This document shows positions 1 through 64,000 of a stretch of DNA of 64,000 bases, piece after piece (positions within the stretch are counted from its first letter, which is position 1; each line of letters opens with the position of its first letter). A program made the position numbers and the translations under genes. This stretch comes from Larkinella terrae. Its GTDB lineage: Bacteria > Bacteroidota > Bacteroidia > Cytophagales > Spirosomataceae. The notes beneath the pieces were generated by a model. It was not told the origin of the DNA. It saw only the letters and a list, made by a program, of their open reading frames with translations, and did not search any database. The stretch lies in the NCBI RefSeq assembly GCF_009668025.1, contig NZ_WJXZ01000006.1, forward strand, positions 248,001 through 312,000, written 5' to 3'.

Positions 1-1690
1 TTTTCTTCCGCAATTCGGGCGAAACCGGCTCTTTATCGGCCTTCGTTACAACCGCCAGCGCCGATTCCATGCTCTTTTCCACATCTCCTTCTTTCGCCTG
101 CGCCAGAATCGCATTAGCGGTTTTTTCGAGGCCTTGCTCATAAATTAACCGCCGACGCGTATAAGTGTCGTAGTAGGCGCGCATGAGCAGCATTTGCCAC
201 CGCCAGTTGTTTTTAAGTTCAGGATGAGCGGTTTCCAGACTTTTCCAGAAACGAAATGTAGCTTCCACACCGCCGTTTTGGGCCAGCGGCCCCTGCCAGT
301 TGTTTTCGAGCGCGGAAATACCGTCGGCGGCTTCGTTGGCCACCAACCAACCGAAGAAAAACCGGCTGTAGTCGTTCAGGATTTCGTTGACGTCTTTGGT
401 CGGATCCCAGGCGCGCTGGCTCCAAACGATCTTGTTAATATCATCGTGACAACCATCGGAGTACGACACAAAACCGTCAGTAAAGGCAGCGTATTTTCCG
501 TGGATTCCGGCGAAGAAAAACGGCCGCGGATTGATGGCTTCCCGGCCCAGCGTCAGGGCGTAAGCCTGATCCCAGCGCTCGACCGGAAATTCGCAACGGA
601 CGTTGTGCGTCAAATCCGGGTATTCGCGATGTTGGTAGTTTTTGGGCAGCCGGTACCGGGTTTCGGCCATCGGCGGACTGCTTGGTCCCGACACCACACC
701 CTGCAACCAGGTCGGCTTGTTTTGCGCCAGGTAATTGTAGAAATAGTCGATCTGTTCGGTGTTAAAACCCTGCAACGAAATCCAGATTTTGGCCTTCGGA
801 TGGGCTTTAACCAGCCTTTCCTGCAGGTCTTTCAGAAACGCCATCACCTCGCGCGGATGGTTATCGCCGGGGTCACCGCCGGGGAAAAAGATGTGGTCGA
901 GCCGGGGGCAGGATTTATAAAAAGCCTCGTGCTTTTCGATTTCCGCTTTTCGCTTCGCTTCGTCGGTCAGTTCGAATTCAACCGGCGTCCAGACCCAATA
1001 ATCCATGTCGTATTTCTGGCACAATTCGCTCATCCGAACCTGCATTTCGGTGGGCGGAATCTTGAAATGCGGGCTGGGTTTTTCTTCTTCGTGGAACGGA
1101 ATCCCTTCAATGGCATTGGTGCCGAAAATCGCCAGATCGCGGTAATACTGGTCAAATTGGGCAACCGTCCAGGCATCGTACGAATTAGCGGTGGTGCGAT
1201 ACCCCAACTGATGGCCACGAATCGGGTAGACGGGGGCGCTGGCAAATTCGACCGGGCTGACGAGTTCGAGCCGTTTGGCGTCCATTTTCAAATTCCGGAG
1301 TAACCAGCCGGAGCCGAATAGAATGCCGCGTGAATCGGCCCCGATGATCCAGAGGGTCGTTCCTTTGGCCCCGGTTTCAGTTACGATCCGGAAACCTTCC
1401 GGTTTTTGTTCCGGCAATCCGGTACCCGTTCGGGTCGGAACCGGTTTTCCCAGCACGTCCTTGTCCGAAGAAAGCGCCAGAACGAGCGTCGTTGCGCCCC
1501 AGCTTTGCGACTGTTTCAGCGTCGTATTGGTGCGTTTGTCAATCTCCTCCACCAGCATCTGCGGAGCGGTCGTCCGCATGGGAGCGGGGATGGAAGGGGA
1601 AACGACAATAACCGCATTTTTTAGATTAACGGGTTGAGCGGCAAGCGGTAACGTGAGCAGGAGTAATAGAATACTTAAAAAAGATTTCAT
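1..1690 (-). CDS. Secreted glycoside-hydrolase-like TIM-barrel protein (3' end beyond window)
   Basis: The reading frame is open from an ATG at 1690 down to base 1, giving at least 563 residues without a stop. It begins with a signal peptide (MKSFLSILLLLLTLPLAAQ). Residues about 25-150 resemble the alpha-glucuronidase/GH20-type N-terminal domain (VVSPSIPAP, then LWIIGADSRGILFGSGWLL). A likely TIM barrel follows, beginning near PVYPIRGHQLGYRTTANSYD, with IFFPGGDPGDNHP and FTDGFVSYSDGCHDDINK further on. By analogy with such families it should act on oligosaccharides in the periplasm or outside the cell; the substrate is unknown. A plus-strand open frame over 194-1303 is its shadow. The aminotransferase gene lies upstream on the same strand, separated by 265 bp of palindromic repeats. 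The secreted glycoside-hydrolase class is fairly safe; the family number is not. Confidence 0.72.
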   Translation of the reverse strand, partial: MKSFLSILLLLLTLPLAAQPVNLKNAVIVVSPSIPAPMRTTAPQMLVEEIDKRTNTTLKQSQSWGATTLVLALSSDKDVLGKPVPTRTGTGLPEQKPEGFRIVTETGAKGTTLWIIGADSRGILFGSGWLLRNLKMDAKRLELVSPVEFASAPVYPIRGHQLGYRTTANSYDAWTVAQFDQYYRDLAIFGTNAIEGIPFHEEEKPSPHFKIPPTEMQVRMSELCQKYDMDYWVWTPVEFELTDEAKRKAEIEKHEAFYKSCPRLDHIFFPGGDPGDNHPREVMAFLKDLQERLVKAHPKAKIWISLQGFNTEQIDYFYNYLAQNKPTWLQGVVSGPSSPPMAETRYRLPKNYQHREYPDLTHNVRCEFPVERWDQAYALTLGREAINPRPFFFAGIHGKYAAFTDGFVSYSDGCHDDINKIVWSQRAWDPTKDVNEILNDYSRFFFGWLVANEAADGISALENNWQGPLAQNGGVEATFRFWKSLETAHPELKNNWRWQMLLMRAYYDTYTRRRLIYEQGLEKTANAILAQAKEGDVEKSMESALAVVTKADKEPVSPELRKK

Positions 1691-1716
1691 TTTAGGGACT
1701 AGGAGAGTTTGTTGGA

Positions 1717-1973
1717 GTTATTTCGCGGACGGGGCCGCCCGGCGGTTGAGCAGAGTTAAAGGGAGTTAAGCGGAGAAATATAAAACTCTGCTTAACTCTT
1801 TTTTACTCCGCTTAGAGCCTGTCTAAATTTTATACTTTACTTTCTTTCGCGTTGCCCCCAACCCCCTAAAGGGGGCTTTAATCGGTGTGCGAAAGCCCCC
1901 TTTAGGGGGTTGGGGGCAACATAGAAAACATGATTTACTATTTTTGGACAATCTTTTAACTCTGCGAAACAAC
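1717..1973. repeat. Family B palindromic repeat (copy B1), split by a family A element
   Basis: The outer ends read TTATTTCGCGGA at the left and AACTCTGCGAAACAAC at the right. The interior holds the inverted motif AGTTAAGCGGAG / CTCCGCTTA and CAGAGTT / AACTCTG. Other copies lie at 44922-45020, 49596-49852 and 52099-52192. Here the element is interrupted at CCGCTTA by a family A insertion. The right end supplies the last four codons and the stop of the aminotransferase gene. Confidence 0.75.
1815..1955. mobile_element. Family A GC-rich hairpin element (copy A1, MITE-like)
   Basis: The termini are GAGCCTGTCTAAA at the left and the imperfect inverted counterpart TTTGGACAATCTT at the right. TTA lies on both sides (1812-1814 and 1956-1958), as expected for a 3-bp target duplication. 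The centre is a strong hairpin: GCCCCCAACCCCCT is followed by its inverted copy AGGGGGTTGGGGGC. At 141 bp it has no coding capacity. Related copies lie at about 21494, 49677, 59237 and 59343. It sits inside family B copy B1. Confidence 0.72.
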
Positions 1974-3191
1974 CCGTTGGATTTTACGAATGGCTTCAGC
2001 AAAGGAGCGCATGTCTTCGCGGGTGCCCAGCATGGCGTGTTGGAAGATCCAGACTGCTTCGTCGCTACAGGCGCGTTCGGCTGCGGGGCAATTCACGGAG
2101 GTGTAATCGACGGTTTCCGGAATGGCGTAACACATGAAATTTTTGTTCTGAAAAACCGGCTGTTTGTAAAGCGGATGCGGATAACCCATCGAACACGGTA
2201 CCCCTTCGGCCGCCAGCTGCGCGACGAAATCTTTCCGGGAAAGACCGCCAAAGGCCGACGCGTCGTACTTGAAAATGTACAGATGGTAGCAATGCCGGAT
2301 TTCTTCGGTTCCCCGGCTTAAAGGCGTAGTGCCGTCGATGTCTGCCAGTAATTCATTTAAATACAGGCCGTTATCGTTGCGCAAAACTGTCTGTTCTTCC
2401 AGCCGGTTGAGTTGCTGGGAAAGCAAAACCGCCTGCATCTGGGTGATGCGGTAATTGCAGCCGGGGTTGAAATGGTCGTACCACTGGTGGCCTTCCACAC
2501 GACCGACGTTCCGGAGCGACGCCATCATGCGGTAAAGACTTTCGTCGTTCGTGACTACGATACCGCCTTCGCCACTCGTCAGGTTTTTAGACGATTGAAA
2601 ACTGAAACTGCCCACATCGCCGATGGAACCCAGTTTGCGCCCCCTGTATTCGGCACCGTGGGCGTGGGCCGCATCTTCGATCACGCGTAAATTGTGTCGT
2701 TGGGCGATGTCCAGAATGGCGTCCATGTCGCAGGCCAAACCGGCAAAATGAACGGGAATAATGACTTTGGTTCGTTCCGTAATGGCCGCTTCAATGGCTT
2801 TCGGATCGAGGTTGTAGGTGTCGGGATCGATGTCCACAAAAACCGGTACACAGTTGACTTCCAGTACCGTAGATGCCGTTGCGATGAACGTGTAGGGCGG
2901 AACGATCACCTCATCGCCGGGACGAACTCCGCAGGAAATCAGCGCCAGCCGGAGCGAAACAGAACCGTTGACGCAGGTAACGGCGTATTTCGTGCCGCAG
3001 TAAGCCGCGAATGCCTGCTCGAAAGCCGCCACGGCCTCCCCGCAGTCGGGATTGCCCCAGCGTCCGCTCCGAATGACCTCGGCCACGGCCTGAACTTCAC
3101 TTTCGTCGTAAATGGGCCAGGGGAAGGTCGACTGCACGGTTTTTTCTCCGCCATCGATGGCCAGGGTTTCCGGTGTGCTTTTCATTTTCAT
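1956..3191 (-). CDS. DegT/DnrJ/EryC1/StrS-family PLP aminotransferase
   Basis: This 411-residue protein has the full aspartate-aminotransferase-fold DegT domain. The cofactor-binding lysine is K202 in SFQSSKNLTSGEGG, and D173 in VIEDAAHAHGA would contact the PLP ring nitrogen. VPPYTFIATASTVL near residue 100 is the usual family block. These enzymes aminate keto-sugars for deoxyaminosugar synthesis, or act as related sugar dehydratases. The substrate cannot be read here, and the context of a glycoside-hydrolase-like gene and a sugar isomerase suggests sugar metabolism more than antibiotic synthesis. The final residues VSQS and the stop codon lie inside repeat B1, so the native C terminus may have been altered by repeat insertion. 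It is divergent from the membrane protein gene at 3315. Confidence 0.9.
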   Translation of the reverse strand: MKMKSTPETLAIDGGEKTVQSTFPWPIYDESEVQAVAEVIRSGRWGNPDCGEAVAAFEQAFAAYCGTKYAVTCVNGSVSLRLALISCGVRPGDEVIVPPYTFIATASTVLEVNCVPVFVDIDPDTYNLDPKAIEAAITERTKVIIPVHFAGLACDMDAILDIAQRHNLRVIEDAAHAHGAEYRGRKLGSIGDVGSFSFQSSKNLTSGEGGIVVTNDESLYRMMASLRNVGRVEGHQWYDHFNPGCNYRITQMQAVLLSQQLNRLEEQTVLRNDNGLYLNELLADIDGTTPLSRGTEEIRHCYHLYIFKYDASAFGGLSRKDFVAQLAAEGVPCSMGYPHPLYKQPVFQNKNFMCYAIPETVDYTSVNCPAAERACSDEAVWIFQHAMLGTREDMRSFAEAIRKIQRVVSQS

Positions 3192-3230
3192 ACCAATCGA
3201 ATCCCTTAAAGTACGCGATCCAATGGGTTT

Positions 3231-3271
3231 CAGGCTATTGCAGCCGAATAAATTTTGCGGAGAATAGCCTG
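3231..3271. promoter_or_regulatory. Inverted repeat in the divergent promoter region
   Basis: A perfect 9-bp inverted repeat, CAGGCTATT (3231-3239) and AATAGCCTG (3263-3271), lies between the divergent aminotransferase and membrane-protein genes, with CCG/CGG nested inside. It could be an operator for a regulator of both genes or a leader hairpin of the plus-strand gene. No regulator gene is adjacent. Confidence 0.4.
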
Positions 3272-3314
3272 TTTCGCAGCCCGTAACGTATTAGTTCAAA
3301 ACCCCTTAACCACT

Positions 3315-4598
3315 ATGAACGTCAAGTCATTATTTACCAGCCTGCTCGTCGCGGGCATGGCCATGGGCACGGCCTGGGCCATCCGCGGGCAATTCGGGCA
3401 CGAACAGGGTGCCGCCTGGGCCGGAGGCATCGGGGCACTGGGTATTTTGTTGGTTGCCAAACGGACGGATTGGTACTCAAAAGTGTTCAAGGCCGCGCTG
3501 GCGTCGGCCATCGGCTGGGGCACGGGAGGAATAATGAGCTACGGCATTGTGGTGGGATACGGACGCGGCATCGACTTTGTGAATGTCTATTACGGCCTGG
3601 TGATGCTGTTCATCATCGGCGGTTTATACGGGTTTATCGGGGGCGGTTTGTTCGGGCTGGCCCTGGCCGATTCGGATAAAAAACGCGTTAGCTGGCATCG
3701 GATGATCGTCGAAATGCTGGTTGGTGGTTTGATCGTTTACTATTTGCTGATCGAGGAGTGGGGCTGGTTAATGACACCCCCGCGCTCCGAAATGTGGGCG
3801 TCTTGCCTGGGAATGGCGTTTGCGCTGACCTGGTTTATGTACCGCAACGAACAATATTCAGCCCTGCGCGTAGCGGTTTTTGCGGGATTGGGCGCCGGAT
3901 TCGGGTTTGCCTTCGGAAACTTCCTGCAGGTGATGGGCGGGGTGGCAGAAATCAAGTTTAACTTCTGGAATGTAATGGAATATTCCATCGGTTTTTTCGG
4001 GGGCGGGGGCATGGCCTACGGCACGTTTACGTCGGACTGGGAGCCCGCTGAAAACCGCGAAAAAAGAAGCCGGATCTGGTTTCCGTTGCTGATGCTGACG
4101 CTGGTTATTCCGTTCATCGTGTGGGATCAGACGTTTACAATGGAGAAACTGGAAGGAACCTACAGCAAAATTGCCACGGGCGATATCGTGGGTTTGATCA
4201 CCAACGTTCGGTGGATAACACTGGCTATTTTGCTGGTAACCAGCGCGATCTGGTTTATGAAGTTTTACCGCAATAAAACAACCGAATTCGTCAGCTATAC
4301 GTACAACGACGTCCGCACGTTTTTCATCGGCCACCTCGGCCTGTATACGGTTTTTAGTTTTCTGACCACCGGCGCCTACATGAGCACGTACCGGATCGAG
4401 CAATACCTCTACGTAGCCAATCTGCTGATTATTACCGCAGTTATTGGAAAAGCAAAACCCGGTTTTTCGAGCCGGGGTCTGTATGCGGGCCGCTGGGCAA
4501 TGGGCTTTGCGGTGGTGATGGTATTTATTGCGCTGATTACCCTGGTCGCCATCCATTCGCACGGTGAAATGAAAATGATGAACCGGCGGTTTCAATAA
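3315..4598 (+). CDS. Polytopic inner-membrane protein of unknown function
   Basis: I do not recognise the family. I chose ATG 3315 (MNVKSLFTSLLVAGMAMGTA), which gives 427 residues and puts a hydrophobic segment at the N terminus. An in-frame start 60 bp upstream would add an arginine-rich leader lacking membrane character. About eleven or twelve hydrophobic segments span the protein. Very glycine-rich helices and an N-terminal motif RGQFGHEQGAAWAGG look like packed transport or sensor helices, and HSHGEMKMMNRRFQ closes the cytoplasmic tail. No ATP-binding or known transporter signature is visible. It converges on the sugar isomerase-like gene across a shared terminator and is divergent from the aminotransferase. 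A sugar-related transport role would be inference from neighbours only. Confidence 0.7.
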   Translation: MNVKSLFTSLLVAGMAMGTAWAIRGQFGHEQGAAWAGGIGALGILLVAKRTDWYSKVFKAALASAIGWGTGGIMSYGIVVGYGRGIDFVNVYYGLVMLFIIGGLYGFIGGGLFGLALADSDKKRVSWHRMIVEMLVGGLIVYYLLIEEWGWLMTPPRSEMWASCLGMAFALTWFMYRNEQYSALRVAVFAGLGAGFGFAFGNFLQVMGGVAEIKFNFWNVMEYSIGFFGGGGMAYGTFTSDWEPAENREKRSRIWFPLLMLTLVIPFIVWDQTFTMEKLEGTYSKIATGDIVGLITNVRWITLAILLVTSAIWFMKFYRNKTTEFVSYTYNDVRTFFIGHLGLYTVFSFLTTGAYMSTYRIEQYLYVANLLIITAVIGKAKPGFSSRGLYAGRWAMGFAVVMVFIALITLVAIHSHGEMKMMNRRFQ

Positions 4599-4632
4599 AA
4601 AAAGGGGTGGTTTTGGCCACCCCCGGTTTTTA
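4599..4632. terminator. Bidirectional intrinsic terminator
   Basis: The stem GGGGTGG (4604-4610) pairs with CCACCCC (4617-4623), preceded by an A-run and followed by a T-run. It sits between convergent stop codons and can serve both genes. Confidence 0.75.
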
Positions 4633-5673
4633 GCTCAGGATCGCGTTTCGACAGTAATTAACGCATTTTTTGACTTCCGCAACGGAATTGGAACCCGCCG
4701 GAATCTGATACTCCAGCTCAACCACCGCCGGGAATTTATACTTCTGTTCGCGCATCAGTTTCAGGACCTGCGTCAGGGGCGTATCGCCTTGTCCCCAGGG
4801 CAGATTGCCTTTTCCGTGCGCAGCGGTTTGGCGGTCTTTGATGTGCATGCTGGCTATGCGGTCGTGCTTCTGTTTGATCAGAATCAGCGGGTCGGGATTG
4901 CCCGCGGCCACGTAATGCCCCAGATCGAAGTTGAGCGCGTTGGCCGGTGACTGGGCGAGGGCGGTATCCCAGAACGTCGGGGTTTGTTGCTCGTGGCCGT
5001 GGTAGCCAACCCGCAAACCGTGTTTTTCGGCCATTTTGCCGAGCTTGAGCGTGTGGGCGTCGTTGGCCGGGTGTTCGAGCGTCACCTGATTGGCACCCAG
5101 CAGTTTAGCGGCCCGCATTCCGTAATCGATCTCGGCGTCGGAACTCTGCATGCCAAAGGTCGAGGGTTTAAACGCGTAGATCTGGACCCCCGCCTGGTTG
5201 TACATTTTACGAACCTGCTCAAACTTGTTCATCGGGGCCGAAAGCCGCCATTGAGTCAGTTCCTGCTGGTAGGCTTTCCGCTGGGCTTCTACCTCCGCCA
5301 GTGTTTTTTGCTCGTCTTCGGTCAGCGTCTGGTTCTCGCGACGCTTCCGCATCAGCGGGCCAACCACCTTCATATCGACCTTACTTTTGGGAGCGCCCGC
5401 GAACGATTCCGCCGGATCACCCATCAATTCAATGGCGCTGATGCCGCTGTCCAGAACGTATTGCAAGGTTGCATCCGCACTCTGGTCGGGCATTTCCCGA
5501 AACGAATACGTAATGCATCCGATCTGAACACCGTCGATCAGCGAGTTGGGTTTGTCGCCCAGGCTCCGGAGGAGGGCGGGAGCGCCAAAAACCGGTTTTG
5601 TCCCCACCATGAGGCCCGAAACGAGCGCGGTTGTCGCGCCAATAAACTGACGCCGGGATTGGTTATTTTTCAT
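4630..5673 (-). CDS. Tat-exported sugar phosphate isomerase/epimerase-like protein
   Basis: This 347-residue protein starts with a twin-arginine signal (SRRQFIGATTALVSG) ending near AFG-type residues around 30. The rest is an AP-endonuclease-2/xylose-isomerase-like TIM barrel. Likely metal ligands appear in order: IELMGD (E82), VTLEHP, LNFDLGH, ASMHIKD and VVELEY. This pattern is typical of the sugar isomerase/epimerase family in Bacteroidota, many members of which are periplasmic and act on 3-keto-sugars or related intermediates. Residues about 100-140 carry a charged insertion (RKRRENQTLTEDEQ). The substrate is unknown. The gene converges with the membrane protein gene and shares its terminator. 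Confidence 0.85.
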   Translation of the reverse strand: MKNNQSRRQFIGATTALVSGLMVGTKPVFGAPALLRSLGDKPNSLIDGVQIGCITYSFREMPDQSADATLQYVLDSGISAIELMGDPAESFAGAPKSKVDMKVVGPLMRKRRENQTLTEDEQKTLAEVEAQRKAYQQELTQWRLSAPMNKFEQVRKMYNQAGVQIYAFKPSTFGMQSSDAEIDYGMRAAKLLGANQVTLEHPANDAHTLKLGKMAEKHGLRVGYHGHEQQTPTFWDTALAQSPANALNFDLGHYVAAGNPDPLILIKQKHDRIASMHIKDRQTAAHGKGNLPWGQGDTPLTQVLKLMREQKYKFPAVVELEYQIPAGSNSVAEVKKCVNYCRNAILS

Positions 5674-5841
5674 ATGTTTTCCGGAATAGAATGAGGTAAG
5701 AATGGTCAGTATATTTCAGAAAGAACGCTGCGGAATGGGTTTACTCGGTTTGGTTTATTTTAAGTATACCGGTTTCGGCATCAGGTAGTTAGTTTGCAGG
5801 AGGTAAAAATTGCTGACACAAGCTGTATTTTCGGAAAATCA

Positions 5842-5870
5842 ATTGAAAACTAAGTTTAAAAGTACCTTTG
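5842..5870 (+). promoter_or_regulatory. Putative Bacteroidota-type promoter of the GT9 gene
   Basis: TACCTTTG at 5863-5870 fits the Bacteroidota -7 consensus TAnnTTTG. An ATTG at 5842-5845 could be a -33 element, although the 17-nt spacer is shorter than the usual 19-21. The start codon at 5935 lies about 60 nt downstream. Confidence 0.45.
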
Positions 5871-5934
5871 AGTTTCCTGAGTAGACAATTTCCTTATATT
5901 ACACAGCCGCATTACCTTCCTGCTGTCCAGACTC

Positions 5935-7200
5935 ATGACCAATACTGCCATCTCGCTGCTTGAAAAGTATTTTGGCCGATTATTCTGTACTTTACTCACG
6001 TTGATCCGTAACATTAGGGCGGTTTTCTTTCCGGAAAACAAGGTGGATCAGCCTACCCGAAAGATTGTCTTTATCAAATTCATTGAGCAGGGAGCGCTGG
6101 TTCTCCACCAGGCTACTTTTAAAGAAGCAGCCCGGACGTATGGCCCGGCCAATGTTTATCTCTGCACCTTTTCCGCCAGTACACCCCTGATTGATCTGCT
6201 GGACGTGTTTCCCCGGGAAAACCAGATCGTGATTAACGAAAAAAGCCTCTGGCTCTTTGCGAAAGGGTTTATTCAGGCGCTCATTCAGATCCGCCGAAAT
6301 CGTATCGATACCGCAATCGACCTGGAATTTTTTTCGCGTGCCACCGCCATTTTCGGTTATTTAACGGGAGCGACCAAACGGGTCGGCTACCACCGGTTCA
6401 AGGGCTCCCAAAATTACCGGGGCGATTTGTTTACGCATAAGCTCAGTTATTCGCATTACGTTCACGTGTCAGCGAGTGGCTGGTGTCAACTCAAGAGCCT
6501 GGAAATACCGGTAAAAAAACTGCCTGCTTTGCCTTTTCCGGTACCTGCTATCCAAACGGAGGTAAGTTTTCGACCAAATGAACAGGATTTGATTCGTTTG
6601 AATGATTTAATGGGCGCTGAAGCGGACAATGGCAAATCCATTATCATTATTAACCCCAGTTTAAATGACGTTCTGCCGCTGCGAAGATGGCCCGAAAACC
6701 GGTTCAGGGAGCTAATCGGCAAACTAACCAGCCAATTTCCCGATCACACTCTTGTTTTTACCGGGCGGAAAGACGAATGGGAAAAAACCGGTCATTTTAT
6801 GGATTCCATGCAGTTGCCGAGTGCTGTCAATTTGTGCGGAAAAACGGAGTTACGGGATATTCTGACCTTGTATTGCCACTCGAAATTGCTAGTGACCAGC
6901 GACAGTGGACCGGCCCATTTTGCGGCCATGACCCCGGTCCATACCCTTGTTCTGTTTGGCCCTGAAACACCGGCCTTGTATGCTCCCTTATCGGTCAGAA
7001 CCCACGTTATCTACAACGCGTTGCCCTGTAGCCCCTGCTACAATGTCTACAATAACCGCGTGTCGCCCTGTCAGAATAACCTTTGTATGCAATCCATTTC
7101 GGTGGATCAGGTCATGAAAACCGTTCGGGAAATCAGTCGCTCAACTCACTGGGAAACCAGTATTCCCTTTTCTTCGCAATCATCCTCCAAACTAAGTTAA
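5935..7200 (+). CDS. Glycosyltransferase family 9 (heptosyltransferase-like)
   Basis: This 421-residue protein has the GT9 layout, with an N-terminal Rossmann half beginning IVFIKFIEQGALVLHQATFK. The C-terminal nucleotide-sugar half includes IIINPSLNDVLPLRRWP, LVFTGRKDE and the hallmark LVTSDSGPAHFAA followed by LVLFGPETP. These residues hold the ADP-heptose or other nucleotide sugar in LPS core heptosyltransferases. A basic, hydrophobic N terminus (about residues 1-35) may tether it to the inner membrane face. A cysteine-rich patch CSPCYN...CQNNLC near 355-375 is common in this branch of GT9 proteins. It is probably a cell-envelope glycan transferase. It seems to stand alone, with the next gene having its own promoter. 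Confidence 0.85.
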   Translation: MTNTAISLLEKYFGRLFCTLLTLIRNIRAVFFPENKVDQPTRKIVFIKFIEQGALVLHQATFKEAARTYGPANVYLCTFSASTPLIDLLDVFPRENQIVINEKSLWLFAKGFIQALIQIRRNRIDTAIDLEFFSRATAIFGYLTGATKRVGYHRFKGSQNYRGDLFTHKLSYSHYVHVSASGWCQLKSLEIPVKKLPALPFPVPAIQTEVSFRPNEQDLIRLNDLMGAEADNGKSIIIINPSLNDVLPLRRWPENRFRELIGKLTSQFPDHTLVFTGRKDEWEKTGHFMDSMQLPSAVNLCGKTELRDILTLYCHSKLLVTSDSGPAHFAAMTPVHTLVLFGPETPALYAPLSVRTHVIYNALPCSPCYNVYNNRVSPCQNNLCMQSISVDQVMKTVREISRSTHWETSIPFSSQSSSKLS

Positions 7201-7231
7201 CAACAGTACTGCTCCTCATATATTTATCCGA

Positions 7232-7262
7232 TTTACAAGCATTTCGGTAGCCGCTACCTTTG
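7232..7262 (+). promoter_or_regulatory. Putative promoter of the secreted orphan gene
   Basis: TTTA (7232-7235), a 19-nt spacer and TACCTTTG (7255-7262) match the Bacteroidota -33/-7 arrangement (TTTG-N19-21-TAnnTTTG) with one mismatch. The start codon follows about 60 nt downstream at 7324. Confidence 0.55.
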
Positions 7263-7323
7263 TTCCATAGCCCACGGCTTTTCACGCCCGGGCCGGATAA
7301 ATCCACTTTTATTCCCTACACCA

Positions 7324-7959
7324 ATGAAATCTGTTCTGCTGTTTACCCTGTTGGCCTCCGTTTTGGATCTATGTTCCAACCCGTTTCCGGTTTCTCCCAA
7401 CATTGTTTTACCAACTCCCTGTAAAATGATTGACGGAAAAAATCGCCCGTATGCCTGCGAGTTTGAAATCCTGAACATCAACTTTATAGGAGCCAACAAC
7501 GAGATTCTGGCTAAAAGCACCGGCAATGGGCAGTACATCAAATTGCCGAAAAGCAAGGCCATCAGCTCCAGCTTGATTACCAATGGCGGTTCGCTGTTCT
7601 ACACGGTTTCGGTGAGTTTCCGCCGGATCAACCGGGCGTCCTTCTCCACGGATGCCTACACCCTCAGTAAATCCTCGATTACCGACCCAATTTCTCCGGG
7701 TGAAACCTCGGTGGTCGACAACACGATTAAGGTGGGTGCTAACATTCCCGACCCCTTAATCCGGCCAAACTGGGTGACGTTTACTATGCAATTGAACTAC
7801 TCGACTTCGGGACAGCCTACCTTAGTGGCGCCCCCGCAGTTGCTGATGCTCGAAAATCCGGTGACGTATGCAAAGATGACGAAGCCAACCTATCACCACG
7901 ACCGCGACCGCGCCGAAGCCTGGCGAACCTTTCAACTGTCCGTTAATTTCTCTGAATAA
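7324..7959 (+). CDS. Secreted protein of unknown function
   Basis: I do not recognise this 211-residue protein. The N terminus (MKSVLLFTLLASVLDLC) is a likely signal sequence, and the cysteine at residue 17 might serve as a lipobox, although the match is weak. The remainder is rich in Ser, Thr, Asn and Ile with alternating hydrophobic residues, suggesting an all-beta fold. A cysteine pair (CKMIDGKNRPYAC) could form a disulfide. It has its own promoter, and a short orphan gene follows after about 50 bp. It is probably a periplasmic or surface protein. Confidence 0.6.
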   Translation: MKSVLLFTLLASVLDLCSNPFPVSPNIVLPTPCKMIDGKNRPYACEFEILNINFIGANNEILAKSTGNGQYIKLPKSKAISSSLITNGGSLFYTVSVSFRRINRASFSTDAYTLSKSSITDPISPGETSVVDNTIKVGANIPDPLIRPNWVTFTMQLNYSTSGQPTLVAPPQLLMLENPVTYAKMTKPTYHHDRDRAEAWRTFQLSVNFSE

Positions 7960-8012
7960 CCCGCTGAATACTAGTAGTATATGTGGAGAGAAATCCATAG
8001 TTTTGGAAGGAT

Positions 8013-8327
8013 ATGGCTTCAATAAAATTATCGGATACACTGGAATTTATAATCGAACCTTTTGAAAAGAAGGTTCGATTAATCGTTCAGAAAAACGGTG
8101 ACGCTTGGGTTTGCCGGAAAGAAAATACGAGCAAACTGGAGCGGTTTTTAAAAGACGAACGTGGGCGACTTTTCAAAGGCCGACTGCAATTGGTTTTGCA
8201 GGACACGAAGGTGGAAATTGAAGTGAAAGGAAAACCGGTTGGGGCCGTTCCCGTTGAATCCTTGAAAAACGAACTGCGGTCTGTCAACCGATTTCATCCC
8301 CGCAAATTTCTGGATTTTGCCACCTAA
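8013..8327 (+). CDS. Small protein of unknown function
   Basis: A 104-residue protein with no signal peptide. It is highly charged (KKVRLIVQKNGDAWVCRKEN) and has predicted alternating beta strands and a basic tail (RFHPRKFLDFAT). I do not recognise the family. A TAnnTTTG-like box, TAGTTTTG, lies at 7998-8005, only 7 nt before the ATG. If used, it would give an essentially leaderless mRNA; otherwise the gene is read from the upstream promoter. Codon use matches its neighbours, so I treat it as real. Confidence 0.5.
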   Translation: MASIKLSDTLEFIIEPFEKKVRLIVQKNGDAWVCRKENTSKLERFLKDERGRLFKGRLQLVLQDTKVEIEVKGKPVGAVPVESLKNELRSVNRFHPRKFLDFAT

Positions 8328-8337
8328 AACCTTCGGG

Positions 8338-8379
8338 TATTGTGCCAAAAACTTCGTGTATTGTTGCAATTGCAGCATT
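8338..8379. promoter_or_regulatory. Two phased 21-bp direct repeats, operator-like
   Basis: TATTGTGCCAAAAACTT begins at 8338 and a diverged second copy, TATTGTTGCAA, begins exactly 21 bp later at 8359. Nearly the same unit occurs in three 21-bp steps at 14545-14607. Two-helical-turn spacing suggests tandem binding sites on one DNA face. The array lies between a small orphan gene and the sigma-fusion gene. Confidence 0.5.
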
Positions 8380-8420
8380 TTAGAGCATGTCAGACATTTT
8401 AAAATTTTGACATGCTCTAA
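8380..8420. repeat. 41-bp palindrome
   Basis: TTAGAGCATGTCA (8380-8392) is inverted as TGACATGCTCTAA (8408-8420) around an AT-rich centre (TTTTAAAATTTT). It could terminate transcription from the orphan genes. Its ends, TTA followed by GAGCATGTC, also resemble the termini of the family A elements (TTA, GAGCCTGTC). Confidence 0.6.
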
Positions 8421-8539
8421 CAGATGGATGGAAGTCAATTAACCACCTGACGAAAAAAACGTTGCCCGCATCGCCCAAAGATTGATTAATTTAATCGACA
8501 AAAACTGCCACCCTTTGCAAAAAAAGCATCATTGTTTTT

Positions 8540-9991
8540 ATGAATGATGTCACGAAGCATTTTTGGGAAGCGACCTACAAGCAGCACATCGCTAAAATGA
8601 TTGGCGTTTGCTACCGGTATACCTATAACCGACAAACCGCCGAGGATCTGGCACATGATGCCTTTCTGGTTGCCATCGATAAATCGTCGAGCTTTGAAAA
8701 CAAAGGGTCGTTCGAGGGCTGGTTCCGGCGGATCGTCGTCAATGTGGCGTTGCAACACCTCCGGCAGCAGAAAAAGCAGAAGGCGCACGAAGACCGGATT
8801 ATCTACGAAACGCCTGTCATCGATTTCCAGAACGAACATCAAACCAGTGACGAAAACGGCTTCTCGGAAGCTGAGTTGCTAGATGCGGTTGGGCGGTTGC
8901 CCGAGCACCATAAACTCGTGTTTAACCTTTACGTGTTCGATCAGTACACGCACGCCCAGATCGGGGCGGAACTGGGCATCAGCGAGGGAACGTCAAAATC
9001 GCATCTGGCAAGAGCGCGGAAGAAAATCCGGGAAATTCTTACCAAAAAGGCGAACGAGGACAAAAAAAGAAAGCGGTTTTTATTCCTGCTTTTGCTTCCG
9101 GACCGGCTTTGGAAAATCGATCATCTATTGACCGGAAAATTAAAACATTTCGAGCTTCAACCACAGAACGTATCACCGATCAATACTACCGGTTTTGGTA
9201 CGGTTTCAATGCCAGCGTTCAAAACCGCCCCCGGTTTTTCAGCCAGCTTCCTGCCGGCGAATGTGGCTACTTTGGCAATGGTGATGAATCTGGCCGTTGT
9301 TGTATGGCTGCAGGTAAAGTCGGAAACGGGAATGAACGAATCGATCAAAGTTGAAAAACCGTTGGCTGAAATGAGCAGCGTTTCCGGTTTAAACTCAGAA
9401 AAAGAGGCTGATAAAAAGTTTTTAAATCTTGATACCTACACTGCCACCTTTTCAAACACTGGCATCTTATCAAGTGAAAAAACATTAAACAGCAAGAATA
9501 TGAAATCGTTAAACACGGTAAGTGCCCTGCTCCTGACCACCTCGGCGCTGTCACTCGATTCAACCAGCCTCTTAACTCATCCTTTGCAACCCATTCAGGT
9601 TGAGAATCAGGAGATTGTAAAAACCGCTGCGCTGGAAACAGCTCGGACGATTGAAGCAATGAAACCAATGGCCAATGAAAATTCGGAGGAAATGTATGGT
9701 ACATTTTATGCCTCGGAGTTGTTTTGGTCGGCCGAAAACAACTACGTGTATTTGCGGGGAAACAAGGTGAAGGTCAACCTGAACACCCAGAAGTTTACGG
9801 GCAGCGGGAAATTTTCTTTATTCGGCAAAATAAGTTACCTGATCGTTGACGGAACGCCCCGGGAATTGAATGAAACCATCAAACTTGCCGACAAAAAATA
9901 CCGGCTGGTTAAGCTGATGGAAAAAGAAGCCGTTGAAAAATACGGCGAAAAAGGGAAAATCGGCGCCGTCGAAATAACGCTGGCGGAATAA
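8540..9991 (+). CDS. ECF sigma factor fused to a membrane segment and plug-like C-terminal domain
   Basis: The protein has 483 residues, more than twice the usual ECF length. Residues about 8-80 are sigma-70 region 2 (RQTAEDLAHDAFLVAIDK) and about 112-165 are region 4, with helix-turn-helix YTHAQIGAELGISEGTSKSHL. A basic linker (KKRKRFLFLLLL) leads to a hydrophobic helix at about 238-258. The C-terminal 100 residues include YLIVDGTPRELNE and EKYGEKGKIGAVEITL. They resemble the plug-like domain at the end of Bacteroidota BlaR1/M56 proteins and in TonB-dependent receptors. A second signal-like stretch, MKSLNTVSALLLTTSALS, begins at residue 321, so an internal start making a separate secreted protein is possible. 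No anti-sigma gene adjoins it. I infer membrane sequestration of the sigma domain, with the C-terminal part as sensor. Confidence 0.8.
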   Translation: MNDVTKHFWEATYKQHIAKMIGVCYRYTYNRQTAEDLAHDAFLVAIDKSSSFENKGSFEGWFRRIVVNVALQHLRQQKKQKAHEDRIIYETPVIDFQNEHQTSDENGFSEAELLDAVGRLPEHHKLVFNLYVFDQYTHAQIGAELGISEGTSKSHLARARKKIREILTKKANEDKKRKRFLFLLLLPDRLWKIDHLLTGKLKHFELQPQNVSPINTTGFGTVSMPAFKTAPGFSASFLPANVATLAMVMNLAVVVWLQVKSETGMNESIKVEKPLAEMSSVSGLNSEKEADKKFLNLDTYTATFSNTGILSSEKTLNSKNMKSLNTVSALLLTTSALSLDSTSLLTHPLQPIQVENQEIVKTAALETARTIEAMKPMANENSEEMYGTFYASELFWSAENNYVYLRGNKVKVNLNTQKFTGSGKFSLFGKISYLIVDGTPRELNETIKLADKKYRLVKLMEKEAVEKYGEKGKIGAVEITLAE

Positions 9992-10026
9992 AATCATCCC
10001 AACGAGGGTTTCTGGTTTTTATAAAA

Positions 10027-10056
10027 ATCCCCGCCCGGCAACCGCCGGGCGGGGAT
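10027..10056. terminator. Strong bidirectional intrinsic terminator
   Basis: A perfect 13-bp stem, ATCCCCGCCCGGC (10027-10039) with GCCGGGCGGGGAT (10044-10056) and a four-base loop, lies between the convergent sigma-fusion gene and the giant surface-protein gene. Confidence 0.8.
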
Positions 10057-10075
10057 TGATTGTTTCACGCTTCCA

Positions 10076-13000
10076 TTAATTTTTTACGATTTTCAGGGTT
10101 ACGGTTTTGAAAACCGTATTCACGCGGAGTAGCAACAAACCGGCCGGTTGCTGATCAAGCGGGATTGTGTACCGCTCGACCGGTTTGGCCAGCTCGATCC
10201 GATGCAGGTTCACCAACCGTCCGCTGGCATCGCTCAGGTGCAGGTTGACCGCCTGGCCAACCGCTCCCCGGATTTCCAGCGCAACCTGATCCGTCACCGG
10301 ATTGCCCAGCAACGTCACTGATAGTTCCGGACCGGTTTCGGCCGATATGCGGGCGGGTGAGCCGCAGGTCAGCGGTTTTCCCGAATCCTTCAGCATGAAA
10401 TTGCTCCCCTGCACCCGTCCGTAAATCAGCCGGGTCGTGCCGTCTTTCAGACTGTTTGGAACCTCAAAACTGTATGCGTGAACGCCATTGCCCTTGCCTG
10501 CATTCTTCAGGTCGTCGCGATAAATATTGGCGATCGTACTGCCCCAAACCGTGCTGCCGGTGTAAAATTCGACCGTGACCGGCGTGTTGGGTTTGTTGCG
10601 ATCCCAGACCCAGCCGCGAATCGTCCCGCATTCGACTTTGTCTAAATACCCTTCGAAATTCCCTTGCACGGTGGTGGTCTGCGCCGGGTTGATCGTCAGG
10701 TTGAAACTCACGCTATTGGTAGCACCTTCGGTATCGGTCGCCGAATAGGTCAGGACAAACGTTCCGTCTGCCGTGGGCGTTCCACTGATCACCCGGCTGA
10801 ATTCGTTGATCGACAAACCGCCCGGCAAACCGCTCAGTTTGTAGGTCAGCGCTTGGCCTTCCGGATCGGTGAAGGCCACCAGCGTCCCCGAGAAAGGCAC
10901 TCCGACCTGCGCGGTCAGGGGCGCAATCAACACAGTGGGGGTGGGTGCGACCGGCGGTTTGTTGGTGGGCGTCCCCGAAGTGGCACAGATCAATACTTTG
11001 GGGGAATCTTTCAGAATGAAACTGCTGCCTTCAATCCGGGCCGAGAGGTTGTGGGGTAAGCCGTCCCTGATACTAGTCGGAATGGTAAACCGGAACGCGT
11101 GTTTCCCGTTGCCTTTTCCGGCATCCAATAAATCCTGTCGAAAATCACCCGCCAGTAAGGTGCCAATGACGTTGGGGCCATCGAGAATCTGGATGGAGAC
11201 GGCGGTATTGACCTTGTTGCGATCCCAGGCCCAACCCCGGAACGACTCGCAGTCGGCTCCGTTGACAAACCCGTCGAAGCTGCCGGTTGCGGTGGGCGCC
11301 GTCACGGAAACCGTGAAGCTGGTTACTGAACTGGTACAGCCGCCCTGCTGGCAGAAAACCGTATAGATCAAAGAACCGGTAGTGGACGTAGGCACCGAAA
11401 CCATCGGGCCCGTGGTTGTGTTGGGACCGGTCCAACTGAGGGTTCCGGCACAACCGCTGGCGGTCAGGGTGACGAAGGGGGTATTCTGCAACACGGCGAC
11501 GCTGCCCGGATTGCCAGATGACACATTCGTGCTCAGCGTAGGAGCGGGAATCGAATTTTCGGTAACGGTTTGGGTGGCCGTTGCCGAGCAGCCATCGGTG
11601 GTGCCCGTTACGGAGTAGGGGCCGCCGGCCGAGACGCTGAGGGTCGTCGAGGTCGCGGTGGTGTTCCAGAGGTAGGTTCTGGCTCCCGACGCGGTCAGCG
11701 TGACGCTTTGCCCGGAACAGATCGTGGGATTATTGGGGCTGATCGAAACCGTTGGGGGCGTTTTGACAACAACAGTAAGGGGTTTGAGGGCGGAAGGACT
11801 CCCTTCCTGACTGACCGCTTTGACGTAATAAATGCCTGCGCCGACGGCGGCCGGATTGGGCACCGGCTGCGTTCCGTCGGCATCGGTGTAAAAGTAAAAC
11901 GTAGCATTGGGAATGCTCGAAGTGGCGATGCCCTGGGTCAGATCGACCGTCGCGGGGGCGCAGACAGCCGGCGGGTTGGTCACCGTCACGTCAGTGACGA
12001 CATTGACGGTAAGCGTTACGGAAGTCACCCGGGCACATTCGCCCAGCGTTCCGGTGACGGAATAGGGTCCGGCGACCGTCACGGTAATGGCGGGGGTTGT
12101 TTCAGAGGTCGACCAGCGGTAACTGGTGGCCCCTCCGGCGGTGAGCGTGACGCTCTGCCCGGCGTTGACCGTCAGGGAAGGTGTGGCGGTGATGGTGGGT
12201 TCGGCGGGTCCCTCGGTCGTAGTGAGCAAGCCGGTATTGGTGGTGATGGAAAACGTGCCCCCGTTCAGGTTCTGCACCAGACCGGTATTGCTGCTGATGG
12301 AGCTGTTGCCGCTGGCTTTCTCGATAATCAAGCCGCCGTTGGTAAAGGTGTTACTGCCATTTTGGATAATTTGCCCGGTGGTGATCACTCCTCCGCAGTT
12401 GTTGTTGATTGTGCTGATGTTGAAAATACCGTAGGTAGCCATCGTAGCCCCGATGGTAATCAAGGCTTCGTTGGTTACGGTACCACCATTGTACCAGCCA
12501 CTATTCGTGTACCGGTCAATCTGGATTGTCCCTCCCGTATTGTTGTTGAAAGTTCCGGCACCCGAACGAATTCCATAATCACCGACCTGAGCGATGGTCC
12601 CGATCTTGATCGTACCTTCGTTGGTTACGGTGCCGCTACTGTTCCAGCCACTATTCGAGGACCGGTCAATCTGGATAATCCCCCCCGCATTGTTTTTGAA
12701 CTCTCCGGAAGTAGAAAAACCGTTGACTCCGGTGGCAACGAGGCTCCCAATCTTGATCGTAGCCGCGTTGGTAAAGGTGGCTCCAGTCCAATTGTATAAT
12801 CCTTCATTGCTTGATTGGTCAATCTGGATGGTTCCCCCGGTTTTGTTGTCGAATTTAGCCCGGTTTTCTATCCCATTTCGGCCAACTGAAGCGTTCGCCC
12901 CGATGGTGATTGTAGCCGCATTGGTAAACGTACCACTAATATTGTATATGCCACTGGAGAAGGTTCGGTCAATTTGAATGCTTCCCCCGGCATTGTTGTT

Positions 13001-13924
13001 AAAGTTGCCCTGGTTGATTACTCCATTACTACCCCCGGCACCAGACGCATTGTTTCCAATGGTAATGGTGGCCGAATTGGTGAAAGTTCCCCCGGGATCG
13101 TTGGCCAAACCTGTAGTACTTACTTTGTCCATTTGAATGCTTCCTCCGGTAGTGTTGTTAAATGTAGCCGAATTGGAAAGGATCGAAGCACTTCCTGGTG
13201 CAATGGTGCCAGAGACGATTGTACCCGCGTTGGTAAAGGTACCGCCCGTAAAATTGTTTAAATTAGTGGAAGATACCCGATCAATTTGAATGAGTGCACC
13301 TGAGTTGTTGTTGAATACGGCTGTATTGTAGATGCCATCACCATTGACAATATTCGGAATGCTCCCGATGGTGATCGTGGCCGCATTGGTGAAGGTGCCA
13401 CTGGAGTTATACAAAGCGTAGTTCGTTGTTCGGTCAATCTGAACCGTTCCGCCCGTATTGTTGGTGAAAGTGCCCCGATTTGTTAGGCCATTCAGACCAG
13501 AATAACCGGTATTGCCGATGATCAGTTGCCCATTGTTCTGGACCGTACCGTCATTTAAGAGAGCCCCTGCAGTGGTTTGCGAAAATTCCTTGAAATCATT
13601 AATTGTCAGGCTGCCTCCGCTCACAATGGTCAGCGAAGCGCCACTTTGCACCTCTACCGACTTGGCAACGGCTGCGGTACCGTTTTCAATCTGGGGGGAA
13701 CGGGAAACCGATGGAATGATGGCATGGAGGGTCGTTGTCGGAACACCGTCCGACCAGTTTCCGGCGGTCGCCCAGTTGGAACTGGCGCTTCCGGTCCAGG
13801 TGGTTTGGGTTATTGCTGACGGATTGGAAAAGGTGGGCAGGGTGGTTACGGCCCAAAACAGGGTCAGGGCGACGGCCCGGTAACGACCCAAAAAATGATA
13901 AATGCGGTGGTAAAACAGAAACAT
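10076..13924 (-). CDS. Giant repeat-rich T9SS-secreted surface protein
   Basis: This 1282-residue protein starts with a long signal region and a TTWTGSASSNWATAGNWSD block typical of secreted Bacteroidota proteins. From about residue 120 to 530 it carries roughly ten degenerate repeats of about 35-45 residues built on NNTGGTIQIDR and GTFTNAATITIG, suggesting a beta-helix. Ig-like units follow at about 590-870 (TPSLTVNAGQSVTLTAGGAT, PTICSGQSVTLTASGA). Next come two copies of an approximately 95-residue module (RGWAWDRNKVNTAVSIQ and RGWVWDRNKPNTPVTVE) around a putative Ig domain (GVPFSGTLVAFTDPEGQALT). The last 85 residues are a type IX secretion sorting domain (LSVTLLGNPVTDQVALEI...PAGLLLLRV). 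It is probably exported and anchored at the cell surface as an adhesin or matrix protein. No catalytic domain is seen. Confidence 0.87.
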   Translation of the reverse strand: MFLFYHRIYHFLGRYRAVALTLFWAVTTLPTFSNPSAITQTTWTGSASSNWATAGNWSDGVPTTTLHAIIPSVSRSPQIENGTAAVAKSVEVQSGASLTIVSGGSLTINDFKEFSQTTAGALLNDGTVQNNGQLIIGNTGYSGLNGLTNRGTFTNNTGGTVQIDRTTNYALYNSSGTFTNAATITIGSIPNIVNGDGIYNTAVFNNNSGALIQIDRVSSTNLNNFTGGTFTNAGTIVSGTIAPGSASILSNSATFNNTTGGSIQMDKVSTTGLANDPGGTFTNSATITIGNNASGAGGSNGVINQGNFNNNAGGSIQIDRTFSSGIYNISGTFTNAATITIGANASVGRNGIENRAKFDNKTGGTIQIDQSSNEGLYNWTGATFTNAATIKIGSLVATGVNGFSTSGEFKNNAGGIIQIDRSSNSGWNSSGTVTNEGTIKIGTIAQVGDYGIRSGAGTFNNNTGGTIQIDRYTNSGWYNGGTVTNEALITIGATMATYGIFNISTINNNCGGVITTGQIIQNGSNTFTNGGLIIEKASGNSSISSNTGLVQNLNGGTFSITTNTGLLTTTEGPAEPTITATPSLTVNAGQSVTLTAGGATSYRWSTSETTPAITVTVAGPYSVTGTLGECARVTSVTLTVNVVTDVTVTNPPAVCAPATVDLTQGIATSSIPNATFYFYTDADGTQPVPNPAAVGAGIYYVKAVSQEGSPSALKPLTVVVKTPPTVSISPNNPTICSGQSVTLTASGARTYLWNTTATSTTLSVSAGGPYSVTGTTDGCSATATQTVTENSIPAPTLSTNVSSGNPGSVAVLQNTPFVTLTASGCAGTLSWTGPNTTTGPMVSVPTSTTGSLIYTVFCQQGGCTSSVTSFTVSVTAPTATGSFDGFVNGADCESFRGWAWDRNKVNTAVSIQILDGPNVIGTLLAGDFRQDLLDAGKGNGKHAFRFTIPTSIRDGLPHNLSARIEGSSFILKDSPKVLICATSGTPTNKPPVAPTPTVLIAPLTAQVGVPFSGTLVAFTDPEGQALTYKLSGLPGGLSINEFSRVISGTPTADGTFVLTYSATDTEGATNSVSFNLTINPAQTTTVQGNFEGYLDKVECGTIRGWVWDRNKPNTPVTVEFYTGSTVWGSTIANIYRDDLKNAGKGNGVHAYSFEVPNSLKDGTTRLIYGRVQGSNFMLKDSGKPLTCGSPARISAETGPELSVTLLGNPVTDQVALEIRGAVGQAVNLHLSDASGRLVNLHRIELAKPVERYTIPLDQQPAGLLLLRVNTVFKTVTLKIVKN
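12440..13490 (-). repeat. In-frame tandem repeat block inside the surface-protein gene
   Basis: The DNA repeats a unit of roughly 105-135 bp encoding variants of NNxGGxIQIDRxxxxGxYN followed by GTFTNAATITIG. Units are diverged, so the array is old or under selection. They are coding and have no constant direct repeat with unique spacers, so this is not a CRISPR array. Confidence 0.75.
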
Positions 13925-13995
13925 AGGAATCGGGATTTGACAGATTAGAAATGAAAGGCGGTTTTGAAATACGGTACCGGTTTTCGGGTTGTGGA

Positions 13996-14490
13996 TTAAT
14001 TCGAACGGGGTTGGTATAAGAACAGATAGCGGTCAATATGCCCAGTGTTATCGAAGTGGCAGCACATGTTCATGAACAGGTCGGTCTGTCGCCCATCCAC
14101 CAGCGACAGGTGAGCCTTGCAGTACGAGACGACATGGACGCCGGTTTTATCCCAAAGTGCCGAGGGCTCCGTAACCCGGACGGGCAGGTGCGTAAAATCC
14201 GTCAGTTGAATCCGGTCTACACCAACCTGATGCCGCCATTGCTGCCAGCCCGCCAGCACCGCCGGTTTTCCGCGCCAGACCGCTCGCCCGGTGGGCGAAA
14301 TGAATTCGATGCTGTCGGTGAGCATTTGCCCCCAGGCTTCGGTGTCGAAGTCGGCCTGGTAGGTGAGGGCTTTCTGGGTGAGGACCAAATAGGCCGGGGC
14401 AGCTGTTTCGTAGCCATCGGGAAGGCCATTCTGGGAAGGCGGAGCGCAGGCCAGATCGAGAGCCAGCAACAGGAAGAGGACAGGTTTCAT
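13996..14490 (-). CDS. SnoaL/NTF2-like (DUF4440-type) exported protein
   Basis: This 164-residue protein begins with a hydrophobic signal and a cysteine (MKPVLFLLLALDLACA), possibly a lipoprotein, though the lipobox is not classical. The mature part follows the NTF2-like cone fold: ALTYQADFDTEAWGQMLTDSIEFISPTGRAVWRGKPAVLAGW, split here between helix (ADFDTEAW) and strand segments, then VDGRQTDLFMNMCCHFD and IDRYLFLYQ at the end. Such proteins are often small-ligand binders or polyketide-cyclase/ketosteroid-isomerase relatives; no catalytic assignment can be made. Three phased 21-bp repeats lie just upstream at 14545-14607, between this start and the AraC-type regulator gene, which suggests control by that regulator. 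Confidence 0.7.
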   Translation of the reverse strand: MKPVLFLLLALDLACAPPSQNGLPDGYETAAPAYLVLTQKALTYQADFDTEAWGQMLTDSIEFISPTGRAVWRGKPAVLAGWQQWRHQVGVDRIQLTDFTHLPVRVTEPSALWDKTGVHVVSYCKAHLSLVDGRQTDLFMNMCCHFDNTGHIDRYLFLYQPRSN

Positions 14491-14544
14491 AAACCAATTT
14501 TTTGGTTACAAAATTGTCGCTCAACCCGGCAAAAGCTGTTGGCG

Positions 14545-14607
14545 TATTATTCCAAAAAGTTGGTCTATTGTGTCAAAAAGTTAGTGTATTGTGTCAGCAG
14601 ACGGCAA
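14545..14607. promoter_or_regulatory. Three phased 21-bp direct repeats, operator-like
   Basis: Copies start at 14545 (TATTATTCCAAAAAGTT), 14566 (TATTGTGTCAAAAAGTT) and 14587 (TATTGTGTCA), exactly 21 bp apart. The same unit occurs at 8338-8379. The position upstream of the SnoaL-like gene and beside an AraC-type regulator gene suggests multimeric regulator binding. Confidence 0.55.
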
Positions 14608-14613
14608 AACGGG

Positions 14614-16518
14614 CTAATCCAGTTCCACTTTGTGCAGGACGGCCCGAAACCGGGGCGTATTCCGCAGCGACTTAAACAAGGGCGATACTTTCAGGTAATT
14701 GGGCAGGCAACCGACTTCGGCCCCCTTTTCAAGGTAGTCCAGGCAACGGTTGGGGACGCCAAGTCCGGCGTAGAGGACGGCCCGGTTAGGGTAATTGATT
14801 TCGTCATTCGGCAGGGATTTGAGCAGAGACCGGGCGGCATCGGGTTGGTTCATGCGGGCTTTTACATACGCAATGAAAACCGGAAACGGGCTGGCGTCGG
14901 AGTTGAGTCGCCGTCCTTTTTCCAGTTCCCGGAGGGCTTCGGGAAACCGTTCCTGATTAATGTAATAGAAGGCTGTACCCCAATACCAGCCGTAGGTGGA
15001 ACCGTGCAGCCGCTGGCCTTCCTGCATGACCTGCCGGGCTTCTGCAAACCGCCCCGCATAGGTCAGATTACCCAGATGGCCGATCATGATCACCGGAAAA
15101 AGCGGATCGATGCTCAGGGCTTTGGTGCTGTATCGAATGGCCTGGTCGGCCTCGCCCACGGAGCGAAGCATGAGGCTGTACCAGTAATTGTTCAGGGCAT
15201 TATTGGGCTGGTAGCGGAGGGCAATTCGCATGGTAGTCAGCGCCTGTTCCCATTTGTTCTGGCGCTGATAAAATTTGGCCAGCAGCGCAAACGCGTTGGC
15301 ATTTTCGGGATCGAGCCGGATGGCTGTCAGGGCATTTTTTTCGGCCAGTTTCAGACTACTGTCGGCTTCGGTATAGCCTTCGTCAATGTTCAGAAAATAG
15401 GCCTGCGCTTTACCGGCGTAGGCTTCCGCAAAACCGGAATCCAGGGTAATGGCCCGGTCCAGACTGATCAGGCTGTTGGCCAGCCCTTCCTTGGTGCGGA
15501 TTCGGAGGAAGTACTGCCCTTTGAGGTATTCCGTATACGCGGCTGGCTGCCGGGTCGGGGCCTTATTCATTTTCTGCCGGATGGCGCTGCTGAGCTGCTG
15601 ATTCAATTCACCCGCGATGGTTTTGGCAACCGTGCTGGTAAACGTCCACAGGTCCTTCGTTTCGCCGTCGTAAGTTTGGCTCCAGACGGTCTGGTTTTCT
15701 TCCGCCCGGATCAGCTCGACCGAAAGTTTGATCCGGTTGCCCACCTGAAGGGCGCTGCCTTCGAGCAGGTATACGACGCCGAGTTCGCGGGCAATCTGCG
15801 GGACGGTTTTGGTAGTTCCTTCGTAAGCCCGCGTGGACGTTCGGGAAATCACTTTGATGCGGGGCAAATAGGCTAAAACGGCCTGAACTTCCTCGCTGAC
15901 GCCCTCACTGAAATACTGGGTATCGGAGGTTCCCAGGTTTCGGAAGGGCAAAATGGCAATCGAACTATCAAATCCCGATTTGTCCGGATTTTCATCGGTT
16001 TTCGTACCCAACGGTAACCCGATGTACAGGCCCAGGCCCGTTACGATCACCAGCATTAATCCGAGAAAAAGATAGCGGTTTCGGGACCGGTTTTCAGAAA
16101 CCGCAGCGGGTTGAACAATGGCTTTTTGGGAAACCGGTTCTAGTTCAGGGGCAGTTTTGATCGACTCGAAAATCGGTTTTGAGGTATTTAACGGGAGCTT
16201 CCGGAACTCGGACGGGCTGGCACCGAAGGCCTCGGTAAAATACTTGCTGAAATTCTGGGGATTCGGAATGCCGACCAATTCGGCGATTTCCACACTGCGC
16301 AATTCGGTGGTTTTGAGGAGTGTCCGGGCCTTTTCCAGCCGATACTGACGAACGAAAAGCGTAACGGACAGATTGGTCTCCTCCTTGACCAGCCGGTGCA
16401 AACCGGAGCGGCTCACGCCCAACTCCCGGCAAATAGTTTCAATCGAGAACGAAGGATCGGCTAAGTTACTCTCAATCAGTGATTCCAGTTTTGGAAGGAA
16501 TGAATCGCCGGAATTCAT
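14614..16518 (-). CDS. Membrane-bound AraC-type regulator with TolB-like and TPR domains
   Basis: This 634-residue protein opens with an AraC DNA-binding domain at about 10-108, with two helix-turn-helix units (IETICRELGVSRSGLHRLV and SVEIAELVGIPNPQNFSKYF). A transmembrane helix spans about 148-168. The periplasmic part starts IAILPFRNLGTSDTQYFSEG, typical of the TolB-like/FlgO-like module seen in adenylate-cyclase-like regulators. It is followed by TPR repeats (AFALLAKFYQRQNKWEQALT, NNALNNYWYSLMLRSVGEAD). This is a one-component transmembrane regulator in the reverse of the usual order, with DNA-binding domain first. A plausible target is the operator-like array just past its 3' end. A 612-codon plus-strand frame opposite it is a shadow. 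Confidence 0.85.
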   Translation of the reverse strand: MNSGDSFLPKLESLIESNLADPSFSIETICRELGVSRSGLHRLVKEETNLSVTLFVRQYRLEKARTLLKTTELRSVEIAELVGIPNPQNFSKYFTEAFGASPSEFRKLPLNTSKPIFESIKTAPELEPVSQKAIVQPAAVSENRSRNRYLFLGLMLVIVTGLGLYIGLPLGTKTDENPDKSGFDSSIAILPFRNLGTSDTQYFSEGVSEEVQAVLAYLPRIKVISRTSTRAYEGTTKTVPQIARELGVVYLLEGSALQVGNRIKLSVELIRAEENQTVWSQTYDGETKDLWTFTSTVAKTIAGELNQQLSSAIRQKMNKAPTRQPAAYTEYLKGQYFLRIRTKEGLANSLISLDRAITLDSGFAEAYAGKAQAYFLNIDEGYTEADSSLKLAEKNALTAIRLDPENANAFALLAKFYQRQNKWEQALTTMRIALRYQPNNALNNYWYSLMLRSVGEADQAIRYSTKALSIDPLFPVIMIGHLGNLTYAGRFAEARQVMQEGQRLHGSTYGWYWGTAFYYINQERFPEALRELEKGRRLNSDASPFPVFIAYVKARMNQPDAARSLLKSLPNDEINYPNRAVLYAGLGVPNRCLDYLEKGAEVGCLPNYLKVSPLFKSLRNTPRFRAVLHKVELD

Positions 16519-17058
16519 TTAAGTTAAACGGAGTAATCGGAAGTGCCGATCGGTGATTTTTAGCATTAAGGTTTGTAAAAATACAAAGCAAACTCGCATG
16601 AGAAGCGTATTACGCGTGGACTTGTGTTAATTTATTGATAAATAAAGCCAAAGCGGATTGACGCGAATGCAAAGTGCTTCTGGTTCAAACGGTTTTTATA
16701 GGTAGACTATACTTGATGTTTACCCTTTAAAACGTCATTTTTTTAGAAACTGGTCAGGAGGTGTGCATATCGTCCATGATGCCGTCTCAGGCCGGACGAC
16801 TGGCGGTTGCTCCCAGATTTGTAAACGGCAAAACCGGCAGCGAATGCCGGGCGGTTCCGGCGGGCCGACCAAACGGGCGGATTTCGATAGAGTCACCATA
16901 GTCGTGCTGGCGAACGGTTTATCCCTCGTCGGCGACGGTTTTATGAGAACTGCTGTCGTGGCTGACACTGGGATTTCCGCTGACGGTTATTGGCTGGTTT
17001 ATCAGACGGCGAAGGCCGAATAATAAGTCTCGGTAACCAATTACCGGAAAAATCTTTT
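16519..17058. other. Non-coding spacer with a possible gene remnant
   Basis: No convincing intact gene is present. Short frames exist on both strands at about 16740-17023 but resemble no family I know. The plus-strand frame 16763-17023 ends in a double stop just before a strong terminator, which could mean it is the decayed 3' end of a lost gene. The first 200 bp are AT-rich and should hold the promoter of the AraC-type regulator. Confidence 0.35.
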
Positions 17059-17101
17059 CAGCGGGCTCAAATCCTTTTTTGATTTGAGCCCGCTGTTGTT
17101 T
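17059..17101. terminator. Strong intrinsic terminator
   Basis: A perfect 15-bp stem, CAGCGGGCTCAAATC (17059-17073) with its complement at 17081-17095, is followed by TTGTTTTTG. It lies upstream of a plus-strand histidine kinase gene with no intact plus-strand gene before it. It therefore either ends a remnant transcript or acts in the leader. Confidence 0.75.
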
Positions 17102-17150
17102 TTGATGGTATATTTACCGATTAAAATAGGTTTATAAGAAGATCGCCCGA

Positions 17151-18434
17151 TTGAAAGTCATCAAGGAAACGCTGTATAAATTAATTGGAAGGCCGGACGA
17201 GTTTTCGCTCGAAGCGCGGATTTTCAACGCCATCTGTATTTTTGTAGTGCTGAATATGGGATACAACATCCCGTTCAGCTTCCTCGTCGGCATCCCCGAA
17301 ACCGCCTGGATCTGCACCCTGCTTTTTTTGTTCGGCGGTTACGTTTATTACCTGTCACGCATCCGGAACAAGTTCGTTCCAGCCATCACCACTTCCGGAA
17401 TCGTCGTGACTGTTCTGTTTGCAGTCAACTACTTTTACAATTCCGGAATGGCAGGAGCGACCCTGCTGAGTTTTTCCATAACCCTGTTTCTGCTGCTGAT
17501 TGCCGGGCCATCCCGACACGCGGTGTTCTGGGTGTCGATTAACCTGATTGTTGTCCTCCTGCTGCTGACAACCGAATACCTGTATCCCGAATCGGTGCGG
17601 GGAAAATACCCAAGCCGGTTGTCGCAAACCATCGATCTGGCGTCGATTTACATCACCAACGGGCTTTTTCTTTACTTTGGAACCCGGTTTTTTACCAGCG
17701 CCTATAAAAAAGAACAAAAACGGATTGAGGAGCGGTCGGTGGTGCTGGAACGATTGAATGCGGAGAAAAACAAGTTATTTTCCATCGTTTCGCACGATCT
17801 GCGCTCGCCTTTGGCGTCGGTGCAGCAGTATTTCGAAATCCTGAAAGAAGTGGATTTGGAGTCCGAAGACCGGAAAAAGATTGAATCGGAATTGCTGAGC
17901 AGCATTAATTACACGCAGGACATGTTGTTCAATCTGCTGTCGTGGTCGAGCACGCAAATGAAAGGCGCAACGGTTTCACTGGTTTCCGTCAATCTTTTTC
18001 TGTGCCTGAAACCGGTTGTTGAAATTTATAAACCGCTGGCACAGAAAAAGACAATTCAGCTGGATTTTCAGGTCGATCCGACACAGGACGTTCTGGCTGA
18101 TGCCGCCATGCTTCAGCTGATTATCCGGAATCTGGTGGGAAATGCGATCAAGTTTACCGAACCCGGTGGGTTGGTAACGATTAGAGCGGTTTTGGAAGGG
18201 AAAAAGTGTCTGATCACGGTAAAAGACACCGGTCGGGGCATCGGGAAAGAAGAACTCGCGCCCATTTTCTCGCTCAAAGCCCAGCCAACCTTTGGCACCA
18301 ACCAGGAGCGGGGCGTTGGGCTAGGCCTTTTTCTTTGCAAAGAATACGCCGAAGCGCAACACGGTACGATCTGGCTGGAAAGTACTCCGAGTGTAGGCAC
18401 GACTTTCTTTTTGTCACTTCCGGTGCCGGTCTAA
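17151..18434 (+). CDS. Membrane-bound sensor histidine kinase
   Basis: The start is a TTG at 17151. No ATG occurs between the upstream in-frame stop at 17127 and the first membrane segment, so TTG is the likely initiator, giving 427 residues. The N-terminal 185 residues contain about six hydrophobic helices (a 5TM/7TM-like sensor region), followed by a short coiled-coil linker (KKEQKRIEERSVVLERLNAE). The HisKA domain carries H215 in FSIVSHDLRSPLASVQ. The HATPase domain has the N box around N331 (RNLVGNAIKF), G boxes DTGRGIG and GVGLGLFLCKE. No response regulator is adjacent on this strand. It presumably phosphorylates an unlinked regulator or the LytTR regulator nearby; the partner is unknown. 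Confidence 0.88.
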   Translation: MKVIKETLYKLIGRPDEFSLEARIFNAICIFVVLNMGYNIPFSFLVGIPETAWICTLLFLFGGYVYYLSRIRNKFVPAITTSGIVVTVLFAVNYFYNSGMAGATLLSFSITLFLLLIAGPSRHAVFWVSINLIVVLLLLTTEYLYPESVRGKYPSRLSQTIDLASIYITNGLFLYFGTRFFTSAYKKEQKRIEERSVVLERLNAEKNKLFSIVSHDLRSPLASVQQYFEILKEVDLESEDRKKIESELLSSINYTQDMLFNLLSWSSTQMKGATVSLVSVNLFLCLKPVVEIYKPLAQKKTIQLDFQVDPTQDVLADAAMLQLIIRNLVGNAIKFTEPGGLVTIRAVLEGKKCLITVKDTGRGIGKEELAPIFSLKAQPTFGTNQERGVGLGLFLCKEYAEAQHGTIWLESTPSVGTTFFLSLPVPV

Positions 18435-18443
18435 ACCACGGAT

Positions 18444-18899
18444 TCAGAGGTCTTTAATGAAGCAAACGATCCGATTTACTTCGCTAAAACCGGTTTTCTG
18501 GTGAAAATCAATGCTTGTCGTATTCGTGAGTTCCGTGTCCGAAGCAAATTGCCGGCATCCTTTCTCCCGGGCCCATTCTTCGCCGAAGGCAACCAATCTT
18601 CGACCGATGCCGTGTTTTTGATACCCCGGTTTTACATAAACCGCTTCCAGATAAGCCACCGGTGAATCGGTTGCTCCTTTCACGTAGTCGGTGCGAATAG
18701 TTACATGGACAAAAGCAATGTAAGTATTATTCACGCTGGCCAGGTAGCAAACTTCGTTCGCTGAATTCAGGATAGTTTCACCGTTCTCAAATTCTTCCTC
18801 GTAACGGCAATCGGGCCAGAGTTCCAGAACGAGTTCCGTCAGCGGGCCGATCGTAGCCGCCGAAAGCGGTTCAAATGACAAATCGAAAGGTTGGTTCAT
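18444..18899 (-). CDS. GNAT acetyltransferase, aminoglycoside 6'-N-acetyltransferase-like
   Basis: This 151-residue protein spans one GNAT domain. The segments LWPDCRYEEEFENGE, VYVKPGYQKHGIGRRLV (acetyl-CoA pyrophosphate loop), ASDTELTNTTSIDFHQKTGF and VNRIVCFIKDL closely follow the pattern I know from AAC(6')-I enzymes. These transfer acetyl from acetyl-CoA to the 6'-amino group of aminoglycosides. It sits alone between signalling genes with no integron or IS features, so it looks like a resident chromosomal gene. Whether it confers resistance cannot be read from sequence. It converges with the histidine kinase gene and lies 17 bp downstream of the LytTR regulator gene, possibly co-transcribed. 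Confidence 0.75.
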   Translation of the reverse strand: MNQPFDLSFEPLSAATIGPLTELVLELWPDCRYEEEFENGETILNSANEVCYLASVNNTYIAFVHVTIRTDYVKGATDSPVAYLEAVYVKPGYQKHGIGRRLVAFGEEWAREKGCRQFASDTELTNTTSIDFHQKTGFSEVNRIVCFIKDL

Positions 18900-18916
18900 T
18901 GTCGTTGTCGCCGGTT

Positions 18917-19663
18917 TTACCGCGTCCGGATTACCCCGAGTTTTTTCAGCAAATCGGCGCGGCTGTTGGTTGGCACCAGAATCGGCGTGTTATGATGGCG
19001 CATGAATAACTGGTTTTGCTCCATTCGTTCAACGTGATTCAGGTTGATCAGCAGGGAGCGCGACAAGCGGTAGAAGTGGGAGAGGGGAAAATACTGCGCC
19101 AGATACCCCAGATTCATCGACAGCAGATGTGGTTTTTCCGTGTTGAGCATGAACACTTTCACGTAAGCTCCTTCGGCCAGGAGGTAAAGAACGTCCTTTT
19201 TGGCGACCTGCTCATATCCCTTATTGATCGGCAGAAATAACGTCTCGGCGTTTTCCTGGTGATTCGTCTGCCGATTATTTGTTGAACGATTGCAGTAGGC
19301 CAGCTCGATCTGAAAAACGATTTCGTTCTGGTGGAACGGTTTGATCAGGTAAGCCGCCGGATCGGTTTCCTTCGCCCGCTGGAAGGTGGGAACTTCCGAA
19401 TTCGCGGTCAGGTAAATGATCGGCATCCGGTGAATTGCCAGCATATCGCGGGCCGTGGAAATACCGTCTGCCGTTGATCGTTCGAGGTGAATATCGACCA
19501 GCGCCATATCCGGTTTTTGCTGCCGGACGGCCGCCATTGCTTCCTGATAATTCCGGGCGATTGTCGGCACCCGGTGCCCGGCACTTTCCAGAGCATCTTT
19601 CAAATCGGTTGCCGTCAATAAATCGTCTTCAATAATCAGGATTTGTAGGGATTCCATGAACAT
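18917..19663 (-). CDS. LytTR-family response regulator
   Basis: This 248-residue protein has a receiver domain at about 6-125, with acidic pocket E12-D13-D14, phospho-acceptor D57 (MALVDIHLERS), T86 and K108. A LytTR DNA-binding domain occupies about 145-245 (KKDVLYLLAEGAYVKVF, FYRLSRSLLINLNHVER). The start ATG at 19663 shares one base with the stop of the upstream kinase gene (TAATG), implying translational coupling; a second ATG at 19657 is also possible. Together the two genes form a two-component system of the type in which the kinase phosphorylates this regulator. Confidence 0.9.
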   Translation of the reverse strand: MFMESLQILIIEDDLLTATDLKDALESAGHRVPTIARNYQEAMAAVRQQKPDMALVDIHLERSTADGISTARDMLAIHRMPIIYLTANSEVPTFQRAKETDPAAYLIKPFHQNEIVFQIELAYCNRSTNNRQTNHQENAETLFLPINKGYEQVAKKDVLYLLAEGAYVKVFMLNTEKPHLLSMNLGYLAQYFPLSHFYRLSRSLLINLNHVERMEQNQLFMRHHNTPILVPTNSRADLLKKLGVIRTR

Positions 19664-21492
19664 TAAATTTTAAACTGCATTTCGAATCGAACTCCGGGCT
19701 GGGAACTGAACCGCCCGACGCCGGCGAGCTGATTGACCTGAATCTGAATCAGGCGCATGCCAAACGTCTTCCGTTGGGTTAGGCTGTCGTCAATGCCTGC
19801 TTGGGCGGGCAAACCCGGCCCGTTGTCGGCGATGGTCAGTTTCAGCACATTTTCCTGCTTCTCTCCAACAATCTGAAAAACCGGGTCCGGGTGATCCGGG
19901 AAGGCGTATTTACAGGCATTGGTGGTTAACTCGTTGACGATTAATCCCAGCGACAAGGCGTCGTTGGCCGACAATTCAACGGGAGCCAGATCAAAAACCG
20001 TGCGGATTTCGGAATAACCGAAGGTTCGGATGACGCTGGTCACCAGTTCCTGAATAAATTCATCGAGATTGACCGTCACCAAACCGTCGCCGTCGTAAAG
20101 TCGGCGGTGCAGAATGGCCATTGCCTGAACCCGAAGCTGACTTTCTTCGACGGCTTTTTTGGCGGTTTCGTCCACGAGTTGCCGGGATTGCAGATTGAGC
20201 AGGCTCGACACCACCTGAAGGTTGTTCTTGACCCGGTGGTTCTGTTCTTTCACCAGTTCGGCGTTTCGGATGCTGATGCGACGGTTTTTGCGGTAAAGAA
20301 TGAAAAAGACGGTACAAAGCACGGCGGCAACCAGCAAGAGAGCCGACACGGCCCAGGTCAGGCGCTGTTGAGCGCGGAGCGTTTCCGTCCGCAGCGCCAG
20401 TTCGTTCTTCTGAGCTTTCAGGAGCGCATCCTTCTGCTCGGCCTTGAACTCCATATTTAACCGGGAAACGGCTGCGTTTCGTTCGGTGACGAAGTCGTTC
20501 CGTTCGATTTCCCGAAGGTTTTCGCTATGCTTCAGGGCCTGTTTCCAATGGCCCGTTAAGCGGTAATAGGTGTAATAAAGGTTTTCAAAGTTGCCCCGGA
20601 TAAAGAAATCATTAAATGGGCTGCGGTTGTATAGTTTCTGTGCCTGTGTGAGAAAAACCCAGGCTTTCTGGGGTTGTCCGATGGCCAGGTAGCCATCCGC
20701 CAAATCCATCATCAATTTCATTTTTTGTCCTTCTTCATTCCGTATCGTTGCCAGTTTGAGCGCATTTGTCAGATACTTGATTCCTGTTTCAGGCTTTTTT
20801 AAAATTTTATGGATGTGGCCAATGCCCATCATATTCTCGACGATGCTATTGGTGTCTCGGTGTTTATACAGCAGCGGAGAGATTTTGTGCAAATAGTACA
20901 GGGCACTGTCGAATCGGGGTTTGGGTAAATGGGGTTTCAGCCCGCCCTCGGACCAGTCAATTGTGTAAAAGTTGGAACGTGATCCATACACCCGCACCCA
21001 GGCTTTGTACGAATTCAGGCGTTGGGCAATTCCTTGGGCCAGAAGTATATAGCGCCATGACTCCTCATACGAAACCTGTGATTCATAGATCCGAATGTAC
21101 AATCGGCATAATTCAAACGAATCTCCGCGTGGTTCGAGAATTTTTAATGATTTCAGATACCAGCGGTGGGCAGTCACTTTATCGCCCGACGCGCCGTACG
21201 TCTTGCCATACAGATAATAGGCTTCGGCCAGCAGCAACGAGTCGTTCTTCGCGATGGCTTCCCGGTAAACCGTATCGGCATACAGCAACTTGTGGGGCTG
21301 GAGTTTCAGATACTGCGGATTCTGCGCCAGGCCGGTTAGGTAAGTCGCCAGGAGAGCAGGAAGCAGTAAAAACCGCCGGGTACGCCCACTGATCCCGGAA
21401 AACGGCTTCCATTCCCTGCTAGCAAAATCGAGTTGGAGCTTCAGAAAAAGCGTCATTGAGCGAATTGGCAAAAGGAAAACCGGCCGCTTCAT
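19663..21492 (-). CDS. TPR-containing HisKA_2-type sensor histidine kinase
   Basis: This 609-residue protein has a signal or anchor region near 38-56 and a periplasmic TPR-like helical region at about 65-330. A transmembrane helix follows (LTWAVSALLLVAAVLCTVFF). The cytoplasmic kinase has the phospho-acceptor H419 in EQNHRVKNNLQVVSSLL, characteristic of HisKA_2, then an HATPase with N box GLIVNELTTNACKYAFP (about N525) and DNGPGLP. It forms a one-base-overlapping operon with the LytTR regulator. The start codon at 21492 directly touches a family A element, so the native promoter and leader have been displaced or replaced. M13 is an alternative start. Confidence 0.87.
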   Translation of the reverse strand: MKRPVFLLPIRSMTLFLKLQLDFASREWKPFSGISGRTRRFLLLPALLATYLTGLAQNPQYLKLQPHKLLYADTVYREAIAKNDSLLLAEAYYLYGKTYGASGDKVTAHRWYLKSLKILEPRGDSFELCRLYIRIYESQVSYEESWRYILLAQGIAQRLNSYKAWVRVYGSRSNFYTIDWSEGGLKPHLPKPRFDSALYYLHKISPLLYKHRDTNSIVENMMGIGHIHKILKKPETGIKYLTNALKLATIRNEEGQKMKLMMDLADGYLAIGQPQKAWVFLTQAQKLYNRSPFNDFFIRGNFENLYYTYYRLTGHWKQALKHSENLREIERNDFVTERNAAVSRLNMEFKAEQKDALLKAQKNELALRTETLRAQQRLTWAVSALLLVAAVLCTVFFILYRKNRRISIRNAELVKEQNHRVKNNLQVVSSLLNLQSRQLVDETAKKAVEESQLRVQAMAILHRRLYDGDGLVTVNLDEFIQELVTSVIRTFGYSEIRTVFDLAPVELSANDALSLGLIVNELTTNACKYAFPDHPDPVFQIVGEKQENVLKLTIADNGPGLPAQAGIDDSLTQRKTFGMRLIQIQVNQLAGVGRFSSQPGVRFEMQFKI

Positions 21493-21493
21493 A

Positions 21494-21634
21494 AGGACTG
21501 TCTAAAATTCAGATTTTCTTTTATTTCAGTTTGCTCCCAACCCCCTGAAGGGGGCTTACATCGGCGTCTCAAAGCCCCCTTCAGGGGGTTGGGGGTAAAG
21601 CGAATAAGGAAAATTATAAAATTTAGACAGTTTC
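21494..21634. mobile_element. Family A GC-rich hairpin element (copy A2)
   Basis: The terminus AGGACTGTCTAAA at the left is inverted as TTTAGACAGTTTC at the right. The core CTCCCAACCCCCTGAAGGGG is inverted as CCCCTTCAGGGGGTTGGGGG. It lies immediately upstream of the kinase start codon. The flanking trinucleotides (ATA and GTA) do not match exactly, so the target duplication is decayed or the boundary is off by a few bases. The remaining 200 bp to the next gene show no gene. Confidence 0.68.
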
Positions 21635-21843
21635 GTATTGTTACCAAAACTTTACAACTGGAAAGTAAGCAAATTTAGCGGCAATCTATCGGCGGCTATG
21701 GTTTATTGTACGCATTTTTTTCAACTAATTTTTTCTGGCTTGGTCGGACCAATGCACTTCCGAAAAAAACAGGATCAAACCCTGTAACTGACACCACGAT
21801 AGTTGGGATTACGTATACAATTCCCGTTCCGGCGCGTGCCAAT

Positions 21844-22638
21844 TCACTTTCCCGATTTCAATTCCGTCAGCGCCTGATTCACCTTTTGCACATAATCCGT
21901 CTGAATGACGTCGATGCCCATGCGGGCGGCTTTTTTATATTGATCCGCATTCTCAAAAAAGTCGAGTGCATCCGAAAAAACCTGAATCCCCTGAGTATGA
22001 ATCTGCTGTATCAACTCACTGGTAAGTGACGACCAGCGAACGTCGAACGCATACGGATGGAGCTTTTCAATCTTGCCCGGTAATTCTTCCGCACTTTTGA
22101 GCGACGGCATCAACTTGGCCCGGGGTTCAACCTGTTTTAAGGACGCCAGAAAACCATCGGAGCCGTAAAAAACCGCATCGGCCAGCACGCCAAACTCGTT
22201 TAGTTCGTCCACCAGTTGCTGAGGAGCCACGGCTTTGCAATCGACGTACAGATTCACTTTGGCTGCCCGGTTGGCGTTCCAGTCGCGGATCAACCGGCAG
22301 ACTTCTTTGAGCGTTGGAACGCGCTCGTCTTTGAATTGGTGACTAAACCCTTTTCCCGCCGAGAGCTGCTTCACTTCGGCCAGCGTCAGTTGTTGGACCG
22401 GGCCGGAACCGCTCGTCGTCCGGTCGAGATTGCCGTCGTGGAGAATCACCAGTTGTCCGTCTTTGGTCGTCCGAACGTCGATTTCAATGTAGTTGACTGG
22501 CATTTCCAAAACCGCCCGGAACGTAGCAAGCGTGTTTTCGGGCGCGGTAAGTGAAGAACCGCGGTGCGCGGAAATGGCGGTTTGGGCAAAAATTGACAAA
22601 GGAAAAAGAAGGCAGAACGAAAGAAAATAAATCTTCAT
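21844..22638 (-). CDS. Glycerophosphodiester phosphodiesterase
   Basis: I chose the second of two adjacent ATGs (22638), which starts at a clean signal peptide (MKIYFLSFCLLFPLSIFAQ); an upstream ATG would add 26 cysteine-rich residues with no obvious role. The mature domain is a GDPD TIM barrel: SAHRGSS, PENTLATF, EIDVRTTKDGQLVILHD and LDRTTSGSG near the N terminus supply the catalytic His/Glu/Asp set, with VIQTDY at the end. The enzyme would hydrolyse glycerophosphodiesters to glycerol 3-phosphate and alcohol in the periplasm. It is divergent from the RES/Xre pair, sharing about 65 bp. Confidence 0.88.
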   Translation of the reverse strand: MKIYFLSFCLLFPLSIFAQTAISAHRGSSLTAPENTLATFRAVLEMPVNYIEIDVRTTKDGQLVILHDGNLDRTTSGSGPVQQLTLAEVKQLSAGKGFSHQFKDERVPTLKEVCRLIRDWNANRAAKVNLYVDCKAVAPQQLVDELNEFGVLADAVFYGSDGFLASLKQVEPRAKLMPSLKSAEELPGKIEKLHPYAFDVRWSSLTSELIQQIHTQGIQVFSDALDFFENADQYKKAARMGIDVIQTDYVQKVNQALTELKSGK

Positions 22639-22704
22639 CATTGAAATGAATAAAAAACGACAAATGTCACATATATTTACGTCAAATAATCGAAATCGTA
22701 CAAA

Positions 22705-23127
22705 TTGAGCCTTCAATCGTCATCATCCAGGCCATCGACTCCGCTCGCCGGTATTATTCGGCAGGCACGTGTCGGCGTATTCCAGGCTGAGGCCGCCAAA
22801 CTGGCCGTTCAATTGTCGTTGACCGAAAAGGAAATGGCCACATTGCTGGCCATGAACCTGCGGACTTTTCAACGTCGTCAAGCCAGCGATAAACTGGACT
22901 CGGTGGCATCTGAACGATTGGCTTTGTTAAAAAACCTGACGAACCACGGCCTGGATGTATTCGAAGATCAGCAAAAATTCAATCGATGGTTGCGGCAACC
23001 GCTTCGGGTATTAACCTCCGAAGATGACCCCGGTTCCGAAGCCACTCCCCTTGCCACGCTGGATACTGCAACCGGCTACCGGCTGGTTGACGCCATTCTG
23101 ACCCGTCTGGAACACGGGGTTTTCTAA
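22705..23127 (+). CDS. Xre/MbcA/ParS-type antitoxin
   Basis: This 140-residue protein has an N-terminal helix-turn-helix segment (LSLTEKEMATLLAMNLRTFQRR) and a C-terminal DUF2384 toxin-binding domain (VFEDQQKFNRWLRQPLR, ATGYRLVDAILTRLEHGVF). The frame starts with TTG at 22705, and no in-frame ATG precedes the conserved region. In RES/Xre systems the antitoxin binds and blocks the RES toxin and represses its own promoter. The toxin gene follows after 24 bp. Confidence 0.85.
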   Translation: MSLQSSSSRPSTPLAGIIRQARVGVFQAEAAKLAVQLSLTEKEMATLLAMNLRTFQRRQASDKLDSVASERLALLKNLTNHGLDVFEDQQKFNRWLRQPLRVLTSEDDPGSEATPLATLDTATGYRLVDAILTRLEHGVF

Positions 23128-23151
23128 GTTTCCGCCCGGTTCTGCCTGATT

Positions 23152-23628
23152 ATGCCGCTCGTCTACCGAATTACGAAAGAAAAATACCTGGATTCGATGC
23201 TATCTGGGAAAGGTGCCGCGTTGGAAGGTGGCCGTTGGAATGCTATTGATGTTCCACTGGTTTATACCGGTTTTTCTCCCGAACTCACGCTGCTGGAAAT
23301 GCTGGTTCATCTTGAAAAAAGCTTGTTGGATTTGTTACCACCTTTTCAAATGGTTGAATTACTTGTTCCTGACACTTCAGCCATCCACCATTTTACAGAA
23401 TCTGATTTGCCCCTTACGTGGAACAGTGTTCCGTATACGGAAACCGTTCAGCGGTTTCTGGAACCCTGGCTGGCTCCGGGCGGACCGTTGGCATTTTCAG
23501 TTCCTTCGGCCGTCATGCCCTGGTCACGGAACCTGCTCATTAATCCTCATCATCCGGAAATCGACCAGGTAAAAGTAATTCGCCATGAACGTTTACAGAT
23601 TGACGATCGCTTGTTGGGGTTGCTGTAA
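23152..23628 (+). CDS. RES-domain toxin
   Basis: This 158-residue protein is a complete RES domain. It starts PLVYRITKEKY, then has EGGRWNAIDVPLVYTGFSPE and ELTLLEMLVHLE, with the conserved Arg, Tyr and Glu positions expected in the NAD-degrading active site of the family. C-terminal SRNLLINPHHPEIDQVKV is also typical. RES toxins deplete NAD and arrest growth; the upstream Xre-type antitoxin neutralises this. The pair looks intact. Confidence 0.88.
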   Translation: MPLVYRITKEKYLDSMLSGKGAALEGGRWNAIDVPLVYTGFSPELTLLEMLVHLEKSLLDLLPPFQMVELLVPDTSAIHHFTESDLPLTWNSVPYTETVQRFLEPWLAPGGPLAFSVPSAVMPWSRNLLINPHHPEIDQVKVIRHERLQIDDRLLGLL

Positions 23629-23636
23629 TCGCCGGG

Positions 23637-25421
23637 TCATTTCACAATCTTCAATTCATCTTTCAATTTTCCGTCCTTGTCAAAACTTTTGTAAACTAGC
23701 GTCTTTCCGTCGATTTTCAGGTGCTGATACAAAGGTCCGTTTTTGAACCGGACCTGGGCGTAAGGCTCATCCGGCCAGACTTCGTGTTCACTTGGAATGC
23801 CGATCGAAATGGTGTAAATCGTGCCCTGGGCGGGGGAGGAGACCGGCTTTTCGGCGAACATCGGCTTGGTGCGCTGGTAATAATGAACATGGCCGCTCAT
23901 GACCATATCGACGTGGTAGTTGTCAAAGAGGCTGCACCACTCCCGGCGGATGTCTTTGTAATCTTCCTCAAAATTGTAAGGCGGAAAGTGGAAAAAGGCA
24001 AACTTCCAGTCGGCTTTCGAATTCGCCAGTTGCTCCCTGATCCAGGCGGTTTGAATTTCGATCGGCGAGGTCGCATCGATCATCAGAAAAAGTGCATTCT
24101 GGTACGTAAAGGCATAGGTTTGTTCTGCCGGAACGTCTTTCGATTGGGGACCATTTTTGGGTAAGCTGAACATTTCCTGGTACATCCACGCGCCCAAACC
24201 GTCCTGGCTATCGTGGTTTCCGGGAATTGGCAGAAGCGGTTTTTGCCGGAATATTCCGCCGGAATACTGCCAGAGTTCGTCCCATTCGTTGCGGTGCAAA
24301 CCGGTGCTGACCAAATCCCCAGCAATGGAATAAAACGCGATTTCGGGGTGACGGGCGAGTGTTTTCCGGGCCAATGAACCCCAGTCCGGTGATTTGTGCG
24401 TATCGCCAAACCAGATAAACGAAAAACCGTCCGGTTTTGCCGACTGCGTTGTAAACGACGCCGGTTCCGACCAATTGCCAGACTTCGAACCGACCCGGTA
24501 GCCGTACGAACCCCCGGCCTTTAGTCCGGAAAGCCGGGCCGTAAACCGATTCGCAAACCGGTCATTTTGCAGCAGCCGATCTTCCATCCGAAAAGCCATT
24601 GCGGTTTTCGAAAGTGTGTCCGTCGTACCCGTTTGCCAATACTGCACCAGGCCCTCCGAAACCGTTGCTGCCGTCCTCCATTGCACATCCATCGTGCTCG
24701 TTGGGTCACCGCTCCAGGTCAGCAAAATCTGATCGGGTTGATCGGATGAAGGTGTCGCTGTTTTCCGAAATGCGCCCACCAGATGCGCTTCCCGCGCCCG
24801 GCCGCGAATGGTTTGAAACAGGGTTTGCCCGCGCAACGGTTCCGGTACTTCAGTCAGGGTCAGGTCGCTCCAGTCGTGGTACGTAAACGCCCCGATCCGC
24901 AAAGTGTCGAGGGTTTGGGCGGCCGGGAAAACCCTGGAAATCCGGATCGGCTCTCCCGGTTTTTGCGGCCCAATGCTGATGAAATAAACCGGGCGGTGTT
25001 TATCGAACCCGTTGATTCCCAGTTCTATTTTGCCGGCGTCGAACGCTTTTTGCCAGACTTCATACGTATATTCTTCGTTTTTGACGACCAGATCAGTCTT
25101 TTTGAAACCGCTGTTTTCCAGCCAGAACGGCAGCACTTTCTGATCCTGATGCCGCATCAGCGAAACTGTCACCGGCACATCGACCTCAAAAGTAAGGTAC
25201 TGCGTGGCCAGCACTTTTTTCTCAGCTTCCGTCAGAAAACCGAGCACGTACGACTGGCTGATCGTGTCGAGTTGTTCCGGTTTCAGCGTCTGGTAAAGCC
25301 GGGTTACGGCATCATCCATAACGGTTTTTACAGAAGTGTTGGCGGGTTGGGAATCCGTTCGGCAGGAGGTACCCAAAAGGATACTCCCCAGACTAAACAG
25401 GAGAAAAAGGGAACGTTTCAT
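23637..25421 (-). CDS. Purple-acid-phosphatase-like lipoprotein metallophosphoesterase
   Basis: This 594-residue protein begins with a lipoprotein signal (LGSILLGTSC). Residues about 20-200 are a family-specific N-terminal region. An FN3-like purple acid phosphatase N-domain follows (ILLTWSGDPTSTMDVQWRT). The calcineurin-like catalytic domain carries the metal motifs in order: FIWFGDTH, AGDLVSTG, PIPGNHDSQ, FFHFPPY and SGHVHYYQR. It would remove phosphate from organic esters in the periplasm or at the outer membrane. It is the last gene of the minus-strand SusCD locus, about 160 bp after the PhoPQ-related gene, with a long hairpin between. Confidence 0.85.
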   Translation of the reverse strand: MKRSLFLLFSLGSILLGTSCRTDSQPANTSVKTVMDDAVTRLYQTLKPEQLDTISQSYVLGFLTEAEKKVLATQYLTFEVDVPVTVSLMRHQDQKVLPFWLENSGFKKTDLVVKNEEYTYEVWQKAFDAGKIELGINGFDKHRPVYFISIGPQKPGEPIRISRVFPAAQTLDTLRIGAFTYHDWSDLTLTEVPEPLRGQTLFQTIRGRAREAHLVGAFRKTATPSSDQPDQILLTWSGDPTSTMDVQWRTAATVSEGLVQYWQTGTTDTLSKTAMAFRMEDRLLQNDRFANRFTARLSGLKAGGSYGYRVGSKSGNWSEPASFTTQSAKPDGFSFIWFGDTHKSPDWGSLARKTLARHPEIAFYSIAGDLVSTGLHRNEWDELWQYSGGIFRQKPLLPIPGNHDSQDGLGAWMYQEMFSLPKNGPQSKDVPAEQTYAFTYQNALFLMIDATSPIEIQTAWIREQLANSKADWKFAFFHFPPYNFEEDYKDIRREWCSLFDNYHVDMVMSGHVHYYQRTKPMFAEKPVSSPAQGTIYTISIGIPSEHEVWPDEPYAQVRFKNGPLYQHLKIDGKTLVYKSFDKDGKLKDELKIVK

Positions 25422-25497
25422 GGGAGGTTTATGGGCTGCTTTGAAACCGCTGACAGATGGTCTTTAACTGTCTTGATGGTGAAGAGGGGCTTCGAAA

Positions 25498-25566
25498 CCG
25501 CTGACAGGGCTTTCAGCCGCTGTCAGGGTTTCTCGCCCTGACAGTGGCTGAAAGCCCTGTCAGCGG
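25498..25566. repeat. Family C long inverted repeat (copy C1)
   Basis: Two 31-bp arms, 25498-25528 and 25536-25566, are inverted copies with one mismatch around a 7-base loop. The arms combine CCGCTGACAGGG and GCTGTCAGGG half-sites. A further half-site occurs at 25447. The related copy C2 is at 47248-47355. It lies between the PhoPQ-related and phosphatase genes and could act as a terminator or mRNA-stabilising hairpin. Confidence 0.78.
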
Positions 25567-25582
25567 CTAAAAGACAAGAGGC

Positions 25583-26959
25583 TCAAATCGAACTCGGTTT
25601 CAAAAACACCTCGTCATTGTCGGACACAAACATGCGGGTGCTTTCGGTGTACGTTCCGCCGTTCGGATCGGCATATTTCAGGTCCACATAAAAGGCGTGG
25701 TAGCCCGAGGCCGGAAACGCTTCGGAAACCTCCACTTTTGATTTGTTTTTAAGGCCCAGGCTTTTGCTGGTCCAGGTTTCATTCCGAAAATCCGTATCGG
25801 TTGAATTGGCCGACCACACGATCACATCGACCAGCGCGTCCGAGGTGGTTTTGATCGATACATCGACGCCTTTTTTCGTACTGGTGGCATTCCACTTGCA
25901 AATCGGATACGACTTTTTCGCCATTGTCATGCCAAAGAACGCACCCAGTCCTTCGAATGCCGACTTGCCGTCGCCCAGACTATGGCCCGCATTCGGCACG
26001 TAATGAATCATGTTGTCACCCGGAATATCGTCGTAATAATTTTTGATATTATCCACTACCCAATACTCATCATTGGTGCCCATAAAAATCATCTTCGGCA
26101 TCGTTAAATTCTTACGATACGAATACGGATCGACCATCGTATTGATGGCGTTTCCGCTTTCCGTACGCGCTCCCTGCGGAATACCCAATTTGACATAATC
26201 CTCAATCTGAACGCTATATTCCTTCCATACTTTTACCTGATAATCCAGGCTCACCGGCATGTTTAAAATATCGATAACCATCGGTGCAATGGCCGTTACA
26301 CGCTTGTCATTTGCGCCGGTCAGCCAGGTGGTCCAACCGCGTTTGGAAGCTCCTGAAACCACAAACCGGTTAACGTCGTGTTTCAATGTCTGCTTCGAAA
26401 ATTCCTGTACCGCATCCATCGCCTTCACCGCACTTTTCACCATCGGAAACAGCAGCGGCCAGGTATAATCGCCATCTTTTTTGAAGTTATGGAGCGTGTA
26501 CGAAATCAGCGCATCCTCCGTCAGGTTATTGAAAAACGGCTGATTGGGCGTTTGGCGCAGTAGGGTTACGATCGCTTTGTTTTTAAGGGCGATTCCGGCC
26601 AGACCCTGCACCACTTTGTCGTCTTTGCCTTTGTCATTCCAGTTCGGTTGTTCTGCCTTGTTGGAACCGCCGGTAATAAACAGCAATGCACCATCGTATT
26701 TATTCTCTTTCGGGACCAGAACCGTCACCTGGTGCCGCCAGGTAAACTCACGCCATTTCTGGGAAGTAAGCAGCAGGTTATAGGCTTTTACGTCGCCTAC
26801 GTCGAAGGAATCTTTCAATTCCCATTTATACGATTTATCGTCATTATTCAAATAATTTTGAAGGGCGGTTTCCGGCGTTACAGCCTTCTTGTTGGGCGAA
26901 TCAAACGACAGAAACGTCAGCGTTAGAAGTAAAATCAGTGGGGTTATGAATCGTTTCAT
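25583..26959 (-). CDS. PhoPQ-activated pathogenicity-related family protein
   Basis: This 458-residue protein has a signal peptide (MKRFITPLILLLTLTFLSF) and one PhoPQ_related domain with an alpha/beta-hydrolase core. The nucleophile elbow is VVSGASKRGWTTWL. Other blocks are GALLFITGGSNK, FMGTNDEYW and YVPNAGHSLGDGKSAF, which supply the likely acid and histidine. A C-terminal beta domain follows at about 360-455. The family includes AprA of Salmonella-type genomes and proteins of unknown hydrolytic specificity. In this locus it sits between a ceramidase-like gene and a phosphatase gene, consistent with extracellular lipid or ester hydrolysis, but that is inference. Confidence 0.85.
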   Translation of the reverse strand: MKRFITPLILLLTLTFLSFDSPNKKAVTPETALQNYLNNDDKSYKWELKDSFDVGDVKAYNLLLTSQKWREFTWRHQVTVLVPKENKYDGALLFITGGSNKAEQPNWNDKGKDDKVVQGLAGIALKNKAIVTLLRQTPNQPFFNNLTEDALISYTLHNFKKDGDYTWPLLFPMVKSAVKAMDAVQEFSKQTLKHDVNRFVVSGASKRGWTTWLTGANDKRVTAIAPMVIDILNMPVSLDYQVKVWKEYSVQIEDYVKLGIPQGARTESGNAINTMVDPYSYRKNLTMPKMIFMGTNDEYWVVDNIKNYYDDIPGDNMIHYVPNAGHSLGDGKSAFEGLGAFFGMTMAKKSYPICKWNATSTKKGVDVSIKTTSDALVDVIVWSANSTDTDFRNETWTSKSLGLKNKSKVEVSEAFPASGYHAFYVDLKYADPNGGTYTESTRMFVSDNDEVFLKPSSI

Positions 26960-27025
26960 TGGAATTGTTAGTTTTTAGATGTTTGGGTGCTTTAAACGGT
27001 TTTTGATGAATGAAGTTGAGAGAAG

Positions 27026-28279
27026 TTATTGTTCCGGTTTGGGACTTTCGGCGACTGATTTTAAAGCCTGTTCGATGTAAATTTCACCGGTCATTTCGCC
27101 GAGGCTTGTTCGGCTGATGTAATCGTACCGCTTGAAACTGTTGAAGTCGACTTTGGTCAGCATGTAACCGAAAGCGTCGTTGGTGAGGCCAAACAGGAAC
27201 GGATATTTGGTGTTCATGTGACGTTTGACGTAAAAACCGATGTTGGGCAACGCTTCGCCCGGAATGCTCAGGATTTGCGCGGGGCCGATGTTCAGCAGGT
27301 TCAGTTGGGTGGTTACTTTGTCGGAACTGTTCAGCTTGTAGCCCAGCGGGGAATTTTTGAGAATGTATTTCATCATGTCCGACTCAATCGGGAACTCAAT
27401 GGACCGACTCGCGCAGTAAAGCGATGGATTTTCCAGCACCTTCGCAGGACCAACAATCCGCAGGGCTTCTTCGCCGAGTAACTCCCCAATCCGGATGCAT
27501 TCTTCCCAGGTGTTGGCTTCGGTGCCGCCCTCGCGCCGGACGTCCGCAGTCACCATGCCGCCCTGCGCCCCATTCATAAAAATGGCCATTCCGCCGGTTT
27601 TTGACTCGATTTTGTCGTAGAGCGGACCGCACAAATCCGGGCTTAGAATCCCCCGGCCCGAGCCGATGACTTCGGGGTGAATGGCATAATTAACCAGCGT
27701 AACGATCGGTTTTCCGGCAGTGGAAAGGGCCTGAATGACTCCGCAGCGCGGATCGTACAACTCGTCGGCGTAATAGTTGAAAGCAATCTTGCCTTTGGCC
27801 TCACCAACCGCAATTTTCAGGGTCGCGGGTTGCAGTTTAGCCACGGCTTCCTCTACTGCTTCGGCGATTTTTTTAACACATTGGTCAAGGTACGGCAAAT
27901 CGGCCAGGGCTTTCCCCGACTGATCCGGAAAACCGTAGGCATCCGGTCCGCTGTGGGTGTGCGTAGCTCCGATCAGGACGTTGCCGGGCGGGATGCTTCT
28001 GATCAGCGCCCGCGATTTATTTCCCAAAACCGACGGCCAGCCCAGGTTATCAACACTGACAATGGCGATTCGGGTAGTTCCTTTTTCCAGCACAAACGCC
28101 CGGACGAACAGATCACCCTTTTTCTCCGTCGCTTTTTTCGGCGTACCAATTCCGCCCGAAATGGGCAGTAACGGATTGGGCGTAATCACCCGTAAAGCCG
28201 CCCCGGCCCGAAATGGCTGGGCGTGAGCGAAATACGCAGAAAGTATTAAAATAAAACCAACGAAAAGGACCTTTTTCAT
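27026..28279 (-). CDS. Neutral/alkaline ceramidase-like hydrolase
   Basis: I placed the start at 28279 (MKKVLFVGFILILSAYFAHA), a clean signal peptide; an upstream in-frame ATG at 28336 would add a second hydrophobic stretch. The 417-residue product follows the N-terminal domain of neutral ceramidases: FRAGAALRVITP, IGATHTHSGPDAYG (zinc-ligand histidines), VNYAIHPEVIGSGRGILSPD and FMNGAQGGMV. Full ceramidases are longer and have a C-terminal immunoglobulin-like domain, which is missing here, as in many bacterial relatives. It may cleave an amide in ceramide or another lipid, or an unrelated substrate. It lies downstream of the second SusD gene with a palindromic spacer. Confidence 0.8.
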   Translation of the reverse strand: MKKVLFVGFILILSAYFAHAQPFRAGAALRVITPNPLLPISGGIGTPKKATEKKGDLFVRAFVLEKGTTRIAIVSVDNLGWPSVLGNKSRALIRSIPPGNVLIGATHTHSGPDAYGFPDQSGKALADLPYLDQCVKKIAEAVEEAVAKLQPATLKIAVGEAKGKIAFNYYADELYDPRCGVIQALSTAGKPIVTLVNYAIHPEVIGSGRGILSPDLCGPLYDKIESKTGGMAIFMNGAQGGMVTADVRREGGTEANTWEECIRIGELLGEEALRIVGPAKVLENPSLYCASRSIEFPIESDMMKYILKNSPLGYKLNSSDKVTTQLNLLNIGPAQILSIPGEALPNIGFYVKRHMNTKYPFLFGLTNDAFGYMLTKVDFNSFKRYDYISRTSLGEMTGEIYIEQALKSVAESPKPEQ

Positions 28280-28291
28280 GGAGCTATTTAA

Positions 28292-28384
28292 ACAAGACAA
28301 GAGAACATAGACAAGAGAGTAGAGAACAAATGGCAATCATCACGGGTGTTCGTATCTTTTCTCTCTTGTCTATACTCTTTTCTC
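28292..28384. repeat. Palindromic intergenic repeat (family D-like)
   Basis: ATAGACAAGAGAG (28307-28319) is inverted as CTCTCTTGTCTAT (28361-28373), with further AGACAAGAGA half-sites nearby. It lies between the SusD stop and the ceramidase-like start. A looser relative (GACAAAAGAGAAAAGAAG ... CTTCTTCCCTTGTC) lies at 42555-42638. Confidence 0.55.
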
Positions 28385-28398
28385 GCCCATTCAGGCTA

Positions 28399-30039
28399 TC
28401 ACCACGGTTTTCCGGTGCCCTGCAACAGCCACGGTTTCGACCAGGGACTGTTTTTGCCATCAGCTTCGGAATTGGGCGTCAATTCCAGGCGGCCCAGGGC
28501 GGCATCGGAATTGGCTTTGTTCAGGTTGCGTTCGTCGAGCATGTAATAAAACCGGACGGGCAGCACTTTCCGTTTCGAATTCGGGCCGCTTTTCAAAACC
28601 GGGAAACCGGTCCGGCGGTAATCGAACCAGGCTTCGGTGGCGGCAGTCCAGCTCGCAATCCACTTCTGTTCAATGATTTGCTGCTGCGTTCCGTTGTAGG
28701 CAACGCCTTTCTGGGCAATATACGTGGCGTAAGAACCGGCAACGCCCCAGGTTTCCAGCGATGCCTTGATGGCGGCTTCGTAACGGGCTTTGGCATCGCC
28801 CGCGGCCCAGCCTTTCTGCGCGGCTTCGGCCAGAATAAAGTTCACCTCCGACGCCGACATCAGCCGGGCTTTCAGCAACGGACCTTTGGCCGCCCTGTAA
28901 ATATCGTTCAGCCACGAAACGTGCGGATTTTTAGCGGCCTGTTCGGCGGTGGGGCTCAGGTTGTAGGCTGCTCCGCCGACAATGGCGGTGGGCAAACCGA
29001 CGTAATTGGGATCCGTATTCACTTCCTTGCCCGCCACTTTATCCGGTGACAGATAGCGTTTGCCATCGACAATTTTGTCGGTTCCGGCGGGCAATGTGGC
29101 ATCCACGACCAGCGGAATCTGCACTTTATTGGCCCAGATCGGTAATCGGGGATCACTCACCGCCAGCAGCGCTTTAACGAATGTATCGCTCATTTTTAGC
29201 CGCCGGTAATTGCTTTCGGTGACATCATAGGTTGCATTGGCAGGCCACGAATCGGAGTTGCTGTTTCCGGCAAACGGCATGGCGGCATCATCGGCCGAAG
29301 TCGTGATAATCGGATATTGAGTGGCATTGGCGATGATTTTTTCGATACCAGCTTTGGCCACATCCGGTTTTTTCAACGAAAGCCGCATGTAATACCGCAG
29401 CGACAGCGAATTGGCCAGTTTTCGCCATTTGGCGGGGTCGCCTTTGTAATAGACATCGGCCGATTCGGCGGTGCTGTTATAGGCATTTTTGGCTTTGGAC
29501 AGCAAGGTGTTGGCTTTATCCAGATCGGCCAGAATACCGGTATAAATGGCCTCCTGCGTGTCAAAAACCGGAAACGTGTTTTCCGCCCCACCGGTTGCAC
29601 CCTTGAGGGCCTGGCTGTACGGCGCGTCGCCCCACAGATCGGTAATGAGCCCAAACACCATCGATTTCATGACCAGCGCAATGCCCTGGTGCAGGTCGAA
29701 ATTCAGTTCGACCGAGCGGTTGTAGACGTACTGGTTGTTCCGCAGAATGTCGTAATATCCGCTCCAGCTCTGGCTTCCGCCCCAGTCGTATTCGTTGTGC
29801 GAACCGGCCCAGCCGTCTTTCTGCGTGTGTTGCATCACCCCGGCGATGTCCTGATAACCCAGATTGACAAACGCTTTACCGGTTTCGGTCAGAACCGTCG
29901 ATAACACCAGATTGGGGTGAGCCGTTGTTGGCTCCACGCCATTTGGATTGCGGTTTACCTCCGTCAAATCCCGGCACGAAAAAACCGTCAGGGCGAAAAG
30001 GCAAACGAGTGCGATGTGTTTATTGGCTGCGATTTTCAT
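28399..30039 (-). CDS. SusD/RagB-like outer-membrane lipoprotein (second pair)
   Basis: This 546-residue lipoprotein (ALTVFSCRDL) belongs to the SusD_2-type branch: LTEVNRNPNGVEPT, SMVFGLITDLWGDAPYSQAL, KWRKLANSLSLRYYMRLS and EAWFDYRRTGFPVL. It caps the TonB-dependent receptor at 30061 and binds ligand at the cell surface. It is the same length as, and closely similar to, the SusD at 33599, sharing the ending KPWLLQGTGKPW in near-identical form. The pair therefore arose by tandem duplication of a SusC/SusD unit. Confidence 0.9.
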   Translation of the reverse strand: MKIAANKHIALVCLFALTVFSCRDLTEVNRNPNGVEPTTAHPNLVLSTVLTETGKAFVNLGYQDIAGVMQHTQKDGWAGSHNEYDWGGSQSWSGYYDILRNNQYVYNRSVELNFDLHQGIALVMKSMVFGLITDLWGDAPYSQALKGATGGAENTFPVFDTQEAIYTGILADLDKANTLLSKAKNAYNSTAESADVYYKGDPAKWRKLANSLSLRYYMRLSLKKPDVAKAGIEKIIANATQYPIITTSADDAAMPFAGNSNSDSWPANATYDVTESNYRRLKMSDTFVKALLAVSDPRLPIWANKVQIPLVVDATLPAGTDKIVDGKRYLSPDKVAGKEVNTDPNYVGLPTAIVGGAAYNLSPTAEQAAKNPHVSWLNDIYRAAKGPLLKARLMSASEVNFILAEAAQKGWAAGDAKARYEAAIKASLETWGVAGSYATYIAQKGVAYNGTQQQIIEQKWIASWTAATEAWFDYRRTGFPVLKSGPNSKRKVLPVRFYYMLDERNLNKANSDAALGRLELTPNSEADGKNSPWSKPWLLQGTGKPW

Positions 30040-30060
30040 GTTTTCAGAAGATCGGGTTGC

Positions 30061-33000
30061 TTAAAAAGTTAAACCAAGACGGAAACCTACCGGAATGACC
30101 CAGGGCGTGACATTGTTGCGTTCAATGCCTTGCTTGAACTGAATCCCGGATGCCTGCACACCTGCTTCGGGCTGATAAGCCATTTCCGGATCAATGCCGA
30201 TTTTGGCCGCCGTCCACAGAATAATGTTGCGGCTATACACCGAAACGTTTGCGTTTTGCATTCGTAGCCGTTTCACGAGGCCCTGCGGTAAATCGTAGCC
30301 AAACGACACTTCGCGGAGTTTCAGGAACGACGCATCGAACATCACCGCCCGCGAAAACGCCCAGGAAGTGGCCCCCGCAAAAGGCAGAATCAAGGTTCCG
30401 GGGCCGCCTAAGTTTTCTTTGTAACCTGTCGGCTTTCCGGTTTCATCGTAGCCCGTCGCCAGCACGCCCGGAATAAAGACTCCGCCGTGGGGCAGCGTGT
30501 AGGGACCGTATTTGAACGGATACCCGCCGTAATCGGGTGTTGGTCCGCCCACGAGCGGAAAGTTGTTGCCGTTGATCAGAATCATCTTGTCCTGGTTGGC
30601 CACTAAATAATTACGTAAAGCGTCGCCGGTCAGGCCGTTGGGATTGATTAGTTTATCCAGAAACAATTGCGAGCGTCCGTCTTCTTCGCCATAGCGGTAG
30701 GTTTGCGAGACAAAATCCCCACCGTTCCGCCAGTCGAAGCTCATGTTCAGGCTGAAACCACGGTAGGATAGCGATGTTTGGGCGCCCAAAATAAACCGGG
30801 GGTTAAAATTGCCGATTTTGTTCTTTGTGTTGATGGCATCGATGGCCTGCCATTTACCGGTTTGGTCGAGAATCGGGTAGCCGTAGTAAGGCGAATTCTT
30901 ATCTTCGACCGTCACGACTTTGGAGTCATAAATATCACCGATTTCATCGCCCACGTACGTCCAGGCTCCGCCTTTGGCATCCGTCCAGAGGGTGAAATAG
31001 GGGATTTCGTCGGCCAATCGTTTGATGGTTGTGCGGTTGCGAGTCAGGTTGGCATTCACATCCAGCCGCCAGCCATTTTTTTCGAGCGGAGTTCCGCCCA
31101 GCGAAAATTCAAACCCTTTGCTGATCAGCAAACCGGCATTGATGTTCTTGGAAGTATAACCGGAAGAGGGCGGGAGAAGGGAGCTCAGAATCTGGTTGCG
31201 GTTTTCCGAATTGTAATACGTGGCGCTGGCCCGCAGGCGGTTTCGGAACAGATTCAGGTCCAGCCCGAATTCTTTCGACGTGGCAATTTCCGGTTTCAAG
31301 CTCGAATTCAGCAGGATTCCCGGTACGTTCAGGCGCGGAATGCCGTCCCAGGTTCCGGCGTTTTCGAGGGTGCTGAGCAGGGCGTACGGATTGGCATCGT
31401 TCCCGACCTGCGCCACCCCGGCCCGGAGTTTCAGCAAACTGATGGCGTTGGAAACCGGCAGCATTTCGTTCAGCAACACACTCAGCGAAGCCGAGGGGTA
31501 AAAATAGGAGCGGTTGGAAGGCGGAAGCGTACTCGACCAGTCGTTTCGGGCGGTCAGGTCCAGGTAAACCATCTCCTTGAAACTGAGATTTGCCAGCGCA
31601 TACAGGCTGTAAATGACCCGCTCATACCGGGTGCTGTTGAAGTCGAGGTTGGCTGGGGCAATGTTCTGAATCGTGAACACACCCGGCACGATCAGACCGG
31701 TTCCGGGCCGGCTGGCGGTCGTTACATTCGAACCTTTCTGGTACCGGTAATTGCCACCCAAGGAGAAAGTTGCGCCGAAATTGCTGAACTCTTTCTTATA
31801 AGTACCCAGAAAATCGATGTTGCTTTCAAACGGTTTTATATTGATCAAACCGTAAGCTCCGCGCGGGTCGTTGACGTAGCTGTTGGAAATCCTGGTTTCC
31901 CGCTCTTCCGAATACGTGTCGAGCGAATACCGGCCCATCAGGCTCAGGTCCTTCGTGATCTGCCAGTCGGCTTTGATGTTACCGAAAAGCCGGTCGCGGG
32001 TAAAACCGTTGTTGATTTCGTTCGCCAGAAAATAAGGATTGTTGTAAAGCCCGTTGTACGGCGTTCGTTGCTGGAAGCCAACCTGGCCCGGCATCCAGTA
32101 ATCTCGCAGATCCCGAATGTCGATGTGGGGGGAAATGTTATACGCAGCCTGCAACGGGTTTGCCCCCCGGTTTCCAGCGGGCCGGTTGTTCGAGTTATTC
32201 CGGCTGATGTCCAGGTTGGTACTCAGGTGCAACTGGTTGCTGAGCTTCACCGACGTGCTCAGATTCAGCGTATTCTTGAACAGGTCCGAATTCGGAATGA
32301 TGCCCCGGTTTCGCATGTTCGAATACGAAATCCGGTAGGTGATCTGGTCGTTGCTGTTGGCAATGGAAATGCCGTTGGTGGTGGTAATACCGGTTTGTAC
32401 AAAATTCCGGACGTTGTTTTTGTGCGACACCAGCGGCATCGGAACTGGTTTTCCGTTGGCGTCGAGCGGGCTGTTCCATTGCACTTCCTCGTAGCCTTTG
32501 TCCAGAGCCGCGCCGTAAGTCGCGCCAATTTCCTCCTGAATCAGTTTGCCGAAAGGGTTGGTCAAGGGGTTTTTACTGACCGAAACCGGAATGGCCGAAT
32601 ACTGCCCCGGACCAAAACTGGTCTGCCATTTCAGAAACTTATACGGTTGGTCAAAAACTGTGTTGGACGAAATGGTTACCGTCATTTTCTTCACTTTCGA
32701 GCCGTTTTTGGTCGTGATCAGCACCACCCCGTTGCCGGCGCGGGTGCCGTACAGGGCGGCTGCACTGGGTCCTTTCAGAATGGAAATGTTTTCGATGTCG
32801 TCGGGATTCAGGCCCGAGATGGCGTTGCCGTAATCCACGCGGTTGTCGGTTCCGATCTGGCTGACGTTGTTGAGCGTGTTGGCCAGCGGAACGCCGTCGA
32901 CCACGAACAGCGGCTGGTTGTCGTTACTGAGCGATTTAGCACCCCGGATTACCATGCTGACCGATGAACCCGTTCCGCCGGTTTGGTTGATCGTAACCCC

Positions 33001-33471
33001 GGACACTCTCCCGGCTATGCTGTTGAGGACGTTTTCCTGAACGACGCGCGTGAGGTCCTTGCCGTCGATTTTCCCAACCGAATACCCGAGCGAGCGTTCT
33101 TCGCGTTTGATGCCGAGGGCGGTGACGACGGCTTCCTGCAGCGTTTCCGCACTTTCGGTTAAAGTAACATCGACGGTGCTGCGGTTGCCGACAGTTACCT
33201 CCTCGGTTTGGTACCCGATGTATGAAAATACCAACACGGTATTGGTTCCGCTGATGTCGAGCGAAAACCGCCCGTTGTCATCACTGGTGGTTCCGATCTG
33301 GGTGCCTTTGATGAGGACATTGACGCCGGGCAGGGGCGTGTTGTCAATGCCCAGTCTGGTTGTACCGCTGACTTTTCGACCCGATTGGGCCAAAACCGGG
33401 AAGAAACAAACCCCGATCAACCATGTGGTGACAAACAAGCATGTGAGAAGCTTAATAAACGTTTTTCGCAT
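30061..33471 (-). CDS. SusC/RagA TonB-dependent receptor (second pair)
   Basis: This 1136-residue receptor has a signal peptide ending near FPVLAQ. A carboxypeptidase-regulatory-like domain follows at about 33-110 (VSGTTRLGIDNTPLPGVNVL, LVFSYIGYQTEEV), then a plug (SLSNDNQPLFVVDGVPLANT, NISILKGPSAAALYGTRAGN) and a 22-strand barrel ending in WVIPVGFRLGLTF. It lacks the STN domain present in its paralogue at 35261, so it is less likely to signal through the FecR/ECF pair. Together with the SusD at 28399 it would import an oligomeric or bulky ligand energised by TonB. Confidence 0.92.
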   Translation of the reverse strand: MRKTFIKLLTCLFVTTWLIGVCFFPVLAQSGRKVSGTTRLGIDNTPLPGVNVLIKGTQIGTTSDDNGRFSLDISGTNTVLVFSYIGYQTEEVTVGNRSTVDVTLTESAETLQEAVVTALGIKREERSLGYSVGKIDGKDLTRVVQENVLNSIAGRVSGVTINQTGGTGSSVSMVIRGAKSLSNDNQPLFVVDGVPLANTLNNVSQIGTDNRVDYGNAISGLNPDDIENISILKGPSAAALYGTRAGNGVVLITTKNGSKVKKMTVTISSNTVFDQPYKFLKWQTSFGPGQYSAIPVSVSKNPLTNPFGKLIQEEIGATYGAALDKGYEEVQWNSPLDANGKPVPMPLVSHKNNVRNFVQTGITTTNGISIANSNDQITYRISYSNMRNRGIIPNSDLFKNTLNLSTSVKLSNQLHLSTNLDISRNNSNNRPAGNRGANPLQAAYNISPHIDIRDLRDYWMPGQVGFQQRTPYNGLYNNPYFLANEINNGFTRDRLFGNIKADWQITKDLSLMGRYSLDTYSEERETRISNSYVNDPRGAYGLINIKPFESNIDFLGTYKKEFSNFGATFSLGGNYRYQKGSNVTTASRPGTGLIVPGVFTIQNIAPANLDFNSTRYERVIYSLYALANLSFKEMVYLDLTARNDWSSTLPPSNRSYFYPSASLSVLLNEMLPVSNAISLLKLRAGVAQVGNDANPYALLSTLENAGTWDGIPRLNVPGILLNSSLKPEIATSKEFGLDLNLFRNRLRASATYYNSENRNQILSSLLPPSSGYTSKNINAGLLISKGFEFSLGGTPLEKNGWRLDVNANLTRNRTTIKRLADEIPYFTLWTDAKGGAWTYVGDEIGDIYDSKVVTVEDKNSPYYGYPILDQTGKWQAIDAINTKNKIGNFNPRFILGAQTSLSYRGFSLNMSFDWRNGGDFVSQTYRYGEEDGRSQLFLDKLINPNGLTGDALRNYLVANQDKMILINGNNFPLVGGPTPDYGGYPFKYGPYTLPHGGVFIPGVLATGYDETGKPTGYKENLGGPGTLILPFAGATSWAFSRAVMFDASFLKLREVSFGYDLPQGLVKRLRMQNANVSVYSRNIILWTAAKIGIDPEMAYQPEAGVQASGIQFKQGIERNNVTPWVIPVGFRLGLTF

Positions 33472-33528
33472 AGGAATAGGTTGAATTGAGTAGTAAGATA
33501 GGAAGCTGAAATATAATTATTATTATGC

Positions 33529-33558
33529 AAAAAGGGTGGAATTTCTTCCACCCTTTTT
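33529..33558 (-). terminator. Intrinsic terminator between the tandem SusCD pairs
   Basis: A perfect 13-bp stem, AAAAAGGGTGGAA (33529-33541) with TTCCACCCTTTTT (33546-33558) and loop TTTC, lies after the first SusD gene on the minus strand. It separates the two pairs into distinct transcripts or lowers read-through. Confidence 0.8.
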
Positions 33559-33598
33559 CTGATAAATCCTTCATTTGGTATGCGGAAAACCGTTTATT

Positions 33599-35239
33599 TT
33601 ACCACGGTTTGCCGGTTCCCTGGATCAACCACGGTTTCGACCAGGGGCTGTTCTTGCCCTGTGCCTGGGAGTAGGTCGTTGTTTCGAGTTTGTCCGCAGC
33701 AGCGGTTGCGTTTTTGGCATTGATATTCATTTCGTCTTTCATGTAGTAGAAACGAACCGGCAATACCGTTCTTTTGGCCGCTGGCCCCGCTTTCAGTTCC
33801 GGGAAACCGGTCCGGCGGAAATCGAACCAGGCTTCGGTAGCGGCAGTCCAGCTCGCAATCCATTTCTGCTGAATGACCTGCTTGATTGTTTTGTCGAAAG
33901 CTACCCCCGGATTTGTGATGTACGTAGCGTAGTTGCCGCCCACCGTCCAGGTATTCAGCGACGCTTTGATACCGGCCTCGTAATGCGTTTTGGCATCGCC
34001 AGCCGCCCAGCCTTTCAGACCGGCTTCGGCCAGGATGAAATGAACTTCAGCCGCCGACACCAGCCGCGATTTCAGCAGGTTGCCTTTTGCCGCTTTGTAA
34101 ATATCGTTCAGGAACGACACGTGCGGGTTGTAAGACGTCTGGCCGGGAGTCGGGTTCAGGTTATAGGCCGATGGCAGCGCGGAAAAGCTCGGCGGCATGC
34201 CCACGTAATCCGGATCGGTATCGATTTGGGTATTGCCCACTTTGTCGGGCGACAGGTAGCGTTTTCCGTTCATGATTTTATCCGTACCGGCTGGTAACGT
34301 AGCATCCACCACCAGCGGAATTTCGACCTTATTGGCCCAGATCGCCAGCCGGGGATCTTTCAGCGCCTGCAACGCTTTGACGAACGTTGCGCACATTTTG
34401 ATCCGGCGGTAGTTACTGCCACTCACGTCATACACTGAGTTGGCGGGCCACGACGTTCCGTCGCTTGTACCGGGGAAACTCATGGTGGCGTCTTCCGTTT
34501 CAACCGTAATGATCGGATACTGAGCCGCTCCGGCGACAATTTTCTCGATACCGGCTTTGGCTACGTCGGCTTTCTTGCTCGAAATCCGCATGTAATACCG
34601 CAACAGGAGCGAGTTAGCCAGTTTTCGCCACTTGGTCGGGTCGCCTTTGTAATACACGTCGGCTTCGTCAACGATGCTCGAATATTCCGCTTTGGTTTTC
34701 GACAGCAGCGTGTTGGCTTTTTCCAGATCGGCGATGATACCGGAGTAGATAACCTCCTGCGAATCGTAGGCTGGCGTGATGTTATCGGTTCCACCCAGCT
34801 CGCCTTTTAACGCGTTGGTGTACGGCGCATCACCCCACAAATCGGCAATCAACCCGTAAACCATCGATTTCATGACCAGTGAAACACCCTGGTGAAATTC
34901 GAGTTTCTGCTCAACCGCGCGGTCATACAATAGCTGGTTGTTCCGCAGAATGTCGTAATAACCGCTCCAGCTCTGGCCATCGGTCCAGTCGTAGTCGTTG
35001 TGACCACTCGACCAGGCGTCTTTCTGCGTATGCTGCATCACCCCGGCGATGTCCATGTAGCCGAGGTTGACATATATTTTACCGGTTTCCGTCAGGACCG
35101 ACGGCATCACCAGGTTCGGGTTCACCGTTTCGGGCGCAACACCGTTAGGGTTTACGTTCAGTTCGGTTAAGTCCTTACAGGAAAAGAAGGTCGTTAACAG
35201 AGCGACGAAAACAATGGATTTTCTGGATAAGATCTTCAT
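33599..35239 (-). CDS. SusD/RagB-like outer-membrane lipoprotein (first pair)
   Basis: This 546-residue lipoprotein (TTFFSCKDLTELNVNPNGVA) follows its SusC with a 21-bp gap and matches the SusD at 28399 along its whole length. Shared blocks include QSWSGYYDILRNNQLLYDR, MVYGLIADLWGDAPYTNALK, KWRKLANSLLLRYYMR and EAWFDFRRTGFPEL. It should be the lid and ligand-binding partner of the receptor at 35261. Divergence between the two SusD copies may reflect different ligands. Confidence 0.9.
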   Translation of the reverse strand: MKILSRKSIVFVALLTTFFSCKDLTELNVNPNGVAPETVNPNLVMPSVLTETGKIYVNLGYMDIAGVMQHTQKDAWSSGHNDYDWTDGQSWSGYYDILRNNQLLYDRAVEQKLEFHQGVSLVMKSMVYGLIADLWGDAPYTNALKGELGGTDNITPAYDSQEVIYSGIIADLEKANTLLSKTKAEYSSIVDEADVYYKGDPTKWRKLANSLLLRYYMRISSKKADVAKAGIEKIVAGAAQYPIITVETEDATMSFPGTSDGTSWPANSVYDVSGSNYRRIKMCATFVKALQALKDPRLAIWANKVEIPLVVDATLPAGTDKIMNGKRYLSPDKVGNTQIDTDPDYVGMPPSFSALPSAYNLNPTPGQTSYNPHVSFLNDIYKAAKGNLLKSRLVSAAEVHFILAEAGLKGWAAGDAKTHYEAGIKASLNTWTVGGNYATYITNPGVAFDKTIKQVIQQKWIASWTAATEAWFDFRRTGFPELKAGPAAKRTVLPVRFYYMKDEMNINAKNATAAADKLETTTYSQAQGKNSPWSKPWLIQGTGKPW

Positions 35240-35260
35240 TTGGATGAAGTTTATAATGGC

Positions 35261-38200
35261 TTAAAATGTTAAGTTAAGCTTGAAACCGACCGGCATCACC
35301 CAGGGCATCACGTTGTAGCGTTCGATCCCCTGTTTGAACTGCGTACCCGCCTGCGCACCCGCTTGCGGCTGGAATGCCATCTCCGGATCGATACCGATTT
35401 TGGCCGCCGTCCACAGGATGATGTTCCGGCTGTAGACGCCGATCTGGGCATTCTGGATGCCAATCCGTTTGGTGAACGTGGTCGGCAGGTCATACGCCAG
35501 CGAAACTTCTCTCAGCTTGATAAATGAGGCATCGAACAACGCAGCGCGGGTGAAATCCCAGGGATAGTTGTCGCCGTACGGAATGATTTTCGTTCCGGTT
35601 CCACCCAGGTTTTCCTTGTAACCGGTTACCTTGCCTTCTGCGTCATACGTTGCAATCACACCGGGGTTGAACACGCCATACGCGTACGTATTTCCGCCGT
35701 ACTCAAATGGGAAACCGCCGTACTCAGCCGTTGGGCCACCCACGATCGGGAAGTGGTTCCCCGTGATTTTGATGTATTTGTCCGGATTCGATTTCAGCAT
35801 GTTCGCCAGTGCATCGCCCGTCAAACCGTTCGGGTTGATCAGTTGATCCAGGAAGCGCTGCGATTTCAAGTCCGACTCGCTGTACCGGTAGGTTTGGGAA
35901 ACGAAGTCCCCGCCATTCCGCCAGTCGAACGTCATGTTCAGGTGGAAGTTCCGGTACGAAATGGACGATTGCAGACCGAGGATGAAATTCGGGTTGAAGT
36001 TCCCGATTTTGTTCCGGGAGTTGCTGGCGCTGACGCTTTGCCACGAACCATCTTTGTCCAGAATCGGGTAGCCGTAGTAAGGTGAATTTTTGTCTTCGAC
36101 CGTAACGATCTGTGAATCGTAGATATCACCGATTTTTTCACCCACGTAGGTCCAGGCACCTCCTTTGGCATCCGTCCACAGCGTGTAGAAATCCAGACCC
36201 GGCGACAGTTCTTTGATTGTCGTTACGTTCCGGCTGATGTTCGCGTTCAGATCGACTCTCCAGCCGTTTTTCTCGAATGGCGTACCACCCACGTTGAATT
36301 CAAAGCCTTTGCTGACGAGCAAACCGGCATTGATGTTTTTAGAGGTATAACCCGAAGAAGGCGGCAGTTTGGTCGGGATAATCTGGTTGCGGTTTTCCAT
36401 CACGTAGTACGAACCCGATACCCGCAAGCGGTTGCGGAACATGGTCAGGTCGGCACCCACTTCGTACGAAGTCGCGATTTCGGGTTTCAGGTCCGGCAAC
36501 AGGATGGAGCCGGATTTGGCCAGACGGGTCAAACCGTCCCACGATTCGTAGCTACCCAAGGTATTGATCAAACTGTACGGACCGGTATCATTCCCCGACC
36601 GGGCTACGTTTCCTCTGATCTTCAACATGTTGACATTGTTGGACATCGGAATCAGTTCGTTGACCAGGAAGCTCAGCGAAGCGGCCGGGTAGAAGTAAGA
36701 CCGGTTGGCAACGGGCAGCGTGCTTGACCAGTCATTCCGAATCGACGCATCGAGGAAAATCATGTCCTTGTAACCCAGGGTCGTCAATGCATACAAACTA
36801 TTAACGCCTTTCTGGTTCCAACTGCTTTCGTACTGAATGTTAGCCGTTGCGATGTTCTGCAGCGTGAACAAACCGGGAATGACCAAACCCGTACCGGATT
36901 TGCTGGCGTTGTTTACGTCGGTGTATTTCTGGTACCGCAGGTTACCACCACCCGAAACGGACAGGCTGAAATCTTTAATATCTTTCTTGTACGTCAACAG
37001 GAAGTCGGCGTTGCGCTCATAACGTCCCAGGTTCCGGATGCCGTAAAAACCGCGTGGTTCGCCGGTGTAGCTGTTGGCCATCGTGGTGGTGCGGCTTTCC
37101 TGATACGTATCCAGCGCATAGCGCAGCATCAGGTTCAGGTCTTTGGTGATCTGCCAGTCACCTTTCACGTTTCCGAAAAGACGGTCACGGGTGAAGGCGT
37201 TGTTAACTTCGTAAGCCAGGAAGTACGGGTTGTTGTAGTTTCCGATGGCCTGCGATTTCTGCTGCAGACCTTCTTTACCTGGCACCCAGTAATCTCGCAG
37301 TTCGTTGATGTCGATGTGCGGAGAAACCGCGTAAGCCCACTGCAGCGGGTTCGTACCCCGTTCGCTGGCGGGGCGGTTATTGGAATTGTTGCGGCTGAAA
37401 TCAAGGTTGGTGCTCACCCGCAGTTTGTTGCTTAATTTCACCGAAGAACTCAGGTTCAGGGTGTTTCTGAACAAATCTGAATTCGGAATAATCCCCCGGT
37501 TGGTCATGTTTGAATACGATAACCGGTAGGTAACCAGGTCATTGCTGTTGGAGATTGAAATCCCGTTGGTCGTCGTAATACCGGTTCTGACAAAATCCCG
37601 GACGTTGTTCGGGTGCGCGACCAGCTCCGTCGGAATCGATTTGCCACTGGCATCTTTCGGGCTGTTCCACTGAATGGCTTTGTAACCTTTGTTCAGTTCC
37701 GGACCAACACCACCCGCCGATGCTTCGTCGATCATCAGGACACCGCCCGGATACGGGTTGTTATCAGGCGTAAACGGCAGAATCCCGGTGGCAAACTTGG
37801 AGTGCATGTCCAGGAATTTGTAAGGCCGGTCGAAAACCGTATTAGACGTAATGTTAACCGTCATTTTCTTCGCTGAGCTACCACTTTTGGTCGTAATCAA
37901 TACAACCCCGTTACCCGCGCGTGAACCGTAAAGAGCGGCCGCGCTGGGGCCTTTCAGAATCGAAATGCTTTCAACATCGTCCGGGTTGATGCTGGAAATG
38001 GCGTTCCCGTAATCGACGCGGTTATCGCTACCACTCTGGCTGACGTTGTTCAGGGTGTTGGCGATGGGCACACCATCCACCACGAACAGCGGCTGGTTGT
38101 CGTTGCTCAACGATTTGGCACCCCGGATAATCATGCTGACCGACGAGCCCGTTCCACCGGTTTGGCTGATCGTTACCCCGGCTACTTTACCGGCCATCGA

Positions 38201-38938
38201 GGTTAGTACGTTTTCCGGAGCAATCCGGCTTACTTCTTTTCCTTCCACTTCACCAACCGAATAACCGAGCGACCGTTTCTCCCGTTTGATCCCGAGGGCG
38301 GTGACGACGGCTTCCTGCAGCGTTTCCGCACTTTCTTCCATCGACAGGTCAACCGTGTTGCGGTTGCCCACGGCGATTTCCTGGCTCACGAAACCGATAT
38401 ACGAAAACACCAGCGTTGGGTTGTTGCCGCTGATGTCGATGGTGTACCGGCCATTTCCGTCGGTGTTCGAACCGGTTTGGGTGCCTTTCAATACGATGTT
38501 CACACCCGGCAGCGCTGAGCCGTCCTTGCTTGACGTAACGCGACCGCTGATCTTGCGGGTTTGTTTGGCGTCGCCCGGTTCGGCCGCCCCGGTTTTTTTC
38601 CGGATAACGATATTCTTGTTTATAGCCTTGAATTCCAGCGACGATTGCTGCGAAATACTGGCGAGGATACTTTGTAGATTTGTGCCATTCTCAATTTTAA
38701 CGCGTTTCTCCAGCTCAGCTTTCAGGTTGTCTTCAAAGAGGAAAACATAGCCGGTAACTTTGGAAATTTTATCGATGATTTTGCTGATCGATCCTTCCTC
38801 CCGGACAAGGGTTATTTTAACGTTTTCCAGATCGACTTCGGGTCGATCTGCCCATGCTGCCGGGAAACAGAGGCCCGTCAACAACGCTACTGTAAACAAA
38901 TGCCTTAGCATTCGTGGAATAATAGAGTTCGAGTTCAT
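35261..38938 (-). CDS. SusC/RagA TonB-dependent receptor with STN domain (first pair)
   Basis: This 1225-residue receptor has a signal peptide (LFTVALLTGLCFPAAWA). An STN signalling domain lies at about 36-115 (ITLVREEGSISKIIDKISKV, NLQSILASISQQSSLEFKAI), followed by the carboxypeptidase-like domain, plug (FVVDGVPIANTLNNVSQ, ILKGPSAAALYGSRAGNG) and barrel ending WVMPVGFKLNLTF. The STN domain should contact the FecR protein encoded directly upstream, so binding of ligand activates the ECF sigma factor and this locus. MLRHLF, ten codons in, is an alternative start. Confidence 0.93.
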   Translation of the reverse strand: MNSNSIIPRMLRHLFTVALLTGLCFPAAWADRPEVDLENVKITLVREEGSISKIIDKISKVTGYVFLFEDNLKAELEKRVKIENGTNLQSILASISQQSSLEFKAINKNIVIRKKTGAAEPGDAKQTRKISGRVTSSKDGSALPGVNIVLKGTQTGSNTDGNGRYTIDISGNNPTLVFSYIGFVSQEIAVGNRNTVDLSMEESAETLQEAVVTALGIKREKRSLGYSVGEVEGKEVSRIAPENVLTSMAGKVAGVTISQTGGTGSSVSMIIRGAKSLSNDNQPLFVVDGVPIANTLNNVSQSGSDNRVDYGNAISSINPDDVESISILKGPSAAALYGSRAGNGVVLITTKSGSSAKKMTVNITSNTVFDRPYKFLDMHSKFATGILPFTPDNNPYPGGVLMIDEASAGGVGPELNKGYKAIQWNSPKDASGKSIPTELVAHPNNVRDFVRTGITTTNGISISNSNDLVTYRLSYSNMTNRGIIPNSDLFRNTLNLSSSVKLSNKLRVSTNLDFSRNNSNNRPASERGTNPLQWAYAVSPHIDINELRDYWVPGKEGLQQKSQAIGNYNNPYFLAYEVNNAFTRDRLFGNVKGDWQITKDLNLMLRYALDTYQESRTTTMANSYTGEPRGFYGIRNLGRYERNADFLLTYKKDIKDFSLSVSGGGNLRYQKYTDVNNASKSGTGLVIPGLFTLQNIATANIQYESSWNQKGVNSLYALTTLGYKDMIFLDASIRNDWSSTLPVANRSYFYPAASLSFLVNELIPMSNNVNMLKIRGNVARSGNDTGPYSLINTLGSYESWDGLTRLAKSGSILLPDLKPEIATSYEVGADLTMFRNRLRVSGSYYVMENRNQIIPTKLPPSSGYTSKNINAGLLVSKGFEFNVGGTPFEKNGWRVDLNANISRNVTTIKELSPGLDFYTLWTDAKGGAWTYVGEKIGDIYDSQIVTVEDKNSPYYGYPILDKDGSWQSVSASNSRNKIGNFNPNFILGLQSSISYRNFHLNMTFDWRNGGDFVSQTYRYSESDLKSQRFLDQLINPNGLTGDALANMLKSNPDKYIKITGNHFPIVGGPTAEYGGFPFEYGGNTYAYGVFNPGVIATYDAEGKVTGYKENLGGTGTKIIPYGDNYPWDFTRAALFDASFIKLREVSLAYDLPTTFTKRIGIQNAQIGVYSRNIILWTAAKIGIDPEMAFQPQAGAQAGTQFKQGIERYNVMPWVMPVGFKLNLTF

Positions 38939-39065
38939 AGAAGTATTGATTAGGTAGTAATTATCTGTAGATAAAAATGGATTTAATTTTATCCTTTACG
39001 CTACGAGCAGATCAAATTAAGAGGTGTTTTCGTTCATATTCATCTTTTCGCCTTTTAAGATATTG

Positions 39066-40106
39066 TTAATTCCTGATCACGACACTTTTTCCGTTTATTT
39101 CGTAGTGAGCATCAATAGCATACGTAATGGATTCCAGCATGGAATCCAGACTTTCATTCAGGTGAACGCCGGTAAATGATGTTTTGTAAAGGGCTTTATC
39201 TTCAATAATTATATCGACGTCATACCATTTTTCTATCGTTCGTTTGACGTTCAGCATGGGCGTGTTATTAAATTGCAGTGATCCGTTTACCCAATTGCTT
39301 TCCTGCTCCGCATTTACGTCCGTTATTCGGAACGCTTCCGTGGATTTATTATAGATTAATTTCTGATCTTTTATCAGAATAATGGGGTTGGAAGATTCGG
39401 AGTTTAAATTGACACTAACCTTGCCGGATTTGACGGTTATTTCGACTTCATTTTCGTCGTCATAATTCTTCACGTTAAAAGAGGTTCCGAGTACTTTTAT
39501 CTTCAGATCTCCGACGGAAATAACGAACGGTTTTGTTTCGTCGCGCTCTACGTTAAAAAACGCTTCGCCATTCAGGGAAACCGTGCGGATATCCCGGCCA
39601 AACGGTTTTGGAAAACTTAGTTTTGTATCCGAATTCAGCTTGATTAAACTGCCATCACTCAGCCGGACATTCTTTCGTTTTCCCCTCGGAGCGGTTTCTT
39701 CTTTGGTATCCGGACTGGCAATTCGGGCGATCGGATTTTGCGGAGTTGCGACAATTTGCTTGAGCGAAGCGGTGGGCGGCACGAAATAATAAAGTGCACT
39801 GACACTGAACAGCAGGGCCGCAAAAGCCGCAATCACCCGGTAATCCCGGTAAAATGGGAGCGCAGGCCGGGCGGCAAAATTCGGTTGATCAGCAGCTGAA
39901 TTATCGTTCTGGTTTATGTTCAGTTCAGGCTTGTAATTCGTTCGATCTTCTTCAACCAGTTCATTGAAATATTTCTCCAGGATCGGGGAATATTGCTCCA
40001 GCATCTCCTCCTTGCCCAACCCTTCCAATAATTCATCCAATTCTTTCTCAGACAGCGTATTGCTGATGAGTTTATTTATTAAATATTCGGCGCGGGACCG
40101 TACCAT
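39066..40106 (-). CDS. FecR-type anti-sigma factor
   Basis: This 346-residue protein has a cytoplasmic sigma-binding N terminus (about 1-85), a single transmembrane helix (YRVIAAFAALLFSVSALYYF) and a periplasmic FecR domain. The latter includes NVRLSDGSLIKLNSDTKLSF, RTVSLNGEAFFNV, PFVISVGDLKIKVLGTSFNV and a C-terminal DUF4974-type region (MLNVKRTIEKWYDVDIIIED). It would hold the ECF sigma factor inactive until the STN domain of the adjacent SusC signals. It lies about 180 bp downstream of the sigma gene, with a terminator between them. Confidence 0.92.
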   Translation of the reverse strand: MVRSRAEYLINKLISNTLSEKELDELLEGLGKEEMLEQYSPILEKYFNELVEEDRTNYKPELNINQNDNSAADQPNFAARPALPFYRDYRVIAAFAALLFSVSALYYFVPPTASLKQIVATPQNPIARIASPDTKEETAPRGKRKNVRLSDGSLIKLNSDTKLSFPKPFGRDIRTVSLNGEAFFNVERDETKPFVISVGDLKIKVLGTSFNVKNYDDENEVEITVKSGKVSVNLNSESSNPIILIKDQKLIYNKSTEAFRITDVNAEQESNWVNGSLQFNNTPMLNVKRTIEKWYDVDIIIEDKALYKTSFTGVHLNESLDSMLESITYAIDAHYEINGKSVVIRN

Positions 40107-40218
40107 TCTATCGGTAGTTTGGTAAGTTGCCTATAATACTCTGACGCTTACGTAAAAGGCTATCGTTCAGCGAAATATTTTTGACGAAAACCGCCGGTTA
40201 TTTTTTAGTATAAAAAGA

Positions 40219-40254
40219 AAAAAGCCGTTCAGACTCGGATCCGAACGGCTTTTT
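40219..40254 (-). terminator. Terminator after the ECF sigma gene
   Basis: GCCGTTC (40224-40230) pairs with GAACGGC (40243-40249), flanked by an A-run and a T-run. It lies between the sigma gene stop (40287) and the FecR start (40106), implying partial or separate transcription of the two. Confidence 0.7.
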
Positions 40255-40286
40255 GAAAATGAAATCAGGGGCGGGTTAAAATGCGG

Positions 40287-40826
40287 CTACAAAGCGGCCA
40301 GATCTACTTTTTCGCGCAGAAACTGCTTCGCCTTGACCAGTTGATTCTTGACGGTATTTTTGGAGATCATCAACATCTCGGCAATTTCCTGATACGATTT
40401 GCCTTCCTCGATATTCAGAAACAGAATTTGCTTCCGTTTCTCAGACAACAGATTGACGGCCGAATACAGAAGCTGGAATTTCATTTCCTTGTCTTCCACC
40501 TCTTCGTCGCGGGCGGCTGCCATCTTCTCCAGGTAATGTTGTTTGAGCTGGTTGTTCTTTTCCATCTTTTTCAGATGATCGAACGCCATGTTGCGCAAAC
40601 AGGTAAATAGGTATGAGGTAAAGTTAAGGGTAGGGTTAATTTGTGAGCGCCGATCCCAGATTTTAATGAATACTTCGTGGATCATATTTTCGGCCTCTTC
40701 CTCGTCTTTGAGGAGGGTAATGCAGAATTTAAGGGCCGGTGTCCGGTAGTACTTATATAACTCCGCGAAAGCAGCCTGATCGCCCTGGATCACTTTGCGG
40801 AGAATACGTTCATTTAGACAATCCAT
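40287..40826 (-). CDS. ECF RNA polymerase sigma factor
   Basis: This 179-residue protein has sigma region 2 (EEEAENMIHEVFIKIWDRRSQ, CLRNMAFDHLKK) and region 4 (LSEKRKQILFLNIEEGKSYQ, EIAEMLMISKNTVKNQLVKA). Its length and FecR neighbour identify the Bacteroidota FecI-like group that drives SusCD loci. It heads the minus-strand locus sigma, FecR, SusC, SusD, SusC, SusD, ceramidase-like, PhoPQ-related and phosphatase. Confidence 0.92.
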   Translation of the reverse strand: MDCLNERILRKVIQGDQAAFAELYKYYRTPALKFCITLLKDEEEAENMIHEVFIKIWDRRSQINPTLNFTSYLFTCLRNMAFDHLKKMEKNNQLKQHYLEKMAAARDEEVEDKEMKFQLLYSAVNLLSEKRKQILFLNIEEGKSYQEIAEMLMISKNTVKNQLVKAKQFLREKVDLAAL

Positions 40827-41007
40827 TGTCGTGGGAGATTAGGAATCAGTTAAAAATTACGGGAGGTTGTTATAAGTACTTCTTTTAGGTATTGACCAAC
40901 CAGCTAACGGGCTGTTATTAACTTAAAGTAGGTCAAAATTTTTCAGAAATGCGTCGTAAAATGCGTAAATCTATCCTCAATTTGCGTAATGTGCTTTTTC
41001 GGTGATC

Positions 41008-42402
41008 TTATTGATTTTTTCGGGCTTTATATTCCTTGTATTTGCGATTATATTCTTCGAGTTGTTCGGGTTTGAATCGTTTCTGGTATTCAGTCGGTAG
41101 ATCCAGCCGCTCGGGTTTCAGGGCGGGCGAACGGTCCGTCAACTGGTTTTGCCCTTTGGCGTTCTGCGTCAGTTCAAAGGAGTCGTACAACTCACCGGTT
41201 ACCGTAAATGCCTGGTAAGAAAGTTTGCTGCCGTCGATGGAAATAATCTGGTACAGCTGCGTATTCGAAGCCGCCCGGTCCATCCAGTCCTGCAAACCAA
41301 TGTCGTACATTTTCGGCCCGCTCACTGACACGACGTAAACCGGACCATCGGGGTATTTGCGGCTTTTCCCCAGCGGCATGTTCAAACCGCGTCCGTAAGT
41401 ATGGTCGTGGCCCTGCAAAACCAGATCGACTCCGTACTTTTTATAGATGGGCTCCATTTTGGCCCGCCATTCTTCGTTGTCTCGACCGTTTTTGGTCGAG
41501 TAAATCGGGTGGTGGTGCGTCACGACCGTCCAACGGTTGGGGTTATTTGTCAGCACTTTCACGAGCCAGTCGGCCTGCTGGTCCAGAATCGAGGAATCCA
41601 GCAGAGCTGCCTGCGAGTCGAGGGCGATAAACCGGGTGCCCTGGTAATCAAGGTAATAAGCGGTTTCCTTTAATTTTTCGGGACCGTTTTCGGGTAAAAC
41701 GAACGACGGTCGCCAGTGCCGCGACACTTTCGCTTTGCCGTCGGTGTCTTTAAAGTATTCGTGGTTGCCGGGCGTCGCCAGCGTCGGCACCATGCCGTTG
41801 ATCCAGCCACCGGCTTCAAACCATTCGCCCCACTGCCAGTCGGCGTTGGAGGTGGTAATCAGGTCACCCGCGTGAATCATTAACGCAGCCTTCGGCATCG
41901 TAGAGTATGCCCCACGAATGGCCCGCGACCAGAGTGAACGAATGTCGTTCTGGGCATCACCAAAATAAATGAAGGAGAACGGAACCGGTCCATCGCTGGC
42001 GGTGGTAAACTGAAACCACTCGGTCCACTCTTTTCCGTTGCCTACTCGGTAATTGTATTTGGTCGCCGGTTTCAGGTTTTTGAAATGAACGGTATGGTAC
42101 ACTTTCGTCGTGCCATCGAGCAAAACGGCCTGGCTGGTAGCCGGAACAAGGGTCGCTTTCGAGGCCACATCGGGCGACGGGTCAGCTTCGGCAATGGCGC
42201 CTACCGCATTGGTGACGGTCGAATCGGTCCGCCAGTTGACCGACTGCGAGGTGGTTGGGTTTTCCTGCCAGCCCAACGTGAGTCGGTCGGGATAAACCGT
42301 TGGCAGATAAGGCTTATGGTCCTGTGCGACTGCGGGAATAAACGTTAGGAGACACAGGGAAAGCAGGCTGGAAGGTAAGAAAACGGGAAGGAGAAATTTC
42401 AT
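41008..42402 (-). CDS. Purple-acid-phosphatase-like metallophosphoesterase
   Basis: This 464-residue protein has a signal peptide (FLPSSLLSLCLLTFIPAVAQ) and an FN3-like purple acid phosphatase N-domain at about 35-130 (LTLGWQENPTTSQSVNWRT, YNYRVGNGKEWTEWF). The catalytic domain carries FIYFGDAQND, MIHAGDLIT, TPGNHEYF, VVTHHHPIY and LQGHDHTYGR, a complete two-metal site. The C terminus is lysine-rich. It is transcribed toward the ECF sigma gene and may belong to the same regulon as the phosphatase at 23637; the two differ in their N-terminal regions, so they are not recent duplicates. Confidence 0.9.
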   Translation of the reverse strand: MKFLLPVFLPSSLLSLCLLTFIPAVAQDHKPYLPTVYPDRLTLGWQENPTTSQSVNWRTDSTVTNAVGAIAEADPSPDVASKATLVPATSQAVLLDGTTKVYHTVHFKNLKPATKYNYRVGNGKEWTEWFQFTTASDGPVPFSFIYFGDAQNDIRSLWSRAIRGAYSTMPKAALMIHAGDLITTSNADWQWGEWFEAGGWINGMVPTLATPGNHEYFKDTDGKAKVSRHWRPSFVLPENGPEKLKETAYYLDYQGTRFIALDSQAALLDSSILDQQADWLVKVLTNNPNRWTVVTHHHPIYSTKNGRDNEEWRAKMEPIYKKYGVDLVLQGHDHTYGRGLNMPLGKSRKYPDGPVYVVSVSGPKMYDIGLQDWMDRAASNTQLYQIISIDGSKLSYQAFTVTGELYDSFELTQNAKGQNQLTDRSPALKPERLDLPTEYQKRFKPEQLEEYNRKYKEYKARKNQ

Positions 42403-42666
42403 ATGGACTCTATTTTACCAATGGTTATACGGCCAAAATTGCCAAAAGGACTATTACCGGTACGTTAAACTTTTCGTTTTCGGGAAACCTGCAATTTGCC
42501 GCTGCGGTCTGATAGCCCGGAATCCGGCTTGCAGAGTATACTAGGGTAGACAATCTGACAAAAGAGAAAAGAAGTAAGAGTATTTTGCTGAATTGTAGGT
42601 AATTACACTTTTATCTATTCTCCTTCTTCCCTTGTCTGAGTATCAGAAAGCGTTCCCCCGATTTCC
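42403..42666. promoter_or_regulatory. Divergent intergenic region between the two utilisation loci
   Basis: It separates the minus-strand phosphatase gene from the plus-strand propeller protein gene. A loose inverted repeat spans 42555-42638 (GACAAAAGAGAAAAGAAG and CTTCTTCCCTTGTC). No clear TAnnTTTG box was found on either strand. Promoters for both genes must lie here. Confidence 0.4.
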
Positions 42667-44913
42667 ATGAACCGAAGCCGAACCGTTTCCGGTATTGCTG
42701 TTTTCCTGCTTGTTGCCCTGATCGGGTCGTGTCGGCCTGATCCGCAGGTGGAAGAGGATGCAGTTTATCAGGATGCGCCGTTCTGGCAGGAATACCACGA
42801 AGCCTATCCGATCAGCTCGAACCCGGATGAGAACCAGGTTCGGAGCGTCGCCGTCGATTCGAAGGGGACGGTTTGGGCCGCTACGGCTTCGGGCATTTTC
42901 CGGAAGAAAGACGGTCAGCGCAATTGGGAAAGCGTCATGGCAGAAGCCGATAAAGGCCCGGCTTTCGCCGTTGAAACCGGTTGGGATTCGGCCGTCTGGC
43001 TGGGGACCTGGAACGGTGTTTACCGGTTTAAAAATGATCGACTGGAACGCATGACCGGACCGGCTGCCCCCGTTTCGGCCTTTTGTGTGGCTCCGGAGGG
43101 CGTTTATGCCCTTGGGCCCAAGGGCAGCTGGCTCCACACGGCTTCGGGCTGGCAGGCTAAGAACTATCCCATCGCCCGTTCCATTCGGGATGTGGTTTCG
43201 GATCAAAAAGGCGGTATCTGGGTGGCAACGGATGTGGGTTTGTTCCACAGCCAGCCGGATTCAACCGAACATTTCTACAAAACTGATCACCTGATCAGTG
43301 CGTATAGTAAAGGTATCGCATTTGATGCCGATCAAAAGCTGTGGGTTGGTGGATTGGGTGGCGTAACGGTTTTGAATCAGCGCAAAAAAGAAAAAACGCT
43401 CAGGCCGGAAAACGGCATCCCGTCCAATTTCGTCACCTGCGTCGAAATGGCACCCGACAGTTCGATGTGGGTTGGCTCGGAGGTTGGCGTGGTGCGGTAT
43501 CGCCCCGACGGCAGTCATTCGCTGCGGTTTAGCCGTCGCTGGCTGCTGGACGACCACGTCAGCGACATCGCGTTCGACGCCGACGGCAATGCCTGGATTG
43601 CAACGCCGAAGGGCGTAAGTGCCATCAAAAAACGGAAAATGACCCTCGCTCAGAAGCACGATTATTTCTATGACGTGCTGATGAAACGCCACATTCGTGC
43701 GCCCTGGATTGCCGGTCAGTGCAAACTCACGACGCCCGGCGACACGACCACCTTTCTGCCCGAAGACGACGACAACGACGGCGAGTATACGGGTAATTAC
43801 CTGGCGATGGAATGTTTCCGGTACGCAGCCACCAAAAATCCGGATGCAAAGGAAAAAGCCGCCAAAGCCTTCCGGTTTTTGAAACTGCTGCAGGAAGTGA
43901 CCGACACCGACGGTTTTTTTGCCCGTACGATTGTGCCCGCCAGATGGACGGCGGTTCACGACGGAAACCGCACCTTCTCGGAACGCGAAAAAGCCGACGA
44001 ACTGGTGAAGGAACCGCGTTTCAAACCGGTCGAAATCCGGTGGCGAAAATCGAAGGACGGGCAGTGGCTCTGGAAGGGCGACACCAGCAGCGACGAACTC
44101 TGTGGCCACATGATTGGCTACTACCTGTATTACGAACTGGTGGCCGATGCCGCCGAGAAAACCGTTGTGCGCCAGCACATTGCCCGGATTGTGGATTACC
44201 TGATGAAGCACAATTTCAACCTGGTGGATGTCGACGGCAAACCGACACGCTGGGCAGTTTGGTCGCCGGAATACCTGAATCACGACCCGGAATGGACGCC
44301 CGACCGCAGCCAGAATTCGATGGAAATGCTGGCGTTTCTGAAACTGGCGCAGCACGTAACCGGGCAGGAAAAATACGAGAAAGAATACCGCCGACTGATC
44401 GACAAGGAGCATTACCTCGACAACATGGCGCAGATCCCGCAACAGAATCCGGCCTGGTTCATCTATTTCGACGTCATGTTGCAGGCTTACGTCTATCCGA
44501 TTCTGATCCGCTGCGAAAAAGATCCGAAACGGGTTGCGTTTTACGAAAAACACATGGATGAATGGATGGAACGTCGGCGAAACGACCGGAATCCGCTGGT
44601 CAATTTCTTTTACTGTTACGCCCGCAATAAGAAAACCGATCTGGCTGCGTCGATGGAGTTTCTGGTCGATACCCCGCTCGATCTGGTAAACTGGACAGTC
44701 GATCACACCAAACGAGAGGATGTCCGAATTACGCGCGACCCGGTTTTGGATGAATTGCAAGTAAACGAATTGCCGCCCTCCAGCATCCGGACCGTCGTGC
44801 GCTGGGATAAAAACCCCTGGGCAGCCATCAACGGCGATCCCGGCATCGAGCGCGAACCGGTTTTCTGGCTGCTGCCGTACTGGATGGGGCGGTATTTGAA
44901 AATGATCGAATAA
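42667..44913 (+). CDS. Lipoprotein with propeller-like and alpha/alpha-type halves, paralogue 1
   Basis: This 748-residue lipoprotein (LVALIGSC) is the first of three paralogues. Residues about 55-330 are strand repeats of the two-component-regulator-propeller kind (VAVDSKGTVWAATASGIFRK, WVGSEVGVVRYRPDG, IAFDADGNAWIATPKGVSAI). Residues about 340-745 are helical, with FLPEDDDNDGEYTGNYLAME, LWKGDTSSDELCGHMIGYYL, DVDGKPTRWAVWSPEYLN and the ending FWLLPYWMGRYLKM. The helical half resembles (alpha/alpha)6 toroid glycosidases or lyases in layout, with acidic pairs (SSDE, DDDND) that could be catalytic. I do not recognise a named family. A YdjC-type deacetylase gene follows after about 120 bp containing repeat B2. 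Confidence 0.8.
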   Translation: MNRSRTVSGIAVFLLVALIGSCRPDPQVEEDAVYQDAPFWQEYHEAYPISSNPDENQVRSVAVDSKGTVWAATASGIFRKKDGQRNWESVMAEADKGPAFAVETGWDSAVWLGTWNGVYRFKNDRLERMTGPAAPVSAFCVAPEGVYALGPKGSWLHTASGWQAKNYPIARSIRDVVSDQKGGIWVATDVGLFHSQPDSTEHFYKTDHLISAYSKGIAFDADQKLWVGGLGGVTVLNQRKKEKTLRPENGIPSNFVTCVEMAPDSSMWVGSEVGVVRYRPDGSHSLRFSRRWLLDDHVSDIAFDADGNAWIATPKGVSAIKKRKMTLAQKHDYFYDVLMKRHIRAPWIAGQCKLTTPGDTTTFLPEDDDNDGEYTGNYLAMECFRYAATKNPDAKEKAAKAFRFLKLLQEVTDTDGFFARTIVPARWTAVHDGNRTFSEREKADELVKEPRFKPVEIRWRKSKDGQWLWKGDTSSDELCGHMIGYYLYYELVADAAEKTVVRQHIARIVDYLMKHNFNLVDVDGKPTRWAVWSPEYLNHDPEWTPDRSQNSMEMLAFLKLAQHVTGQEKYEKEYRRLIDKEHYLDNMAQIPQQNPAWFIYFDVMLQAYVYPILIRCEKDPKRVAFYEKHMDEWMERRRNDRNPLVNFFYCYARNKKTDLAASMEFLVDTPLDLVNWTVDHTKREDVRITRDPVLDELQVNELPPSSIRTVVRWDKNPWAAINGDPGIEREPVFWLLPYWMGRYLKMIE

Positions 44914-44921
44914 GTTTTGAA

Positions 44922-45020
44922 TTATTTCGCGGAGATGAGCAGAGTAAAAAAAGAGATAAGCGGAGTAAAAAAATAATCTCTGCATACCTCCCTTTTCTCC
45001 GCTCAACTCTGCGAAACAAC
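44922..45020. repeat. Family B palindromic repeat (copy B2, uninterrupted)
   Basis: The ends are TTATTTCGCGGAGATGAGC and GCTCAACTCTGCGAAACAAC. It has the length of an uninterrupted family B unit (about 99 bp) and begins 8 bp after the upstream stop codon. Confidence 0.72.
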
Positions 45021-45032
45021 TTCTGTAAATCT

Positions 45033-46088
45033 ATGAACAAGCTAAAAACACTTTTACTCATCACCGCTCTTACCACCGTATCCGCGCAGGCTCAGACGAC
45101 GTATGCCGAGAAACTTGGCTACCCGAAAGGCAAGAAAATCGTGATTTTTCACGTCGACGACGCCGGGATGTACCTGACCGCCAACCAGGGAACGATCAAA
45201 TCGATTGAACAGGGCGTGGCAACCTCCACCAGCATCATGATGCCCTGCGCGTGGTCGGCCAGCTTTATTAATTATGTTCTGAAAAATCCGACGATCGACG
45301 CCGGTATCCACCTGACGCTCACCTCTGAATGGAAAGATTACCGCTGGTCGCCCCTGGCCGGAATCAAGCAGGTTCCCAGCCTGACCGATAAAGAAGGGGC
45401 CTTGTGGCCGGCAGTGGCCGACGTGGTGAAGAATGGCAAACCCGACGAGCTGGAGACGGAAATGCGGGCACAGATCGACCGGGCGATTAAAATGGGACTG
45501 AAGCCGACGCATCTCGATTCGCACATGGGAACGCTGTTTGCTACCCCCGCTTTTCTGGAAAAATACATCAAAGTGGGCGTCGATTATGGCATTCCGGTCA
45601 TGTTCCCGGGCGGGAATAATACGTTGCTGGTCGACAGCGAAATTCAGCCGGTAATCGACAAACTGAAAGCCGAAGGCAAATACAAGGAAGGCATGAACCT
45701 GCCCATTCCGGAATCGCTGAAACAGGCCCCGGCCATTGGCGAAAAAATCTGGAAAGCCGGTTTGCCCGTTCTCGACGACCTGTATGCCGATACGGGTCAG
45801 TGGAAACCGAAAGATACGCCGAACCCGACACCTGAAGCCTGGGGAAAGTACAAAACCCAGCGGTTTAAGGAAATTTTGACCAAAATGAAACCGGGTGTTG
45901 CCATGATCATCATTCACAGCAACGAGCAGAACGACACTTTCAAATTCATCAGCGGTTCGGGCGGTTCACGCTACGCCGACATGCTGTCGATGATGGACCC
46001 GGAGCTAAAAGCATTCATTGAATCGCAGGGCATTGTGCTGACTACCTGGCGCGAACTGATGCAGCGTCGGAAAGCCGTCAAAGAATAG
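45033..46088 (+). CDS. YdjC/ChbG-like carbohydrate deacetylase, secreted
   Basis: This 351-residue protein has a signal peptide (LLLITALTTVSAQA) and a YdjC domain: VIFHVDDAGMYLTANQGTI, DAGIHLTLTSEWKDYRWSPL, LKPTHLDSHMGTLFATPAF and AMIIIHSNEQ. The Asp-Asp and His residues are the expected metal and catalytic set. Family members deacetylate N-acetylated oligosaccharides such as chitobiose-type substrates. Exported versions are common in Bacteroidota. It overlaps closely with the following sialidase-like gene (one base between TAG and ATG), so the two are co-translated, suggesting sequential action on one N-acetylated glycan. Confidence 0.88.
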   Translation: MNKLKTLLLITALTTVSAQAQTTYAEKLGYPKGKKIVIFHVDDAGMYLTANQGTIKSIEQGVATSTSIMMPCAWSASFINYVLKNPTIDAGIHLTLTSEWKDYRWSPLAGIKQVPSLTDKEGALWPAVADVVKNGKPDELETEMRAQIDRAIKMGLKPTHLDSHMGTLFATPAFLEKYIKVGVDYGIPVMFPGGNNTLLVDSEIQPVIDKLKAEGKYKEGMNLPIPESLKQAPAIGEKIWKAGLPVLDDLYADTGQWKPKDTPNPTPEAWGKYKTQRFKEILTKMKPGVAMIIIHSNEQNDTFKFISGSGGSRYADMLSMMDPELKAFIESQGIVLTTWRELMQRRKAVKE

Positions 46089-46089
46089 G

Positions 46090-47268
46090 ATGAAAAAGCG
46101 AAGTCTGTTTTTGTGCCTTATCGTGCTGACCACCAATGTGTTGCTGGCGCAGTCGCCAACAGCGATTGTTCAGGAAGAGCTGATTTTCCCGTATCAAAGC
46201 CAGCATGTTCACGGCAGCAGCATCGTGGCTTTGCCCAACGGCGACTTTCTGGTGGCCTGGTTTCAGGGCAGTGGCGAACGCTCGGCGGACGATGTTCGCA
46301 TCATGGGCGCGCGGCTGACCAAAGGACAGAAAAGCTGGAGCGAACCGTTTCTGATGGCCGACACCCCCGGTTTACCGGACTGTAATCCCGTTCTTTTCCT
46401 GAATCGGCAAAACAAGCTGTTTCTGGTCTGGATTGCGGTTCAGGCCAACCGCTGGGAGCAGTCGATTCTGCGATTTAAAACCGCCGTCGACTACGCCAAA
46501 ACCGGTGCGCCGGTCTGGAATTGGCAGGACAATATTTTGCTCAAACCCGACGACCGGTTTGCGAAAGACGTGGCCTTAAAAATGAAACAGTTACCCGAAA
46601 ATACCGCGGGCTGGGCTGAATACGCACCCAAATACGACGATATGATTGTTGAAGCCAGCCGCGATCTGCGGAAACGGAGCACGGGCTGGATGACGCGCAT
46701 CAAACCGCTCCAGCTCGACAACGGCCGGTTGTTACTGCCGCTCTATTCCGACGGTTTGAATATGTCGATGATGGCCATTTCAGATGACGACGGAACGACC
46801 TGGCGGCCGAGTCTACCGATTGTTGGTCGTGGTCCGATTCAGCCCGCGCTCGCCCGCCGGAGTGACGGCACGATTGTCGCTTACATGCGCGACAGTGGTG
46901 ATCAGCCCAGCCGCGTTCACATCAGCGAATCGAAAGATCAGGGTGAAAGCTGGACTGCAACCGTGAAATCAGATATTCCAAACACGGCCAGTGTCGAACT
47001 TCTGCGGCTTCGGGATGGTCGATGGGCTTTTTTCGGGAATGATATCGACGATGGTCGCTACCGGCTGAGTCTGTTTCTATCCGATGATGAAGGGAAAACC
47101 TGGAAATGGAAAATCCGGATCGAAGACAAAAAGAAGGACGAAGGCGGTTTTTCGTATCCTTCGATGATTCAGACGGCTGACGGACTCATTCACCTGACAT
47201 ACTCGTATCACGTCGGAAAAGATCAGAAATCCATCAAATATGTCACAGTAAACCCTGTCAGCGGTTGA
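46090..47268 (+). CDS. BNR sialidase-like secreted protein
   Basis: This 392-residue protein has a signal peptide (LFLCLIVLTTNVLLAQ) and a six-bladed BNR/sialidase-type fold. Asp-box motifs are ISDDDGTTWRPS, SESKDQGESWTA and LSDDEGKTWKWK. SSIVALPNGDFLVAWFQGS and YPSMIQTADGLIHLTYSYH are typical of BNR_2 proteins, which include exo-sialidases and rhamnosidase-like hydrolases. Specificity is unknown. The last codons (VNPVSG) and stop lie inside the 37-bp arm of repeat C2, so the natural end of the gene has been captured by the repeat. Confidence 0.85.
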   Translation: MKKRSLFLCLIVLTTNVLLAQSPTAIVQEELIFPYQSQHVHGSSIVALPNGDFLVAWFQGSGERSADDVRIMGARLTKGQKSWSEPFLMADTPGLPDCNPVLFLNRQNKLFLVWIAVQANRWEQSILRFKTAVDYAKTGAPVWNWQDNILLKPDDRFAKDVALKMKQLPENTAGWAEYAPKYDDMIVEASRDLRKRSTGWMTRIKPLQLDNGRLLLPLYSDGLNMSMMAISDDDGTTWRPSLPIVGRGPIQPALARRSDGTIVAYMRDSGDQPSRVHISESKDQGESWTATVKSDIPNTASVELLRLRDGRWAFFGNDIDDGRYRLSLFLSDDEGKTWKWKIRIEDKKKDEGGFSYPSMIQTADGLIHLTYSYHVGKDQKSIKYVTVNPVSG

Positions 47269-47355
47269 AAACCCTGACAGCGGTTGGCAATAGTTTAGTT
47301 GATTCATTCACCTCTTTCACCGCTGTCAGGGTTTTCAACCGCTGACAGGGTTTAC
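47248..47355. repeat. Family C perfect 37-bp inverted repeat (copy C2)
   Basis: Arms 47248-47284 and 47319-47355 are exact inverted copies over 37 bp with a 34-base loop. They carry the half-sites CCCTGTCAGCGG and CCCTGACAGCGG also found in C1. The left arm overlaps the sialidase-like coding end, and the right arm ends 7 bp before the next start codon. Confidence 0.85.
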
Positions 47356-47362
47356 AATCCCC

Positions 47363-49588
47363 ATGCGAACATCAATTTACGGAATTCTCTTAGCCTTCAG
47401 TTCAGTCTTTTGCTACGCCCAGACGCAGCCGGTTTACCAGGATAAACCCTATTGGCAGGATTACAGCATCAAATATTACGTGGACAAATCCACCGGCGAA
47501 CCGCGCCACGCCGGAGTCGATCGCAACGGCGTGATTCAGATTTTGACTTCGAAAGGAGAACTCCTGCACCCGCACGACGGCCAGTTTCTCTACCCCGGCA
47601 CCTTGCAGCCCGACAACACGTACCGGTTTATGAAAGATAAAAAGCTGGTGGCGCTGGGCGAATACAACCAGCAACTGGTTTACCTCAGCGACCAGGTTGT
47701 GTTTAGTAATGCCTGGGCGGGAAAGCTTTTTTCGGAACATCAATTGCCGAACGCCAGATTCTTTTTGGGCGGGCCGGAGTTCACCTTTTTAGTTTCGGAT
47801 GGTTCGTCGGTGAGTCTGGTGAAAGATTCCAAAACCGTCTGGAAAGGCAGTTTGCCGGGTGATGAAGTGGTAGGAGTTCGGTATCAGCCGGGCGCGAATG
47901 TGTTCTGGATTCTGGGCAAAAAGTCGTTGAACTCGCTTTCGGTTGCGACGCCTAAGCTAACGAAAGTGCTGGACGGAACCGGTTTTACGGCCTTCGATTT
48001 AGCCGCTCAGGGCAAAAAAGCAATTGTTGGGACGAACGACGGATACCTGGAATTCGATCTGGCGACCAAAAAACCGGTTGGAGCGATTCATCAGAAACTT
48101 CCCTGGACCGAGATTACTTCGGTTTCCGAAGTCGATGGGAAACTGTGGTTTGGGTCGACAAAAGGCGCTTTTTCGTTGCGCAAGGATGGAAAGTTCGATT
48201 ATTACGCCGGTGAACGCTGGTTGCCCGGGGATGTGGTGATAAACATTTCGAAAGGGCCGAAAAACTCCGTGCTGATTCTGACGCAGGCTGGTTTGGGCCA
48301 GATTGTATTCAAGCAGATGACGCTGCACGACAAAGCCGTCTTTTTTGACCAGCAGGTGCGGAGTCGACACATTCGGGTGGGATTCAATTCAACGCTCGAT
48401 CGTATGGAAAAAGGCAATTTGTCGACCGGTTTTCTGGAAGATTCGGACAACGACGGTTTGTGGACCTCGATGTACCTGGGTGGTGAAATTTTCCGGTACG
48501 CCGTGACGAAAGATCCCGAAGCGCTGCAAAACTGCCGGGAGTCGCTCGATGCGATGGAGCGGCTTTACACTATCACGCCGGTTCCCGGTTTTCCGGCCCG
48601 GTCGTTCGAACGCAGCGGTCACATCAAGGAGCTTTCTGATTCGGAACGGTGGCAACACGCCAAAGATAAGGAGTGGGACTGGAAATCGACGACAAGCAGT
48701 GATGAAGTCATCGGGCACATTTTTGCTTTTGGCGCGATGGCCGAACTTATCCCGGACAAAAACCTGAAAAGCCGTGCCATTACGCTCATCGACACCCTGA
48801 TGAGCCACATCATTACGCACGATATGTACCTCATTGACTTCGACGGAAAACCGACGCAGTGGGGCAAGTGGAATCCGGCCTATGTCAATTCATTTCCACC
48901 GAACGTGGGCGATCGCAAGCTGAATTCGTCGAATATTGTTGCCATGCTGCAAACCGCCTATCATTTCACGAAAAAGGAAAAGTACAAAAAGAAAGCATTT
49001 GAGCTGATGCAGAAACACGGTTATCTGGCCAACATGATGGGCTCGATGCAGAATATCGGGAAAGCTCCGGCGGATGCGGATGAACACGCCAAACACATGT
49101 CAGACGGCTGGAATCACTCCGACGATGAGATGTATTTTGTTGGTTACTGGGGTTTGTATCGGTATGCTTTTAACGATACCCTGAAAACAAAATACAAACA
49201 GCAGATCATTGATCACTGGCAGGCCGAGCGTCCCGAGAAGGAGGGAGCCTGGAATATTTTCACGGCCTTGACCGGTACGAAAGACTTCGATCTGAATGAG
49301 GCTGTCTGGTATTTACAGGAACATCCGCTCGATCTCATCGACTGGTCGGTGCGCAACAGCCACCGCAAAGACATCGAATTGATCCCGGAAAACTTCCGCC
49401 GGCAAACGACCAAAGAAGTTCTCCCGCCCGACGAGCGACCCATTCAACGGCACAATGGAAACATGTTTACCCTGGATCGGCAGGGGCGCAGTGGCGGCTC
49501 GGAACACAGCGCGGGCGACATCTGGCTGTTGCCCTACTGGATGGGACGGTATCTGGGAGTGATCTCAGCGCCGGTTGCGGCCAAGTAA
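47363..49588 (+). CDS. Secreted propeller/alpha-alpha protein, paralogue 2
   Basis: This 741-residue protein has a signal peptide (MRTSIYGILLAFSSVFCYAQ). It matches the paralogue at 49874 throughout and the one at 42667 more loosely. The N-terminal half holds propeller-like strands (DGKLWFGSTKGAFSLRKDGK, YYAGERWLPGDVV). The helical half starts near MTLHDKAVFFDQQVRSRHIR and contains LEDSDNDGLWTSMYLGGE, WDWKSTTSSDEVIGHIFAFG, IDFDGKPTQWGKWNPAYVNS, GWNHSDDEMYFVGYWGLYRY, LPPDERPIQRHNGNMF and IWLLPYWMGRYLGVI. Conserved acidic and aromatic residues look like a glycan-binding active site. It is probably a periplasmic or outer-membrane enzyme of an unrecognised family. Confidence 0.8.
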   Translation: MRTSIYGILLAFSSVFCYAQTQPVYQDKPYWQDYSIKYYVDKSTGEPRHAGVDRNGVIQILTSKGELLHPHDGQFLYPGTLQPDNTYRFMKDKKLVALGEYNQQLVYLSDQVVFSNAWAGKLFSEHQLPNARFFLGGPEFTFLVSDGSSVSLVKDSKTVWKGSLPGDEVVGVRYQPGANVFWILGKKSLNSLSVATPKLTKVLDGTGFTAFDLAAQGKKAIVGTNDGYLEFDLATKKPVGAIHQKLPWTEITSVSEVDGKLWFGSTKGAFSLRKDGKFDYYAGERWLPGDVVINISKGPKNSVLILTQAGLGQIVFKQMTLHDKAVFFDQQVRSRHIRVGFNSTLDRMEKGNLSTGFLEDSDNDGLWTSMYLGGEIFRYAVTKDPEALQNCRESLDAMERLYTITPVPGFPARSFERSGHIKELSDSERWQHAKDKEWDWKSTTSSDEVIGHIFAFGAMAELIPDKNLKSRAITLIDTLMSHIITHDMYLIDFDGKPTQWGKWNPAYVNSFPPNVGDRKLNSSNIVAMLQTAYHFTKKEKYKKKAFELMQKHGYLANMMGSMQNIGKAPADADEHAKHMSDGWNHSDDEMYFVGYWGLYRYAFNDTLKTKYKQQIIDHWQAERPEKEGAWNIFTALTGTKDFDLNEAVWYLQEHPLDLIDWSVRNSHRKDIELIPENFRRQTTKEVLPPDERPIQRHNGNMFTLDRQGRSGGSEHSAGDIWLLPYWMGRYLGVISAPVAAK

Positions 49589-49595
49589 AAAGAAA

Positions 49596-49852
49596 TTGTT
49601 TCACAGAGTTAAGCGGAGAGAAAAGGAGTTAAGCAGAGAAAATCCAACTCTGCTTAACTCCTTTTCTCTCCGCTTAGATGCTGTCTAAATTTTATTATTT
49701 CCCGTATTAAAATTGCCCCCAAACCCCCTAAAGGCCGGGCGGCCGGTGCCGGGCTTTGTTCCACCGATTAAAGCCCCCTTTAGGGGGTTGGGGGCGATAT
49801 GAGAACAGTTATAATTTCATTTTTAGACAGTCTCTTAACTCTGCGAAATAAC
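49596..49852. repeat. Family B palindromic repeat (copy B3), split by family A element
   Basis: Left part TTGTTTCACAGAGTTAAGCG and right part TTAACTCTGCGAAATAAC match the family B ends. Within the left part a 30-bp inverted repeat (GTTAAGCGGAGAGAAAAGG and its complement) is nearly perfect. A family A element is inserted at CCGCTTA, the same site as in B1. Confidence 0.75.
49677..49834. mobile_element. Family A GC-rich hairpin element (copy A3)
   Basis: The termini are GATGCTGTCTAAA at the left and TTTAGACAGTCTC at the right, flanked by TTA on both sides (49674-49676, 49835-49837). The hairpin core is lengthened by an extra GC-rich palindrome, GGCCGGGCGGCCGGTGCCGG. It is 158 bp long and non-coding. 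Confidence 0.75.
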
Positions 49853-49873
49853 TCTGTTAACTTATCAGTTACC

Positions 49874-52093
49874 ATGAAATTTGTCGTCTTACTAGCTACT
49901 CTTTTTGCCGAAACATTGTACGCGCAAAAACCAGTTTATCAGGATATTTCATACGTTCAGGACTATAGCGTCAAGCATTACCTGAAAGACACCACGACGG
50001 TTTTGTCTAAAGTGTTTGCCGATCGAAATGGAACCATCCAGATTCTGTCGTCGAAGGGATTGCTGCAACCCAGCGGTGGTCAGTTTCAGTATCCGGGGAC
50101 GCTGGAGCCGGTGCGGGCCTACCGCCCGATGGCGGATAAAAAGCTGGCGAGTCTGGGCATTCACCAGAGCCAGTTTGTTTACCTGGACGACCAGACCGTA
50201 CTCAGTAATGCCTGGACCGGGAAACTGCTGACGCGGCACGGTTTGCCGCAAGCCCGCATTTTTTGCCCGGGATCCGACCGGTTTTCGTACCTGGTTTCGG
50301 ACGGAAATACGTTGAAATTACTGAAGGATTCTACCGTTATCTGGACCGGCAACCTGACTTGTGATCGGGTGAAAGACATTCGGTTTGATGCCACGAAAAA
50401 CCAGTTCTGGATTCTGGGTGAACAGTCACTTAGTTCGCTTTCGTTGTCTGGTAATAGCTTGAAAACTGCCTTTCGTCAGCCGGGCCTGACGTGTTTTGAA
50501 CTGGTGAAAAATCAGCTTTACCTCGGAACGCACGATGGCTACCTGGTTTTTGACCCGACTCAGAACAAGACCGTCGGAAGCATTCAGAAAAAGCTTCCGG
50601 TTACGGACCTGACCACCATTGCGTACGTTCATGGCAACGTCTGGTTTGGATCCAATCTGGGAGCTTTCATGCTCCGTCCGGATGGAAAGTTCAATTATTA
50701 TTATGGTGAACGCTGGGTGCCGGGAAACCGGATTATTCATATTTCGGAAGGTGAAGGGAAAACCGTATTGATTCTAACCAGTAAAGGCCTGGGCGAAGTC
50801 CGGTTCCGGGAAATGACGCTGCACGATAAAGCCTTAGTATATGAAAAACAGGTTCGCCAGCGGCACATTCGCTATGGTTTTAACTGCGATGTGTCGACGC
50901 TGCAACACGGCGATTTGTCCACCTTTGAAATGGGTCAGCGCGACAGCGACAATCTCTGGACGGCCATGTATTTGGTCAGTCAATTGTATCGGCATAAAGT
51001 AACCGGCGATCCGGAAGCGTTGCAGAACTGGATGGAATCATTCGAAGCGATGGAGCGGCTTTTCACGATCACCAGCATGCCCGGCTATTTTGCCCGCGGA
51101 TTTGAGCGAAAAGGTTACTTCAAGTTTAAGCCGGAAAAATGGGACGGCGGGTTGACCAACGGCTGGACCCACGCCAAAGATACCAACTGGGACTGGCGCG
51201 GAACGACTAGCAGCGACCAGACCGTCGGCCAGTTTTTTGCCCTGACCCAAATTGCCGAACTGACGGAGGGCGACACCCGAAAACGCGCCATTGACCTGAT
51301 CGACAAACTGATGACCAACATCATCAGGAACAACTGGTATCTGATTGATTTTGACGGGAAACCGACGCTCTGGGCCAAATGGAATCCTGAGTACGTCAAC
51401 GGTTTTCCGACGATGGTGGGTGACCGGAAAATCAACTCGTCCAACATCATCGCGTTTTTGCAGGCGGCTTACCATTTTACCAAAAAGCCGATTTATAAGG
51501 AGAAAGCCTACGAGTTAATGGAAAAACACGGCTACCTCGAAAACCTGATGCGACCGATGGGCGAAATTGGCAAAACACCCCCGAACGCCAGCGACTGGGC
51601 CAAAATGCTTTCGAAAGAGTGGAACCATTCCGACGACGAGATGTATTTTCTCGCCTACTGGTGTCTGTATCCGTATGCGTTCGACAAGGAACTGCAAGCT
51701 AAATTTGGGGCAACAATCAAGGAACATTGGGAGTTTGAACGACCGGAGAAAAACGGTCTCTGGAACCTCTGTTACGCGATGACGGGTGCCAAAAACTTCG
51801 ATCTGGCCGAAACCGTCTGGCATTTGCAGGAATTTCCGCTGGACATGATCGAGTGGAGCGTGATGAACAGCCACCGCAAAGACCTCGATTTTGTGCCGGA
51901 AAACTTTCGGGAACAAACCACCACCTCCGTTCTGCCACCCGACGAACGGCCCGAACTCAAGCACAACCGCAACCTCTTCAAACTCGACCGGCCCGGCCAC
52001 AACGGGATGAGCGAACTCAGCGCCGGAGATTCGTTCCTGTTGCCATACTGGATGGGACGGTACCTTGGCGTCATCTCGGGGCCGGTGAAATAA
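49874..52093 (+). CDS. Secreted propeller/alpha-alpha protein, paralogue 3
   Basis: I chose ATG 49874 (MKFVVLLATLFAETLYAQ, a signal peptide); an in-frame ATG at 49799 lies inside the family A element and would give a nonsense leader. The 739-residue product aligns with paralogue 2 over its length: GNVWFGSNLGAFMLRPDGKF, YYGERWVPGNRIIHI, NWDWRGTTSSDQTVGQFFAL, LIDFDGKPTLWAKWNPEYVN, EWNHSDDEMYFLAYWCLYPY, LPPDERPELKHNRNLFKLD and FLLPYWMGRYLGVI. The first position of the SSDE/SSDQ motif pair differs between paralogues (Glu to Gln), which would matter if it is catalytic. Confidence 0.8.
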   Translation: MKFVVLLATLFAETLYAQKPVYQDISYVQDYSVKHYLKDTTTVLSKVFADRNGTIQILSSKGLLQPSGGQFQYPGTLEPVRAYRPMADKKLASLGIHQSQFVYLDDQTVLSNAWTGKLLTRHGLPQARIFCPGSDRFSYLVSDGNTLKLLKDSTVIWTGNLTCDRVKDIRFDATKNQFWILGEQSLSSLSLSGNSLKTAFRQPGLTCFELVKNQLYLGTHDGYLVFDPTQNKTVGSIQKKLPVTDLTTIAYVHGNVWFGSNLGAFMLRPDGKFNYYYGERWVPGNRIIHISEGEGKTVLILTSKGLGEVRFREMTLHDKALVYEKQVRQRHIRYGFNCDVSTLQHGDLSTFEMGQRDSDNLWTAMYLVSQLYRHKVTGDPEALQNWMESFEAMERLFTITSMPGYFARGFERKGYFKFKPEKWDGGLTNGWTHAKDTNWDWRGTTSSDQTVGQFFALTQIAELTEGDTRKRAIDLIDKLMTNIIRNNWYLIDFDGKPTLWAKWNPEYVNGFPTMVGDRKINSSNIIAFLQAAYHFTKKPIYKEKAYELMEKHGYLENLMRPMGEIGKTPPNASDWAKMLSKEWNHSDDEMYFLAYWCLYPYAFDKELQAKFGATIKEHWEFERPEKNGLWNLCYAMTGAKNFDLAETVWHLQEFPLDMIEWSVMNSHRKDLDFVPENFREQTTTSVLPPDERPELKHNRNLFKLDRPGHNGMSELSAGDSFLLPYWMGRYLGVISGPVK

Positions 52094-52098
52094 CTTAC

Positions 52099-52192
52099 GT
52101 TTCGCAGAGTTAAGCGGAGTAAATCAGAGTTTAGCAGAGAAAAATGCTCTCCGTTTAACTCTGAAAACCTTCGCTTAACTCTGCGAAACAAC
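52099..52192. repeat. Family B palindromic repeat (copy B4, uninterrupted)
   Basis: GTTTCGCAGAGTTAAGCG at the left is inverted as CGCTTAACTCTGCGAAAC at the right, a perfect 18-bp pairing. It begins 5 bp after the stop codon of paralogue 3. Confidence 0.78.
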
Positions 52193-52301
52193 TTTTTTCC
52201 TCTACTCCGAAATATTTTCATTTTTTTTCAGGACAAATTCCTATTTCATGCCTCTTACCAATATGAAGCAGGAGAGTGTTGCCTGAAATGAATCTGTTCC
52301 T

Positions 52302-52940
52302 ATGCCCAAACCTGACCTTTTTTCCTGGCAATCCGGAGATTCTTCCGTTTTCTCCGACGGTGGTCAGGAGCATGTGCTCTGGCAAGCCTTCAAACAGGGT
52401 GATCGGGAGGCATTTGCCAATCTCCTTAACCGCTATTATCCGCTACTGTTGAATTACGGGGTGCGGTTTCAGCGGGACCGGGAGTTTGTCAAAGATTGCC
52501 TGCACGACCTCTTCATCGAACTCTGGAACCAGCGCGAACGACTGGATGACGTGCGGATGCTGAAACCGTATTTGCTGACCTCGTTGCGCCGGAAACTGCT
52601 GCGGGAAACGCGCCGGTTGCGCTGGTTTCGGGAAGCCGACGAAGTAACGGACGAGTACGCGTTTGAAGTGCAGTTTACGATCGAGTCGTACCTGATTCAC
52701 AACGAAATCCAGCACGAGGATTTGAAGCGCCTGCACGTGCATCTGGATAAACTGACCCGACGCCAGCGCGAAGCCATTTACCTGCGGTTTTTTCAGGAAA
52801 TGGAGTACGACGACATTGCCCGGGTGATGGGAATCAATTACCATTCGGCGGTTAATCTGGTCTATGAATCGCTTAAGCTTCTGCGGAAAAACTGGTTTCT
52901 CACGCTGTTCCTGGCGCTTGTCTCAACGTTACTCCCATGA
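52302..52940 (+). CDS. ECF RNA polymerase sigma factor (second pair)
   Basis: This 212-residue protein has region 2 (DREFVKDCLHDLFIELWNQR, PYLLTSLRRKLLRETRRL) and region 4 (RRQREAIYLRFFQEMEYDDI, ARVMGINYHSAVNLVYESLK). The C-terminal hydrophobic tail (NWFLTLFLALVSTLLP) is typical of this Bacteroidota group. Its stop overlaps the FecR start by 4 bp (ATGA). It is the likely activator of the following SusC/SusD operon and perhaps of the propeller and sialidase genes upstream. Confidence 0.9.
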   Translation: MPKPDLFSWQSGDSSVFSDGGQEHVLWQAFKQGDREAFANLLNRYYPLLLNYGVRFQRDREFVKDCLHDLFIELWNQRERLDDVRMLKPYLLTSLRRKLLRETRRLRWFREADEVTDEYAFEVQFTIESYLIHNEIQHEDLKRLHVHLDKLTRRQREAIYLRFFQEMEYDDIARVMGINYHSAVNLVYESLKLLRKNWFLTLFLALVSTLLP

Positions 52941-54010
52941 AAAACTATTCACAGTATCAGCCGGATGACTTTGTGCAGGACCCGTATTTCCGGAAATGGG
53001 CGCTGGGGGAACTCCCGCCCGACGACCGCTTCTGGACCACCTGGCAGGCCACGCATCCCGAACAGTACGAGGTGCTCGAACAGGCCAAAACGCTGGTGAT
53101 TGCCCTGAGAATTGAGTCACCGACGTTTGATCCGCAGGAAACCGAGTCGGCCATTCAGCAAATTCTGGCGAAAACCGAGATTTCACGCCACATACCCTTT
53201 TATCGGTTGCGCTGGTTGCAAATCGCTGCGACCATTTTGCTGATTTCGGGACTGGGTTACGCTTTTTGGCTCAATCGCGAAGAAGCAGCCATTTCCCAAA
53301 CTTCGTTGGTTCAGCGAGCTAGCGACCAGCCACGGGAGGAATTCAATTCGTCGACTGTTCCCAAAACGGTTCGGCTGGCTGATGGCAGTACGGTGGTGTT
53401 GGAACCGGCCAGTCGGCTGCGCATTCTCGCCGGTTTTGGCGACACCAAACGGGAGGTTCAACTGGCGGGCGAAGCGTTTTTTGAAGTAGCCAAAAATCCG
53501 GAAAAGCCGTTTCTGGTGTATACCGGAAATGTCGTCACCAAAGTGCTCGGAACCAGTTTCCGGATCAAAGCCTACGACACTGACGCCAATGTTTCGGTGG
53601 CGGTTCGGACGGGGAAGGTGACGGTTTTTAAACAAAAAGACCAGCCGGAAAGCCGCGCATCGCTGTCCGACGAAATTATTCTGACGCCCAATCAGCAGGC
53701 GGTTTTTGTGAAAGCCGACGAGCGGCTGGTGAAAACGCTGGTTGAAAAACCGGTGATCGTCAGCAAACTTCCGGCGCTTCAATCGTTCGATTTTACGGAA
53801 ACGCCGATTCCGCAGGTGTTTGGAGCGCTCGAAAAAGCCTACGGCGTGAAGATGGTTTTTGATCCGGATTTGCTGAAAGACTGCAACCTGACCGGTGCGC
53901 TGACGAGTGGCACCTTCTACGAAAAACTGACCCTGGTCTGCGAAACAATCCAGGCCCGCTATGAGATCGTCGATGGGCAGGTTGTGATTTACGGAAAAGG
54001 TTGTAAATGA
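52937..54010 (+). CDS. FecR-type anti-sigma factor (second pair)
   Basis: This 357-residue protein has a cytoplasmic N terminus (about 1-90), a transmembrane helix (WLQIAATILLISGLGYAFWL) and a FecR periplasmic domain (KTVRLADGSTVVLEPASRLR, REVQLAGEAFFEVAKNPEKP, VYTGNVVTKVLGTSFRIKAY). A C-terminal secretin/STN-like region follows (PIPQVFGALEKAYGVKMVFD). It is translationally coupled to the sigma factor and precedes the STN-bearing SusC, completing the usual surface-signalling chain. Confidence 0.92.
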   Translation: MKNYSQYQPDDFVQDPYFRKWALGELPPDDRFWTTWQATHPEQYEVLEQAKTLVIALRIESPTFDPQETESAIQQILAKTEISRHIPFYRLRWLQIAATILLISGLGYAFWLNREEAAISQTSLVQRASDQPREEFNSSTVPKTVRLADGSTVVLEPASRLRILAGFGDTKREVQLAGEAFFEVAKNPEKPFLVYTGNVVTKVLGTSFRIKAYDTDANVSVAVRTGKVTVFKQKDQPESRASLSDEIILTPNQQAVFVKADERLVKTLVEKPVIVSKLPALQSFDFTETPIPQVFGALEKAYGVKMVFDPDLLKDCNLTGALTSGTFYEKLTLVCETIQARYEIVDGQVVIYGKGCK

Positions 54011-54076
54011 GCGGCTTATTACTACTAAACCATTCGCCTATGACCAAATCCTACTAAGTTTTCGCTTCACAAAAAA

Positions 54077-54105
54077 GGCCAGCAGTGCTGCGAACGCTGC
54101 TGACC
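54077..54105 (+). promoter_or_regulatory. Imperfect hairpin in the SusC leader
   Basis: GGCCAGCAG pairs imperfectly with CTGCTGACC around a GC-rich loop, between FecR and SusC. There is no good T-run, so an attenuator or stabilising stem is likelier than a full terminator. Confidence 0.35.
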
Positions 54106-54213
54106 TGGTTATCCCGAAACGGCTGCGAACCGCCTGACTTCAGGTGAACGGGATTGCTTTTGCCCAACCTTTCTAAAATTGTTCAAAAACAGCTTGTTAA
54201 GCATTCCAAATGT

Positions 54214-57200
54214 ATGGAAAAACCCTTACAACCGCATGATCTGTTCCTGAGAATCATGAGAATAAGCTTTACCCAATTGCTGCTGGCGGTTTTGTGCGTG
54301 AGTCTGGCCTACGCCATTGATTCGCCCGCGCAGGATTTGCTGGAAAAACGCATTTCAATCCGGCTGGAAGATAAATCGCTGAAAACCATTCTGGCCAAAA
54401 TCGAAAGTGAAGCCGAGGTGAAATTCATGTACAGCCCGAAAGCCATTCAGGCCGACCGTCGGGCCAGTGTTCGAACCCGCAACCAGTCGGTCCGCGAGGT
54501 GCTGGAATCGGTGCTGAAACCGTTCAACATCAATTACCGGGTGGTGGGTACGCAGATTGTGCTGAGTTTGCAGGTGCCAGTTTCACCCACTTCTGACGAA
54601 TCGACGGGCAGCCCGCCGTCTATGGAAGCCGCCGAACGAACGATTGAAGGAACTGTTAAGGACGAGGCCGGGGGGACTTTGCCCGGTGTCAGCATCGTGT
54701 TGAAGGGCACCACGCGTGGCACCACCACGGGCGCCGACGGCAAATTTAACCTGGCCGTGCCCGATCAAAATGCCGCCCTGATTTTTTCCTTTGTGGGGTA
54801 TTTGCCGCAGGAAGTGGTGGTCGGAAACCGGACTTCCGTCACCATTACGTTACTGGTCGATACGAAGGCGCTGGAAGAAGTAGTGGTGGTGGGCTACGGT
54901 ACGCAATCCCGGCGAAATGTTACCGGGTCGGTCACAAAGGTCGACATGAAGCAAACCGAGAACCTGCCAAATACCAACGTGACGCAGTCGTTGCGGGGGC
55001 GGGTGGCCGGGGTCCAGTTTACGGATAATGGCCGACCGGGCCAGAACGGCAACATCCTGATCCGTGGTCCCCGGTCGCTGAGTGGGGGCAACAATCCGCT
55101 GATCGTGGTGGATGGGATTTTCTTCAACGGCAGTCTGGCCGACCTGAATCCCAACGACATCGAGTCGATGGAAGTTTTGAAAGATGCCAGTTCAGCGGCC
55201 ATTTACGGGGCTCGGGCGGCCAATGGCGTCATTCTGATTACGTCCAAAAAGGGCAATACGGAAAAACCGACTATTCGCGTGAATGCCTTTTACGGGTTGT
55301 CGGACTGGAGTTACAAAGTCAACCTCCTGACGCCCGATCGCTATTTACAAAAAACGCTGGACGTTCGGACGCAGAATGGCCTGGAAGCCGACCCGGCCAA
55401 AATCACCGATTACCTGACGACCTCCGAACTGGTCAATTACAAGGCGGGCCGGATTGTCGATCCGTGGAAAGGTGTGTCGCAGCAGGGGCGCATCAGTTCC
55501 TACGATTTGAGCCTGTCGGGGCGCACCAGCCTGACCAATTATTACCTCTCGGCGTCGATGGCCAACGAGCAGGGCCTGATTTTTAACGACAACCAGAAGC
55601 GGCTTTCGTTGCGGGCCAACATTGAAAACCAGGTAACCAAGTGGCTGACCGTCGGCCTGAATTCGACCTACATCCGGCGCGATCTGTCCGGGAAAGAAGC
55701 GGATTTGTCGGCGGCTTATTACTCGACTCCCTACGGCACCTGGTATTACGACGACGGAGAGCCGACCTGGTACGTGATTGCCGAAGACCAGATTCCGCTG
55801 ACTCCGACCCGCATGGCGTTACTGACCAAAAACGAGGAAATTTATAACAACCTGTTTACCAATTTCTACGCACTCCTGAACGCGCCTTTTCTGGAAGGAC
55901 TTTCGTACCGGCTGAACTATTCGCCTAATTACCGCTGGCAGCACAACTATAATTTTGTCCGGCAGGATCGCCACATGCTGGCCACCAACAACACCAGTGC
56001 CAGCAAGTTTAACCGCGAAGATTTCGACTGGGTGCTGGAAAATATTCTGACCTATAACCGCCAGATCAATCAGGATCACGCGTTCGACGTGACGCTGCTC
56101 TACGGCCGGAATCACCTCGGTTTCGAATCGACCACCGCCAACTCGACCCGGCTTTCGTCGGACGCCATTGGCTGGAACGACCTCGGTCTGGGCGATCTGC
56201 TGACCAACACCTCGACCGCGAGTGCCGCTGACGGGGTTTCGTCGATGGCCCGGCTGAACTACCGGTTTAAAAACAAATACCTCCTGACGCTGACGGCCCG
56301 GCGCGACGGCAGTTCGGTTTTTGCGGCCAACAACAAGTACGCGGTTTTTCCGTCGGGCTCACTGGCCTGGATTGTATCCGATGAGCCATTTCTGAAAAAA
56401 CTGCCCTTTATCGATATGCTGAAACTGCGGCTTTCGTACGGAGCCGTTGGCAATCAGGCGATTAATGCCTACCAGTCGCTGAGTTTGTCCACCACCACTC
56501 GCTACGTTTACGGCGATGGCGGCTCGTCTTCCCTGGGCATTTATCCCTCGAATATGGCGAATGCGAACCTGAAATGGGAGACGACCTATACCGGAAACGC
56601 AGCCGTGGATTTCAACCTGTTTCGCGGGCGGTTGGGCGGCACCCTCGAACTTTACAAAATGAACACCCGCAACCTGCTCGTCCGGCGTTCGTTGCCCACC
56701 ATGACCGGCTACGATTTTGTCTGGACCAACCTGGGTGCCACCAGCAACAAAGGGCTGGAGCTGACGCTCAATTCGGTTAACCTTCGGAAGGGAAAGTTTG
56801 AATGGAGCACCGACCTGGTTTTTTCGACCAACAAAAACAAGATTGTGCACCTGTATCAATCCGATACCAACGGCGACGGCAAGGAGGACGACGACCTGGG
56901 AAACCGCTGGTTTATCGGACAACCAGTTAACGTGGCTTACGATTACGTGTTTGACGGAATTTACCAGGAAGGCGACGAATTGCCGACGGGCTATAAACCC
57001 GGTTTTGTGCGCCTGAAAGATTTGAACGGCGACAAGAAAATTGACGCCAGCGACCGGACTATCATCGGGCAAACCGGGCAGCCGAAATACCGCTGGGGCA
57101 TTACAAATACATTTCGCTACGGCAATCTCTCGCTCTCGGTTTTTCTGAACGCCATGCAGGGCTGGATTTCGAGCTTCAACTCCGTGGATTACAGTGTTTC

Positions 57201-57549
57201 GGGAGGCAATTACCCGCACCGCCCGCTGAACATGATCGACGCCGGATGGTGGACCGCTGCCAACAAATCGAACACGCGACCGTCCATCGTTTATCCCAAT
57301 CCGTACGGACATGGGTATTATTACAGCCGGAATTTTGTCCGGATTCAGGACATCGCCCTGACGTACGATTTGCCTAAAACGCTGACTAACAAAGCTAAAC
57401 TGTCGAATTTGCGGGTTTTCCTGAGCGGCAAAAACCTCCACACCTTTACCAAGTGGATTGGCCCCGATCCGGAAAGCGGCTACACCAGTCCGGGTGATTT
57501 TTACCCGACGTCACGCTCGATCACCTTAGGCATTAATGCCGGTTTTTAA
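54214..57549 (+). CDS. SusC/RagA TonB-dependent receptor with STN domain (third)
   Basis: I chose ATG 54214 (MEKPLQPHDLFLRIMRIS), a start typical of STN-bearing receptors; a TTG 60 bp upstream would only add a poor leader. The 1111-residue product has a signal region (TQLLLAVLCVSLAYA) and an STN domain (ISIRLEDKSLKTILAKIESE, SVREVLESVLKPFNINYRVV). Next come the carboxypeptidase-like domain (PGVSIVLKGTTRGTTTGADG), a TonB-box-like VVVGYGTQSRRNVTG, plug (GNNPLIVVDGIFFNGSL, VLKDASSAAIYGARAANG) and barrel ending in SRSITLGINAGF. It should pair with the SusD at 57569 and signal to the upstream FecR. Confidence 0.93.
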   Translation: MEKPLQPHDLFLRIMRISFTQLLLAVLCVSLAYAIDSPAQDLLEKRISIRLEDKSLKTILAKIESEAEVKFMYSPKAIQADRRASVRTRNQSVREVLESVLKPFNINYRVVGTQIVLSLQVPVSPTSDESTGSPPSMEAAERTIEGTVKDEAGGTLPGVSIVLKGTTRGTTTGADGKFNLAVPDQNAALIFSFVGYLPQEVVVGNRTSVTITLLVDTKALEEVVVVGYGTQSRRNVTGSVTKVDMKQTENLPNTNVTQSLRGRVAGVQFTDNGRPGQNGNILIRGPRSLSGGNNPLIVVDGIFFNGSLADLNPNDIESMEVLKDASSAAIYGARAANGVILITSKKGNTEKPTIRVNAFYGLSDWSYKVNLLTPDRYLQKTLDVRTQNGLEADPAKITDYLTTSELVNYKAGRIVDPWKGVSQQGRISSYDLSLSGRTSLTNYYLSASMANEQGLIFNDNQKRLSLRANIENQVTKWLTVGLNSTYIRRDLSGKEADLSAAYYSTPYGTWYYDDGEPTWYVIAEDQIPLTPTRMALLTKNEEIYNNLFTNFYALLNAPFLEGLSYRLNYSPNYRWQHNYNFVRQDRHMLATNNTSASKFNREDFDWVLENILTYNRQINQDHAFDVTLLYGRNHLGFESTTANSTRLSSDAIGWNDLGLGDLLTNTSTASAADGVSSMARLNYRFKNKYLLTLTARRDGSSVFAANNKYAVFPSGSLAWIVSDEPFLKKLPFIDMLKLRLSYGAVGNQAINAYQSLSLSTTTRYVYGDGGSSSLGIYPSNMANANLKWETTYTGNAAVDFNLFRGRLGGTLELYKMNTRNLLVRRSLPTMTGYDFVWTNLGATSNKGLELTLNSVNLRKGKFEWSTDLVFSTNKNKIVHLYQSDTNGDGKEDDDLGNRWFIGQPVNVAYDYVFDGIYQEGDELPTGYKPGFVRLKDLNGDKKIDASDRTIIGQTGQPKYRWGITNTFRYGNLSLSVFLNAMQGWISSFNSVDYSVSGGNYPHRPLNMIDAGWWTAANKSNTRPSIVYPNPYGHGYYYSRNFVRIQDIALTYDLPKTLTNKAKLSNLRVFLSGKNLHTFTKWIGPDPESGYTSPGDFYPTSRSITLGINAGF

Positions 57550-57568
57550 CCTTCCTGACCCTTCCAAC

Positions 57569-59236
57569 ATGAATACGAAGATGAAACGAATCGTCACGCG
57601 TTATTTCCGGGCGGTTTTCGGCCTGGGAAGTTTGCTGATCCTGAGTCTCTGGCTGGTGGCCTGCAAGGATAATTTTCTCGATGAAAAACCGCTGGCCTCA
57701 CTCAGTTCGGACGTTGTCCTGACGACCAAGGCCGGTTTTGATAACTACATTACGGCACTGCACCAGGCCGCCCGCGAGGAACTGTCGTATGAAGACAATC
57801 ACGACTATTATTTTACGTTGCACAGCGGTACCGACATTGCCACCACTGGCCAGGAAGACGCCCGACCGTTTCGGAACTACGTTACCTACCTGACGCCCGC
57901 AGCCAATACGGTGACCAAATACTGGATGTGGGCCTACAAACTGATGCTGGTGCGGGCCAATACGATCATCGTTTACGCCAACAAACCGGAACTGAAGGGC
58001 ATCTGGACCAGTGAAGCCGAGAAAAATGCCATCCTTGCCGAAGCCCGGTTTTTTCGGGCCTACACGCACAACGCGCTGGCGAATCTCTACGGCGGGGTGC
58101 CAATTGTGGACACGATTTACACCGGTCCCAAGACGGATTTTGTCCGCAACACCCGGAAGCAGGTCTACGAAGCGGCCCGGGCGGATCTGGAGTTTGCTTC
58201 GCAGTGGCTACCTGCAACCGTGGATAAAAGCCAGGAAGGCCGGATTGTGAAAGCGGCCGCCGATCACCTGCTGACGGAGGTGTACATGAGCCTGGGTGAG
58301 CACGATAAAGCCATTGCCAGTGCCTCGCGGGTGATCGATTCGGGTTTGTATAAACTCATGACCTCGCGGTTCGGGAGTGAAAAAGACCTGCCCGGCGATG
58401 CCTATTCGGATCTGTTCAAGCTGGGCAATCAAAACCGGAGTTCGGGTAATCTGGAGTCGATTTATGTCTGGCAATTTGAGGATCAGACGCCCGGCGGACA
58501 GGGTGGAACGGCCGGTAACAACATCCTGCGCGGCTGGGGGCCTTGGTACATCAACCTGCGCGATCCGGAAGGAAAAGCCGGGATGATTATCGTGGACAGC
58601 CTGGGGCGCGGAGTGGGCCTGACCCGACCAACGACCTATTTTCTGTACAATCTCTGGGAAGGCAACTGGACCAACGACATGCGGAATTCGCCCTACAACA
58701 TCCGCCGGACGATGTATTACACCAATCCCGCGTCGGCCTTTTTCAGAAAGCCCGTCGAAGCCAAAACCACCCGGATCGATACGATGCAGAACCTATATCC
58801 GACGCTCCGCAAAATTGAAGGAAAAGTCGGCAAATCAGGCAATAACACGACGGGAAGGACTTTTTCGGATTTCATCGTGTACCGGTTGGCCGAAACCTAT
58901 CTGCTGCGGGCCGAAGCCCAATTTCGGAAGGGAGACTTAGCTAAAGCGGCAGCGGATATCAACGTGGTCCGGGCGCGGGCGAATGCCAAACCGGTAGCTG
59001 CCAGCAGTGTTACGATTGATTACATCCTCGACGAACGGGCGCGAGAACTGATTGCCGAAGAACCGCGTCGCCGGACGCTGATTCGGATGGGCAAGCTGGT
59101 GGAACGGACCCGCAAATACAACATGCGCGAAGATACCCGCAGCAGCATTCAGAATTACCACGAGTTCTTCCCGATTCCGCAAACGGCCATCGACGCCAAT
59201 TTTAGCGCCAAGCTCGAACAGAATCCGGGGTATTAA
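57569..59236 (+). CDS. SusD/RagB-like outer-membrane lipoprotein (third pair)
   Basis: I chose ATG 57569 (MNTKMKRIVTRYFRAVFGLG); an in-frame ATG at 57536 inside the SusC end is possible. The lipobox is LWLVACKDN. The protein follows the classical SusD layout: DEKPLASLSSDVVLTTKAGF, ILAEARFFRAYTHNALANLY with GGVPIV, LLTEVYMSLGEHDKAIASAS and the C-terminal YLLRAEAQFRKGDLAKAAAD, RANAKPV and IDYILDERARELIAEEPRR. It differs clearly from the two SusD_2-type proteins at 28399 and 33599, so the ligand is likely different. Its TAA stop coincides with the target site of a family A element. Confidence 0.92.
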   Translation: MNTKMKRIVTRYFRAVFGLGSLLILSLWLVACKDNFLDEKPLASLSSDVVLTTKAGFDNYITALHQAAREELSYEDNHDYYFTLHSGTDIATTGQEDARPFRNYVTYLTPAANTVTKYWMWAYKLMLVRANTIIVYANKPELKGIWTSEAEKNAILAEARFFRAYTHNALANLYGGVPIVDTIYTGPKTDFVRNTRKQVYEAARADLEFASQWLPATVDKSQEGRIVKAAADHLLTEVYMSLGEHDKAIASASRVIDSGLYKLMTSRFGSEKDLPGDAYSDLFKLGNQNRSSGNLESIYVWQFEDQTPGGQGGTAGNNILRGWGPWYINLRDPEGKAGMIIVDSLGRGVGLTRPTTYFLYNLWEGNWTNDMRNSPYNIRRTMYYTNPASAFFRKPVEAKTTRIDTMQNLYPTLRKIEGKVGKSGNNTTGRTFSDFIVYRLAETYLLRAEAQFRKGDLAKAAADINVVRARANAKPVAASSVTIDYILDERARELIAEEPRRRTLIRMGKLVERTRKYNMREDTRSSIQNYHEFFPIPQTAIDANFSAKLEQNPGY

Positions 59237-59339
59237 AGGCCATGCTTTTTTGCCCCCACCCCCTAAAGGGGGCCTTACACTTCCGACAAAAAGGCCCCTT
59301 TAGGGGGTGGGGGCACCAATTGAAAAATTTAACGGCCTT
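59237..59339. mobile_element. Family A variant hairpin element (copy A5)
   Basis: AGGCCATGC at the left and TTTAACGGCCT at the right form short inverted ends, flanked by TAA (59234-59236, also the SusD stop, and 59340-59342). The core GCCCCCACCCCCTAAAGGGG is inverted as CCCCTTTAGGGGGTGGGGGC. The termini differ from other family A copies, so it may be a subfamily. Confidence 0.62.
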
Positions 59340-59342
59340 TAA

Positions 59343-59485
59343 GAGGCTGTTTAAAAATGAAATTACAACCGTTCTCAGATCGCCCCCAACCCCCTGAAGG
59401 GGGCTTTTAAAATTGGTGAAGTTAAGCCCCCTTTAGGGGGTTGGGGGCAAAAAGCCAAGGGGTAATTGAAAAATTAAACAGCCCT
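59343..59485. mobile_element. Family A GC-rich hairpin element (copy A4)
   Basis: GAGGCTGTTTAAA at the left and TTAAACAGCCCT at the right are inverted termini, flanked by TAA on both sides (59340-59342, 59486-59488). It shares one TAA with A5. The left 35 bp match the inverted right end of A3. The core is CGCCCCCAACCCCCTGAAGG and its inverted copy. Confidence 0.7.
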
Positions 59486-59537
59486 TAAAACCGGTCAACA
59501 TTCAATCCGCAATTTCATCATTGAATTCTTCAAACGA

Positions 59538-60731
59538 ATGATAGCATTTTCTTTTCGATCCATTTACACCAAACTTTTGTCGGTTTTAGTGCTGGGGCTG
59601 ACCGCTGCTCACGCCCAGACGGATTTAACCAAAACCGACGCACGTCGGGCCACGGCGGGCCTTATTCTCGAACAACCCGTCAACGATCCGCGCATCAAAA
59701 ACCGGCAGCACGAGCTGGTGTCGTCTATTGCGGCCTCGGCCGATGGCAAACAGATTTACCTCGTCTGGTATACGGGCGGGAAGGGCGAAGGGCCGGGCAA
59801 TTACGTCACGCTCGCCGTTAGCCTCGACAATGGCAAAACCTGGAAAAACGATCAGTTGGTGATTTACCCGAAAGATTCGACCACCCGGTTTTTTGACCCG
59901 GTGCTCTGGCGCGATAAAAACGATCAAATCTGGCTGTTTTACGCCGTTTCGATGGATAACAAACACTGGGATCTGAAGGAAGGTGTCAATGCCATGCCAT
60001 TGTCTTGGAACGGTTCGAAGGTGGTTTACGAACAACCCCGGCTGATTTCATACGGCGTGATGATGAACAAACCGGTTTACATTCCGCAAAAGGACATGGC
60101 ACTGTTTCCGGTTTCTGTCTGGCAACTCGGCAAGGATCATTCGCAGGAACCCGGTTATATCCCCGATGGAACGTTCGTTCACCGCTTCGATTTCAGCAAA
60201 AAGGCCCGCCGAATCGATAGCGTCGAACCGCACGGTTTTGTCCCGGTTTTGCCCGACAGCATGCGGACCTTCGACGAACACCAGGTTGTTCAGACCTCCG
60301 ACAAAGGGGACCTACTTTGCCTCGTTCGGACCAAAAGAGGTGTCTACAGCTCGAAAAGTAGCGATTTTGGCAAATCCTGGACCAAGCTCGAACCCTTCAC
60401 GGCGACGGGGCCAACCACGTCCAGCCGGTTTTACATTGGCAAACTTCGTTCGGGTAAACTGTTGTTAATCCTGAATAACAGCAAAACCCGCAACAACATG
60501 ACGGCGTTTCTGTCTGAGGACGGCGGGAAAACCTGGCCCCATAAACTCCTGCTCGACAGCCGCGAGAAGGTTTCGTATCCGGATATGGACCAAACCCGCG
60601 ATGGGACTATTCACGTCACCTTCGACCGCGACCGGAGCGGGGCCAGGGATATTCTCTACACCCGGTTTCGGGAGGAGGATGTGATCAAAGGAAACGCCCC
60701 AAATTTGGTCATCACCCGGGTTAATCCTTAA
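59538..60731 (+). CDS. BNR sialidase-like secreted protein (second)
   Basis: This 397-residue protein has a signal peptide (KLLSVLVLGLTAAHAQ) and Asp-box repeats VSLDNGKTWKND, SSDFGKSWTK and LSEDGGKTWPH on a sialidase-like propeller. DQTRDGTIHVTFDRDRSG near the end fits BNR_2 proteins. It is distinct from the protein at 46090. It follows SusD after two family A elements, and the DUF1080 gene comes 89 bp later. It probably hydrolyses or binds a glycan taken up by this locus; sialidase activity itself is not established. Confidence 0.85.
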   Translation: MIAFSFRSIYTKLLSVLVLGLTAAHAQTDLTKTDARRATAGLILEQPVNDPRIKNRQHELVSSIAASADGKQIYLVWYTGGKGEGPGNYVTLAVSLDNGKTWKNDQLVIYPKDSTTRFFDPVLWRDKNDQIWLFYAVSMDNKHWDLKEGVNAMPLSWNGSKVVYEQPRLISYGVMMNKPVYIPQKDMALFPVSVWQLGKDHSQEPGYIPDGTFVHRFDFSKKARRIDSVEPHGFVPVLPDSMRTFDEHQVVQTSDKGDLLCLVRTKRGVYSSKSSDFGKSWTKLEPFTATGPTTSSRFYIGKLRSGKLLLILNNSKTRNNMTAFLSEDGGKTWPHKLLLDSREKVSYPDMDQTRDGTIHVTFDRDRSGARDILYTRFREEDVIKGNAPNLVITRVNP

Positions 60732-60820
60732 TTTGGAGTGGAACACGGTTTGAACGGATTTTACCAGATTTACGCGGGTCTGTTCAATCCGTGTTCCCAT
60801 CTTTAAAATGATAACGATCA

Positions 60821-61510
60821 ATGACCTTTAAAAACATTGGATTATTCCTCATTTTGATCCAATTGATCAATTGCTCCGGCAAACCGACGCACCTGGGAAG
60901 AGCAAAGTGGATCACGCTGTTCGACGGAAAATCCCTGGCGGGCTGGCACAGTTACCTGAAGCCGGACGTGTCGCCGAAATGGAAGGTGGAGGACGGCTGC
61001 ATTGTCCTGACCGAAAAAGGTGCAGGCGACCTGCTGACCGACAACGAATACGAAGATTTTGAACTGGAGCTGGAGTGGAAAATTTCGGAAGGCGGCAACA
61101 GCGGCATTATTTACCACGTGAACGAAGCGCCGGAGTTTAAAACCGCCGATGTCACCGGACTGGAAATGCAGGTACTTGACAATGAACGACATCCGAACGC
61201 CAAACAGGGGGCTGACCGCACGGCGGGTTCGCTGTTTGACCTGTATGCGCCCACGGATTCATTGGCCTGTCGTCCGGCGGGGCAATGGAACAAAGCCCGG
61301 ATTGTAGTGAAACAGCGGAAAGCCGAACATTACCTGAACAACCGGAAGATTGTCGAATACGCTTTGGACGGGCCGGAATGGGACCATCGAATCAGCGACA
61401 GCAAGTTCAAAAACTGGACGAGCCTGGGAAAATTCCCCCGTGGCCACATTGCATTGCAGGATCACGGCGACCGGGTTTGGTACCGTCGAATTCGAATCCG
61501 GGAATTCTAG
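60821..61510 (+). CDS. DUF1080 / 3-keto-disaccharide hydrolase-type protein
   Basis: This 229-residue protein has a lipoprotein-like signal (LILIQLINCSGK). The DUF1080 jelly-roll domain shows WITLFDGKSLAGWHSYLKPD, KVEDGCIVLTEKGAGDLLTD, FELELEWKISEGGNSGIIYH and HIALQDHGDRVWYRRIRIRE. Characterised members hydrolyse 3-keto-glucosides, and others are carbohydrate-binding. The Tat-exported isomerase-like protein at 4630 belongs to a group that often partners such enzymes, but they are far apart here. It is the last gene of the plus-strand locus. Confidence 0.88.
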   Translation: MTFKNIGLFLILIQLINCSGKPTHLGRAKWITLFDGKSLAGWHSYLKPDVSPKWKVEDGCIVLTEKGAGDLLTDNEYEDFELELEWKISEGGNSGIIYHVNEAPEFKTADVTGLEMQVLDNERHPNAKQGADRTAGSLFDLYAPTDSLACRPAGQWNKARIVVKQRKAEHYLNNRKIVEYALDGPEWDHRISDSKFKNWTSLGKFPRGHIALQDHGDRVWYRRIRIREF

Positions 61511-61533
61511 TTTTTAAGTTAGAAAAGCAAAAT

Positions 61534-61602
61534 CGGCTCACGCTGACAGTGCCTGATCGCCATTACGGTTTGGGCCATCGTCAGTAGTGAGCCGTATTTT
61601 TG
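61534..61602 (+). terminator. Branched terminator-like structure
   Basis: CGGCTCAC (61534-61541) pairs with GTGAGCCG (61587-61594), followed by TATTTTTG. CTGAC/GTCAG (61543-61547, 61580-61584) extends the stem. The long inner loop could fold further. It lies 24 bp after the DUF1080 stop. Confidence 0.55.
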
Positions 61603-62273
61603 TGTAACCCCTGTTCAAAAAGATGCAAAAGGGATTGACGAAAATTCTGTTAATCAATAGATTATAGCGTTGTTAGCCTCTTTTTTAACACACTATTTAG
61701 GTTAGAAAGTAGCGGTTTTTACTTATATTTTTTGCGGTTTTCCACCGCCTAATCAATTTGGTAAGTAAAAACAAACATTTTTCTAGTAACATATTTCTTC
61801 CGGGTGTAAATTTGATGGTATATTTTGTAGTATTTGACGTTGAGTCTGCACAATTACTTTTTAAAGTTAGGTCGGTTAAATTCAACAAAACCGGAATATC
61901 TACCGGAAAGAAGTGATACCGAAAAATATAAAGAAGTTTAAACCGCATTTGATTGCCCATTTTTAGAACCGTTTTGAATTGCTATTTCCTGAAAAGGTTT
62001 ATAATTAAATAGGATTTTTTAAATATAAAATAAGTCAATGTTTTAGGAACCGGCTGTTAAAATCGTCTTTCTGGTTTTCTAAATTCTCTTTTGGAACAAG
62101 CGTGATAGTTTTTGGAACAGAATTGATACTCAAATGCATAGGGCTGCGCTACCTTTGTATTGGGTAAACACCGGATTGGTGGGTCGGTTGGGAATGAAAA
62201 CCGCAAACCTGCGGAGATTTAAATACCGAATCGTAATTAGAGCGGGCTGTCGGAAGTCCGTAAGTGACTGGGA
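61603..62273. other. AT-rich non-coding spacer
   Basis: About 670 bp, clearly richer in A and T than the coding DNA on either side. A minus-strand open frame at 61697-61960 lacks homology and has codon use unlike its neighbours, so I do not call it. A TACCTTTG box lies at 62150-62157. The leader before the NTPase gene contains small hairpins (CCGCAAACCTGCGG). I see nothing else. Confidence 0.5.
62150..62157 (+). promoter_or_regulatory. Putative -7 box of the nSTAND gene
   Basis: TACCTTTG matches TAnnTTTG. An ATTG lies upstream at 62122-62125, but the 24-nt spacer is longer than usual. The start codon at 62274 would leave a leader of about 110 nt. Confidence 0.4.
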
Positions 62274-64000
62274 ATGACTGAAACGTATACGAAAGTTGCC
62301 TTTGCAAACCCGTTTCCGGGCTTACGAAGTTTCGAGCCGGAAGATTCTCCTCTGTTCTTTGGGCGTGAAAACCAGATTCACGACTTGAAAGAACGGCTTG
62401 CTGATGCACACTTTTTAGCCATTGTGGGCTCGTCCGGAAGCGGTAAATCCTCGCTGGTCAAGGCCGGGCTCGTTCCACACTTACTGACCCACAACGTTGC
62501 CTCCGCTACTTTCAACGCCTGGCAGGTCGTTTCCTTTAGCCCCGAAGCAACGCCGATCCGGAACTTCTCTCAGGCGCTGCACCAGACCTTTGGGCGGCAA
62601 AACCGCTCGTTCTCCGACCGGTTTTCGGCCGAAACGATTGAGAAATTGCTTCGCACGGAACCCGCAACGATTCTGGAGTGGAGCGAAAGCGCCAATTTCC
62701 TGATTGTGATTGATCAGTTTGAAGATGTTTTTCGCTACCTGTCGACCGAGGACGGGTACGAGGAAGTTGCCCTGTTCATCAATCTAATTCTGGAAATGAG
62801 CCGGAAGCCGGACGAATCCGTGTACGTCGTGCTGACGATGCGCTCGGATTATCTGGACGATTGTACGGATTATGAGGGACTTACGGAAGCCATCAACAAT
62901 GGCTACTACCTGTTGCCCAAAATGAACCGGGAAGAAATCCGGCGGGCGATTGTCACCCCGATTCAGGTGATGGGCGCTGGCATTTCCGATGAACTGACAA
63001 CCCGACTGCTCCAGGATATTGGCAACAAAGCCGATCAACTGCCGATTCTGCAACACGCCCTCATGCGGACATGGAATTACTGGCAATTGAACCGAAAAAT
63101 CGATAGTTTGATCGATCTGCCTGATTATGAAGCTATTGGTACGATGCGGAAGGCTATTACCGTCCACGCGGAAGAAGTCTTCGGTGATTTACCGGATGAA
63201 AAAAGTCAGTTGGCAACCGAAAAGCTTTTCAAAGCGCTGATTGTGTTGGGCGAGGGTAATACGAGCATCATTCGGCCCATTCCCATCAGCACGATTAGTG
63301 AGGTGTCCGGTGTCATTGAATACCTGCTGATCGATGTGCTGAACCGGTTTCGGGAGCGTGATGTCGCTTTCCTGACGCCTTCGATAACCGTCCACGCTGA
63401 CCCGAATCTCATCATCGACATCAGCCACGAACGACTCATGACGTTGTGGGAACGGCTGCAAACCTGGGTCAAGGAAGAAACCGATTCGGCCAAATTCTAC
63501 TTGCAGGTCAGCAACTCGGCCACGTTGTACCACGAAGGAAAAACCGGCTTGTGGGTGAATCCCGAATTGCAGATTGGTCTGAAATGGCTGGCCGAAAACC
63601 GCCCGACACCGGCCTGGGCAAACCGCTACGACCCTTACCTCGAACGTTCAATTAACTTCCTGGAATACAGCCGGAATCAGTATGAGTTTGAGGTCCAGAA
63701 CAAGGAAGAAAGGCAGAAAAAAGAACTCCGGCGCGCCCGGTTTTTTGCTGCTTTTCTGGGAGCTGGTTCACTGATTTCGCTGTTTTTCCTGATCGTTTCG
63801 GCGGTCTTACGGACGGAAGCGCTGCAAAGCGAAGAAACCGCCATTGCCGAGAAAAAAATTGCACTTTTTGAACGAAACCGCGCCGAAAGCCAGACCCGGG
63901 AAGCCATCACGCAGAAGAAAATTGCCGAGCAGCAGGGCATCATTGCCGAACAGCAAAAGCGATTGACGGAGGAGCAGCGGGTCATCGCCGTTCGGGGGCA
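62274..64000 (+). CDS. nSTAND1-type NTPase (3' end beyond window)
   Basis: The frame is open from ATG 62274 (MTETYTKVAFANPFPGLRSF) to the window end, 575 codons without a stop. The N-terminal FPGLRSFEPEDSPLFFGRE block is typical of novel STAND NTPases. Walker A is GSSGSGKS (about 52-59) and Walker B is FLIVIDQFED (about 142-151). A sensor-like VVLTMRSDYLDDC and winged-helix region (PILQHALMRTW) follow. A transmembrane helix (AFLGAGSLISLFFLIVSAVL) lies at about 505-530, then a coiled coil rich in Ala, Glu, Lys and Gln. In complete relatives the C terminus usually carries WD40 or TPR sensor repeats. The role is unknown; some STAND families act in defence and others in signalling. Confidence 0.85.
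   Translation, partial: MTETYTKVAFANPFPGLRSFEPEDSPLFFGRENQIHDLKERLADAHFLAIVGSSGSGKSSLVKAGLVPHLLTHNVASATFNAWQVVSFSPEATPIRNFSQALHQTFGRQNRSFSDRFSAETIEKLLRTEPATILEWSESANFLIVIDQFEDVFRYLSTEDGYEEVALFINLILEMSRKPDESVYVVLTMRSDYLDDCTDYEGLTEAINNGYYLLPKMNREEIRRAIVTPIQVMGAGISDELTTRLLQDIGNKADQLPILQHALMRTWNYWQLNRKIDSLIDLPDYEAIGTMRKAITVHAEEVFGDLPDEKSQLATEKLFKALIVLGEGNTSIIRPIPISTISEVSGVIEYLLIDVLNRFRERDVAFLTPSITVHADPNLIIDISHERLMTLWERLQTWVKEETDSAKFYLQVSNSATLYHEGKTGLWVNPELQIGLKWLAENRPTPAWANRYDPYLERSINFLEYSRNQYEFEVQNKEERQKKELRRARFFAAFLGAGSLISLFFLIVSAVLRTEALQSEETAIAEKKIALFERNRAESQTREAITQKKIAEQQGIIAEQQKRLTEEQRVIAVRG

Follow-up and report, generated by a model that had tools for sequence, protein, structure and literature searches.

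Gene content and extent of the locus

The window, by which we mean the whole stretch of DNA analysed (64,000 nucleotides of Larkinella terrae), carries three related genes on its forward strand, P1 (42667..44913), P2 (47363..49588) and P3 (49874..52093), encoding proteins of 748, 741 and 739 amino acids, respectively. The initial annotation described them as three secreted paralogues of 739-748 residues in one locus, and the open reading frames, the motifs and the pairwise alignments all agree with that description. As judged by eye, the N-terminal signal of P1 is of the lipoprotein type, and those of P2 and P3 are plain signal peptides. In P1 a Reg_prop propeller (residues ~30-320) is followed by a helical barrel (~325-748); in P2 the propeller and the barrel occupy residues ~25-319 and ~321-737. 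The mechanical reading frame of P3 (49799-52093) gives 764 amino acids from its first ATG and 739 from the ATG at 49874; the latter appears to be the most likely start, because the signal peptide it yields looks clean (by eye) and relatives of 739 amino acids occur at L005, L007 and L010. P2 and P3 share 56% identity over 728 aligned columns, and P1 is 27% identical to P2 over 751 columns, that is, the whole length (E 2e-65), alignments that indicate a paralogy of P1-P3 far beyond chance. The motifs reported earlier were all recovered as listed: TSSDE in P1 and P2 and its variant TSSDQ in P3; DxDGKPTxW as DVDGKPTRW (P1), DFDGKPTQW (P2) and DFDGKPTLW (P3); LLPYWMGRY in all three; and LPPDERP in P2 and P3 only.

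Between P1 and P2, on the same strand, lie genes for a YdjC-family carbohydrate deacetylase (45033..46088, Pfam 1.9e-51) and a BNR_2 propeller protein (46090..47268), a conserved partner, 40 of the 80 fetched loci having a homologue. The genes to the left of P1 are on the reverse strand. They encode a purple-acid-phosphatase-type metallophosphoesterase of 464 amino acids (41008..42402), an ECF sigma factor (40287..40826), a FecR anti-sigma factor (39066..40106), a SusC-type TonB-dependent receptor (35261..38938), an importer that recurs beside the family, and a SusD-like_2 lipoprotein (33599..35239). These are followed by a second SusC-type receptor (30061..33471), identified by its 67% identity to the first, and a second SusD-like_2 lipoprotein (28399..30039) that is 69% identical to the first; identities of this size point to a tandem duplication. 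Further left are a ceramidase-like hydrolase (27026..28336), which scores 24.8 bits in Pfam against a curated cut-off of 32.1, a PhoPQ_related hydrolase (25583..26959), a second purple-acid-phosphatase-type metallophosphoesterase of 594 amino acids (23637..25421) and a GDPD-family phosphodiesterase (21844..22716).

A search led by P2 confirmed 221 stretches, of which the best 80 by likeness to P2 were fetched; P2 is thus present in 81 of 81 loci by construction. Comparison of the window's flanking genes with all 80 fetched loci showed that the conserved partners lie to the left (21844-42402). Outside Larkinella, 23 loci contain a homologue of the SusC gene at 35261, and 15 loci have one with at least 30% identity over 60% of the length; the best reach 68-73% in Spirosoma and Arundinibacter and 49-54% in four Prolixibacteraceae-type loci, with 31% in L080, and the Aquirufa loci hold an incomplete homologue at 74-75%. 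Homologues of the SusD gene at 33599 were found at 18 loci, 12 of them at or above the same limits (40-76%). The pair as such recurs, mostly at 44-76% identity, in loci of Aquirufa, Spirosoma and the Prolixibacteraceae type, and it is this recurrence with the family in several lineages that marks the region as a glycan utilisation locus. GDPD homologues occur at 11 loci (L062 at 27%), the 594-amino-acid phosphatase at nine loci outside Larkinella (48-52% in L064, L071, L080, L082 and L084), and the ceramidase-like gene at six (71%). The 464-amino-acid phosphatase has matches at ten loci. Identity is 74-77% at three of these and 51% at another; the rest are a 113-column piece or of the 594-amino-acid kind. 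All six fetched Larkinella loci keep this phosphatase and the ECF gene, their stretches ending before the genes further left. The PhoPQ_related gene, with a homologue at one of 80 loci, may lie outside the system.

The right-hand side gave a different picture. Neither the BNR_2 gene at 59538 nor the SusD gene at 57536 (both assigned by Pfam, as was the BNR_2 gene at 46090) has a homologue in the 80 fetched loci outside Larkinella, a 3-keto-disaccharide hydrolase in this block has one at a single locus (32%), and the SusC gene at 54154 is matched at 93% in Larkinella L010 and outside the genus only at the 25-32% level. The right SusC/SusD genes (54154-59236) and the BNR gene at 59538 are therefore not conserved partners outside Larkinella. 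Since the left block recurs and the right block does not, the system spans about 21.8-52.1 kb. The neighbours named in the initial annotation (YdjC, two BNR proteins, ECF/FecR and SusC/SusD) are thus present and confirmed by Pfam, but the right SusC/SusD genes and the second BNR gene drop out as partners.

Counted as sequence clusters named after their scanned members, within stretches of at most ~17 kb of which some were ended by contig edges, the neighbours across the 81 loci are BNR (41), ECF (39), DUF3748 (38), YdjC (27), a PfkB-HAD fusion (22), UxuA (19), purple-acid-type phosphatase (16), SusC (16), GDPD (11) and GH92 (10); these counts are not independent events, because the species are related. 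In 38 cases a BNR gene precedes the family member on the same strand at a distance of at most 150 bp, and in 29 cases DUF3748 follows it no further away than that; 16 of the 81 loci are without any of BNR, YdjC, DUF3748 and GH92. The window's own genome has two YdjC genes, one of them in this locus, and a single DUF3748 gene located elsewhere. Neighbours also vary by lineage, with hexuronate-type enzymes in Dyadobacter (all 19 UxuA loci are from this genus) and GH92 plus ROK in marine flavobacteria. Aurantibacter (L059) and Zobellia (L060) each have two GH92 genes per genome, one of which adjoins the family; over 11 genomes (those of the ten GH92 loci and L062) the number of GH92 matches ranges from 2 to 29. 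In the Prolixibacteraceae locus L064 a tight run comprises SusC, SusD, a phosphoesterase, two P2-type genes, a phosphatase, a phosphoesterase, a gene of the 771-amino-acid type and GH92.

Occurrence was surveyed within Bacteroidota. At a threshold of E 0.001, matches were obtained in 95 of the 150 genomes sampled from the host's own family (93 strongly, and G296 and G438 marginally); the phylum sample, at E 0.01, gave matches in 8 of 395 genomes, one of them marginal and the window's own genome included. A tblastn search with the P2 barrel gave no match in plasmid and phage records. In the tree, the P1-type (100/100), the P3-type (100/99), and both the 709-amino-acid marine flavobacterial type and the 771-amino-acid Prolixibacteraceae type (each 100/100) are well separated, and the P2-type clade has 94/90, under the starred support level. 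P1-type proteins occur in 30 of the 81 loci (window included), always beside a P2- or P3-type protein.

Predicted fold and family placement

Three alignments were made: A3 combines the three window proteins with 79 of the 106 relatives that were usable, A4 consists of 16 sequences picked by hand, and A5 contains 75 of the 82 barrel domains of A3, seven P2-type rows having been removed by hand. The AlphaFold2 model of whole P2 (82-row alignment) had a pLDDT of 94.3 and a pTM of 0.92, with 29 strands making up the N-terminal half and paired helices the C-terminal half. When this full model was submitted to Foldseek, the 50 rows listed held propeller-type matches, with BT4663 and BT4673 at the top, and the barrel was therefore modelled on its own. 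The resulting P1 barrel model (75-row alignment) had a pLDDT of 92.2 and a pTM of 0.93. By title, 18 of its first 20 Foldseek rows were AGE-type epimerases or isomerases, GH76, GH146 or glucuronyl hydrolase, the best being cellobiose 2-epimerase and mannose isomerase; the remaining two were 7tem, an exported protein without placement. No Foldseek match reached E 0.001, and the query-normalised TM-scores were 0.22-0.50 among the 50 rows listed and 0.26-0.44 in the first 20, indicating that the fold class is clear and that every solved family is distant. According to these models, P1-P3 almost certainly combine a beta-propeller with an (alpha/alpha)6-type barrel. The propeller-like N-terminal and helical C-terminal halves proposed earlier, and their toroid layout, are thus borne out by the two models and the barrel's Foldseek rows. 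It should be underlined that the models, the Foldseek rows and the conservation pattern (see below) place the barrel in the six-hairpin (alpha/alpha)6 superfamily at the level of fold class only.

In the Pfam scan the P1 propeller matched Reg_prop (PF07494) at 8.6e-17, P2 gave 0.19, which is below the cut-off, and P3 gave no match to this profile. The P1 propeller also matched periplasmic sensor domains in the PDB sequence search (E 7e-19 to 4a2l). The propeller of the family is probably of the Reg_prop type, with about seven blades.

The helical half behaved differently, as none of P1-P3 gave a Pfam or NCBIfam match at the curated cut-off in this region. Over the 75 barrels the best Pfam match was GH127 (E 0.0017, in 7 of 75), standing in the list beside unrelated families such as a baculovirus capsid protein (0.0027), and the best NCBIfam match over the barrel set was 0.011. 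PHROGs gave nothing for the P1-P3 barrel, and neither did PDB sequences in single-sequence and profile searches. 3-Dehydroquinate synthase, the best match of the barrel profile (E 0.13), was rejected. With hhalign, the probability of the barrel profile was 72-78% against AGE, 45-63% against GH76 (profile built from 8 of 20 loci), 35-47% against GH127 and 1-3% against GH88 (13 of 20 loci), compared with 0.8% for a propeller control profile. As a yardstick, the known families score 97% (GH76-GH127), 92-95% (GH76-AGE), 92-94% (GH76-GH88) and 92-94% (AGE-GH127) against each other, but GH88 reaches only 23-38% with AGE and 19-26% with GH127, so that a low barrel-GH88 score alone says little. Judged by these profiles, the barrel belongs to none of the families tested (Pfam, NCBIfam, PHROGs and PDB sequences, plus the GH88, GH76, AGE and GH127 profiles) and would represent an unclassified family; the earlier view that the family was unrecognised therefore stands, as Pfam, NCBIfam, PDB sequences and the four family profiles yielded no strong hit to any characterised family.

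No paper on this family was recognised by title or abstract start among the literature matches listed. The accessible part of PMC5613140 has one mention of a propeller, which concerns ZGAL_4688, and that of PMC9723552 has none. The fold is already known; the barrel family, its fusion to Reg_prop and the phosphatase-rich locus were described in none of the literature matches listed.

Conserved residues and proposed function of the barrel

The barrel half is better conserved than the propeller half (2.91 versus 2.23 bits). The alignment of 75 barrels has 23 invariant columns, including (P1 barrel numbering) D52, D157 of TSSD, D202, D283, D353, D366, R25, R101, R364, Tyr59, Tyr419 and His23; His is invariant at this one column only, and no Asn is invariant in all 75, N219 reaching 97%. 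Since two peptide patterns (DxDGKPT was one) had been used to find the loci, the conservation of pattern residues is partly by construction, and relatives found by profile only were therefore checked. This check covered loci L086-L122 after removal of duplicate sequences and gave 21 long rows, which include the window's own P2 and P3. All 21 rows retain D50, D52, D157, D283, D353, D366, R25, R101, R364 and E409. D202, H23 and Y59 are each retained in 20 of 21; L090 has Arg instead of D202 and Thr instead of Y59, and L096 has Phe instead of H23. Nine rows that end at a locus edge keep every checked residue within reach, and in L099, a relative of 407 amino acids, several conserved residues have been lost. 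In the predicted model helices 52-70, 156-173 and 281-297 begin at D52, D157 and D283, respectively, or no more than two residues away from them. The three helices, together with 222-246 and 413-424, are conserved at 3.1-3.7 bits and the other eight at 2.2-2.9 bits, a pattern expected of a barrel whose working site lies at one rim, with the conserved helices probably facing inwards. The acidic residues that the initial annotation associated with a toroid layout are thus represented in the model by three invariant Asp at the starts of conserved helices.

We propose, with a probability of roughly one half, that P1-P3 form an unclassified secreted carbohydrate-active enzyme family in a glycan-utilisation locus. 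That they are enzymes at all is highly probable. That they are hydrolases is a narrower claim, slightly favoured on the grounds of fold class, acidic residues and gene context, no homologue of known activity having been found for P1-P3. The glycosidase or lyase role suggested in the initial annotation stays putative. The barrel would hydrolyse a glycosidic bond at the cell surface by means of a carboxylate pair among the invariant or almost invariant Asp50/52, Asp157 and Asp283 (D362/D364, D447 and D587 in P2), and Arg25, Arg101 or Arg364 could grip an acidic group, either a uronate or a phosphate. The paralogues, being old subtypes, may split the work over different linkages. YdjC would deacetylate an N-acetylamino sugar, the GDPD- and phosphatase-type enzymes would remove phosphate, the two SusC/SusD pairs would import the products, and ECF/FecR would control the locus.

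Toroid lyases exist, and the barrel could also be read as a polysaccharide or oligosaccharide lyase that breaks a uronic-acid linkage by beta-elimination, with a Tyr/His base and an Arg as charge neutraliser. The invariance of Y59, Y419, H23, R25, R101 and R364 in the 75 rows is consistent with this, as is UxuA beside 19 of the 81 loci. However, the many invariant Asp and the lack of an Asn invariant in all 75 rows fit it poorly, H23 and Y59 are each replaced once among the profile-found rows, UxuA comes from Dyadobacter alone, and the closest structural neighbours are epimerases and hydrolases. We therefore consider a lyase rather unlikely, though the strongest of the alternatives.

Less probable still is a non-catalytic surface protein that binds or senses glycans in the manner of the periplasmic Reg_prop sensors, with the barrel as a binding module. 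The sensor matches of the P1 propeller, the leading position of BT4663 and BT4673 in the P2 Foldseek list and the proximity of ECF/FecR and SusC/SusD would suit such a role, but it is the barrel that is the more conserved half, many of its charged residues are invariant, and Pfam detects no kinase domain.

If the barrel is catalytic, it defines a carbohydrate-active enzyme family that is unnamed in the Pfam and NCBIfam copies searched and is carried by nearly two-thirds (95/150) of the sampled genomes of one environmental bacterial family, and identifying its activity would link a type of utilisation locus rich in phosphatases to a substrate.

Candidate substrates and comparison with known families

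As to the substrate of the proposed hydrolase, the gene context tentatively suggests a phosphorylated glycoconjugate of N-acetylamino sugars or mannose. Plain N-glycan use, to which YdjC, GH92 and ROK could belong, is kept as a possibility within this explanation; it leaves the phosphoesterases unexplained. Sialic-acid use, which the BNR, DHDPS-type and ROK genes might bring to mind, was set aside: the BNR protein is only distantly GH33-like (best E 1.4e-6) and, by eye, has no RIP motif.

A more specific and improbable reading is that the locus consumes the sugar heads of glyco-phospho-lipids, such as the glycosyl inositol phosphoryl ceramides of plants and fungi or GPI-type glycans. The barrel family would then cut sugar-uronate or uronate-inositol bonds of the heads. 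This would account for YdjC (an N-acetylated head sugar), for GDPD and the phosphatases (the phosphodiester), for the ceramidase-like hydrolase, for GH92 (mannose) and for UxuA in Dyadobacter (hexuronate). The similarity of the ceramidase-like protein to neutral ceramidase 2zws (E 2.8e-4) lies in a THTHSGP stretch; all 7 homologues compared have H126, H128, S129 and H220, and the full THTHSGP string occurs in the window copy only. In this weak alignment the residue opposite the position of 2zws that we take to be the catalytic serine of neutral ceramidase is not a serine, so the protein may be without one. Against the lipid-head reading it further counts that none of the genes identified in the loci is inositol-specific, that UxuA here comes from one genus and that the whole gene set is found in no single fetched locus. 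No paper on bacterial degradation of inositol phosphoceramides was found among the literature matches listed. A-series heads are given in the accessible part of PMC7570276 as Hex-HexA- or HexN(Ac)-HexA-inositol phosphate, and the reading, if true, would reveal how these bacteria turn over what that text calls the "major sphingolipids on earth".

Compared with known systems, the proposed family shares its barrel with several enzyme groups. AGE enzymes (N-acylglucosamine 2-epimerase, cellobiose 2-epimerase, YihS) have the (alpha/alpha)6 barrel, the best Foldseek rows and the highest profile score of the four families tried, and carry a His pair. That P1-P3 are such an epimerase or isomerase relocated to the cell surface is nevertheless very unlikely: the single invariant His of the barrel is changed in L096, the hhalign match spans about a third of the barrel, PF07221 matches 0 of 75 members, and the proteins are Asp-rich, propeller-fused and, by eye, secreted beside importers. 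GH88/GH105 barrels carry Asp residues at helix starts, and a GH88/GH105 toroid had been suggested for the helical half. A barrel is common to both (3wiw is Foldseek row 19), but PF07470 matches 0 of 75 members and the profile probability is the lowest of the four, so that the suggestion was not upheld. GH76 alpha-1,6-mannanases, which supply two of the first 20 Foldseek rows, have a motif of consecutive Asp-Asp. The same pair stands at positions 283-284 in 54 of 75 barrels, a parallel to the GH76 entries that carry mutations at two adjacent Asp, but it is missing in the other 21 (the second Asp being Val in 16 and Asn in 5), and PF03663 matches none of the 75. In the GH127/GH146 beta-L-arabinofuranosidases (PF07944) the barrel is again shared and the start of the DG-helix aligns with the P1-P3 family; clan GH-P, to which they belong and whose nucleophile is a Cys, has a Cys3-Glu zinc site according to the accessible part of PMC10850190, and this is absent in the P1-P3 family, where the best Cys column reaches 57% (75 rows). 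Finally, the Reg_prop sensors BT4663 and BT4673 have the propeller in common with P1 by sequence and with P2 by fold, but differ in that P1-P3, which have no signalling domain detected by Pfam, carry the barrel fused to the propeller instead.

Palindromic repeat behind the paralogues

All three propeller and helical-barrel paralogues, P1, P2 and P3, are followed, 13–39 bp past their stop codons, by a dispersed palindromic repeat with the core GAGTTAAGCRGAGA (window 44953-45009, 49606-49660 and 52107-52181, respectively), and a further copy of the repeat is found at 1763-1798. With up to one mismatch allowed, the core matched 156 times in its own genome, compared with a single match for the reversed control, and with up to two mismatches the window gave 13 matches against 0.32 expected. 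At 49610-49676 the palindromic repeat forms a perfect inverted repeat of 29 nt. The interval between P2 and P3 also holds a second inverted repeat of 18 nt (49717-49794), with arms that are 94% complementary and 42 nt apart.

Relatives and neighbours at other loci

The locus L099 (genome G190, contig C14) encodes a short relative of 407 aa in which the conserved barrel residues D50, D52 and R25 (P1 barrel numbering) and others are altered. A Pfam search with this protein gave no match and no propeller was found; it may be an offshoot that has lost catalysis, or its gene may be decaying.

A PfkB-HAD fusion protein, roughly 640 aa long, in which a sugar kinase is joined to a haloacid-dehalogenase-like domain (L011:1652-3613 and homologues), adjoins the barrel family in 22 of the 81 loci, in Dyadobacter. 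Near GH92, ROK and SIS genes, L059:14817-17171 encodes a protein of 784 aa with only weak N-terminal matches, of GH20b/GH67N type, the rest carrying no named domain.

Ceramidase-like protein and importer pairs

The ceramidase-like protein (window 27026-28336) has His residues conserved across seven homologues. Its catalytic serine is perhaps missing, and it may represent a different kind of hydrolase. At 28399-38938 the SusC/SusD-like_2 importer pair is duplicated in tandem (67% identity between the SusC-type receptors and 69% between the SusD-like_2 lipoproteins), and the duplicated pairs lie in front of a single ECF/FecR.
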